Part shown: in pieces, positions 1 through 32,049 of the stretch | Numbering within the stretch: position 1 is the stretch's first letter | Layout: each line of letters starts with the position of its first letter | IMG/VR virus record: IMGVR_UViG_3300048834_000280 | Span: 1-32,049 of that record | Length of the DNA stretch: 32,049 nucleotides | Source of the DNA: a virus | Reading direction: 5' to 3' (one strand) | Translations under genes and position numbers: made by a program | The notes under the pieces: model-generated | Database searches by the model: none | What the model was told of the DNA's origin: nothing | The model's input: the letters and a program-made list of their open reading frames with translations, nothing else

Positions 1-274
1 ACCCCAATTTTGGCCGGGAATTTTTGGAGGGACTCCACGCCCGAACTCGATCCACGTCCGAACTAATACCGCTCCAGCCCATGGCCCAGGGACTCCCGCC
101 GCCGCCTCACCGGGGGGGGCGGTCGGGCCAGGGCCGATGTGACACGGTATGCAAGGCGTGTGCCAGGCCCTGCAGTGGCGGCGGCGCGACACAAAAGCCC
201 GATGCCCGGCAATGGGGCTAGAAGGCCCGTGGCGCCATTCCGCCGCCCTGGTGTACCCTAGCCCCTTAACATAG

Positions 275-347
275 TTATCCCAGGCGCCTACGACTATCCA
301 CTGCCCCTGTCATAGGTGCATCCACAGGTTATCCACATTGTGGATAA
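275..347. other. DnaA-box cluster, candidate replication origin
   Basis: Positions 329-337 read TTATCCACA, the strict DnaA box, and 339-347 read its exact reverse complement, giving a 19-bp perfect palindrome with one central base. Looser boxes with a TCC core lie at 275-283, 294-302 and 318-326, each matching at 7 of 9 positions or close to it. DnaA binding to such clusters is established for bacterial origins and some plasmids and phages. The window shows no phage DnaA or Rep gene, so host DnaA would be the expected binder. Function is inferred. Confidence 0.6.
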
Positions 348-437
348 CACACATCTGGTTACAATGTAGGGTTAGTCCCAGTTGACCGTCGGCGGTACGG
401 GTGGGCCGACGGTGCCCGACCGTCCCCTACCGTAGTG

Positions 438-682
438 CCATATAGGGGCCGGATTGACCCCACTGCCACCCAGGTCGATGTGCGAACCCGGCATCCCCGA
501 ACATACGCGATGTGTGGTGTGAATGATACAGTTACAATTTTTTTTTTAACCACACTCCCACCCCCGCGAATAGGGGATTCCGCTCCCGCGTTATTGGGGA
601 CAGTCGCGTATGGGGCACCCCGGCCGGGTGGGGTTCCGCCACCGACATGGGTGGCGGTAGCCTACATGCGGCGCCTATATGG
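438..682. repeat. 39-bp imperfect inverted repeat around a T10 tract
   Basis: The arm 644-682 and the reverse complement of 438-476 align without gaps at 30 of 39 positions by hand count, with both ends well conserved (GAC-TGGGTGGC and CCTATATGG). The 167-base interval between the arms contains ten consecutive T at 538-547, rare in this GC-rich sequence. The arrangement could be part of an origin or a binding region for a dimeric regulator. Confidence 0.5.
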
Positions 683-692
683 GGCTATGTGG

Positions 693-706
693 CCCCTACA
701 TAGGGG
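693..706. promoter_or_regulatory. CCCCTA-CA-TAGGGG palindrome
   Basis: Two six-base half sites in inverted orientation are separated by two bases. The same TAGGGG/CCCCTA word recurs at 424, 443, 571, 720, 777, 1910, 2431, 2452, 2572 and 2586 in non-coding parts of the first 2.6 kb, including inside the spacer of the promoter at 770-799. It looks like the site of a regulator or host protein; the binder is unknown. Confidence 0.4.
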
Positions 707-769
707 CATGTGGGCGGCACCCCTACCGCATCGCGCCCTGGTAGCAGTGAACAAATGCACAAGTCCCCG

Positions 770-799
770 TTGACGCTAGGGGTTTTAACCGGCGATAAT
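770..799 (+). promoter_or_regulatory. Sigma70-type promoter for first early gene
   Basis: TTGACG at 770-775 and GATAAT at 794-799 are separated by 18 bases, a good sigma70 match. It lies 38 bases upstream of the ATG at 837. A TAGGGG word at 777-782 lies within the spacer, so the promoter may be controlled by whatever binds that word. Confidence 0.65.
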
Positions 800-836
800 T
801 CGTCCATCGCAATCCCCAATGACCTAGGAGCCCATC

Positions 837-1088
837 ATGCAAACCGTTACGTTCACCGAACCGATCACACAAACCGAGATGACCCTGGCCGACTATCGGC
901 GTGCTCACGATGCCGATGCTTGGAATTTCATGGATGCCGATGACAAGTCGGTGTTTGTTTACACATTCGGCGGGATCGTCGGGGGTGCGATCATTGGGGA
1001 ACAAGCCGATTTCGCCACCCTAACCGAATTCGCCGCCGGTGCGAACGATATCGCGTATCAAATCTGGGATAGCCGCGATTATTGGTAA
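837..1088 (+). CDS. Small hypothetical protein (83 aa)
   Basis: The start ATG is preceded by AGGAG (826-830) with six bases of spacing. The 83-residue product is acidic, with many Asp and Glu and a Gly-rich middle (about 42-50, GGIVGGAIIG). I recognise no family. It is the first gene behind the promoter at 770-799, and its ribosome binding site and first codons are identical over 18 bases to those of the gene at 1123. The acidic composition would fit a small DNA mimic or inhibitor, but nothing specific supports that. Confidence 0.7.
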   Translation: MQTVTFTEPITQTEMTLADYRRAHDADAWNFMDADDKSVFVYTFGGIVGGAIIGEQADFATLTEFAAGANDIAYQIWDSRDYW

Positions 1089-1094
1089 GTCGCC

Positions 1095-1110
1095 TGTTCC
1101 ACGTGAAACA
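1095..1110. promoter_or_regulatory. parS-like centromere site
   Basis: The 16 bases TGTTCCACGTGAAACA match the conserved bacterial chromosomal parS consensus TGTTNCACGTGAAACA at every position. The site fills the gap between the stop codon at 1088 and the ribosome binding site at 1111-1116 of the next gene. ParB of many bacteria binds this sequence and spreads from it, which is established. No ParA gene and no stand-alone ParB partition gene is visible here. The ParB-like domain at 12437 is fused to a methyltransferase and is not an obvious parS binder, so host ParB is the likely partner by inference. Confidence 0.8.
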
Positions 1111-1122
1111 AAGGAGCCCATC

Positions 1123-1338
1123 ATGCAAAACCCTATCGACCTGGATGCACTAGCCGAACGCTATAAAATGACGTGCGAGCGCGCATCAGCTCGTAGTCGC
1201 GAATTCGCATGCACAGTGCATGTGTATGCCATCGTAACCGATATCAACGGATTGCCCCTAGTCACTGGCTACGGCATTAGTGACTGGTACGATGGATCAA
1301 CGGTGAGAACCTATGTGGATGGACGATCCACTAACTAG
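1123..1338 (+). CDS. Small hypothetical protein (71 aa)
   Basis: The start at 1123 is chosen because AAGGAG (1111-1116) stands six bases upstream, directly against the parS-like site. An in-frame ATG further upstream (1039) overlaps the previous gene and lacks such a site. The 71-residue product has no recognisable domain. It has an N-terminal helix-like, Arg/Glu-rich part and a C-terminal part rich in Tyr, Gly and Thr. ParB bound at 1095-1110 could plausibly affect its expression. Confidence 0.65.
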   Translation: MQNPIDLDALAERYKMTCERASARSREFACTVHVYAIVTDINGLPLVTGYGISDWYDGSTVRTYVDGRSTN

Positions 1339-1350
1339 GGTTTCCCCGTC

Positions 1351-1371
1351 ATGCCCTACGGGTTAGGGCAT
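1351..1371. repeat. Stem-loop ATGCCCTA/TAGGGCAT
   Basis: An eight-base perfect stem (1351-1358 with 1364-1371) encloses a five-base loop CGGGT in the gap between the genes at 1123 and 1403. No run of T follows, so it is not a typical terminator. It is preceded by TAGGGTTTCCCC at 1336-1347, a word that recurs at 5135 and 5892. Confidence 0.5.
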
Positions 1372-1402
1372 TGGGGGCAATCCGCCCGACAAGGAGATGA
1401 GC

Positions 1403-1891
1403 ATGGCACGCGCTGACGCGACGATTCAATCGACCATCGACAACGGCACCCTCACGATTACAGTTGCGGGCTTCCCCCCGATTGTGATCGACCCCACGGA
1501 TTACCCGACCGAGCTAGTAGCCTATGCTGCCCTTCACGGGTTCAAACAGCGCTACGTGGATGCGGCAGCCCTGGGCGCCGATGCCACCCCGGCGGAAAAG
1601 CATGCCGCCATCACGGCGTTGGTGGACCATCACGCCACCACGGGCGAATGGCGCCGCAATGGCCAAGGCGATGGCACGACAGGCGATGGCCTCCTCGTTC
1701 GGGCTATCATGGAATATCACGGGATGGACCGTGATGCGGCGCGCACGGCCGTGGCGGGCTTGGACAAGAAGACCCAAGCCGCACTCCGGGCATCGGCGGA
1801 ACTGTCCCCGATCATCGAGCGCCTGCGCGTGGCCCGCACGCCGAAGGCATCGGTGGATGTCAGCGCGATCCTCGCAGGCATTGGCCGCTAG
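1403..1891 (+). CDS. Hypothetical early protein, paralogue of gene at 5229 (162 aa)
   Basis: AAGGAG at 1391-1396 fits the ATG at 1403 with six bases of spacing; the in-frame ATG at 1397 touches it and is less likely. The middle and C-terminal part aligns with the product of the gene at 5229: shared blocks include EWR (near residue 82), GLDKKTQAALRASAE against GLDNKTKAALRASAE, and a final VDVSAILAG against VDTASVLAG. The end resembles that of the 8287 product too. The family is unknown to me. The helical block followed by a flexible basic linker and a short hydrophobic tail suggests a protein-binding C-terminal peptide. Confidence 0.8.
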   Translation: MARADATIQSTIDNGTLTITVAGFPPIVIDPTDYPTELVAYAALHGFKQRYVDAAALGADATPAEKHAAITALVDHHATTGEWRRNGQGDGTTGDGLLVRAIMEYHGMDRDAARTAVAGLDKKTQAALRASAELSPIIERLRVARTPKASVDVSAILAGIGR

Positions 1892-1898
1892 GCCCCCC

Positions 1899-1949
1899 GG
1901 CACCCCGGTTAGGGGTGCCTCCCTTAGCCTAGGGCTATCGTGGCCCTAG
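1899..1949. repeat. Two tandem stem-loops after the 1403 gene
   Basis: GGCACCCC (1899-1906) pairs with GGGGTGCC (1912-1919) and CTAGGGC (1929-1935) pairs with GCCCTAG (1943-1949). The second stem repeats the TAGGGC/GCCCTA word of the stem at 1351-1371. There is no T run, so these are more likely RNA-stability, processing or protein-binding elements than terminators. Confidence 0.5.
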
Positions 1950-1965
1950 ACTATAGGAGATGATT

Positions 1966-2178
1966 ATGAAAAGCGGTAGTGTCTCATTCGGGTCGATAGT
2001 GCCAGAATTTTGTGTCAGGTTCGATTTTCGCGAGCTATCCGCACGCGATCAAACAACACTATTTAATGCCTTGGCAGAACATCTCGGCATTACGGATGCC
2101 ACGCATGCACGCCCGGACGAATCCTATCAAGTGCTGTGGAAAGAGATGATGGGGCGTGTTTGGGGAGCCGACAAATGA
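1966..2178 (+). CDS. Small hypothetical protein (70 aa)
   Basis: AGGAG (1955-1959) is six bases upstream of the ATG at 1966; an ATG at 1960 abuts it and is unlikely to be the start. The 70-residue product has no family I recognise. It has a central block FRELSARDQTTLFNALAEHLG that looks like a helix pair. It overlaps the next gene by ATGA, so the two are probably co-translated. Confidence 0.7.
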   Translation: MKSGSVSFGSIVPEFCVRFDFRELSARDQTTLFNALAEHLGITDATHARPDESYQVLWKEMMGRVWGADK

Positions 2179-2417
2179 CAATCCAACTACACACTATCCG
2201 CCACGGTAAATCCAAGGCGGCACTACAGGCCGAATTGAACGCGATGCCCGATCGCGTCCGGTTTTGGAACCCTAGCCCCTTCAGCGACAACCGTAGCGGG
2301 TTTTTCAGTGGTTCCGAGATGAAGCCAGGTGAATCCTTCGCATGCGTCTTGGACCCGGACACGCGGCGCCGATTTGCTATCGTGGCGCGAACGGCCAGCG
2401 GCTTCCGCGTCACCTAG
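2175..2417 (+). CDS. Small hypothetical protein (80 aa)
   Basis: The ATG at 2175 overlaps the stop of the previous gene (ATGA), which decides the start. The 80-residue product is basic and looks like a small beta-rich fold, ending FAIVARTASGFRVT. No family is recognised. It is the last gene before a 240-base control region with operators and a promoter. Confidence 0.7.
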   Translation: MTIQLHTIRHGKSKAALQAELNAMPDRVRFWNPSPFSDNRSGFFSGSEMKPGESFACVLDPDTRRRFAIVARTASGFRVT

Positions 2418-2461
2418 TCGGGCATGCGCGTAGGGGCATGGGGGCATCCGCCCCCTATAGT

Positions 2462-2559
2462 CGTTTCCCGGCCGTTTCCCGCCCCGTGGCGCCGTCCGAC
2501 ACCGGGCACCCTATGCAGGGGCGCCCACGGGTTCCGAACCGGGAAACGGGCCGTTTCCC
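2462..2559. promoter_or_regulatory. CGTTTCCC operator-like array
   Basis: Four copies of CGTTTCCC occur: two direct copies at 2462-2469 and 2473-2480, then an inverted pair GGGAAACGG (2541-2549) and CCGTTTCCC (2551-2559) forming a 19-bp palindrome with one central base. The array is 33 to 130 bases upstream of the promoter at 2592-2621, as expected for a regulator of that promoter. The binder is unknown. Confidence 0.5.
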
Positions 2560-2591
2560 CATGCGGCGCCATAGGGGCTAGAGCCCCCCTA

Positions 2592-2621
2592 TTGCACCCT
2601 GCGAACCCGCCCGGTTATAAT
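2592..2621 (+). promoter_or_regulatory. Sigma70-type promoter
   Basis: TTGCAC at 2592-2597 and a perfect TATAAT at 2616-2621 are separated by 18 bases, 36 bases upstream of the small gene at 2658. The bases after the -10 box (GACC) resemble those at other promoters in the window. It probably drives the genes from 2658 to 3497 and perhaps the cassette behind them. Confidence 0.75.
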
Positions 2622-2657
2622 GACCACGTTATCCCCGTGAACCAATAGGAGCCACCT

Positions 2658-2804
2658 ATGACCATCGATCACGATGCACACATGCACCTTGACCCATCGA
2701 ACCGGCCCCGGTGGATGGAGCCATCCCCCTACACCCGCAGGCGCACGGACCCGAAGCCCCCATTGTGGCTCCGCATCGCCCGGTGGGTTTGGGGGTGGCT
2801 CTGA
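2658..2804 (+). CDS. Tiny Trp-rich protein (48 aa)
   Basis: An AGGAG-type ribosome binding site (TAGGAGCCACCT) precedes the ATG at 2658, just downstream of the promoter at 2592-2621. The frame runs 48 codons and its TGA overlaps the ATG of the next gene (TGATG). The product has a His/Asp-rich start (MTIDHDAHMH), a Pro/Arg-rich middle and an amphipathic Trp-rich end (WLRIARWVWGWL) that could lie on a membrane. I recognise no family. Position, ribosome binding site and the coupled stop/start all argue for a real gene. Confidence 0.6.
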   Translation: MTIDHDAHMHLDPSNRPRWMEPSPYTRRRTDPKPPLWLRIARWVWGWL

Positions 2805-3199
2805 TGCCCCGCATCCGCCCCCTCGAGACCTACCCCTATCGGCAATTCCTGGCGGTATTCACAAAGGTAGCCGAAACCCGGCAGCCCTTCCTAATCGCGT
2901 GCACCCGGCCGCAGGCCGCATCCCTCCGAGGCGAACTCTACGCCTTCCGTCGGGCCTGCGAGAACCAAGCCCAATCGGCCCAGGTTATGGGCATTGACGT
3001 GGCGCAGCTGCGCGACGTGGCCTTCCGCATCGTAGCCGAAGGGCTGGAGGCGTGCCATCAATCCAGCCTGCAAGGGCCGGCGTTGATCGAGGCGGCGCTC
3101 GGAGGCACCCCGCTCGCACCGAAGACAGCGGCCCAGCTAGCGCTGGAACGGCTCCAAGGTATGGGCCTACAACCAGGGGCACCCGATGAGCGGGAATAG
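2804..3199 (+). CDS. Hypothetical early protein (131 aa)
   Basis: The ATG at 2804 overlaps the stop of the tiny upstream gene. The product starts MPRIRPLETYPYRQFLAVF and is mostly helical by composition, with an Arg/Ala/Gln-rich centre and an acidic end. No domain is recognised. It overlaps the next gene by 14 bases, which suggests translational coupling. Confidence 0.7.
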   Translation: MPRIRPLETYPYRQFLAVFTKVAETRQPFLIACTRPQAASLRGELYAFRRACENQAQSAQVMGIDVAQLRDVAFRIVAEGLEACHQSSLQGPALIEAALGGTPLAPKTAAQLALERLQGMGLQPGAPDERE

Positions 3200-3497
3200 G
3201 CCATTCGCCCAGGTATCGGCCTATCCGGCCGGCTTCCTCGCGGCCATCCAGAATGGTGGAGGGGTGTTCTATGCCGCTGACCTGCCATGGACACCGACCA
3301 CTTCGGCGAAGCGGTTCCGCCAACTCCTTGCCTTGCTACGCAAGCAACCAGGGCACCCGGCCTGTGCAAACGCAGGCCATCGCTGGCGGGTTGAGGTTAC
3401 GGCCAAGGCCCTCGTCACGTCAATGAACCAGCGCGGGGTGCCTGCAGCCTACCCGCATGGGCTTTTGATCGAGGCTGCGCTGGAAGGACAAACATGA
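3186..3497 (+). CDS. Hypothetical early protein (103 aa)
   Basis: The ATG at 3186 lies inside the end of the previous gene and the stop overlaps the next ATG. The 103-residue product is basic, with a central helix-like segment SAKRFRQLLALLRKQPG and two Cys/His positions (about 60-66). I recognise no family; a small DNA-binding protein is possible but unsupported. Confidence 0.65.
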   Translation: MSGNRPFAQVSAYPAGFLAAIQNGGGVFYAADLPWTPTTSAKRFRQLLALLRKQPGHPACANAGHRWRVEVTAKALVTSMNQRGVPAAYPHGLLIEAALEGQT

Positions 3498-4333
3498 GCA
3501 CGGACAAGGTGCGCGAGGCGCTGGCGAAGATCCGCGAATACATCGAGGGCAACTCGGTCTACGGCCGTCCGCACATTCTGGAGGATTTTCTGCCCATCGT
3601 GGAAGAGGCCGCAGCCCGCGAAGCGTTATCTGCGCAGCCTGCAGAGCCGGTGGCGTGGCGCTATCACTCACCCAGCACTTGGCGCCTTGCCAGCAAGCCA
3701 GCGCTGCAGGCTTACACCGACATTTTGCCGGGCTTTGAGCAGGAGCCGCTGTTTGCCACGCAGCCTGCGCCGAGCGTGCCAGATCTGCCGGACCCAAATC
3801 AGCTTGAATCTTGGCGCACTGCCGCAGACGAGCTGTTGCGCAATCCGCAGCACATGCCAACTATCCGGTCAGCAGCGTTTCAACTTCAGAACGCTTACCT
3901 GTTTGCCCGCAAGCTCGCAGCCCTCGCATCCCAGGCCGAGAAACACGCTGCCGAGCTAGCCAAGCTGCGGCAGGGTGAGCCGGTGGCCGGGTGGCGACTA
4001 CTGAAGGACACCACCTACGCAGAGCGCTCTTGGCCTGAAGATGCGAGCCACGAAAACGGCTGCTATTCAAACACATGCTGCCACTGCGGGCGCGCGTTCA
4101 CGGGCCACAAGCGCAGACCGTCTTGCAAGGCGTGTAGCGCCGCCTCCACTCCACCAGTCCAGCCCCTGCGTGAGGCGCTGCAGCCGCTGAGCGATGCAGA
4201 CTTCCTGCGGTGCGCTGATGAGAATTTCCCTGACTGGCGGGTTGACATTCAGGAACGCTTTGTAACCGAATTAGGCCACGCAATCGAACGCCTCATCACC
4301 GAGCGCATGAGCGCAGCAAAGGAGACGAAGTGA
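3494..4333 (+). CDS. Ead/Ea22-like protein with zinc-ribbon-like motif (279 aa)
   Basis: The start is set by GGAAGG shortly upstream and by the overlap with the previous stop. The N-terminal half has the sandwich typical of Ead/Ea22-type accessory proteins of temperate phages: a helical part (1-48), an AEPVAWRYHSP block, then LFATQPAP, and a second EPVAGWRLL block near residue 162. Around residues 196-217 there is CHCG...CKAC, a possible zinc ribbon. Such proteins vary widely between phages and have no settled function. The gene and its two followers have visibly lower GC than the rest, which suggests a cassette acquired as a unit. Confidence 0.65.
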   Translation: MSTDKVREALAKIREYIEGNSVYGRPHILEDFLPIVEEAAAREALSAQPAEPVAWRYHSPSTWRLASKPALQAYTDILPGFEQEPLFATQPAPSVPDLPDPNQLESWRTAADELLRNPQHMPTIRSAAFQLQNAYLFARKLAALASQAEKHAAELAKLRQGEPVAGWRLLKDTTYAERSWPEDASHENGCYSNTCCHCGRAFTGHKRRPSCKACSAASTPPVQPLREALQPLSDADFLRCADENFPDWRVDIQERFVTELGHAIERLITERMSAAKETK

Positions 4334-4521
4334 AAACCGTAACCGTAGACGCTTCAGCATTGCGCGAGGTGCTTTTGGCTCTTGTCGGTCCACCGCACCT
4401 CGTTCGAGAACTGCAGGCCACAAGAGACAAGCCGCCGCTCTTTGAGGGCAACCCGATCGACACGTTGCTGAGTGATTTCAACAGGGCTGTCGAGAGCGCA
4501 GCGAAGGAGACTGGATCGTGA
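4330..4521 (+). CDS. Small hypothetical protein (63 aa)
   Basis: The gene overlaps the previous stop by ATGA and its own stop overlaps the GTG of the next gene, so the three form a coupled unit. The product starts MKTVTVDASALREVLLALVGPPH and is largely helical. Short proteins of this look are common in Ead/Ea22-type regions. No function can be given. Confidence 0.6.
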   Translation: MKTVTVDASALREVLLALVGPPHLVRELQATRDKPPLFEGNPIDTLLSDFNRAVESAAKETGS

Positions 4522-5126
4522 GCAACATCAGCGCCCAATGGGCAGACGGAATGGAATTGCGCGTCAAGGAGCAGGCCGCCCAGATAGCGGCGCTCAAAAC
4601 TGTGATGGTCGCCGCAGCCGAGGAAATCGCCGCGCATTGGAACGCTCACTGCGACGCTGAAGGCTATGGCCCGCAGAACCTGCTGCGCCGGCTGGAGGAA
4701 GGCATCCCAAGCGAGTACGGCTACACGGCCGGCGCTTTCGCGGCGCTTACTGCTGAGCTGGAGCTTCGGCGTAAATCAGGCAGTGCTTCTGACAGGTTGC
4801 ACAACATTTGCGAAGGCATCGCGCGTGATGCCGATGGCAGCGAATGGTCACGCGAAGAGTGGGAACGGCTAGATGCGGAAATGGCCGAACTTAAAGCCGC
4901 AAATAAGACGCTCACTGCTGAGCGGGATGCGCTGTACAAGGCGCTTAAAGACGCAACCATCCGCATGGACAGAGCGCGCGACATTTTGACTGATGGAAAG
5001 CCAACGCCCCAGTGCAACTGGGGCGTTCTCGACACGTATCCGCAGCATAAAGCACTCGCAGCCCGCATCCAGGCACACAAGCCAGCCATCGAGGGACAGA
5101 CACCGGACATGCCGTCGGCCGATTGA
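4518..5126 (+). CDS. Ea22-like coiled-coil protein (202 aa)
   Basis: The start is a GTG overlapping the previous stop. The product has a helical N-terminal part, a block around 90-100 (RLHNICEGIARDADGSEWS) and a likely coiled coil from about 113 to 150 (EWERLDAEMAELKAANKTLTAERDAL). This pattern matches Ead/Ea22-type phage accessory proteins of unknown function. It closes the lower-GC cassette. A promoter-like region with a palindrome follows before the gene at 5229. Confidence 0.6.
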   Translation: MSNISAQWADGMELRVKEQAAQIAALKTVMVAAAEEIAAHWNAHCDAEGYGPQNLLRRLEEGIPSEYGYTAGAFAALTAELELRRKSGSASDRLHNICEGIARDADGSEWSREEWERLDAEMAELKAANKTLTAERDALYKALKDATIRMDRARDILTDGKPTPQCNWGVLDTYPQHKALAARIQAHKPAIEGQTPDMPSAD

Positions 5127-5134
5127 CGGTCAAT

Positions 5135-5177
5135 TAGGGTTTTCCCTACCCCACGCATCCACCATCAGAGCTACAAT
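5135..5177 (+). promoter_or_regulatory. Candidate activator-dependent promoter
   Basis: The palindrome TAGGGTTTTCCCTA lies at 5135-5148 and TACAATGGCC at 5172-5181. There is no good -35 box at the right distance, but the palindrome is centred about 30 bases before the -10 box, where a class II activator overlapping the -35 region would sit. The promoter at 5892-5935 has the same layout. It would drive the gene at 5229. Confidence 0.5.
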
Positions 5178-5228
5178 GGCCACGCCAATCGACGAATCCC
5201 CGTCAACCCCCCTCCCAAGGAGCACACA

Positions 5229-5810
5229 ATGGCAAAGACCCCTGTTGAGATCAAGACCGTCACAATGGATGACGGCCGTACCGTCGAGTTCAGCGGCAAG
5301 AAGCGCCTGGACAAGAGCATCATCATCGAAGGCGACACCGTCAAGGTCCGCCTCGACTTCGTGAATGGCGAAACCCGCACCTTCACCGTGCCCCCGAGCC
5401 TCCTGCTCCAATGCGCAGGCCACGGCGCCAGCCAGAAGCTGGGCGACGAGATCTCCGATGTCACTGACATTGAGGACGCGATCGAGGCGATCGACCAGCT
5501 GATGGCCCGCCTGGAACAGGGCGAGTGGCGCGTGGCCCGCGAAGGCGGCACCTCGATGGCCGGCGCCTCGATTCTGGCGAAGGCCTTGGTGGAAGTCACC
5601 GGCCAGCCGATCGCCGTGGTGCGCCAGTACCTCACCGGCCTGGACAACAAGACCAAGGCGGCCCTCCGCGCCTCGGCCGAAGTCGGCCCGACGGTGCAAC
5701 GGCTGGAAGCCGAGAAGGCAGCCCGTGCCGCCGAGCGTGGCAAGTCGGCCCCGACCGTGGACACCGCCTCCGTGCTGGCTGGCCTGAAGGGCGTTGCCGT
5801 TCCGGCCTGA
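5229..5810 (+). CDS. Hypothetical early protein, paralogue of gene at 1403 (193 aa)
   Basis: AAGGAG lies just before the ATG. The N-terminal 70 residues look like a small beta-rich domain (VEIKTVTMDDGRTVEFSGKKRLD...). From about residue 60 on, the protein aligns with the product of the gene at 1403: both have EWR, then GLDNKTKAALRASAE and a basic Ala-rich linker ending in VDTASVLAGLK. The gene is flanked by two look-alike promoters and followed by a strong terminator, so it is its own transcription unit and may be highly expressed. Family and function are unknown to me. Confidence 0.85.
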   Translation: MAKTPVEIKTVTMDDGRTVEFSGKKRLDKSIIIEGDTVKVRLDFVNGETRTFTVPPSLLLQCAGHGASQKLGDEISDVTDIEDAIEAIDQLMARLEQGEWRVAREGGTSMAGASILAKALVEVTGQPIAVVRQYLTGLDNKTKAALRASAEVGPTVQRLEAEKAARAAERGKSAPTVDTASVLAGLKGVAVPA

Positions 5811-5845
5811 ACCGAGTTCATCCCCTGGCCCTTCGCAGAGCCTTC

Positions 5846-5873
5846 AATCCCGCCCAGGTGGCGGGATTTTTTT
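5846..5873 (+). terminator. Strong intrinsic terminator
   Basis: AATCCCGCC (5846-5854) pairs with GGCGGGATT (5860-5868) around a five-base loop, followed by a run of seven T (5867-5873). It ends the transcript of the gene at 5229. Confidence 0.9.
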
Positions 5874-5891
5874 CGCCCGAATGGGGCGGGT

Positions 5892-5935
5892 TAGGGTTTC
5901 CCCTATGTTTTTGCCGGGAATAACGGGTATATAAT
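5892..5935 (+). promoter_or_regulatory. Candidate activator-dependent promoter
   Basis: The palindrome TAGGGTTTCCCCTA at 5892-5905 is followed by a perfect TATAAT at 5930-5935 and then GGCCGGG. No consensus -35 box is at normal distance: TTGCCG at 5911 is only 13 bases away. The palindrome-to-minus-10 distance (38) nearly equals that at 5135-5177 (37). It lies right after the terminator and 64 bases before the gene at 5999, so it likely drives the early cluster 5999-8054. Confidence 0.6.
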
Positions 5936-5998
5936 GGCCGGGTGAAACGACGTAGTGCACCCAATCGGGCGCCCGGACGATTCGCCTAGGAGTCAATT

Positions 5999-6319
5999 AT
6001 GCCACGCAAACCCCCCGAGACGTTAAATCGGCTTGACCGGAAGATGCACCGTCAGCTGGAAGACTACGTTCTGGCGAACTATGTAAAAGAGGCGACGACC
6101 GATGTCGCCTTTGCCAAGATGGCTGAGGAGGCCCTCGGCTTCCCAGTGACAAACCATAACGTCGCGGGAGCCCGCGAGATGTTCGACATCCCCTCGACGC
6201 GCTTCGCCGTCCGCGAAGAAGGCGACATCCCCTCCATCCTTCGCCGCCTTAACGCCCTTGAACAGCGAGTTCAAGTCTACATCGACGGCTGCTGCAAAGA
6301 TCCGAGGAGCCCCAAATGA
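5999..6319 (+). CDS. Hypothetical early protein, possible DNA binder (106 aa)
   Basis: TAGGAG lies upstream of the ATG. The product starts with a basic stretch (MPRKPPETLNRLDRKMHRQLEDYVLAN) and continues with a block resembling a helix-turn-helix (VAFAKMAEEALGFPVTNHNVAGAREMF, about 38-64), which is close to the way recognition helices of phage regulators look. A coiled segment follows near the C terminus (ILRRLNALEQRVQVYI). A DNA-binding regulator is therefore plausible but not proven. It is the first gene of its cluster and overlaps the next by ATGA. Confidence 0.7.
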   Translation: MPRKPPETLNRLDRKMHRQLEDYVLANYVKEATTDVAFAKMAEEALGFPVTNHNVAGAREMFDIPSTRFAVREEGDIPSILRRLNALEQRVQVYIDGCCKDPRSPK

Positions 6320-6543
6320 GCAAGGGCAAATGGAACGGCGGCCCCCCGCCAGCTGTGGGCTGGTGGCCAGCCTCCCGTAATCGAGTCTACGGCCCCTATC
6401 GCTGGTGGGACGGGAAAATTTGGTCCCTCCCGGCGTGGCGCGGGGATTCCCTTGAGACCGTCGCGCAGTATGCCGCTACCCCTTCGGAGAACCAAAAAGG
6501 AATCTGGTGGCGCTACTGGTCCAAGGGGAGGGCGATGCCATGA
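6316..6543 (+). CDS. Small Trp-rich hypothetical protein (75 aa)
   Basis: The ATGA overlap with the previous gene fixes the start. The product is very rich in Trp, Gly and Pro (WNGGPPPAVGWWPASRN, YRWWDGKIWSLPAW) and resembles small phage proteins of unknown role with repeated GWWP/RWWDG turns. No catalytic motif is seen. It overlaps the next gene by ATGA. Confidence 0.7.
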   Translation: MSKGKWNGGPPPAVGWWPASRNRVYGPYRWWDGKIWSLPAWRGDSLETVAQYAATPSENQKGIWWRYWSKGRAMP

Positions 6544-7055
6544 CCCTCTCCCTCACCGACCTCATTGCCAAGTCCAAGCTTGCCGTCGAGCTAACCGAGG
6601 CAGCGAAGAAAGCCAAGGCCTCGGCCAAAAAGGCCAAGTCCCCGCAGGCGGCAGCCGAGGCCCTCGAGCAGGCGCAGGAAATCCAAGCCCGCATTGACTG
6701 GCGCTCGCAGACCCTGGTCTTCCGCCTCATCAGGTGGGAATGCGCCTGCGGACACAGCGGCACCCGGCCGGATGGCCTATTCATCTTCCAGGAGCACGCT
6801 CGGATGGCCAACTCCTACCGCTTCATCCGGCCAGTCGAAGGCGGCTCGATCGACCTCCCCCGTCGGGTGCAGACTCTGACCGAGATCGTCAGCCTCTGCA
6901 TTGCCTGTTCTTCTGACTCGGAGTTCCGCCTTCCCTTCGTCGAGCCACCTCGCCGGCTGCCCCCATCTCCAGCTCGGGAGGGCCTCGGCCCCTACGTTCA
7001 GGAGTTCCGCCACCTCACAACCCCTATCCTTGAGGAGAACGACGATGGAGAGTGA
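6540..7055 (+). CDS. Hypothetical protein with helical N terminus and Cys pairs (171 aa)
   Basis: The ATG at 6540 overlaps the previous stop; an earlier in-frame ATG at 6507 lies inside the previous gene and is less likely. Residues 1-60 form a long Ala/Lys-rich helix, possibly coiled coil. CACG near residue 65 and CIAC near residue 122 could form a zinc-binding site at a distance. The C terminus is Pro-rich. I recognise no family. Confidence 0.65.
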   Translation: MTLSLTDLIAKSKLAVELTEAAKKAKASAKKAKSPQAAAEALEQAQEIQARIDWRSQTLVFRLIRWECACGHSGTRPDGLFIFQEHARMANSYRFIRPVEGGSIDLPRRVQTLTEIVSLCIACSSDSEFRLPFVEPPRRLPPSPAREGLGPYVQEFRHLTTPILEENDDGE

Positions 7056-7155
7056 TTTTTGGATCGCCCTCGGCATCTGGATGCTGTGCCTCTGCTGGCT
7101 CGTCGGCGCGATTGAAAACGCCGAGGACTACCCTTACGATGATGATACTTTCTAG
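7045..7155 (+). CDS. Single-pass membrane micropeptide (36 aa)
   Basis: The ATG at 7045 overlaps the end of the previous gene by 11 bases, behind GAGGAG. The 36-residue product has one hydrophobic segment, about residues 5-22 (FWIALGIWMLCLCWLVGA), followed by an acidic tail (ENAEDYPYDDDTF). This is a typical small phage inner-membrane peptide. Possible roles include superinfection exclusion or control of a host membrane protein, but nothing specific supports either. Confidence 0.6.
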   Translation: MESDFWIALGIWMLCLCWLVGAIENAEDYPYDDDTF

Positions 7156-7165
7156 GAGCCCGATC

Positions 7166-7504
7166 ATGCCCCAATTCCCGGTTGCCCTCACATCTGAGAT
7201 GCTACGTAAGGTGCAACTCCACCTCCGCTCAAATGCGAACACCCTTAGTGATGAGGAAGCCAACTACTACGTCCACATCTGCAATTGTCTGCGTCGCAGT
7301 CTACACGAGTCCGACGTAGCCGGCTTCTTTTCCGACTGGCTCTACGCAGTCGGCTGGACCAATGAACTCGGCAACAGCCTTTACTTCGATGTTTACGACC
7401 CAGAAACCGACAACATTCGCTGGCTCAACGGTGAAGAAGAACAAGGCGCTCGCTTCATGCTCCTCGAACTTCTGGCCCTCGCGGTCGAGGACGGTGCGCT
7501 GTGA
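7166..7504 (+). CDS. Hypothetical early protein (112 aa)
   Basis: TAGGAG precedes the ATG at 7166. The product is acidic, with a helical N-terminal half (LTSEMLRKVQLHLRSNANTLSDEEANYYVHICNCLRRSL) and an aromatic C-terminal half. No family is recognised. Its stop overlaps the GTG start of the next gene. Confidence 0.7.
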   Translation: MPQFPVALTSEMLRKVQLHLRSNANTLSDEEANYYVHICNCLRRSLHESDVAGFFSDWLYAVGWTNELGNSLYFDVYDPETDNIRWLNGEEEQGARFMLLELLALAVEDGAL

Positions 7505-7830
7505 ACTTCTACTTCGCTGAAACCCCCACCCTTCGCCTCAAGGTCAGCTGCACCGTGTTGCGTGGGCGCCCCGGCTGCATGTATCTATCCAATGGCGACC
7601 CAGGCTACCCACCCGAGCCCGACGAACTCCAGATGGAGTCCATCCTCGTCGAGAAGTTCTTCGGCGGCCAGTGGTGCGACACCGGCATTGATCTCCTCGG
7701 CTGGCTGTGGGAAGACGAGGACGAGACCCCCTTGACCAAGCTCGCGGAGGAAGCCTACAACATGTGGGACGAGTACGAAGATCGCATGCGGTGCGAAGCC
7801 TACGAACGCAGCTTCCCGGAGGATGTATGA
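7501..7830 (+). CDS. Acidic hypothetical protein (109 aa)
   Basis: The start is a GTG overlapping the previous stop codon. The product is strongly acidic in its C-terminal half (LWEDEDETPLTKLAEEAYNMWDEYEDR) and rich in aromatic residues. The acidic character could suit a protein-binding inhibitor or DNA mimic, but no family is recognised. The stop overlaps the next ATG. Confidence 0.65.
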   Translation: MNFYFAETPTLRLKVSCTVLRGRPGCMYLSNGDPGYPPEPDELQMESILVEKFFGGQWCDTGIDLLGWLWEDEDETPLTKLAEEAYNMWDEYEDRMRCEAYERSFPEDV

Positions 7831-8054
7831 AGTGGCTCTCCCGCTTGTTCAAGTCCCCTCACCGGCGCATTCGGCTCCGCCGTGCCCTCTGTGACACCTT
7901 GCAGTATTCCATCGAGCTGACTCACCAGATCGAGACCCTCCAGATTGAGGCCGAGGAGATCAAGCACCAAATTACCAACCTGCAGCAGGCCATCCGAGAT
8001 GCCGACCTCGCATGGGCTACGCAGGGGGTTGACACGGGGGTTTCGGCCGGGTAG
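7827..8054 (+). CDS. Small coiled-coil protein (75 aa)
   Basis: The ATGA overlap with the previous gene decides the start. After a basic N terminus (MKWLSRLFKSPHRRIRLRRAL) a likely coiled coil spans about 24-62 (QIETLQIEAEEIKHQITNLQQAI). The amphipathic basic start could contact membrane or nucleic acid. The promoter for the next gene overlaps the end of this reading frame. Confidence 0.6.
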   Translation: MKWLSRLFKSPHRRIRLRRALCDTLQYSIELTHQIETLQIEAEEIKHQITNLQQAIRDADLAWATQGVDTGVSAG

Positions 8055-8057
8055 AAT
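8029..8057 (+). promoter_or_regulatory. Consensus sigma70 promoter
   Basis: A perfect TTGACA (8029-8034) and TAGAAT (8052-8057) are separated by 17 bases. GGCCGGG lies directly upstream of the -10 box (8045-8051). The promoter starts inside the end of the previous gene and has its start site about 20 bases before the ATG at 8087. Confidence 0.8.
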
Positions 8058-8086
8058 CCGCCCATTACCCCCACCAATCACCGCCC

Positions 8087-8290
8087 ATGTCCCGCCCTCC
8101 CAAAGCCGAAGCCCGCCGCCGAGTGGATGTTTACCTCCCCGAGTCGGTGCATGCAGCCCTCACCATGCTGCTATTCTCCAGCGCCGAAGGCCGGGTGCCG
8201 CACGGCGCGTGGTCGGCGTTTTTCGAGACCCTCGCCCGACAGGCCCTCGACCGGGTGGCCACCGCTCAAGCAACCAAGGAACCAGTATGA
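8087..8290 (+). CDS. Ribbon-helix-helix-like regulator candidate (67 aa)
   Basis: The product has a basic start followed by RRVDVYLPESVHAAL, the usual beta strand and first helix of ribbon-helix-helix proteins, then a second helical part (WSAFFETLARQALDRV). The length fits an MetJ/Arc-type dimeric regulator. It is the first gene behind a consensus promoter, so self-control is plausible. No strong ribosome binding site precedes the ATG. It overlaps the next gene by ATGA. Confidence 0.6.
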   Translation: MSRPPKAEARRRVDVYLPESVHAALTMLLFSSAEGRVPHGAWSAFFETLARQALDRVATAQATKEPV

Positions 8291-8553
8291 CCCCCGAAGA
8301 TACCGCACGCATCCAGGCCACCCGCGCCAAAGTCCTCGCCGACCCGGCCTGGTCCAACACCCCCGAGGGCCGAGCCGAACTCACCCAGGCCATCGCCATC
8401 CTTCGCTCCGACCGAGTGTCTGCGTCCATCGGTTCCAGTGCCTCCCGCACTGCGAGAGCCGAGGCCGCGAAGCCCGTGGACACCGGCGCGGTGCTTGCCA
8501 ACCTCAAGGCACTCGGCGCCGGGCTGGCCTCGGGCGTGGTGAAGGGGGCCTGA
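8287..8553 (+). CDS. Hypothetical protein sharing a C-terminal tag (88 aa)
   Basis: The ATGA overlap with the previous gene decides the start. The N-terminal half (TARIQATRAKVLADPAWSNTPEGRAELTQAIAILRSD) looks like a small helical domain. The end, a basic Ala-rich linker and VDTGAVLANLKALG, resembles the ends of the products at 1403 and 5229 (VDVSAILAG, VDTASVLAG). The shared tail on otherwise different proteins suggests a common binding partner. Function is unknown. Confidence 0.7.
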   Translation: MTPEDTARIQATRAKVLADPAWSNTPEGRAELTQAIAILRSDRVSASIGSSASRTARAEAAKPVDTGAVLANLKALGAGLASGVVKGA

Positions 8554-8554
8554 G

Positions 8555-8607
8555 CCTTTCCCTTCAGGGGCTCCCGGCCCCTAAGGAAAGGGTTCACGAG
8601 AGAACCC
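8555..8607 (+). repeat. Structured leader: long stem-loop plus hairpin
   Basis: CCTTTCC (8555-8561) pairs with GGAAAGG (8585-8591) and AGGGGC (8566-8571) with GCCCCT (8577-8582), with a small internal bulge, giving a long stem. GGGTTC (8590-8595) and GAACCC (8602-8607) form a second hairpin. No T run follows, so it is a candidate RNA processing or translational control element before the gene at 8654. Confidence 0.5.
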
Positions 8608-8653
8608 TCCGCGTGCCGGCGCTACCCGGCCGAACCTCCTACTTGGAGTTATC

Positions 8654-8950
8654 ATGCAAGCAACGCTCAAAATGTGGGCCTCTGGCGCTCACGGCCTCAG
8701 GAACTTCCTCACGGCGGAAACGGCCGAAGAAGCTTTCACATACGTCAGCCTTACGAGGCTTGACACAAAAATGGAAGAGTTCGGCTATATCGCCTTAGGC
8801 GAGGTCAACGTGATGATGGAAAAGCCGCTCAATCGCGCCGACCTCATCGCCAAAGGCATTATAGCAATCGACGCCGCTCTGGGCAAAGCTCACACCGACG
8901 CCAACGCATTGAAGCAGACCCTCCTCGCCATCGGCTACGAGGAGAAGTAG
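8654..8950 (+). CDS. Hypothetical protein (98 aa)
   Basis: TTGGAG precedes the ATG. The product has a helix-rich layout with a repeated Ala/Leu composition and a segment LNRADLIAKGIIAIDAALGKAHTDANALKQTL. No family is recognised. It begins the DNA metabolism block and follows the structured leader at 8555-8607. Confidence 0.7.
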   Translation: MQATLKMWASGAHGLRNFLTAETAEEAFTYVSLTRLDTKMEEFGYIALGEVNVMMEKPLNRADLIAKGIIAIDAALGKAHTDANALKQTLLAIGYEEK

Positions 8951-8951
8951 C

Positions 8952-9173
8952 ATGCACGTTGTCCAAGACATCGACGGCGTGATCGTCGCTCGCGGCCAGG
9001 CCACGCCCGACGGAGTCACCCTCCAACTCTGTGCCCCGTCGGGGTTCACCGAGCCGGGCAAGTCCTTCTATCCAGCCGAATCCCTCACCGTCAACACCCT
9101 CGACGGGGTGAAAAACCTCCGGGCCTTGTGCGATGATCTCCTGGCTGCCCACGCAGACCACATCGTCCCATGA
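8952..9173 (+). CDS. Hypothetical protein (73 aa)
   Basis: The gene starts one base after the previous stop. The product has a beta-rich N-terminal half (MHVVQDIDGVIVARGQATPDGVTLQL) and an Ala/Leu-rich helix at the end. Nothing identifies it. Its stop overlaps the start of the nuclease gene (ATGA), so it may be a partner or accessory of that enzyme. Confidence 0.65.
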   Translation: MHVVQDIDGVIVARGQATPDGVTLQLCAPSGFTEPGKSFYPAESLTVNTLDGVKNLRALCDDLLAAHADHIVP

Positions 9174-10081
9174 GGCCGCCCTTCCCTGACGTGGTGGACT
9201 CCACGATCCTCTCCACCGCCAAGTCCTGCCTCCACAAGGCCTACCGCCAGTACATCGAACACTGGAAGCCGGGCGAGGCTTCTGTCCACCTCATCGCAGG
9301 CGGGGCCTTCGCGGCGGGCCTCGAAACCGCCCGGAGAGCCTTCTATGTCGAGAAACAGTCGGCCGAAGAGGCACTCGCGCAGGGCCTCGCCAGCCTGTGG
9401 GCACACTACGGCGATTTCGAGCCGCCTGAGGACTCACCAAAGGGGCCTCTCCGGATGGCGGGGGCGCTCGAGTTCTATTTCTCCCAGTACCCGCTTGGAG
9501 CTGATGGGGCCACGCCCCACGTCTTCGGAGCCCGTCATGGAATCGAGTTCTCCTTTGCCGAGCCTCTGTCCGTCCGACACCCAGTCACCGGTGACCCGAT
9601 CATCTACGCCGGGCGAGCGGATATGGTCGCCGATGCCTTCGGGGGCCTCTTCCTCTACGACGAAAAGACCGCATCTCAGCTTGGCCCCTCCTGGCTCCGC
9701 CAGTGGGAGCATCGGTCCCAGTTTACCGGCTATTGCTGGGGACTCCGCGGCCACGGTTTCCAGCCGACAGGTGTTGTTGTCAGGGGAGTTTCGATTCTCA
9801 AGGGAGGCTACGGCACCGCGCAAGCGGTTACCTACCGCTCCGCCTGGGAAGTCGATCGCTGGCTCTTCGAAACCGAAGTCACCGTTCGTCGGATGATCCA
9901 GGCCTGGGAAGCCGGCTACTGGAACTTCAACCTCGACCATGCCTGCGCGGAGTACGGCGGGTGTGCCTTCCAGCGGGTGTGCAAGTCCCCCGAGCCGGAG
10001 AAGTGGCTCCCCCTGTACTTCCATAAGCGGCGCTGGGACCCCCTCGCGCGTGTCGAAATTAAGGAGATTGCAAATGTCTGA
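9170..10081 (+). CDS. PD-(D/E)XK nuclease, Cas4/RecB-like with Fe-S cysteines (303 aa)
   Basis: The order of motifs is that of Cas4/AddB-type RecB-family nucleases: D151 (in GRADMV), D164-E165-K166 (in LYDEKTA) and a downstream Q184-x3-Y188 (QFTGY). Four cysteines at 20, 259, 265 and 271 (CAEYGGCAFQRVC) fit the one-plus-three pattern that holds an iron-sulfur cluster in this family. It probably acts as an exonuclease in recombination-dependent replication or end processing, next to a RecA-fold ATPase and a candidate ssDNA-binding protein. The start overlaps the previous stop. Confidence 0.85.
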   Translation: MRPPFPDVVDSTILSTAKSCLHKAYRQYIEHWKPGEASVHLIAGGAFAAGLETARRAFYVEKQSAEEALAQGLASLWAHYGDFEPPEDSPKGPLRMAGALEFYFSQYPLGADGATPHVFGARHGIEFSFAEPLSVRHPVTGDPIIYAGRADMVADAFGGLFLYDEKTASQLGPSWLRQWEHRSQFTGYCWGLRGHGFQPTGVVVRGVSILKGGYGTAQAVTYRSAWEVDRWLFETEVTVRRMIQAWEAGYWNFNLDHACAEYGGCAFQRVCKSPEPEKWLPLYFHKRRWDPLARVEIKEIANV

Positions 10082-10289
10082 CTACGGAGACGAGAGCCCA
10101 CTCGACAACCATCGTTACTGCCTCACGATCATCGGATTTCTTTTGGACAAAATCGGCAAGCCGGTCAAGATCACCCAGGCGGAGATTGACGAGTTCGCGG
10201 ATAAGGAACTCTGCGTCATCTCTTCCTGCGACGGTCCGGGCAAGCCACTCGTTCTCCGCGTAGACAAGTGGGCTAACCAGCAGAACTAA
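10074..10289 (+). CDS. Small hypothetical protein (71 aa)
   Basis: AAGGAG lies ten bases before the ATG at 10074, which overlaps the end of the nuclease gene by eight bases. The product is acidic with a Cys pair spread over the middle and end (ELCVISSCDGPGK). No domain is recognised. Confidence 0.7.
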   Translation: MSDYGDESPLDNHRYCLTIIGFLLDKIGKPVKITQAEIDEFADKELCVISSCDGPGKPLVLRVDKWANQQN

Positions 10290-10290
10290 C

Positions 10291-10608
10291 GTGGCCCACT
10301 ACTTCCTCGGCAACAGGCTCCTCGGTGCCTCCGCCCACCGGCCCTGGTACTCCGACACCCAGCTCGAGTACTGCAACACCGTGTTCGTCTGTCCAATCTG
10401 CGGCGACGCCTGGGGCCGGATTGTCCTCAGCCCATCCGCCGAGTGGGCACCCATCCGATCCGGCTGCGCCCTCCATCCCTGGCCCTACGATGTAGGCGGT
10501 TCTTTCCTCCACCCGTGGCTCCGACGGCTCGAGGGCCTACCCCCCGAGCTCCTAGTCCACGAATTCAACCTCCGTTATGAAAGGCTACCCCATGCCAACG
10601 TCAATTGA
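10291..10608 (+). CDS. Hypothetical protein with CxxC motif (105 aa)
   Basis: The start is a GTG right after the previous stop. The product is rich in Trp, Pro and Leu. CPICGDAW at about 34-41 is a possible zinc ribbon half, with further Cys at about 28 and 58. It overlaps the next gene by 17 bases. The function is unknown; a nucleic acid binding role would fit the neighbourhood. Confidence 0.65.
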   Translation: MAHYFLGNRLLGASAHRPWYSDTQLEYCNTVFVCPICGDAWGRIVLSPSAEWAPIRSGCALHPWPYDVGGSFLHPWLRRLEGLPPELLVHEFNLRYERLPHANVN

Positions 10609-10942
10609 AACAGCCTATGCCGACTTCGTGAAGCTCCGCTTCAAGGCCGAGACCCCCGACACCCTGCACGTCGGCGCTCTTCTTCACGCAGCTGTCGGCA
10701 TCGCCGGGGAGGCCGGCGAACTCCTCGACGCGGTGAAGAAGACCTGGGTGTACGAGAGGCCACTCGACATCGCCAACTTGGTCGAAGAACTCGGCGACCT
10801 CGAGTTCTATATGCAAGCGATGCGGGCCGAGCTAGGCATCACCCGTGAGCAAGTGCTCGAGGCCAACGTGCAGAAGCTGCTCAAGCGCTATCCGACCGGC
10901 TACACCAACGAGGCTGCCATCGCACGGGCAGACAAAGTATGA
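10592..10942 (+). CDS. MazG-like nucleotide pyrophosphohydrolase (116 aa)
   Basis: Two in-frame ATGs are possible (10577 and 10592); AAAGG about eight bases before 10592 favours that one. The product has the MazG helical core: E40-x2-E43 in GIAGEAGELLD, E66-x2-D69 in EELGDLEFY, and the usual C-terminal LEANVQKLLKRYP. Enzymes of this superfamily cleave nucleoside triphosphates to monophosphate and pyrophosphate, and phage copies clean or reshape the nucleotide pool or alarmones. Substrate cannot be deduced. No purZ-like gene is present here to suggest a Z-genome. Confidence 0.85.
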   Translation: MPTSIETAYADFVKLRFKAETPDTLHVGALLHAAVGIAGEAGELLDAVKKTWVYERPLDIANLVEELGDLEFYMQAMRAELGITREQVLEANVQKLLKRYPTGYTNEAAIARADKV

Positions 10943-11793
10943 CCTTCTCACCTGCCACTTCCGCCCTCCCCGGCCCTAACGTCCTCCTCATGGGGCCAGC
11001 CGGCACCGGCAAAACCTACTCCATCGCCACCCTTGTCGAGTCCGGCATCGAGGTGTTCTACCTCTCCATCGAACAGGGCATCGAGTCCCTCCTCGGCTAC
11101 TGGACGGACGCAGGCAAACCGATCCCGGACAACCTCCACTGGCACAAGATCGACCCGCCGAAGGCCTCGTTCAAAGAACTCGCCGAGACGGCCCTCAAAG
11201 TCAACACGCAGAGCTATGAAACCCTTGGCAAAGCCGTCGATCTCAACCGACATACTCACAATCTCTTCATCAAGGTCAACGAATCATTTTTTGATTTCCC
11301 AGACGATCGTACTGGCACCAAATTCGGCTCCGTCGATACTTGGGGACCAGATCGCGCAGTTGTCGTTGATGGCCTCACAGGCTTGTCTCGTGCAGCTATG
11401 TCCCTCACAGTCGGGGGTAAGCCCATACGAAATCCAGGAGATTACGGTATCGCTCAAGGCCAGCTTGAGGGGTTCCTCCGACTCATCTGCGACCACTGCC
11501 GCTGCTGGTTCGTCCTCCTCGCCCACGTAGAGAAGGAGATCGACCCCGTAGCCGGTGGCATGAAGATCACCGTCGCCACGATCGGGAAGGCCCTCCCACC
11601 ACTCATCCCTCCTATGTTCTCCGACGTAATCCTCGCTTCGCGCGAGGGGAACAAGTGGGCCTGGAACACCGCCGCTGCCAACGTAGACACGAAGGCCCGC
11701 AACGTCCCCTGGCAGGACGGCATGGCGCCGGACTTCCGGCCACTGTACGACAAATGGGCATCGCGGGCAGCCGCGATGTCTGCATCCAAATAA
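10939..11793 (+). CDS. RecA-fold AAA-type ATPase, Sak4-like (284 aa)
   Basis: Walker A is GPAGTGKT at 19-26 and the Walker B strand is RAVVVDGLTG with D144. A polar residue region around 205 (LLAHVEKE) follows as in RecA-type folds. Proteins of this type (Sak4 / AAA_24 group) act in phage recombination with an ssDNA-binding protein and an exonuclease, which is just the set found here. The gene overlaps the MazG stop by ATGA. Bases 11221-11460, coding residues 95-174, have visibly lower GC than both flanks, a sign of mosaic exchange within the gene. Confidence 0.75.
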   Translation: MTFSPATSALPGPNVLLMGPAGTGKTYSIATLVESGIEVFYLSIEQGIESLLGYWTDAGKPIPDNLHWHKIDPPKASFKELAETALKVNTQSYETLGKAVDLNRHTHNLFIKVNESFFDFPDDRTGTKFGSVDTWGPDRAVVVDGLTGLSRAAMSLTVGGKPIRNPGDYGIAQGQLEGFLRLICDHCRCWFVLLAHVEKEIDPVAGGMKITVATIGKALPPLIPPMFSDVILASREGNKWAWNTAAANVDTKARNVPWQDGMAPDFRPLYDKWASRAAAMSASK

Positions 11794-11851
11794 CGGCCCG
11801 GCCAGCCGCTATCTTTGAAACCGGCCATCCCTCAACTACCACTCTACCATC

Positions 11852-12304
11852 ATGTCAGTCTTCGATCCCAACACCTTCGCTCAGATGACCTTCACGGAGG
11901 CCAACTCCACCGAAGCCAGTCCCGTCCCCGTCGGCGAATGGCCCGGCACCATCTCCAAGTGCGAAATCACCGCTTGGCAGTCCAAGAACGACTCGTCCAA
12001 GGCCGGCCTCAAGTACACCTTGCTCGTCGAAATCGAGGACCCGGCCGTGGCCGGAGTCACCGGGCGCCCGAAGTCCGTCGTCCGCGTCGAGCGCATGCTC
12101 GATCTGACCCCCGAGGGCGGCCTCGACTTCGGCAAGGGCATGAATGTCAACCTGGGCCGCGACCGGGCCGCGGTGGGCCTGAACAACCCCGGCCAGCCGT
12201 TCGCCTTCGACATGTTCGTCGGGCGCCCCTGCAAGGTGGCCGTCAAGCACGAGGAGTACCAGGGCCGGCTGCTGGCCCGCGGCAACGGAATTGCGGCACT
12301 GTAG
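11852..12304 (+). CDS. Candidate ssDNA-binding protein, DUF669-like (150 aa)
   Basis: The product starts MSVFDPNTFAQMTFTEANSTE and continues VPVGEWPGTISK, the usual opening of a group of phage proteins placed next to Sak4-type ATPases and often annotated as single-stranded DNA binding or DUF669. The body is beta-rich (GLKYTLLVEIEDP, KSVVRVERMLDLT) and ends with a KHEEYQGRLLARGNGI block. No clear ribosome binding site precedes the ATG. Function is inferred from position and general look. Confidence 0.6.
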   Translation: MSVFDPNTFAQMTFTEANSTEASPVPVGEWPGTISKCEITAWQSKNDSSKAGLKYTLLVEIEDPAVAGVTGRPKSVVRVERMLDLTPEGGLDFGKGMNVNLGRDRAAVGLNNPGQPFAFDMFVGRPCKVAVKHEEYQGRLLARGNGIAAL

Positions 12305-12340
12305 ATAGGGCCGGGCATAATGGCCGGATAATCCCCGGCC
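12291..12340 (+). promoter_or_regulatory. Promoter with GGCCGG palindrome at start site
   Basis: TTGCGG (12291-12296) and CATAAT (12316-12321) are 19 bases apart, a moderate sigma70 match. The -10 box is followed by GGCCGG (12322-12327) and its inverted partner CCGGCC (12335-12340), with a seven-base loop, right at the expected start site. This is an operator-like arrangement for the ParB/methyltransferase gene, possibly self-controlled. Confidence 0.5.
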
Positions 12341-12384
12341 GCTATATCCCGTTTCCGAACCCGCAGGCTATCCTCCTATCAACC

Positions 12385-12412
12385 AACGGCCCGCGCGTCA
12401 CGGCGGGCCGTT
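12385..12412 (+). terminator. Hairpin before the methyltransferase gene, attenuator-like
   Basis: AACGGCCCGC (12385-12394) pairs with GCGGGCCGTT (12403-12412) around an eight-base loop, followed by TTTCTC. The stem is strong but the T run is weak. It lies between the promoter at 12291-12340 and the gene at 12437, so it may limit expression of that gene. Confidence 0.45.
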
Positions 12413-12436
12413 TCTCGCGGTTTCCCCGCCACTACC

Positions 12437-13771
12437 ATGCGCCCCAAATCCGCCGCCGAAATTATCGTTCCCCCCGGCCGTCAGCGCCAAGCCTTCGACG
12501 GTCCAGCCCTGCTGGAACTAGCCCAGTCGATCAAGACACACGGGCTGTTCCACGCAATCCAGCTACGCCAGGACGGTCAGACCCTCGTCTCGGGCGAGCG
12601 CCGCCTCCGGGCCATCCGAGAGCACTTGCTCCCCTTCGGGCACCGGATCATGTATAACGGGGAGAATCTCCCCATCGGCTTCATCCCCACGGTCGAAGTT
12701 TCCTCCGACGACGCGCTCGCGCTCGAGGAAATTGAACTCCACGAGAACCTGATCCGCAAAGACCTGACATGGCAGGAACATGCTGAAGCCACAGCCCGGC
12801 TGCATAACCTGCGGCAAGCACAGAAGGTCGCCGTAGGCGGGGTGCCGGTTCCGCAGACCTTCGCCGACACCGCCCGGGAGATTGTCGGCCCCGACGCCAA
12901 CGCCAACGACCAGTCCACAGTCCGGACTGAAGTCCTCGTCGCTGCCCATATGGACAAGCCCGAGGTGGCCAAGGCCCCGGACCTGAAGTCTGCCTTCAAA
13001 GCCCTCAAGCGGATCGAGGAGGCCCAGCGGAACCGGGACCTCGCGATTGCCGTCGGGGAGACCTTCTCAGTTGGGGATCACAAGATCTTCAATGCCAACT
13101 GCCTCACTTGGATGCTGGACCCTCAGTGGCATGAGAAGTTCGATGTCATTCTGACTGATCCCCCCTATGGCATGAACGCCCAGGACTTTGGAGACGGGGC
13201 CGGTCGACTCGAAGGCATCGACCATTCCTACGACGATTCCTATGAGGCCTGGAAATCCCTCATGGCCCAGTGGTCTGTTCTCGCTTTCACCGTCGCAAAG
13301 CCGCAAGCACACGCCTATGTCTGGTGCGACATCGACAACTTCCACGAGCTACGCGAGATGATGCGCAAGGCCGGCTGGTACGTCTTCCGCACCCCCCTCA
13401 CGAACTACAAGCAAAACAGTGGCCGGGTGCCCCTCCCAGACGAAGGCCCCCGTCGGCAATCCGAGTGGTGCCTCTACGCAATCAAAGGGCATAAGCGGGT
13501 CAACTACATCGCCTCGGACGTGATCGTCACGGGCGCCGACGAACAGCTCTCCCACGGCGCCCAGAAGCCCGTCGCCCTCTACGACGATCTCCTCCGCCGT
13601 TCTGTTAAACCGGGCGACTGGGTACTCGACACCTTCGCGGGCACGGGTACAATCCTCGCGGCGGCCCATCCCCTCAAGTGTGTGGCAGTGGCGGTCGAAC
13701 AGAATCCGACCTACTACGGGATCTGCCTACAGCGGCTGGATGGCCTCGAGAAGCAAGGGAAGCTGATATGA
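12437..13771 (+). CDS. ParB-like nuclease domain fused to DNA methyltransferase (444 aa)
   Basis: The N-terminal ~140 residues carry the ParB/Srx fold signature: SGERRLRAI (about 55-63) and ENLIRKDLTWQEHAEA (about 103-118). The C-terminal part is an amino-methyltransferase: motif IV TDPPYG at 240-245 comes before motif I DTFAGTGT at 398-405, an order typical of beta-class N6-adenine or N4-cytosine enzymes. It probably modifies phage DNA, for example against host restriction; no cognate endonuclease is visible nearby. ParB-methyltransferase fusions are common in phages. The target sequence is unknown. Confidence 0.9.
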   Translation: MRPKSAAEIIVPPGRQRQAFDGPALLELAQSIKTHGLFHAIQLRQDGQTLVSGERRLRAIREHLLPFGHRIMYNGENLPIGFIPTVEVSSDDALALEEIELHENLIRKDLTWQEHAEATARLHNLRQAQKVAVGGVPVPQTFADTAREIVGPDANANDQSTVRTEVLVAAHMDKPEVAKAPDLKSAFKALKRIEEAQRNRDLAIAVGETFSVGDHKIFNANCLTWMLDPQWHEKFDVILTDPPYGMNAQDFGDGAGRLEGIDHSYDDSYEAWKSLMAQWSVLAFTVAKPQAHAYVWCDIDNFHELREMMRKAGWYVFRTPLTNYKQNSGRVPLPDEGPRRQSEWCLYAIKGHKRVNYIASDVIVTGADEQLSHGAQKPVALYDDLLRRSVKPGDWVLDTFAGTGTILAAAHPLKCVAVAVEQNPTYYGICLQRLDGLEKQGKLI

Positions 13772-13929
13772 GCTATCATCGACACTGGTACGCTGTCGAA
13801 AATTATCGTTTTCCGGGCTGGGAACTGGGAAACCTCACAACCTGTCTCTACAGAGCAAAGACAATCCATTGGAAATTCCTTAAATGGCGAGGTTTCTTTG
13901 AAATTCCTTTCACAAGGAAAGCGCGATGA
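13768..13929 (+). CDS. Small basic aromatic protein (53 aa)
   Basis: The ATG overlaps the methyltransferase stop (ATGA) and the stop overlaps the next ATG. The 53-residue product is basic and rich in Trp, Tyr and Phe (HRHWYAVENYRFPGWELGN). Its bases are much poorer in GC than those of either neighbour, which suggests a recently inserted accessory gene (a moron). No family is recognised. Confidence 0.6.
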   Translation: MSYHRHWYAVENYRFPGWELGNLTTCLYRAKTIHWKFLKWRGFFEIPFTRKAR

Positions 13930-14336
13930 CCCCCCCCAATCCGTTCGACGCCCGGCTCGTCTTCATGGACGGCCCTCTCGCCCTCTACGTCCACGAAGCC
14001 TCGTCTCAGGAGCTCCTCGATGCCTACGCCCGTATCGGCCGTTACCTCACCATCGCCGGCCAGCAGCTCGACGCTGAAGCTGTCCGTAAAGCCAACCGGG
14101 CCGTGCCCGAGCCCCCTGATGATAGTGTCGGAGGCTCCGGGACCGAAGGAAGTGGAGGCTGGAGCTCCCATAGCATCGACGGCCGCGTGGCTCCTGTCCG
14201 AATGTATGAAAGAGGCGGAGCTTCGCCTGAGCGCATTTACTTCGACGGTCGGGAGGGAATTGCCCCCAGGAGCGGACCCGGGCAACTGGATCGCCAGTAC
14301 GATCAAAGCTCGAACCCCCGCCCACCGACTGATTAA
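13926..14336 (+). CDS. Hypothetical protein overlapping the polymerase gene (136 aa)
   Basis: A good AAGG-type site (CACAAGGAAAGCGCG) precedes the ATG at 13926. The first 60 residues (MTPPNPFDARLVFMDGPLAL, then AYARIGRYLTIAGQQLDAEAV) look like a real helical protein. From about residue 64 on, the frame runs through the start of the polymerase gene and its composition turns Gly/Ser/Pro-rich, as for an out-of-phase reading. Either the protein really has this long overlapping tail, or its frame is joined to the polymerase frame by a +1 shift near 14112-14121. Confidence 0.5.
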   Translation: MTPPNPFDARLVFMDGPLALYVHEASSQELLDAYARIGRYLTIAGQQLDAEAVRKANRAVPEPPDDSVGGSGTEGSGGWSSHSIDGRVAPVRMYERGGASPERIYFDGREGIAPRSGPGQLDRQYDQSSNPRPPTD

Positions 14337-16479
14337 CGGCAAGTACGTCCTCCCACCCCTAGCCGCTGGCCGGGACCTCCTTCTCCAGGAGGTCGATCTA
14401 TGCAAGCCCACAGTCGTGGTCGCAATGGGCAACATTGCCCTCTGGGCCCTCACCGGCAAATGGGGAGTCCGAAAGTGGCGATCCTCTATCCTCCAAGGCG
14501 AAGTCAATGGGCACCGATTTAAAGTTATCCCAGTCGAAACCCCAACCTCGGTACTCCGAGAGTGGCCCCGCCGCGGTCTACTCGTCCACGATCTGCGACG
14601 GGCAAAAGTGGAACTTGGCCGAGGGCCAGAGGTTTCAATCCCTAAATATCAATTCATTATCCGCCCCAATTTCCAACAAGCTTCGGCGTGCCTCCGTGAA
14701 CTCCTCGCCCGGCTGGATAATTCCTCCAGCCTTATCCCCCTTGCGGCTGACATCGAAACGCGAGCAGGCCATACTGCTTGCTTGGGTATCGCTTGGTCGC
14801 GGCTGGAGGCAATATGTGTGCCTTGGATGTGTGTGGAACGTGCGGAAGGTTATTGGAACGTCGAGGAAGAACTGGAGCTTGTTCTCTTCACTAATCAGAT
14901 CCTAACGCATCCAAAGGCCTCGGTGACCTGGCAGAACGGCGCATATGACCACCAGTACGAGCACCGATGGCATTTCATCCAGCCTAATCTTGGTTGGGAC
15001 ACAATGCTGGCCCACCACAGCATGTTTTCCATTAGCCCGAAAGGTCTCGATCACCTATCGTCCCTGTATTGTGACTATCATGCCTACTGGAAAGATGATG
15101 GTAAGCTATGGGACCCCTCAATCCCGGAAGAAGATTTTTGGACCTACAACTGCGAGGATTGTGTTAGAACCTTCGAGATTCGAGAGGCTGAAGAAGCAGC
15201 CATCCAGCACCTATCTCTCGACTGGCCAAAGCTTCCCTCCGTCGTCGCCTTTCAACACGCCCTCCAGCCCGCCGTCGTACGCATGATGCTCCGGGGCGTC
15301 CGCTCCGACGACCGCACCCGATCCGAGATGGGCAGAGCTCTGCTCGCCGCTTCCCAGCGCCTCCAAGGGGAGCTAACCCAGCTCTGCGGAGCCGAGCTCA
15401 ACATCAACTCCCCGAAGCAGATGCAGGAGTTCTTCTACGAAACGCTCCGGCAGACGCCGGTGAAGAAGCGGCGCCCCGACGGCACCTGGGGGCCGACCTG
15501 CGACGATGACGCCCTCCAAACGATCGCCCTGCGGGAGCCCGTTCTCCGCCCCGTCGTCGCCCGTATTCAGGCCCTCCGCTCGGGCGGGAAATTCCTATCT
15601 ACCTACGTCCAGATGCCACGGGACACGGATGGCCGGATGCGTTGCTCCTACAACGTGGCCGGGACAGTCACCTATCGCTTCAGCTCGTCCGAGAATGCTT
15701 TTGGCTCCGGGGGAAACCTTCAGAACATCCCAGTCGGCGACAAGGACGAAGACGCCCTGATCCTCCTTCCCAATATCCGAAAGCTTTTCCTCTTCGATGA
15801 AGGCTACACCGGATTCGATCTCGACGGCGACTCCGCTGACCTCCGCATTGTAACTGGCGAGTCGGGGTGCCGCCAGATGCAGGCCTACTTCGCCGCTGGC
15901 GCTAAGCCCTACGTCGAGATCGCGAAGGAGTTCTACCGCGACCCCTCCATCACCAAGCACCATCCCTCTTACAAACGCATGAAAGCCCTATGCCATGGAA
16001 CGAATTACGGAGGTGAATCTGCCGGACTCGCTGGACGAGTCGGATTGCCTGTCCATGACGTGGATCGAATCCAGTCCTGGTATTTTGGAATGTGTCCTGA
16101 AATCAAGCGATGGCAAGACGATATTAGAGACCAGTGTGACCGCCGTGGATATATTGAAAATCCTTTTGGCTACAGACTCTGGCGATGGGATCGCACTAGT
16201 CGTAAGCTACATAATGAATTCCTCGCGTGGATCCCACAGTCTTCAGTAGGGATACTGATTAACAAGGCCCTCCTGGCCATCGACCAATCCCTGCCGTGGT
16301 GCCAGCTCCTGCTCCAGGTCCACGATTCCCTTACCGGCCAGTACCCAACCCACATGGGGGACGAGGCGAAGCGGCAGATCCTCCGGGCAGCGGAGGTGGA
16401 GATCCCCTGCAAGTCGGGCACCATCATCGTCCCGATGGGGCTTAAGACCTCGCCCAAGTCCTGGGGGGATTGCGAGTGA
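14119..16479 (+). CDS. UDG-like domain fused to family A DNA polymerase (786 aa)
   Basis: The start at 14119 is chosen because the UDG-like homology begins there (MIVSEAPGPKE); the frame is open further upstream but lies out of phase with the previous gene. Residues 1-155 resemble family 4/5 uracil-DNA glycosylases, but the usual HP of the last motif is replaced (PVETPTSVLR, 138-147). Proofreading residues are D211/E213, N273/D277 and Y343/D347. Polymerase motif A has D569 and D574, motif B is K622...H626...Y630, motif C is QVHDS (733-737). The replicative polymerase of the phage is a safe call; glycosylase activity is doubtful. Two stretches (about 14480-15230 and 15940-16260) have lower GC than the rest. 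Confidence 0.9.
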   Translation: MIVSEAPGPKEVEAGAPIASTAAWLLSECMKEAELRLSAFTSTVGRELPPGADPGNWIASTIKARTPAHRLINGKYVLPPLAAGRDLLLQEVDLCKPTVVVAMGNIALWALTGKWGVRKWRSSILQGEVNGHRFKVIPVETPTSVLREWPRRGLLVHDLRRAKVELGRGPEVSIPKYQFIIRPNFQQASACLRELLARLDNSSSLIPLAADIETRAGHTACLGIAWSRLEAICVPWMCVERAEGYWNVEEELELVLFTNQILTHPKASVTWQNGAYDHQYEHRWHFIQPNLGWDTMLAHHSMFSISPKGLDHLSSLYCDYHAYWKDDGKLWDPSIPEEDFWTYNCEDCVRTFEIREAEEAAIQHLSLDWPKLPSVVAFQHALQPAVVRMMLRGVRSDDRTRSEMGRALLAASQRLQGELTQLCGAELNINSPKQMQEFFYETLRQTPVKKRRPDGTWGPTCDDDALQTIALREPVLRPVVARIQALRSGGKFLSTYVQMPRDTDGRMRCSYNVAGTVTYRFSSSENAFGSGGNLQNIPVGDKDEDALILLPNIRKLFLFDEGYTGFDLDGDSADLRIVTGESGCRQMQAYFAAGAKPYVEIAKEFYRDPSITKHHPSYKRMKALCHGTNYGGESAGLAGRVGLPVHDVDRIQSWYFGMCPEIKRWQDDIRDQCDRRGYIENPFGYRLWRWDRTSRKLHNEFLAWIPQSSVGILINKALLAIDQSLPWCQLLLQVHDSLTGQYPTHMGDEAKRQILRAAEVEIPCKSGTIIVPMGLKTSPKSWGDCE

Positions 16480-17666
16480 GCCGACATCACGAGAATTGGC
16501 TCAAGGCCTACCTCGAATATTCCTCCTACATGGAGGCCCCCACGCACATGCGGTTCTGGTGCGGAGTCTCCGCGATAGCGGGGGCCCTCCGACGGAAGGT
16601 CTGGATCGACATGGCGTACTTCAAGTGGTACGCTAACTTCTACGTGGTGCTGGTGGCACCTCCAGGTGTGGTGTCGAAGTCCACCACTTCCTCCGTCGCC
16701 ATGTCGATCCTCCGCGACGTACCTGGAGTCAAGTTCGGCCCCGACATCGTAACCTGGCCTTCCCTCGTGACCTCCTTTGCCGCTTCCGCCGAGGCCTTCG
16801 AGTACCCCCCAGGCACCTGGAATACCATGTCAGCGATGACCCTCGACTCGTCCGAGTTTGGCAACCTGCTCAACCCCCAGGACCGGGAGATGGTCGATCT
16901 CTACGTCACTCTGTGGGATGGCAAAACCGGCGAACTCCGGAAGGAAACCAAAACCAGCGGCAACGACTCCGTCCAGAACCCTTGGATCAACATGGTCGCC
17001 TGCACCACGCCCGCCTGGATCGCCGGTTCCTTCCCCGAGTACATGATCGGGGGTGGCTTCACCTCCCGGTGTGTCTTCGTCTACGCGGAGAAGAAGGAGA
17101 AGCAGGTCGCCTACCCCTCTCTATCCGTCCCCAAAAACATCAAGCATCAGCGCCAGTTCCTCCTCGACGATCTGATCCAGATTTCCAGTCTCACCGGCGA
17201 ATACAAACTCACCCCGGAAGCCTTCGCCTGGGGTACCGAGTGGTACACCCGACATAATGAGAACCCGCCCCCCGCCCTGAACGATGATCGCTTCGGCGGC
17301 TACCTCGCCCGGAAGCAAACCCACATCCACAAGCTCGCGATGGTCATCGCAGCTGCAACCTCGGAGTCCCTCTGGATCACCGCCGAGCACCTAGCCACCG
17401 CCGCCCAGATGGTCTCCGACCTCGAGCCCGACATGGCCCAGGTCTTCGCCAAGATCGGTCGGTCCGACGAGTCCCTCCACACCGAACGCCTACTCAACTA
17501 CATCCGAGCGACAGGCAAGATCGAATGGGCGGAGGCCTTCCGGCACGTCCACAAGTACTTTCCAGGGATCAAGGACTACGAGAACATCCTCGCCGGGCTC
17601 ATCCGCTCGGGCCTCATCGGCATGGAGCAGACTGGGAACACGGTCTACCTTACAGCGAAGCGTTAG
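16476..17666 (+). CDS. DUF3987-like helicase/primase-associated protein (396 aa)
   Basis: The GTG at 16476 overlaps the polymerase stop (GTGA) and is preferred to the TTG at 16470. The product matches the general layout of DUF3987-type replication proteins: an N-terminal helical part (WLKAYLEYSSYMEAPTHMRFWCGVSAIAGALRRKVW), a P-loop-like strand YVVLVAPPGVVSKSTTSS (about 57-73) and a C-terminal helical domain. K68, S69 and T70 fit a P-loop, but the usual Gly before Lys is Ser67. It likely acts with the polymerase at the fork. Its stop interlocks with that of the convergent holin gene. Confidence 0.7.
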   Translation: MSRHHENWLKAYLEYSSYMEAPTHMRFWCGVSAIAGALRRKVWIDMAYFKWYANFYVVLVAPPGVVSKSTTSSVAMSILRDVPGVKFGPDIVTWPSLVTSFAASAEAFEYPPGTWNTMSAMTLDSSEFGNLLNPQDREMVDLYVTLWDGKTGELRKETKTSGNDSVQNPWINMVACTTPAWIAGSFPEYMIGGGFTSRCVFVYAEKKEKQVAYPSLSVPKNIKHQRQFLLDDLIQISSLTGEYKLTPEAFAWGTEWYTRHNENPPPALNDDRFGGYLARKQTHIHKLAMVIAAATSESLWITAEHLATAAQMVSDLEPDMAQVFAKIGRSDESLHTERLLNYIRATGKIEWAEAFRHVHKYFPGIKDYENILAGLIRSGLIGMEQTGNTVYLTAKR

Positions 17667-18040
17667 CTCCCGGAGCCCCAACGGCGGGCAGCTAGCTGCT
17701 CAAAAGCCGTAATCGCGCGGGCACCCATGTGCCCACTGATTCCGACCAGACTCGCCGTCAACAGCGGTGAGACGCGGAACTCTTCGCATATCCAGAATGC
17801 AAGCAGCCCGGCAAAGGCACTCGTAGTCAATTCCCCAATCAAATGGGTGATGTTCCAAGCTTGCACAGTACCAGCTCTCACTTTGCTATAAAAGGCAACG
17901 AACCCACCGAGGAGGGCCAGCGAGAGCAAAAACGCATACTCACGCAGACTATAATCAAGCGGGTGCTTACCATTAGCGACGGCACTGGATACGTGGAGTG
18001 CCAGCACGAAAGCAACGACAGTGATTATTGTTCTGGACAT
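17663..18040 (-). CDS. Holin, superfamily III (LydA-like) (125 aa)
   Basis: The start at 18040 gives a product beginning MSRTIITVVAFVLAL; a longer frame from 18175 adds a polar stretch that overlaps the tail fibre gene and looks non-coding. Hydrophobic segments are at about 4-20, 35-52, 66-85 and 92-105. The block ITHLIGELTTSAFAGLLAFW and LLTASLVGISGHMGARA are characteristic of LydA-type holins, which permeabilise the inner membrane at lysis. The first segment may be a cleaved signal or a transmembrane helix. No endolysin gene is beside it. Confidence 0.75.
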   Translation of the reverse strand: MSRTIITVVAFVLALHVSSAVANGKHPLDYSLREYAFLLSLALLGGFVAFYSKVRAGTVQAWNITHLIGELTTSAFAGLLAFWICEEFRVSPLLTASLVGISGHMGARAITAFEQLAARRWGSGS

Positions 18041-18137
18041 GCGTGTTATCCCAAACGGACTCCATTGAATTCGGAGATGAGACAAGCGGCGCCGTTCACC
18101 CGAGTCAACTCGGGAGGAATTTCTGGAGAGCCCATAG

Positions 18138-19070
18138 TTACTCAAGTAAATAAGTAAAGTGGTATGAAGCGACATATCCAGAAGTTCCCGGATAAGTGTC
18201 TTGCAGCCAAGCTACCTGAGTCGCAGCTAAACCACTGCCCCGAACACGAACAGTTAAGTCCGCGCCGGGTACTGCCATAACCCCGGCTACTTTATGTGTT
18301 TCCCCAACCAGTCCCGTTACCGCAATTGGTAGCGAAAGGGAGAAAGTGGCACTAGCGGCAGATGCTGGGGTTATCGTGCACTGTCCGGAAACTGTAACTA
18401 CATTCCCAACACGCAGGTATTGCGCAACTTCTACTGAGACACTAGTAATGTTCGATTGATTGGCCACCGTGGGCGTATAGGTGCCACTGAGAAGATTAGC
18501 GGCCGATAGCGCCCCCCCGACAGCTAACGCCCCAGCGAAAGCAGCCGCACCGCTAGCCTGAATGCTAAATTGATTAACCAGGGTTTGCACAGCCCCGGCG
18601 GACACACTCGCCATCGTATACAGCGTCAGGCCATCCGTCATGTAGAGCAACATACCGGCGCCGGTCACTTTAGCCCGATAGTTTGTACCATCGTAATAGC
18701 TGTTTCGATAGAGGCCTGTGGCCAGACTGGACCCGCTAATTGCGGCAACAGCTCCTAAGTCGATCACAGAGTGTGAAGCTGTCCAACTTGTCGGGGCGAC
18801 GCCAATCCCCATAGCTGGAAACTGGGCACCAGTCTGGTTGAAAGTGACATACTGGCCCGCGGCTGCAGCAGCCCCTGCTCCGGTATGCTTATACCCCGCC
18901 ATCGGCAGGTTCGCCGTCGGGACTGTCCGACCGCTCTTGTCGATGGAGTTGGTTATCTCCGTTGCGATGTCGGAGAGGGTATTATTCGCCCAGGTAGACG
19001 AAATCTGCGTCAGCGTGACAACCGGGTTCCCGGCGGGGAGGGTATAAACCCCTGATCCATTGCGGCTCAT
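18138..19070 (-). CDS. Tail fibre protein (310 aa)
   Basis: The N-terminal 60 residues (SGVYTLPAGNPVVTLTQISS, then WANNTLSDIATEITNSIDK and PMAGYKHTG) are the usual virion-anchoring start of fibres in podovirus-like phages. The middle is Gly/Ala/Ser-rich and beta-like, and the C-terminal part with GTYTPTV and YLRVGNVVTVSGQ is found in many fibre receptor-binding tips. It probably contacts the host surface. The start overlaps the upstream gene's stop (ATGA). The gene is short for a fibre. Confidence 0.85.
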   Translation of the reverse strand: MSRNGSGVYTLPAGNPVVTLTQISSTWANNTLSDIATEITNSIDKSGRTVPTANLPMAGYKHTGAGAAAAAGQYVTFNQTGAQFPAMGIGVAPTSWTASHSVIDLGAVAAISGSSLATGLYRNSYYDGTNYRAKVTGAGMLLYMTDGLTLYTMASVSAGAVQTLVNQFSIQASGAAAFAGALAVGGALSAANLLSGTYTPTVANQSNITSVSVEVAQYLRVGNVVTVSGQCTITPASAASATFSLSLPIAVTGLVGETHKVAGVMAVPGADLTVRVRGSGLAATQVAWLQDTYPGTSGYVASYHFTYLLE

Positions 19071-21034
19071 TCTTGTGGCTCCGTAAAGAGTTGCGGGACA
19101 CCGGCAGTGACGGCGGAAAGGGTGAGGCGTGGCGTGGGCAAGGCTGCGATCTTTTCCAGTCGAGCAATCACGTTGGGATCTTGCAGTACCTTAATCGTTG
19201 CGTTATCGCGGAAGTTGCCCCAGACTGCTCCCGACACTCGGGCCATAACGCCGGTTTGCTGCGCCCCGGTGCCAAAGGCACCCCGGACGGCTTCTTGAGG
19301 AATTCCCAGCGCTGCCCCGGAGCCACCGCCAGTCGTGACCGGCTTCGAGGCGTTCGCCACAACATCGAGAATGCGGCGGAAGCCTTCCTGCGCCTCCGGT
19401 CGGCCGGGAAGTAGGATATCCAGGGACTCCTTAAACACCTGTCCGGATGGCCCGCGGGTGAGGGCTTTCTTCAATTCCGACCCCTCATTTCCCGGAGGCA
19501 GATTGCCCCGAGGCATCGAAACCTTCTCGATCGCCCGATCGAGCTGCCGCTGCAGAACCTCTTGCGCTAGCCGCGGATTCTCCCGTGCCAGGGTCCGAAG
19601 AACCTCCGGCCGCTTCTCCACTGCTGCGAGGGCAGCCTCGGTCCCGGTAGATGTACGTGCCTGGCGCAGCACCTCGTTAAAGGGAGTCGGCAGATCCTGT
19701 CGCAGTTCCGCCTGCACTCGAGGGGCCGACCCCAACGCAGGAGCGTGCTTACTCACCAACGCCTCCAATGGTTTCACCGTGTCCGAGACTACCCGACGGG
19801 CATGGTTAGCCGCCTGCGGATATTCCGAGTATGCCGTCAGGTTCTGCTTCACCGACTGGAGGGCCTCCGCCAGTAGCTTCGGATTTGTCTCCCCAACCGC
19901 AGTCGCTTGGAGCAGATGCTGCTGTGCCTGCCGGAGAGCTTGTACTACTGCCTGATTCGCCCGATTGTCGTAGATCGCCTGATCCATGCCAAGCTCAATC
20001 CGTTCCCGAACCTCGGGCTTCAACGTCCAGGCTTTCCCCAGGGGATCGTTGTACAGCGGCTTCGTCGCCTCATTGATCGCCTTCGGGGCCCTGGCCGCCT
20101 CCGCGTCCATGAGCTTTTGGATCGCCGCTGCCATATCGTCATCCGGCCGAGGCGTCTGACCTCCCATAGTCCGCAGGCGCTCGATCAGCACCTGCGACTG
20201 CTTCGGGATCTGGGCAGCGTCCGTCCGGAATTTATCCGCCCCAGACGCACGGCTGCGAAGCATTGCCCCCTGCAGCTCCTGCAGCCCCGGCGCTTCTACC
20301 TGCATCGACTGGCTCGGCAGAGGGCTAATCCCCTCCGCGCGCATCTGGGCATCGGCAGCTCGGGCCGTGCGGAAATCGTCCCCGGACAGGCCCTCCGTCG
20401 CTCGGCGCAGTGGGCCCTTGGCCAACACTTCGTTCTTCGACAGCCCGATGTTCCCAGCGATTTTCCCGCCTGCATAGCCCGCCGTGAGGGCCGCGAGCAA
20501 TTGGGCAATCGGGTGGCCGCCGGCCTCACGCACGGCTTCGGATGCCCCGCCGCCGGCCGCTCCGGCCACAGCTTGGGGGACGATGGCGGCGGTTTTCCCC
20601 GCCAATAATGGCCCGGTTATAGCCCCCTCAAATGCCGCCTTGCCAATCGACGGCGAGATAGGCTCTCCGGCCAGTTGATCCGTGAACCGATCGACCATTG
20701 GGGTCAGATGGGGAAAATCAGGTACTGGCACCCGACCAGCTCGCCCCATCGCCTTCACACCCTCCCCGCCCAAGTCAAGCAGCCCCGCTACTCCTCGCGC
20801 CGGAGCCATCGCTCCAATAGCTGCAACAGCTCGGACGTTCGGCACTCGCCCGCCCGATCCATCTCCAGTCGGCGCTCCTGCCGCACCTGCCGGCGCAACA
20901 GCACGCGGGCGAGCAGCTTCGGCCCCCTCCCGTGCACGCTCGTATTGAGTCTTGAGCAGCTCGATTGTTTCGACATCTTGCGGGTCCGTCGCAAAGATGG
21001 CTTCTTGAATTCGGCGCAGGGTTTCGTCAGACAT
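19067..21034 (-). CDS. Large internal virion (ejection) protein candidate (655 aa)
   Basis: The ATG at 21034 follows AAGGGGA and overlaps the previous stop (TGATG). The product is Ala/Arg/Gln-rich and largely helical. Residues about 130-200 form a Gly/Ala-rich hydrophobic stretch (GPLLAGKTAAIVPQAVAGAAGGGAS, ALTAGYAGGKIAGNIGL), as in ejection proteins that cross the cell envelope. The rest has many charged helices. The position, between two other candidate internal proteins and the tail fibre, supports the call. No enzyme motif is visible. Confidence 0.6.
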   Translation of the reverse strand: MSDETLRRIQEAIFATDPQDVETIELLKTQYERAREGAEAARPRAVAPAGAAGAPTGDGSGGRVPNVRAVAAIGAMAPARGVAGLLDLGGEGVKAMGRAGRVPVPDFPHLTPMVDRFTDQLAGEPISPSIGKAAFEGAITGPLLAGKTAAIVPQAVAGAAGGGASEAVREAGGHPIAQLLAALTAGYAGGKIAGNIGLSKNEVLAKGPLRRATEGLSGDDFRTARAADAQMRAEGISPLPSQSMQVEAPGLQELQGAMLRSRASGADKFRTDAAQIPKQSQVLIERLRTMGGQTPRPDDDMAAAIQKLMDAEAARAPKAINEATKPLYNDPLGKAWTLKPEVRERIELGMDQAIYDNRANQAVVQALRQAQQHLLQATAVGETNPKLLAEALQSVKQNLTAYSEYPQAANHARRVVSDTVKPLEALVSKHAPALGSAPRVQAELRQDLPTPFNEVLRQARTSTGTEAALAAVEKRPEVLRTLARENPRLAQEVLQRQLDRAIEKVSMPRGNLPPGNEGSELKKALTRGPSGQVFKESLDILLPGRPEAQEGFRRILDVVANASKPVTTGGGSGAALGIPQEAVRGAFGTGAQQTGVMARVSGAVWGNFRDNATIKVLQDPNVIARLEKIAALPTPRLTLSAVTAGVPQLFTEPQE

Positions 21035-22470
21035 CACTTCCCCTTAGCCGGCGGGATGTAGGGCAAGCCGAGTTCCTCCATCCGCTTCTTGATCGCGGAT
21101 TCGTCGGTGGGCTTTTTCCCCTTGGCATAGTCAGCATTATATTGCTTGACCTCATTCACCGTATCGGGATAGTTCTTTCCCGTGATACCCGCTTCGTATG
21201 AAGCTGCTGCCTCCGGCGTGGAAAACTTCAGTTTCGGTTGATACCACGGCACCGTGTACAGTTCGCGAGTGATTCCCTCGCCCAGCGTTTTGTCGATGTA
21301 AGGCGAGATTGATTCTGCCAGCTTGTTATGCTGGGCAATCCCCCGCTGGGCTGCCGCTGCCTGAATCGCGAGGATCTGTTCGATCGCCTTCGCATCCGTG
21401 GCGAGGTCGCCAGAGGCCTTCCCCATGAACAGTACGTCGGCGTTAGAGACACCCGTCCCGAGCTTACCAGAAAACTTGTTCACGACGTTCTCAGCGAGAG
21501 CCTTCTGCAGCACCGCGGTGGGTGTGTTCTCGGGGAACTGCACTCCCGTCAGCATCGTGGCGGCGGTGCGCAGGTTCTGCAGCCATTCCGCCCCGAAGCC
21601 AGTGGTCGCACCGGCCTGGAGGGCCGTTAACGCTTGCTCTGTCGCCCGAAGGGTGTCCACCTGCTTCAGGGCCGTTTCTTGCCCTTCCTCCAGTTTCGCA
21701 ATCCGACCCTTGAGTACCTCGTTTCCAGGCATGTTCTGCACATTCGTCGTCATGCGGGGAGCCGTATCCACCGAACTCTGCTTGCCCGAGGCGAACTGGT
21801 TCACCACGGTGCCGGAGGGCAGGGTAGCCTGCACCACCCGCGTCGAAGGCACTACCGAGGGATCTTTCCCCTCCGTCGTGTCGATCAACGCCCCTTCCAG
21901 CGGCACCATATCCCGCTTCGGCGCAAGCTGCCCTATGGACTGCTGCCCCGACTGGATCGTTTGTTGGATCGAGGGGAAGGAGGCCCGCTTGGCCAGTTCT
22001 TCAAACTGCTTCTGATAAAGTTCCTGCGCTAACTTCGCTTTCCCGGCGACCTCGGGATAGGGACTATCAACAAACCCTTTATACGCCTGCGGATCGCCCG
22101 GCACCCGTCCAGTCAACGGCCGTCCGTCTTCCGTCGGGCCTTCCAGATTCACCGTCTCCCCCGACTCCGCCGTTCGATACTTCCGCAGTTCCTTCACCAT
22201 CTCCTCATTGTACCGGCCTTCCAGATCCGCCGCCTTCTTCCGGTTGATTTCAACCTTCTCCCGGTTCATGTTGGCTGCGATCGCACTCCCAAGGCCCCCG
22301 AGGTCAGGCGTGAAGACATTGCTCGAGCGAATCCCCGGACGCGAGTACCCAGCCTGCGATTGTTGTTGCAGTGCCTGCAGAAGCAATGCTTGCTCCATCG
22401 CGAGATCAGCCCGTTCGCTCGCATAGGGCACCCCTGGGGAGTTAAAGTTAGCGACTTTAGGCCCGGCCAT
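21034..22470 (-). CDS. Internal virion/ejection protein candidate (478 aa)
   Basis: GGAG lies nine bases before the ATG. The product begins with a Gln-rich helical part (MEQALLLQALQQQSQAGYS), has a beta-like middle (STRVVQATLPSGTVVNQFASG) and a long helical region with a likely coiled coil around 255-285 (LKGRIAKLEEGQETALKQVDTL). The later block LQNLRTAATMLTGVQFPENTP is familiar from podovirus internal or tail-associated proteins. It ends with a basic acidic-mixed tail. Role inferred from context. Confidence 0.55.
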   Translation of the reverse strand: MAGPKVANFNSPGVPYASERADLAMEQALLLQALQQQSQAGYSRPGIRSSNVFTPDLGGLGSAIAANMNREKVEINRKKAADLEGRYNEEMVKELRKYRTAESGETVNLEGPTEDGRPLTGRVPGDPQAYKGFVDSPYPEVAGKAKLAQELYQKQFEELAKRASFPSIQQTIQSGQQSIGQLAPKRDMVPLEGALIDTTEGKDPSVVPSTRVVQATLPSGTVVNQFASGKQSSVDTAPRMTTNVQNMPGNEVLKGRIAKLEEGQETALKQVDTLRATEQALTALQAGATTGFGAEWLQNLRTAATMLTGVQFPENTPTAVLQKALAENVVNKFSGKLGTGVSNADVLFMGKASGDLATDAKAIEQILAIQAAAAQRGIAQHNKLAESISPYIDKTLGEGITRELYTVPWYQPKLKFSTPEAAASYEAGITGKNYPDTVNEVKQYNADYAKGKKPTDESAIKKRMEELGLPYIPPAKGK

Positions 22471-22471
22471 G

Positions 22472-23380
22472 TTAGCGCGCTCCGTAGATCGAAGAGCCGA
22501 AGTTCAGCAGAGATTGCAGCCCTTGGTTGCCCGCATTGTAGCGATCCAGGCCAGCTCCATACTGCGCCTGTGCCCCTGCGAAGGTCGGAGCCGGCTGTGC
22601 ATTCGTCATGCCGTAGGGCTGGAACTGGGGCAATGTCGGAGCATTTCCCGTGCGGAAAGCATTGAATTCCGCCAAGGGTTGCTGGCGGGCCAGCAGACTC
22701 TCCTGGATCGACTGCCCCCGGGTTTGATTGTTGAACCCGCCCAAGCTAAGGTCCAACTGTCCGAGACGGGATTGCTCCTGGCCCTGGGCCAGCGTGGCCC
22801 GTTGAGCCAGATCATTTAGATCCTGCCCTTGCTGTTGCCGGAGCTGTTGAAGCGAGTGGTCATACGCTTCCGAGCCGGGTACAAGCCCTTGATTCTTCAG
22901 CTGCGTATCCAGCCCTGCGACATCCCGCTCCATCTGCGGTTGGCGGAGTGCCACTTCCCGCTGATACAGGGCATCTCCGACCGCCTTTGCCCCACCGGCG
23001 TAGGTACTCGCGTCGCCCAGCTTCGTCGGATCGCCGAACTGGCCCAGGTTAAAAGGCTGCCCAACCGAGTTGGCCACCCCTTGCTGCAGTCCCTGCGCAA
23101 TCTGCTGTGAGGAGATCTGGTTCCCCGACTCCAGGTTGTACAGCTGCTGCTGCTCCGGCGACAGCGTGATCGCCCGCGAGTAGTCAAACCCCCCAGGCGT
23201 TTTTGAATTCGGGGTCGTTGTGTACTTAACATTCCCGTAGGGAGTCGTCTCATTCAGCCGGTTCATCGCGGCATTCAGCTTCGCCGCTTCGATGTTCGCC
23301 TCTCCCTGGGCCGTCGCTGCTTTCGCGTAATCGGGCGGCGCAGGTGGCTCTCCAAAAAGCAGTTTGCTTATGAAGCTCAT
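22472..23380 (-). CDS. Virion-associated protein (302 aa)
   Basis: GGAG lies eight bases before the ATG. The start MSFISKLLFGEPPAPPDYA followed by AKAATAQGEANIEAAKLNAA is shared by many podovirus proteins that sit between tail and ejection genes. The middle is rich in Gln, Leu and Gly (QQQGQDLNDLAQRATLAQGQEQS), and the end is Gln/Gly/Tyr-rich. It is probably a small internal virion or assembly protein. No catalytic residues are seen. Confidence 0.65.
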   Translation of the reverse strand: MSFISKLLFGEPPAPPDYAKAATAQGEANIEAAKLNAAMNRLNETTPYGNVKYTTTPNSKTPGGFDYSRAITLSPEQQQLYNLESGNQISSQQIAQGLQQGVANSVGQPFNLGQFGDPTKLGDASTYAGGAKAVGDALYQREVALRQPQMERDVAGLDTQLKNQGLVPGSEAYDHSLQQLRQQQGQDLNDLAQRATLAQGQEQSRLGQLDLSLGGFNNQTRGQSIQESLLARQQPLAEFNAFRTGNAPTLPQFQPYGMTNAQPAPTFAGAQAQYGAGLDRYNAGNQGLQSLLNFGSSIYGAR

Positions 23381-23756
23381 AGGTCAATCTCCAGAAAGCG
23401 CCAGATTGCGTTTGAACAAATCCGAGCATTTGGCCCAGTCGGATCGCCCGCCGATTCTGCGGTGTAACAAAGGCATACAGAAATTCGCACTTCAAATCCT
23501 CAAAAGCCCATCGGAGGGCCTCTCGGAGAAGTGCTCGGGGGAAGAACCCATCTCCGGCGGCGACGTGAAAAACAGCTCCAACGCCGTTCCAATCGCCGAG
23601 GCCCACTACTGCGCGGACCCTTCCTTCGGACCGCCAGCCGACCCACGTTGCGTGAGGGGTGAGTCCGCTTCTATGAGCATAGAAGGAGAGGAGTTGGACC
23701 TGATGGTCCCATTGAATATTCGGGGGAAGATTAGCCGGTCTTTTCACGGCTGTCAA
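23250..23756 (-). CDS. GNAT-like acetyltransferase (168 aa)
   Basis: The frame begins with TTG at 23756, or with GTG at 23747 (AGGG nine bases upstream). Residues about 40-125 have a GNAT look: beta strands, then FVTPQNRRAIRLGQMLGFVQTQSGAFWRL, the usual alpha4-beta7 end. Such genes are common among virion genes of podoviruses and may modify virion or host proteins. The last 43 residues overlap the next gene by 131 bases and look out of phase; the shifted frame reads LEIDL and stops in an ATGA overlap with that gene, so a small frameshift in this copy is possible. Confidence 0.6.
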   Translation of the reverse strand: MTAVKRPANLPPNIQWDHQVQLLSFYAHRSGLTPHATWVGWRSEGRVRAVVGLGDWNGVGAVFHVAAGDGFFPRALLREALRWAFEDLKCEFLYAFVTPQNRRAIRLGQMLGFVQTQSGAFWRLTYELHKQTAFWRATCAARLRESSDGPGRGEHRSGEAECRDEPAE

Positions 23757-23758
23757 CC

Positions 23759-25312
23759 CTACAGCAGACCACCTGCCTGATAGCTGTAATCGAATGCGAT
23801 AAACCGCGTTACGAGGCCGATGGAGGAGCCTTGGATCACCTGAGAGCCGACATAGCCGAGGTTGTTGAGAGAGTACCAGTCTCGATACATCATGCTATAG
23901 CCGCCCCAGACAGCTTGGCCCCACAGGCCCACATCCCAGAAGGCCCCAACCAAAGGGGCAGCGCCGAGAAAGGCCGGATCGTAGTTCTGGTTGAAGTCGA
24001 CCAGGGTTGTCGTGCGGAAGTTGGGCTGCTGATCTGACTCCACAGTAGCCCGGCCGAGCATAAACTGCTTCTGCACTGTCGGGGAGCCGAAGTCAGAAAA
24101 AGCTGGAATGATTGTATAGCGAATCGGAGCGTCATCGTCCAGTCCGCCAGTCCAGCTGTTGGCGACCTGTTCTGCCTGACCGTGGTATAGGGTTTCCCCC
24201 AGCACCGCCCACGTAATCGCAGGAGCTACAAGGAATCGACTCCAAGCCCCCGTAATCGTGGACATGACATACTGGTAGCGGTAGCCCACTTCCCCCGCCG
24301 GCACTTGGATCAAGAGGAAGTTCTGTGCAAAGTAGACGTGGACTTCCCACCCCTGCACGGAGCCGTATTGGGCAATCTCTTGCGCTAACAAGCTTTGAAT
24401 CCTGTCGGAATAGAACTCGTTCTTCCGAACAGTTCCTCCAGCGAGGTACTTAGTTAACGGTACCAGTCCGTCCGTCGTGAGCAAGAGCACATCACCGCCG
24501 AACTGGGCATAATAGCGCTGACCCACCGGTGCCCCGACAAAGAACACGCCGACGAGAGCGAAAGTGCTCGCAGATGCTGGGTCGGAGCCCTTATAGACCG
24601 CTACTTCTCCTTCCGAGGACACGGCAAGGAAGTAGTCATCCAGCCCCTCCCCGCCATCGACTGTCCAGTTGATGATCGAGCGCAAATACCCACCACGACG
24701 GAAGATACTCGAAAAGGGAAACTCCGTCGCGGCCCCGGCGATGGCATCAGTCGGAAGATACCATGCTGAAGTCGAGTTTCGCTCGACAAACCAGACCCGC
24801 CGCTTCCACACCGCAACGTGGGAAAGAGCGCTAATGGAAACACCCGTTACGCTAAGGTCTGCCCAGGTCGTTCCATTAAAAATCTGCCCATTATCCACCC
24901 CATTCACACATATGAGGAAGTTGCCAGCAAGGTTCGACACTTGCGTATGGGCAAAGTAGGCCGAGGATAAGCCCGTCACGGAAGCCGCGGGAAGCGCGCC
25001 AGAAGCCGTCGCGTTGTAGATAGCTCCGTCGGCCCCGGCGAAGAGAATCTGACTCCCATCAGCTGCGGTGTAGGGCATTAAGGTCTCAACCGCATCCCCG
25101 AAGCCTGTCGCAGTCGGTTGCCAGCCTGCCCGAACTTCGAGATACCCAGGCCGACAAATGACTTCATCCAGTCGCAGCGCGTCCGTCGCCTTCATCGTGG
25201 CGAGGGAATCCTTGTAATTCAGTCCCCGTACCGGGGCTGGCACCGAAGCGGTTTTAATCACCGCCTGGGTGTTAGCCCTCGGGCGCGGCTTCCGCTTTGA
25301 CAGCAGCGTCAT
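23759..25312 (-). CDS. Tail nozzle/stabilisation protein candidate (517 aa)
   Basis: The ATG overlaps the previous stop (ATGA). The product is beta-rich with repeated strands and turns, a start (PVRGLNYKDSLATMKATDAL) seen in many podovirus tail tube or needle proteins, and many Gly/Trp/Tyr residues near the end (AFWDVGLWGQAVWGGYSMMYR). It lies directly after the connector gene, as T7 gp12-like or P22 gp10-like proteins do. It is probably the second tail protein that closes or extends the tail. Confidence 0.7.
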   Translation of the reverse strand: MTLLSKRKPRPRANTQAVIKTASVPAPVRGLNYKDSLATMKATDALRLDEVICRPGYLEVRAGWQPTATGFGDAVETLMPYTAADGSQILFAGADGAIYNATASGALPAASVTGLSSAYFAHTQVSNLAGNFLICVNGVDNGQIFNGTTWADLSVTGVSISALSHVAVWKRRVWFVERNSTSAWYLPTDAIAGAATEFPFSSIFRRGGYLRSIINWTVDGGEGLDDYFLAVSSEGEVAVYKGSDPASASTFALVGVFFVGAPVGQRYYAQFGGDVLLLTTDGLVPLTKYLAGGTVRKNEFYSDRIQSLLAQEIAQYGSVQGWEVHVYFAQNFLLIQVPAGEVGYRYQYVMSTITGAWSRFLVAPAITWAVLGETLYHGQAEQVANSWTGGLDDDAPIRYTIIPAFSDFGSPTVQKQFMLGRATVESDQQPNFRTTTLVDFNQNYDPAFLGAAPLVGAFWDVGLWGQAVWGGYSMMYRDWYSLNNLGYVGSQVIQGSSIGLVTRFIAFDYSYQAGGLL

Positions 25313-26049
25313 TGTCCGTACCCCGTTTCAGGGATGTTGTACTCCGACAGGAAGATTGAACGAGAAGTGGGCGTTAGGCTCAGCACCGGGGCTGCATTGG
25401 CATTCGCCCAAGCCGCTTCGAGCATGTCGGAGAAGTTACGGAAGCTCTTCGACGAGTCAAGCCCCTTAGCCTCTTGGAAGGCGAGCTTGGTTCCTTCGAT
25501 GAAAAGGCGCTCGTCCAACAAGACGTAGTCCGAGTCGGTGGTAATTCGTGCCTTTCCCACATCGGCCACCGAGCCATTGACTCCCAGCACCCAGTCGGAG
25601 GATAGATATTCCTGCACCACTTCGATCCCTGCAGAAGGGGCTGGATGTAGATTAAACTGCCGGTTGAAGAAACGGAACCGATACTGCGGAGCCGCCACCC
25701 CAATCCCTGACTTCAAGATCTGCCATTCTGTCGGAGTTTTTGGCCCGAGGAGAGGCCACTGGCTCGAACGATCCCAGGTAGTCCCATTAAGGGGCACCGA
25801 CCAGTCTTCTGGGAGATCGTAGGCGGCGTCTGTCGTAGTCGTGAATGTCCATTCCTTCCGCAGATCGGGCCACAGGGGGAACTTCGCCAACGACTCTCCC
25901 AGGGCATTCATGAGGTAGAGTAGCTGCACCGTGCTCTGATCTGTCGATAGAATCGACGGAGACAGCGGCAACCCGATCTCCCCCTGCACAGCGTTGAGGA
26001 GCTGATTCGCTTGCCGTTGGCGCGTAGTGGAGAGGTTGATCGAGGTCAT
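25309..26049 (-). CDS. Head-tail adaptor/tail tube protein candidate (246 aa)
   Basis: AAGG lies eight bases before the ATG. The product has an N-terminal helical part (STTRQRQANQLLNAVQGEIGLP) followed by a beta-rich middle (YDLPEDWSVPLNGTTWDR) and a C-terminal helix (LFIEGTKLAFQEAKGLDSS), the layout of T7 gp11-like or P22 gp4-like adaptors that bind beneath the portal. It is followed by the nozzle gene. Fold assignment rests on pattern and position. Confidence 0.7.
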   Translation of the reverse strand: MTSINLSTTRQRQANQLLNAVQGEIGLPLSPSILSTDQSTVQLLYLMNALGESLAKFPLWPDLRKEWTFTTTTDAAYDLPEDWSVPLNGTTWDRSSQWPLLGPKTPTEWQILKSGIGVAAPQYRFRFFNRQFNLHPAPSAGIEVVQEYLSSDWVLGVNGSVADVGKARITTDSDYVLLDERLFIEGTKLAFQEAKGLDSSKSFRNFSDMLEAAWANANAAPVLSLTPTSRSIFLSEYNIPETGYGQ

Positions 26050-26052
26050 GTG

Positions 26053-26673
26053 CTATGCCTTGAGCTGCGCGGCCGTGGTAACGGCGACGGTGGACTTGGC
26101 AGCAGCAGCCGCTGCCGCAAGATCGCTCTTCTGTCGCAGTTCTACCAGCTCACGCTGGAGGGCCCGCACCTGTTCAGACAGTTGCTCGTTCGAGGCAGCG
26201 CGGTCGAGGAACCGGATAGCCCGCTGCTTCAACTCCTGTCCGCCGGTGCCAAGGAGTTGCACCGTGTTATCGGGCATGTTCGACAGCTGCTCCACCGTCT
26301 CGATCTTCAATGCGCGGAGTTCCAACACCTGCGACGCGGTGATGGTGGGAAGTTGATCCAGCGGGGTGCCGAATTGCAAGGTTTCGCCCTTCTCCATGAA
26401 GGCAAGGAACTGCCGACGGAATCTCGCCCGATCGGCTTCGGTGGCCCTCCGCTCGATGATGTTGAGGCGGTTCGCCGGCATCAGGATGCGAATGTAAACA
26501 TGCTCGTCGAAGATCTTCCGGCCCGCGTCTTTCGACTTGAAGGTGTTCAACTCCGCATGCTTGTAAAACTGCACATGGAGGGCTGCGTCGAGGGCGTGAT
26601 GCTGTTCGCGCGTCATCTCGCGCAGGCGGTCTTCTTCAAACTCGAAATCGGTGGAACTGATCGGGGTTGACAT
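26053..26673 (-). CDS. Virion or morphogenesis protein, unknown role (206 aa)
   Basis: GGAG lies seven bases before the ATG, right after the T run of the terminator-like structure at 26692-26737. The product is helical and charged, with a likely DNA/protein-binding middle (ITASQVLELRALKIETVEQLSNMPDNT) resembling a short helix-hairpin-helix-like repeat, and a coiled coil near the end (SEQVRALQRELVELRQKSDLA). Similar proteins occur between capsid and connector genes in podoviruses. Function unknown. Confidence 0.6.
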   Translation of the reverse strand: MSTPISSTDFEFEEDRLREMTREQHHALDAALHVQFYKHAELNTFKSKDAGRKIFDEHVYIRILMPANRLNIIERRATEADRARFRRQFLAFMEKGETLQFGTPLDQLPTITASQVLELRALKIETVEQLSNMPDNTVQLLGTGGQELKQRAIRFLDRAASNEQLSEQVRALQRELVELRQKSDLAAAAAAAKSTVAVTTAAQLKA

Positions 26674-26691
26674 CTGCTTTCTCCAAAAAGA

Positions 26692-26737
26692 AAGGGGAGC
26701 CGGATGTGGGCTCCCCTTCGGTTGACCCCCGAAGGGG
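26692..26737 (-). terminator. Terminator with competing upstream hairpin (attenuator-like)
   Basis: Read on the - strand, segment 1 is CCCCTTCGG (26737-26729), segment 2 CCGAAGGGGAGCC (26721-26709... with the last pairs) and segment 3 GGCTCCCCTT (26701-26692). Segment 2 can pair with 1 or with 3. The 2:3 stem is followed by TTCTTTTT, an intrinsic terminator. Segment 1 lies directly after the stop codon of the decoration gene. There is no room for a promoter between the T run and the ribosome binding site of the next gene. Confidence 0.7.
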
Positions 26738-27499
26738 TTAGACTGTGCCCATCACGGCCGGGTAGGCCAGCATGGCGGTCACGGTGGTGGATGGGTGGGC
26801 GAAAGTGCCGGTCACTGCGCCGGTGGCCGTCGAGACCACATCGACCTGGATGTAGCCACCTTCCGCCCCGCCGTTGCCACCCAGCATCTGGCCTTCGCCG
26901 ATCACGGTGATGACGGCGGACGAACCCACTCCGGTGCCGGTCACGGGCATGCCCACGTACAGGCCGTCGAAATTGGGCACCCAGATCTTGCCGGAGCCGT
27001 TGATGGTGCGGATGGCTTTGGTGCCGACCGTGGCGCCCTGAGCCGTGACCGACACGGCCCCGACCACTGCGTCGCCAGCCACCACTGCATCATCCAGCGC
27101 GCCCGGCGTAGCCGTAACGTGCAGGGGAGCATTGGCAGCCGTCGCGGCGGCGACGTTAACCGGGATCTGGCCACGCACACAGAACCACGACAGAGCTGAC
27201 GTGGACGTGTTGGCCGCCATCGAGACACCGATGATGCCGCGGATGGAAGCCACCGTTCGGGTCGTCGCGTAGCCGGCTCCGATGCGAACCGCATCGCGGG
27301 CTGCCAGGGATGCGACCCCGTAAGCCAGGATGAACTCGCACTCGCCGTACACTTCGTCGAATGCGATCAGGCGGGTGCCCGGACGCATCAGCGGAGGCGA
27401 CGTCTGGGTCGTGCCCAGGAACGTGGCCCAGTCGGTCGTGGTCAGCACCACGTTGGCCTGCGGGAGGCCCAGCCGGGGAGAACTGGTCTTGAAAGTCAT
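26738..27499 (-). CDS. Capsid decoration/head protein candidate (253 aa)
   Basis: AAGGAG precedes the ATG, twelve bases after the major capsid gene. The product is Ala/Val/Thr/Gly-rich and beta-like, with no Lys-rich or catalytic parts. Its N-terminal part has FDEVYGECEFILAYGVASLAARDAV, seen in many phage head proteins downstream of the capsid gene. It is probably a head fibre or decoration protein. The operon then reaches the terminator-like structure. Confidence 0.65.
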   Translation of the reverse strand: MTFKTSSPRLGLPQANVVLTTTDWATFLGTTQTSPPLMRPGTRLIAFDEVYGECEFILAYGVASLAARDAVRIGAGYATTRTVASIRGIIGVSMAANTSTSALSWFCVRGQIPVNVAAATAANAPLHVTATPGALDDAVVAGDAVVGAVSVTAQGATVGTKAIRTINGSGKIWVPNFDGLYVGMPVTGTGVGSSAVITVIGEGQMLGGNGGAEGGYIQVDVVSTATGAVTGTFAHPSTTVTAMLAYPAVMGTV

Positions 27500-27511
27500 G
27501 GTGGGCTCTCC

Positions 27512-28483
27512 TTAGGCGATCAACACGCCCTGGAGCAACGCATTGCTCAGGGTCAGGTTGCCCGCGAAACCAATCAGCTTCACCATCGCATCTTGGTTGG
27601 TTGAGGTGCGCTCCCCGCCGATCGGCACCATGTTGCGCCGGCGGTGAGGCCGGTACTTCAGGAAGCTCGAATTCAGGAAGTACATGTGGTTGCCGGGGCA
27701 GCCGCCGCCGATGCCACCGTCGTAGATCACGTCGGCGCCCATGTACTTCAGCGACGAGAAGCCGGCTTTACCCTGGCTGTCCGTCGTGATCCGCTGGATG
27801 CCCTGCAGGGACTGCCAGTAGAGATTGAAGTACGCATCGTCAGCGATGATCAGGTCCGGCTTGTCAGCGCCCCGCGAGCAGGACAGCCACAGCCGGTTCA
27901 TATAGCCGGTGATGTTGTCCTTGGTCGCTGCGGCACCCCCGTCGGTGGCTGCGCTGAACTTCTGGTTGCGGAAGAACACCCAGTTAGCGCGGTTGATGCC
28001 GCCGACAGTGCCCGTGGCCGGGTTGTCGGCGATCAGGAGCTGCAGGCCCCCGATTTGGCGACCACCGTAGCCAGTGCCGTCGCTGTAAGCGCCCAGCGAG
28101 ATGTTATTCGCCATCGTACGCATCGCGTTCTCGATGCGGCCTTCCAGCAGGTCGATAACCTGTTCCTTGCCGGAATTCTGGAGGTCTTCCAGGCCCGACA
28201 TCGAGACGGCCACAGCGGCTTGGGCGTAGTTGAACTCGGCCGCCGTCATCACGTCGGAGGGCGAGATGTTCAACTCGTCATACCCCGAGTACCACATGAA
28301 AGTGGCGTTTTCGGCGTAGTCCATCTCCTCGACGATGGTGCGCCCGCCATCGACGGGCTTGACGCGACCACGGCTCTTTAGCCGGTCGAGCAGGGCGTTG
28401 TTTTTGGTGACGTTGTCCTGGAGCACGCCGGAACGGTTCCGCAGCGTGGTGACGACGATCTCACCAAGGTTCGGAGAACTCAT
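27512..28483 (-). CDS. Major capsid protein (323 aa)
   Basis: AAGGA lies six bases before the ATG. The product has the usual layout of HK97-fold major capsid proteins: a helical start, an N-arm and E-loop-like part around RVKPVDGGRTIVEEMDYAEN, a spine-helix-like block QNSGKEQVIDLLEGRIENAMRTM, and a C-terminal beta part ending LTLSNALLQGVLIA. Its place directly after the scaffold gene agrees. No protease gene is visible, so processing is not evident. Confidence 0.9.
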   Translation of the reverse strand: MSSPNLGEIVVTTLRNRSGVLQDNVTKNNALLDRLKSRGRVKPVDGGRTIVEEMDYAENATFMWYSGYDELNISPSDVMTAAEFNYAQAAVAVSMSGLEDLQNSGKEQVIDLLEGRIENAMRTMANNISLGAYSDGTGYGGRQIGGLQLLIADNPATGTVGGINRANWVFFRNQKFSAATDGGAAATKDNITGYMNRLWLSCSRGADKPDLIIADDAYFNLYWQSLQGIQRITTDSQGKAGFSSLKYMGADVIYDGGIGGGCPGNHMYFLNSSFLKYRPHRRRNMVPIGGERTSTNQDAMVKLIGFAGNLTLSNALLQGVLIA

Positions 28484-28497
28484 GGCAATTCCTTAGG

Positions 28498-29538
28498 TTA
28501 GTTCAGTTCGCCGTCATAGGCGGCGGCCAGGGTATCGCGGAGTGAAAGGCTGGCTGGATCGAGCTTGACGGGGCCAGGGGCATTCCCGTTAACACTGACT
28601 GCTGCCGCCTTCGCACGAGCTGCCTGTTCAATCTGTGAGGCTGTCCGAGCGGCGTTGAGTCTTGCGATCTCACGTGCCCGCGGTCCCTCATGAAGCCAGG
28701 CGGCTTGGGTGTAAGCGTCGTCGAGGCCGGTTGCCTTTCCTGCGTTGATCAGCGCTGCCATAGTGTCCAGGTAGCCGGGCTCTTGAACGTAGACGTGGGC
28801 TGGGTCTGCGAGGAAAGTTTGCAAATCGGTTTCGACCTTCGTGCGCGCATTGTGTACTTCGGCGGCATCCCGTGTCAATAGGCCTTGCTCGAGCCGATTG
28901 ATCCGGGACATCAGCTCGGTCGAGATGGCCGGGGCACCACGGTGGGACAGTCCTCCGTCCTGCGGAGACGGGGCTTGGGTTGGCTCGACTGTGGGAATGT
29001 TGAAGGTCCGCTGAATCTCCTGCATCAGGGCCATCTTCTGCTCGGGGGAACCCTGACGTAGGATGCGGGCTGTCTCGAAGAGATTCACCATCGCGCCGTG
29101 GAAATTGCCGCCTTCAGCCTTCACCATCTCGGCGTAGGGAGCGAACGCAGCCTGGGTCTCCTCCCACGATTTGGAGTTCTTCCCGTACTTGTTCGCCATC
29201 TGCCCGATATGGGTCTCGTAGGCGTGGAACTCGTTGCGGATCTCCGGGGGCAGGGTTGCCCACTTCTCCCCGAGTCGGCCCTTGAGCCGCTCTGGGATAG
29301 GCCGGTCGTAGGAAGGAACTTCTTCCTCCTGCATTGGCTGCGGGGCGGACTCTTCTGCTTTTTCGGGAGCTGCCGTAGCAGCGGGTTCTTCCGCTGTCGG
29401 CTTGACGGGTGCCGCCTCTTCCTGTGCAGGGGGTGCCTGCGCCGCATCGTACGCTTGCGAGAGAGAATCGCGCAGAGACGAGTCTTCGGTGCTCGGAGTG
29501 TCGTCAGCGGGAACTTCGGTGTCGGTCGGGCTTGGCAT
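28498..29538 (-). CDS. Scaffold protein (346 aa)
   Basis: AAAGGA lies six bases before the ATG. The product is acidic, rich in Ala, Glu, Pro and Gln, with a disordered-looking N terminus and long helical parts (about 185-250 and 295-330), as expected of a podovirus scaffold. It stands directly before the major capsid gene. The 11-residue blocks SLRDSLSQAYD (21-31) and SLRDTLAAAYD (332-342) are near-copies at the two ends of the protein and may both bind capsid. Confidence 0.8.
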   Translation of the reverse strand: MPSPTDTEVPADDTPSTEDSSLRDSLSQAYDAAQAPPAQEEAAPVKPTAEEPAATAAPEKAEESAPQPMQEEEVPSYDRPIPERLKGRLGEKWATLPPEIRNEFHAYETHIGQMANKYGKNSKSWEETQAAFAPYAEMVKAEGGNFHGAMVNLFETARILRQGSPEQKMALMQEIQRTFNIPTVEPTQAPSPQDGGLSHRGAPAISTELMSRINRLEQGLLTRDAAEVHNARTKVETDLQTFLADPAHVYVQEPGYLDTMAALINAGKATGLDDAYTQAAWLHEGPRAREIARLNAARTASQIEQAARAKAAAVSVNGNAPGPVKLDPASLSLRDTLAAAYDGELN

Positions 29539-29541
29539 GGT

Positions 29542-29877
29542 CTATCCTTTAATACGGGCTATTAGCTCCTCGCGGAGGCCCTGGGCTGCGGTGAACTCCC
29601 GTTTGGGAGGGGGAAGGCGCTCATTCCCAACCTCGATGCAGCCATGCGCGCGGAGATGCTCGCGGTGGTGACTTCGACTCGTGATGGTCGAGCCATCGAT
29701 CATCGAGGTGTAGGGCTGGATGTCGGGCATGATCATGGGGCCTGTGCCGGCTAGGGAACGGCCGATCGGGGACCAGCGGCCCCCGAAGTTGGCCCATTTT
29801 TCCCCGTCGATAATAACGGTGTTATCCCCGGCCTTTTCCCGCAGCTCCCCGTCAATCCACACAAATGAGCGCTTCAT
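29542..29877 (-). CDS. Small conserved morphogenesis protein (111 aa)
   Basis: The start overlaps the previous stop (ATGA). The product contains IMPDIQPYTSMIDGSTITSR followed by SHHREHLRAHGCIEVGNE, a well-kept block of short podovirus proteins beside scaffold and portal genes. The His/Cys cluster (SHHREHLRAHGC) could bind metal. Role is unknown; a head or packaging part is likely. Confidence 0.75.
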   Translation of the reverse strand: MKRSFVWIDGELREKAGDNTVIIDGEKWANFGGRWSPIGRSLAGTGPMIMPDIQPYTSMIDGSTITSRSHHREHLRAHGCIEVGNERLPPPKREFTAAQGLREELIARIKG

Positions 29878-31178
29878 TCTCCAATCCTCAGGAGCATTTG
29901 ACGTTGTGCCCGGCGCCGTTTGGCCTGGGCTTCTTGGGCATCGACCTTCGCGTTGAGGGCTTCCATCCGCTGCATCATGCGCTCCATCATGCTGACGAAG
30001 GCTTCGGCTTCCTGCACTGATAGGGGCACAGGCGCATTGGCAGCAGCCTCTTCAGCCTCGGCGAAGGCTTTGCGAAGGGCTTCTTTGGTGTCCTCACGGT
30101 CCTCTTCACGGTCTTTGCGCTTTGGCTTCCTGTCGTCGTCTTCGACGTAGAAGGCCATGTCGCCAGCACCCGAGGTCTGCGAACCCTCGGGGGTCGGGCT
30201 GGAGAAGTTCAACCCAGCATCGAACATGCTGAGGCTGTAAGTCCCGCTCTCAGCCTCAACACTGTAGGCGCCCGAGGTACCTGCGATCAGACCGGCCTGC
30301 TGCCCGAGGAGAGCGTAGAAGCCGAAATCGGCCTTCATCACGAACTGGCCGGGAGCATCTTGCCCCGTGACTGAGTACGTGCCGAAGTCGGCAGCCATTG
30401 TCAGGTTGGCACCCCCGCGGCTGGAATCAGCGTCCATGCCGGTGAGGCTGTAGGTGCCTGAATCGGCTGTTAGGCGGCGCCCAATCTGAAGGCCGGCATC
30501 GTAGCCTGTGACAGCATAAGTGCCTTGATCGGCATCTTGCTCGTGGTCTAGCAGGCCCGCAGAGCCGGTGACTGTGTAAGCCCCCGGATCGCAGACGAGG
30601 GTCCACGAGGTTACGTTCGACGCAAACAGGGACGCGAGGTGCGGTAGGGGAGCTGCATCGCCTGAAGATGGCACAGAGCGATTAAGGAGCCCAATCTGTC
30701 CGGTATAGACATAGAAACCGGATTCGACCTCCATGATCCGATTTCGAGCAGAGTCGGCATCTTGCCCAGAGACCGTATAAGTCCCTGCATCCGCGGTGAG
30801 CTTGTACAGCAAGCCCCCAAGGCCATCTAGCAAAGCTAGGTGGGGCAAAGGTGCCGGACAAAGGACAGTAGTTCCGTCGGTAACAGTCCCACCGTAGAAT
30901 GTCTGACTATTGTCGAAACGTGTTGCTTGGGTGAGTGTTTGCGCCCCCGGCGTTGTTACCGTAGCTGCGTAGAAGGTCGAAGTGTTGTCAAAGCGAGCCG
31001 ACTGAACGAGCGGCGACACTACGGAGATACTCGCCCCGTAGAACGTCTGGGTATTGTCCAGTCGAGCGGTAACAACCAGATCCTGCCCAGGAATCGCCGT
31101 TGTTAGAGACGTATTCCAAGTGCCCGCCAGACCGGCCAAAGCCCGTCGGGAAGGAGGAACTGGATAACGAACGCTCAT
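29874..31178 (-). CDS. Repeat-rich virion protein with coiled-coil tail (434 aa)
   Basis: The start overlaps the stop of the 52-residue gene (ATGA). Residues 38-100 hold three copies of a 15-residue unit (ARLDNTQTFYGASIS type). Residues 128-323 hold about eight copies of a unit of the type D-x-G-x-Y-x-V-T-G-x-D-A. Residues 345-430 are charged and helical, including a Met/Glu/Ala-rich coiled coil. Such repeats are seen in several phage head or tail proteins and often vary in copy number. No enzyme motif is seen. It probably lies on the virion surface. Confidence 0.7.
   Translation of the reverse strand: MSVRYPVPPSRRALAGLAGTWNTSLTTAIPGQDLVVTARLDNTQTFYGASISVVSPLVQSARFDNTSTFYAATVTTPGAQTLTQATRFDNSQTFYGGTVTDGTTVLCPAPLPHLALLDGLGGLLYKLTADAGTYTVSGQDADSARNRIMEVESGFYVYTGQIGLLNRSVPSSGDAAPLPHLASLFASNVTSWTLVCDPGAYTVTGSAGLLDHEQDADQGTYAVTGYDAGLQIGRRLTADSGTYSLTGMDADSSRGGANLTMAADFGTYSVTGQDAPGQFVMKADFGFYALLGQQAGLIAGTSGAYSVEAESGTYSLSMFDAGLNFSSPTPEGSQTSGAGDMAFYVEDDDRKPKRKDREEDREDTKEALRKAFAEAEEAAANAPVPLSVQEAEAFVSMMERMMQRMEALNAKVDAQEAQAKRRRAQRQMLLRIGE
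30210..31067 (-). repeat. Two sets of tandem protein repeats in the 29874 gene
   Basis: Set one has three copies at residues 38-52, 61-75 and 86-100 with consensus [AT]R-DN-[ST]-TFY-x-x-x-[VI]. Set two has copies at 128-142, 151-164, 196-210, 215-230, 237-251, 262-275, 282-297 and 308-323, with consensus D-x-G-[TF]-Y-[ST]-[VL]-[TS]-G. A third element, PLPHLA, occurs at 111-115 and 177-182. Confidence 0.8.
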
Positions 31179-31333
31179 GTGCGGAGCCAGCTAGGTGGTT
31201 GCGGGGATGCCATCGTTAACGGAGGCAGTTCTGTAATCACCCCGGGGGAAGACGCGGGCAGAAAAATGACCGGCGGAGTTAACGGCGTCCGCGGAAGTGC
31301 CCGAAGAAGCAGTGGAACTGGATAAATAACCAT
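31175..31333 (-). CDS. Proline-rich small protein (52 aa)
   Basis: The ATG at 31333 follows the stop of the upstream gene directly, behind GGGAG at a spacing of about eight bases. The TGA overlaps the ATG of the next gene (ATGA). The 52-residue product is Pro/Leu-rich (MVIYPVPLLLRALPRTPLTPP), and its start resembles that of the next gene (YPVP followed by RAL). No family is recognised. The ribosome binding site and both overlaps support a real gene. Confidence 0.65.
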   Translation of the reverse strand: MVIYPVPLLLRALPRTPLTPPVIFLPASSPGVITELPPLTMASPQPPSWLRT

Positions 31334-31945
31334 TTAACGTCTCCCGGGGGGAGCCATCGGAGGAAGCGTTACGTAAGCGTCAATTACTACTCCACTCGAT
31401 ACAGCGTCCCCGCCCTCCCACGACGTGATGTTCGCCAACGAGGCGGATGCGTCCTGATAGACCCCAATGCCGACCGCGCCACCGCTCAGCACCGACGATG
31501 TATCGGTATAGGAGATGATCAGGACGCCGTCGATGTAGCCCTTGAGCACGCGATTCGCGCCGCTGACCTCAACCGTCAGCTCCACCTCCATCGGCACACT
31601 GCCGGCGTTGTTGAATGAGCCAACGTCGTCATCCAGATCGGTGGAGTTTTTCGTCAGCCACCAGTGATTGCCCGTGACGGAGAAGGCGTACTTGTTGGAG
31701 CCGGAGCGCATGCACTCCACGGACCAATAGGTCTGTGCTCCACCAGACACGCCCAGCGCATCGACAATGACGATCTTGCTGTACTGGTTGTTGCCGGTGG
31801 CCGCTCCGGTATAGACGTAGCCGATGTCATCCGTCGCCGCCGATGGGCCGGCCTCACCACCGGACTGCGTGATCGTGCCGCTGCCGCGCTGTTTGGACCA
31901 CGACCCGGCCAGTGCGCCGGAACCGCTGAATGCGTCGGTGGCCAT
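31334..31945 (-). CDS. Concanavalin A-like virion protein (203 aa)
   Basis: GGAG lies nine bases before the ATG. The product begins MATDAFSGSGALAGSWSKQ and continues with beta strands ending GYIDGVLIISYTD and LSGGAVGIGVYQD. These are typical of LamG/concanavalin A-like jelly-roll domains, which bind sugars or decorate capsids and tails. The C terminus is Pro-rich. In this position it is probably a virion surface protein; a carbohydrate ligand is an inference. Confidence 0.7.
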   Translation of the reverse strand: MATDAFSGSGALAGSWSKQRGSGTITQSGGEAGPSAATDDIGYVYTGAATGNNQYSKIVIVDALGVSGGAQTYWSVECMRSGSNKYAFSVTGNHWWLTKNSTDLDDDVGSFNNAGSVPMEVELTVEVSGANRVLKGYIDGVLIISYTDTSSVLSGGAVGIGVYQDASASLANITSWEGGDAVSSGVVIDAYVTLPPMAPPGRR

Positions 31946-32049
31946 CTACACGTACTCCACGGCCCCGCGCGTCCAGGTGGTGCGCGTGTTGCCGTACATA
32001 TCGACGTTGTATGGAGAACTCAGGCTGCCGCCCGCACTGGTGTTTGATG
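31946..32049 (-). CDS. C-terminal end of a virion protein (partial)
   Basis: The frame enters from the right edge and ends at TAG (31948-31946), directly before the ATG of the concanavalin-like gene. The visible 33 or so residues are Ser/Gly/Thr/Tyr-rich (NTSAGGSLSSPYNVDMYGN), consistent with a virion surface or neck protein. The rest lies outside the window. Confidence 0.6.
   Translation of the reverse strand, partial: SNTSAGGSLSSPYNVDMYGNTRTTWTRGAVEYV

Follow-up and report, generated by a model that had tools for sequence, protein, structure and literature searches.

An exact chromosomal-type parS site in a phage genome, a putative loading site for host ParB

The stretch of DNA analysed here (the window) is a single IMG/VR record of 32,049 bases. 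Its early genes run rightward and encode a PD-(D/E)XK nuclease, MazG, a Sak4-like AAA protein, a ParB_N-methyltransferase, a UDG-like part joined to DNA polymerase A and a primase/helicase-like protein; the late genes, the major head protein among them, run leftward. The UDG-like part is the N-terminal part of DNA polymerase A (14020-16479), with a Pfam match (UDG) to the uracil-DNA glycosylase superfamily. Another contig, G001 (20,689 bp), is 99.9% identical to the window, carries the site discussed below and reaches 4.8 kb further left, where it encodes the portal and the large terminase. Since this near-identical contig continues beyond the left end of the window, the record is probably a genome fragment. 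The features that matter most are given below; L142 (also L003) is a diverged relative of the phage, IMG/VR 3300048587_000258, of 9,076 bp.

329-347, no strand: inverted pair of DnaA-box-like sequences, TTATCCACA, in the noncoding leader
770-799, + strand: sigma-70-like promoter TTGACG-18-GATAAT, by consensus scan only, with the site about 300 bp further downstream
837-1088, + strand: 83-aa ORF upstream of the site, without family match and without blastn counterpart in L142 (E 1e-6)
1095-1110, + strand: parS-type site TGTTCCACGTGAAACA, an exact consensus match, with the same 16-mer at another place in L142/L003; putative host-ParB loading site
1112-1129, + strand: AGGAGCCCATCATGCAAA, a direct repeat forming the leader (ribosome-binding site and start) of ORF 1123-1338 and starting one base after the site
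1123-1338, + strand: 71-aa ORF downstream of the site, without family match and without blastn counterpart in L142
1397-1891, + strand: 164-aa gene common to the window and L142 (74-75% identity), used as comparison anchor
12437-13771, + strand: fusion of a CTPase-type ParB_N domain with an N6/N4 DNA methyltransferase, by Pfam

Taken together, the genes for DNA polymerase A, the primase/helicase-like protein, the Sak4-like protein, MazG, capsid, portal and terminase suggest a virulent phage, and 40 library scans covering 26 distinct proteins of the phage revealed neither an integrase nor a repressor. The segregation of a circular prophage, one of the roles proposed in an earlier note on this DNA, is therefore left without support.

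The 16-mer at 1095-1110 has no mismatches to the parS consensus TGTTNCACGTGAAACA, in which all but one of the 16 positions are fixed. With an order-1 Markov model and both strands considered, 2.0e-5 exact matches are expected by chance in the window and 5.1e-6 in L142. Both the full-length match asserted in the earlier note and its description of the chance as vanishingly small thus hold. For comparison, one published survey reports detecting chromosomal parS with TGTTTCACGTGAAACA at up to two mismatches, citing Livny et al. 2007 (PMC10197239). When the window was scanned with TGTTNCACGTGAAACA at up to three mismatches, no second site appeared, just the opposite-strand reading of 1095-1110; the phage has one site as far as seen. 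We met no parA or canonical parB adjoining the site. Some 37 kb of a genome that may be incomplete are covered in all, and the one ParB-type protein found there is the ParB_N-methyltransferase fusion. The nearest genes are the two short ORFs at 837-1088 and 1123-1338, for which Pfam and PHROGs gave nothing at the limits used.

The site occupies the gap between these two ORFs, and the AGGAG of the downstream one begins at 1112, one base past the site, just as had been noted before. The 18-bp sequence AGGAGCCCATCATGCAAA is repeated exactly, at 826-843 and at 1112-1129, heading both ORFs, which suggests that the leader was duplicated and the site set directly before the second copy. A promoter consensus scan found 3 matches (1.2 in shuffles), and a weaker promoter-like match on the - strand, at 1107-1078 (9/12), overlaps the parS-type site. 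The DnaA-box-like pair at 329-347 falls in the stretch where L142 has its parS; TTATCCACA itself has no counterpart in L142. Since 12 of 100 shuffles also contained two TTWTNCACA, the number of boxes is not significant by itself, and just their inverted arrangement appears to be of note. Elsewhere in the early region, two of the genes among 1397-1891, 5229-5810 and 7945-8553 look homologous (34% identity), and a third ORF in this set has, by eye, a similar end peptide (SVDVSAILAGIGR, TVDTASVLAGLKG and PVDTGAVLANLKA); these ends are perhaps a common C-terminal docking motif.

Searches of IMG/VR for relatives of the early region returned the same two records each time, and L142 is the single diverged relative that spans the region. 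Its proteins are 74-75% identical to that of gene 1397-1891 and 70-73% identical to that of gene 2804-3196, and it has the identical 16-mer. We compared the two leaders by blastn, as whole-region MAFFT misplaced non-homologous parts. The leaders match in patches (1-133, 393-420, 531-548, 607-677 and 687-699 in window coordinates), and the L142 site maps near window 133-393. The stretch of the window with the site and the two short ORFs has no blastn counterpart in L142, and around the 16-mer itself scattered bases agree between the two flanks, nothing more. The order of elements is also opposite, as far as consensus matches alone can define it: in the window the site comes about 300 bp after the sigma-70-like sequence at 770-799, whereas in L142 it lies at 6139, about 400 bp upstream of a promoter-like match at 6537-6565. 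In other words, the 16-mer has been kept exactly while its place has shifted, which fits a loading site for a sliding ParB clamp better than an operator. The earlier note had proposed conservation among variable flanks as a check, and in this one relative the site passes it. By its exact match to the consensus, its presence above chance and its apparently selected conservation, the latter seen in a single diverged relative, the site very probably belongs with chromosomal-type parS. Among 11 IMG/VR loci related by DNA polymerase A, several of which stop short of the early region, the site was found at up to two mismatches in G001 alone.

Among isolated phages, Stenotrophomonas phage BUCT555 has a capsid protein 49% identical to that of the window phage and the same early/late layout. 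Five parS-like sites occur in it when one mismatch to GTTYCACGTGRAAC is allowed (positions 79, 473, 2371, 37885 and 39381), with 0.026 expected, and three of the five have the exact core GTTCCACGTGGAAC. Three control patterns gave no match in BUCT555 at up to one mismatch and 0, 3 and 3 matches at up to two. With the ends of the record joined (it is marked linear), the sites span 3,926 of 39,440 bp, and the probability of such clustering under a uniform distribution is 5e-4. The sites thus stand at both ends of the record. According to the feature table, three of them are in genes and two between genes. No ParB_N domain was matched in BUCT555. More distant phages gave less. In MW202489, whose polymerase is 46% identical, an intergenic gap of the early region contains TGTTTCACGCGAAACC, which has two mismatches and is no more than suggestive; Mx8 has one core at one mismatch, within a gene; and no 14-mer core was found in Mel-JY34 or OP596615 even with two mismatches allowed. 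A tblastn search of 50,697 phage records with an early gene (window 3494-4330) found no relatives in named phages.

Bacterial genomes gave three loci with relatives of the capsid protein, the nearest in Chromobacterium subtsugae (66%), followed by a Pseudomonadales MAG (62%) and then a Silicimonas MAG (50%). As a weak guide, this is consistent with a host among the beta- or gammaproteobacteria. With one mismatch allowed, the parS motif is present in each of these genomes. Silicimonas alone has an exact full 16-mer, in the T form; the Chromobacterium and Pseudomonadales genomes have the 14-base core, and their copies of the full 16-mer differ at one base, in most cases an outer one. The core GTTYCACGTGRAAC is present in all 21 Chromobacterium-family genomes, at 3-11 copies each, whereas the reversed control occurs in one genome only. 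The matches listed for this family include the core of the window site, GTTCCACGTGAAAC.

Beyond this lineage, parS is strongly over-represented in phages. With 16-base queries, padded to 30 letters, we found exact parS forms in 286 (TGTTTCACGTGAAACA), 147 (TGTTCCACGTGAAACA) and 58 (TGTTCCACGTGGAACA) of 50,697 phage records; these counts are not independent events, because many of the records are close copies from a single lineage and the lists have members in common. Two reversed-palindrome controls gave 0 and 0 records in the same collection, and the core-swapped control TGTTTCAGCTGAAACA gave five, all of them Erwinia phages with the match within an RNA polymerase gene. Among the matches listed are phi29-like Bacillus phages, Listeria and Lactobacillus myophages, phages of Gordonia, Microbacterium, Arthrobacter, Clavibacter, Pseudomonas, Stenotrophomonas, Vibrio and Roseobacter, and microviruses. 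Pseudomonas is the commonest name for the C-bearing forms (36/147 and 17/58 records) and is outside the ten commonest names for the T/A form. Mycobacterium phages abound in the collection (441 records in one search) yet are outside the ten commonest names for every form. Ten records of Klebsiella phages also hold TGTTCCACGTGGAACA; eight of them are 346-358 kb long and the other two 86 and 110 kb, and in each of the eight records with annotation the match falls within a gene. As enterobacteria are not known to have a chromosomal ParABS, part of the parS matches in phages can be put down to chance.

From the rows listed, we hand-picked 20 carriers, which are therefore not a random sample, and the exact site was present in each of them. 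None of the 24 records examined (these 20, the window, G001, G002 and MW202489) contains the reversed control, even with one mismatch allowed. PF02195 (ParB_N) was detectable in a single carrier, Microbacterium phage Quhwah, and in none of the other 19. The fetched sites lie outside annotated genes in 14 of the 20 phages (three of the 14 belong to one genus) and within genes in four (DrRobert, phi29, Quhwah and MW202524); in P100 the site overlaps a gene start, and in XD2 the stretch has no annotation. The arrangement varies. There is a site in the direct terminal repeat of phiPsa374, two in the terminal repeat of Vibrio phage phi 3 and four within about 1 kb in the B. cohnii phage vB_BcoS-136. 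vB_PpuM-NoPa (PP496415), a phage of Pseudomonas putida KT2440, has its sites at 59638 and 65513. In the Stenotrophomonas phages BUCT627, 626 and 548 (Bixiavirus), the site adjoins the ribosome-binding site of the next gene, as it does in the window. Gordonia phage Woes (L146) has parS at 3501-3516 and at 3922-3937, each inside a longer perfect palindrome (gggcag-parS-ctgccc and cgctcga-parS-tcgagcg). Carriers in IMG/VR amount to at least 120 loci; in 49 of the 120 listed, the first site is wholly outside ORFs of at least 100 aa, compared with 17.3 expected at random positions. Of 44 listed IMG/VR carriers of at least 30 kb that were searched, 39 have no ParB_N match and five have one match each, one of the five falling below the cut-off. 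We give more weight to the named phages because IMG/VR may contain contamination by host chromosomes.

Several known systems offer a background for these observations. The closest is phi29 (Salasmaviridae), whose chromosome is reported to be captured into spores by the host Spo0J/ParB (Meijer et al. 2005, via PMC9437464), and which thus provides a precedent for host ParB acting on a virulent phage. Like the window phage, phi29 carries a host-type parS, with exact TGTTCCACGTGAAACA in both; phi29 is virulent and has no detectable ParB_N of its own. It has four exact sites, three of them within genes according to the feature table. However, phi29 belongs to the terminal-protein phages, has 19 kb of DNA and infects a spore-former, its published benefit being spore entrapment. 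The window phage, of the PolA/terminase kind and unrelated to phi29, has one site seen and a host that is probably a non-sporulating proteobacterium. With the centromere-like parS of bacterial chromosomal ParABS, the window site shares the motif, including the GTTCCACGTGAAAC core found in Chromobacterium-family genomes; unlike it, the site is viral, in a single copy and with no parA or parB recognised next to it. The logic of a parS and its ParB on a phage genome is also that of phage-encoded ParABS (mycobacteriophage RedRock and relatives, P1 and N15). The RedRock type is described as extrachromosomal prophages of temperate phages with their own ParA and ParB, and RedRock itself as having two parS loci with eight copies each of an 8-bp motif (PMC7157519); the window phage differs in that neither parA nor a canonical parB was recognised next to its parS. 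Finally, phages of Alphaproteobacteria are reported to carry sites for host CtrA, in connection with lytic deferment (PMC9437464). There a host cell-cycle DNA-binding protein is co-opted through intergenic or terminal-repeat sites, as ParB would be here, although CtrA is a transcription factor and ParB a segregation clamp.

What, then, is the site for? That it is a chance match in one phage lineage and functionless seems to us most improbable. Collections of millions of contigs do contain chance 16-mers, and the in-gene matches in Klebsiella phages illustrate this; yet a site expected 2e-5 times in the window recurs in L142 at a non-homologous place, where the expectation is 5e-6, and control palindromes are nearly absent from phages. 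It is also very improbable that the ParB_N-methyltransferase of the phage itself (12437-13771) is the cognate binder, with the site serving for targeting or self-marking. Although this protein, 11 kb from the site, holds the only PF02195 match in the window, and fusions of ParB-CTPase folds to N6/N4 methyltransferases are reported to be frequent in phages (PMC12704722), the fusion and the exact site do not travel together, and we set this candidate aside for that reason. MW202489, with its near-site at two mismatches, and Mel-JY34 each have an open frame of comparable length that matches ParB_N and no exact parS, and for most carriers the reverse is true, ParB_N being absent from 19 of the 20 picked ones and from BUCT555. 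Moreover, PDB ParB structures align with residues 8-127 of the fusion protein only, the alignments ending between 67 and 127, and we saw by eye no counterparts of G170, K171, S172 and R173, the ParB residues described as contacting parS (PMC7383237).

Two further explanations accept host ParB as the binding protein and assign it another role. Bound at the site as a roadblock or as a spreading clamp, ParB could act as a silencer that lowers the expression of early phage genes, for example slowing infection in some host states. This we find unlikely. The idea of an operator, also raised in the earlier note, draws on the ribosome-binding site of ORF 1123-1338 next to the site, an arrangement repeated in BUCT627, 548 and 626, and on the weak - strand promoter-like match (1107-1078, 9/12) that overlaps it, and it is kept alive by the reported repression of adjacent promoters by ParB at parS3 and parS4 in P. 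aeruginosa (PMC5521831). The operator idea is weakened, because site and promoter-like sequence do not stand in the same order in both relatives, the site being about 300 bp downstream in the window and about 400 bp upstream in L142; in addition, three of the four sites in phi29 and three of the five in BUCT555 are within genes. Phage copies of parS could alternatively be decoys that titrate ParB, and with it SMC loading, off the host origin, halting segregation and division to the gain of the phage. Many phage copies per cell would indeed exceed the 3-11 motifs of a host genome, and several phages have 3-4 sites. With one site per genome in the window phage, as far as seen, and with a virulent phage killing its host in any case, we consider a decoy distinctly unlikely.

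The reading that we prefer is that the site is a loading site for host chromosomal ParB by which phage genomes would be positioned or shared out. Taken as a whole, we hold this account to be somewhat more probable than its negation. That the site is functional and selected for loading host chromosomal ParB is, judging from the comparisons above, very probable; that positioning or partition of phage genomes through the host ParABS is the main benefit is an evenly balanced proposition. We observed the identity of the site with parS, its conservation despite a moved place, the enrichment of parS in phages, the scarcity of ParB_N among carriers and parS in the bacteria that harbour capsid relatives, and from these we infer that ParB binds, spreads and benefits the phage. 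After injection, host ParB-CTP dimers would use the site to load as clamps and would then slide along kilobases of phage DNA. The ParB-coated genome would then be treated by host ParA and ParB-associated factors much like the origin region, that is, tethered to the nucleoid and positioned. If the host divides ahead of lysis, as in a deferred or slow infection, each daughter cell would get a phage copy. The recruitment of host ParB suggested in the earlier note is thus retained as probable: the site is very probably a true parS, conserved in L142, and BUCT555 has a cluster of parS-like sites; the prophage role is what finds no support.

The occurrence of parS in a phage is not new as such, since phi29 has four exact sites. 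What looks new is its spread over phages that lack a detectable ParB and infect non-sporulating hosts; we found no survey of host-type parS across phages in the literature searched, which mostly does not cover subscription papers. It is tempting to speculate that a host parS without a ParB is a common trait, acquired convergently by virulent phages and microviruses across several phyla, which would exploit the host ParB clamp, and hence ParA or SMC, to place their genomes, to have them inherited by daughter cells or as a means of evasion. Hosts that form no spores would be included, and phi29 would be one case of a wider strategy. We regard this generalisation as equally open to being right or wrong. 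If it is true, use of the bacterial centromere machinery extends to virulent phages of hosts that do not sporulate, and the case of phi29 is no curiosity confined to spore formers. Imaging based on parS and ParB ChIP-seq would be open to disturbance by infecting phages, and parS would be a sequence tag for phages that may depend on host cell-cycle proteins.

Follow-up and report, generated by a model that had tools for sequence, protein, structure and literature searches.

Three early proteins of a group of environmental phages carry, close to their C-termini, the same ten-residue tail, and the tails of the three genes co-vary in register from phage to phage, for which one shared partner is the simplest reading. 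The DNA analysed here (the window), a 32,049-base virus record, has its early genes on the plus strand and its virion genes on the minus strand, and it codes for one protein of each family, namely P2 of family A, P1 of family B and P3 of family C (Table 1). Judged from the sequences, it is highly probable that the A, B and C tails are read by one common partner; an earlier note on this DNA had suggested as much, and the suggestion is now well supported by the in-register covariation of three genes without gene conversion and by tails conserved above the average body position in families B and C. Covariation of genes that are unrelated points directly, at the level of sequence, to a shared partner and predicts the positions of contact, and the tail offers a concrete handle on three conserved, unannotated early proteins.

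Table 1. Features of the window that bear on the tail and its possible partners
Feature	Position	Strand	Remarks
P1, family B protein, 162 aa	1403..1891	+	ORF open from ATG 1397; AAGGAG 6 nt before ATG 1403
P1 tail VDVSAILAGI	1853..1882	+	PSSM score 9.1 bits
P2, family A protein, 193 aa, with five strands in the N-terminal part, then a helical body, a linker and a tail helix	5229..5810	+	
P2 tail VDTASVLAGL	5757..5786	+	PSSM score 17.6 bits
Small gene, ribbon-helix-helix-like by eye	8087..8290	+	No family match; just upstream of P3
P3, family C protein, 88 aa, its helical body joined to the tail by a basic Ala-rich linker	8287..8553	+	
P3 tail VDTGAVLANL	8476..8505	+	PSSM score 12.4 bits
PD-(D/E)XK exonuclease	9170..10081	+	Pfam PF12705 1.7e-8; PHROG 1218; 15/19 genomes; downstream of C
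Sak4-like AAA ATPase	10939..11793	+	PHROG 124 3e-12; 17/19 genomes
ParB_N / N6-N4 methyltransferase fusion	12437..13771	+	Pfam; 18/19 genomes
UDG fused to family A DNA polymerase (UDG-PolA)	14020..16479	+	Pfam; 19/19 genomes

Three protein families and their tail

The products that start at 1403, 5229 and 8287 bear the tails that the earlier note had ascribed to them: across the last 40 residues of P1, P2 and P3, the best three-way ungapped 10-mer scores 90, above all 2000 shuffles (mean 44, maximum 71). The starts chosen in the first reading are the better ones, because a ribosome-binding-like AAGGAG or AAGGAA lies 6 nt 5' of each of the three ATG codons. The tail had been described as a terminal tip; it lies near the C-terminus but is not strictly terminal, since P3 has 15 residues after it, and in relatives it is followed by 0-36 residues in A and 0-65 in B. 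The preceding linker, described as basic and Ala-rich, is basic in families A and C (mean charge of the 18 residues before the tail, +2.1 and +4.2, respectively) but not in family B (0.06). The small gene upstream of P3 overlaps it by 4 nt (ATGA), and its family occurs in 91 related contigs.

P1 and P2, which had been called paralogous in the helical block before the tail, are by alignment whole-length paralogs: the match (E=6e-15) spans residues 37-162 of P1 and takes in the tail. Both contain a version of the A/B core HGxxQKxxD (HGFKQRYVD in P1 and HGASQKLGD in P2), which shows little or no variation in A and is largely retained in B, and both thereby belong to the A/B paralog family. The image of a shared tip on different bodies fits P3, whose helical body is unrelated to those of P1 and P2, but does not fit the latter pair, whose bodies are homologous.

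Searches of viral contigs returned 101 distinct sequences of family A (P2-like) and 98 of family B (P1-like), and the shared tail, V/I-D-T/S-D-x-L-L-x-E-L with A most often at the x of position 5, is present in 100 of the 101 A and 89 of the 98 B sequences, some B tails (9/98) being degenerate. A position matrix built from the A and B tails alone was scanned against another 13,560 ORFs from these contigs and, at a score of at least 12 within the last 60 residues, matched 70 ORFs, as against 3 for reversed sequences, 2.7 for shuffled ones and 1 for inner segments. Most of these 70 matches belong to one family, C, which was thus found via the tail alone; its members have about 70 residues, with a helical body containing WRxKAxxGTLTxEEMREAI, a basic Ala-rich linker and, in about 90% of cases, the tail. 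P3 shows the same helical body, basic linker and tail in its model, and it is matched at E=9e-8 by a body-only HMM of family C that was built from other phages with the tail end removed.

Family A occurs in 98 contigs, B in 94 and C in 82; A and B are found together in 79 of 113 contig groups, many contigs being fragments, and C is present in 48 of the 48 near-complete contigs tested. A, B and C each occur once as tail bearers in 17 near-complete genomes, MW202489 and the window, a count in which C of one genome (G011) runs past the end of the examined piece, so that its tail was not read. Extra ORFs scoring at least 9 in those near-complete genomes are few and scattered. A Cys-rich protein of genome G040 is the sole extra ORF that resembles a real fourth tail carrier. 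With one tail in three families and dozens of phages, the observation is far wider than first reported, and the pattern that would speak against the first interpretation, in which relatives lack the tail or conserve the body but not the tail, was looked for and does not hold for these families.

The conservation of the tail in family C amounts to 2.56 bits, against 1.88 in the body and 1.42 in the linker; in B, the tail stands above the averages of body and linker, and in A it about equals the body, which is the most conserved body of all, these figures coming only from sequences whose tail reaches a low minimum score, a selection with a slight bias in its favour. The AlphaFold2 model of P2 (mean pLDDT 88.9) combines five strands with a helical part, the tail forming a helix of its own (residues 179-187); that of P3 (mean pLDDT 92.4) has helices over residues 3-60 and a tail helix at 66-82. 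No SSB fold is detected in the carriers. A Foldseek search with the A model gave no convincing match in the PDB (best E=0.2), and in BFVD the only clear matches were A0A5Q2W446 and A0A5Q2W5Y3.

Neither P1, P2 and P3 nor their families have a convincing Pfam or PHROG match, the best sub-threshold one being DUF6391 to P2 (E=1.4e-5; 25.7 bits, where the curated cut-off is 33), and profile searches of solved structures returned chance matches only. Moreover, a nucleotide search of a phage collection yielded almost nothing, GTDB genomes gave no match to the A query and one phage-like MAG contig to the B query, and literature searches retrieved no paper describing the A, B and C proteins. The phage group is environmental and has hardly any members in the annotated phage collection, and A, B and C are conserved but unannotated.

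Covariation of the tails within a phage

The similarity of tails from the same phage, set against permuted pairing, reaches z=8.9 for A-B (75 phages), 7.3 for A-C (77) and 5.7 for B-C (58). After thinning to at most 60% A-body identity (16-22 phages), z lies mostly at 3.4-6.3, with 2.1 in one of 15 draws, and permutation on about 20 thinned lineages removes shared ancestry in part only; in the same thinned set, segments upstream of the tail give values of about 0 and register-scrambled tails a mean of about 1. Specifically, in 6 clades A and B have F at position 10 in common (p=4e-6), and E at position 9 is common to A and C (p=6e-11), both by Fisher tests that ignore relatedness.

Codon identity at the shared residues is close to the expectation from the genes' own codon usage (observed/expected 0.42/0.42 for A-B, 0.48/0.44 for A-C and 0.38/0.42 for B-C), and the Leu codons in the tails are mixed. 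Gene conversion as the source of the tail likeness was rejected on this ground; because the codons match as usage predicts, the likeness is one of peptides that are kept alike, and recent copying of DNA is not its source.

In distant relatives, the motif itself has shifted, and the A-type and B-type tails of one phage still agree. L265 carries IDSESLLDEF in A, IDSDDLLDNF in B and IDSDQLLDNF in C, Mel-JY34 carries IDSEALLAKFA, IDDDELLEMFK and LSNEQVLDLFK in the same order, L170 has the ends DSDLPI and TDADLPI, and Vibrio phage VS-ABTNL-3 has FDVDSLFN and FDINDLF together with a C-type protein ending in IDPQALLDDILGGI. The recorded hosts of the relatives differ (Microcystis, Vibrio).

A further family, D (window positions 6507-7055), whose N-terminal xLDDLLxES peptide looks much like the tail, was left out, as it showed no covariation with the three tails (z -0.5, 0.4 and -2.0).

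Candidate partners of the tail

The tail is proposed to be a short helical docking peptide, borne on the linker of the three early proteins, and one common partner that reads it would bring A, B and C to one place. Positions 8-10, the chief site of covariation, would form a C-terminal contact face, and the basic charge of the A and C linkers would be apt for contact with nucleic acid. The partner may lie in the UDG-PolA, Sak4 and exonuclease set of replication and recombination, where it is placed, more weakly than the existence of a single partner, because these genes keep company with the module in phages whose virion types are unrelated. On gene content, the chances stand about even that the docking peptide of A, B and C is read by one predicted partner in this set, and a partner that is both phage-encoded and a member of the replication set may be believed or doubted in equal measure.

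A, B and C are present in all 19 genomes compared (C in 18 as one cluster, plus P3). Besides the replication genes of Table 1, a DUF3987 primase-like gene occurs in 13 of the 19; the UDG-PolA model matches 31 of 31 further genomes, and in near-complete distant relatives PolA, UDG and AAA_24 are present again. The virion proteins (capsid, portal and large terminase) are of several types, each in at most 11 of the 19 genomes, with the exception of a terminase-small-subunit-like gene found in 15. The link between the three families and the replication set is one-way, because UDG and PolA also occur in Kuura and in a Desulfofustis phage, in which the HMMs detect neither A nor B nor C. Two Kuura proteins end in LNIDDLFSE and LSIDDLLSTL.

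Within the set, the Sak4-like ATPase is, by analogy, a natural candidate partner, because for one phage Sak4, that of HK620, dependence on the C-terminal tail of an SSB is established, and the exonuclease is a candidate member of the partner machinery. The gene adjoining Sak4 may be SSB-like, which is a guess; its end has no acidic tip and it has no family match. In most of the distance tests, the A body followed the tails at least as closely as any phage replication protein did, partial Mantel tests for the partner were suggestive at best, with no signal from UDG alone, and the pairing with the replication set may reflect mere shared descent of the early region. It is unlikely that the system amounts to a private docking code, in which the tip would be borne by A, B and C instead of an SSB, a single UDG-PolA/Sak4 replisome receptor would read it, and tip and receptor would co-evolve phage by phage. 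If the partner is the replisome, the tail would show a small phage organising its replication proteins by one reusable peptide.

A host protein (RNA polymerase or a replication or repair factor) is a doubtful partner, for which the tail would be a host-takeover handle with variants that follow the host. A host pocket predicts the covariation of all three tails equally well and agrees with the early position of the genes, with the differing recorded hosts and with the likeness of distant tails to bacterial SSB tips, which are read by host proteins; however, the phages that carry the module, diverse as they are, also carry a UDG-PolA/Sak4 set of their own, and in the main lineage the tail often lies inside the protein, which an SSB tip does not.

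It is improbable that the receptor is the A body, or the A/B fold, in which the tails of A, B and C would dock in trans to form a homo- and hetero-assembly with A as the hub. The C-tail distances do track the A-body distances, with a partial r of about 0.2-0.25 (p 0.003-0.04) once the C body, the exonuclease, Sak4 or PolA has been removed, hardly any other family tested follows the C tail more closely than the A body does, and the strong conservation of the A body, together with a core mostly kept in B, would befit a receptor. Nevertheless, the A body may be a mere good proxy of phage phylogeny, PolA equals it in one test and the C body does so in another, and the B tails have no such preference for it. 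The estimates for the replication-set, A-body and host readings overlap in part.

A tail that sends early proteins into the capsid, in the style of the T4 capsid targeting sequence, would share the design of a short peptide on otherwise different proteins (PMC9958956), but this reading is very unlikely and was rejected because the module co-occurs with capsid, portal and terminase proteins of several unrelated types, among which no single virion receptor is common. No more credible is the absence of any shared function, with the A/B tail due to duplication, as whole-length paralogy would allow, and the C tail due to chance or DNA copying: C tails recur in dozens of phages and are highly conserved, codon identity is not clearly beyond expectation, and the register-specific covariation already contradicts it. 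Lastly, a degradation signal for a host protease, which a hydrophobic C-terminal peptide on early proteins might recall, can be dismissed almost entirely, since the up to 65 residues that often follow the tail do not suit a C-degron and a tethered helix is predicted.

Comparison with known systems

The docking peptide proposed for A, B and C resembles the T4 capsid targeting sequence in that one short peptide is common to several proteins with different bodies (PMC9958956). The T4 sequence, however, is an N-terminal peptide of about 10 residues tied to the virion, with one prohead core and protease, whereas the tail is C-terminal and tied to a replication set, and the accompanying virion modules are unrelated and of several types. 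Another parallel comes from phage HK620, whose Sak4 is stimulated by the C-terminal NDYPPF of the phage SSB and recruited through it to SSB-covered ssDNA (PMC5928155). A Sak4-like protein is likewise part of the early set here, and the tip-dependent recruitment is demonstrated in HK620, whereas the putative tips here are borne by A, B and C.

SSB tips, exemplified by DDDIPF, the NDYPPF of SSB-HK620 and the acidic tail of T7 gp2.5, are, like the tail, short acidic-hydrophobic C-terminal peptides behind a linker, which in SSB recruit partners, and the distant A/B ends DSDLPI, TDADLPI and FDINDLF come near to them. The very C-terminus is occupied only in distant relatives, for instance in L170 and nearly so in L211; the main consensus VDTDALLxEL has no acidic run ending in [IL]-P-F, DSDLPI and TDADLPI being confined to L170; and an OB-fold carrier is recognisable neither in the A model, by its PDB search, nor in the C model, which is helical. 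The likeness to the SSB tip drawn in the earlier note holds in spirit, but the main-lineage tail need not be terminal, its carriers have no detectable SSB fold, and SSB-tip-like ends are found only in distant relatives. The tail is not a canonical SSB tip: it is borne by three different carriers and not by one SSB, and its predicted form is an amphipathic helix with LLxxL. The bacterial sliding-clamp binding motif, of the QxLxLF type, is a short linear motif through which many proteins share one hub; the tail differs from it in having no Gln and usually no LF end, no clamp gene came to notice in the general survey of these phages, and the tail would resemble it as a short linear motif that directs several proteins to a shared hub.

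The tail and similar peptides on other proteins

The three early proteins P1, P2 and P3, members of families B, A and C, respectively, are all encoded in identical form in contig IMGVR_UViG_3300048837_001096 (L003/L095). Peptides resembling the ten-residue tail common to these families (V/I-D-T/S-D-x-L-L-x-E-L) also occur on other proteins. Two unlike small ORFs of the related contig L164 (577-861 and 1690-1974) end at the C-terminus in KTADELLNELE and KTADELLAELN, respectively, possibly reflecting acquisition of the tail by another body. A Cys-rich fourth carrier is present in L159 (11202-11534) and L152 (10596-11189), with ADALLAEL and ADALLNEL, respectively. In relatives, an xLDDLLxES peptide, duplicated in some, lies at the N-terminus of family D and is followed by a linker; although tail-like in appearance, it does not co-vary with the tail.

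The glycosylase-polymerase fusion, a putative SSB-like gene and a scaffold-like protein

The 150-aa gene, which had no match in the family search, is putatively SSB-like by position only. The phage group is marked by the glycosylase-polymerase fusion. In the scaffold-like protein, SLRDSLSQAYD lies close to the N-terminal end, and the C-terminal end bears SLRDTLAAAYD; in relatives, this end has a GS[IM]DDTLxETL-like motif.

Features of the window
Feature	Positions	Remarks
Family D (also in relatives)	6507-7055	Zinc-ribbon-like
150-aa gene	11852-12304	3' of the Sak4-like ATPase gene; conserved, FDPxxFL-like start
Fused gene	14020-16479	Uracil-DNA glycosylase domain N-terminal to family A DNA polymerase
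Scaffold-like protein	28498-29538	

Caulobacter phage Kuura

In Kuura (L212), two early proteins (33048-33374 and 39440-40105), otherwise unlike, carry LNIDDLFSE and LSIDDLLSTL at their ends, even though families A, B and C are undetectable there.
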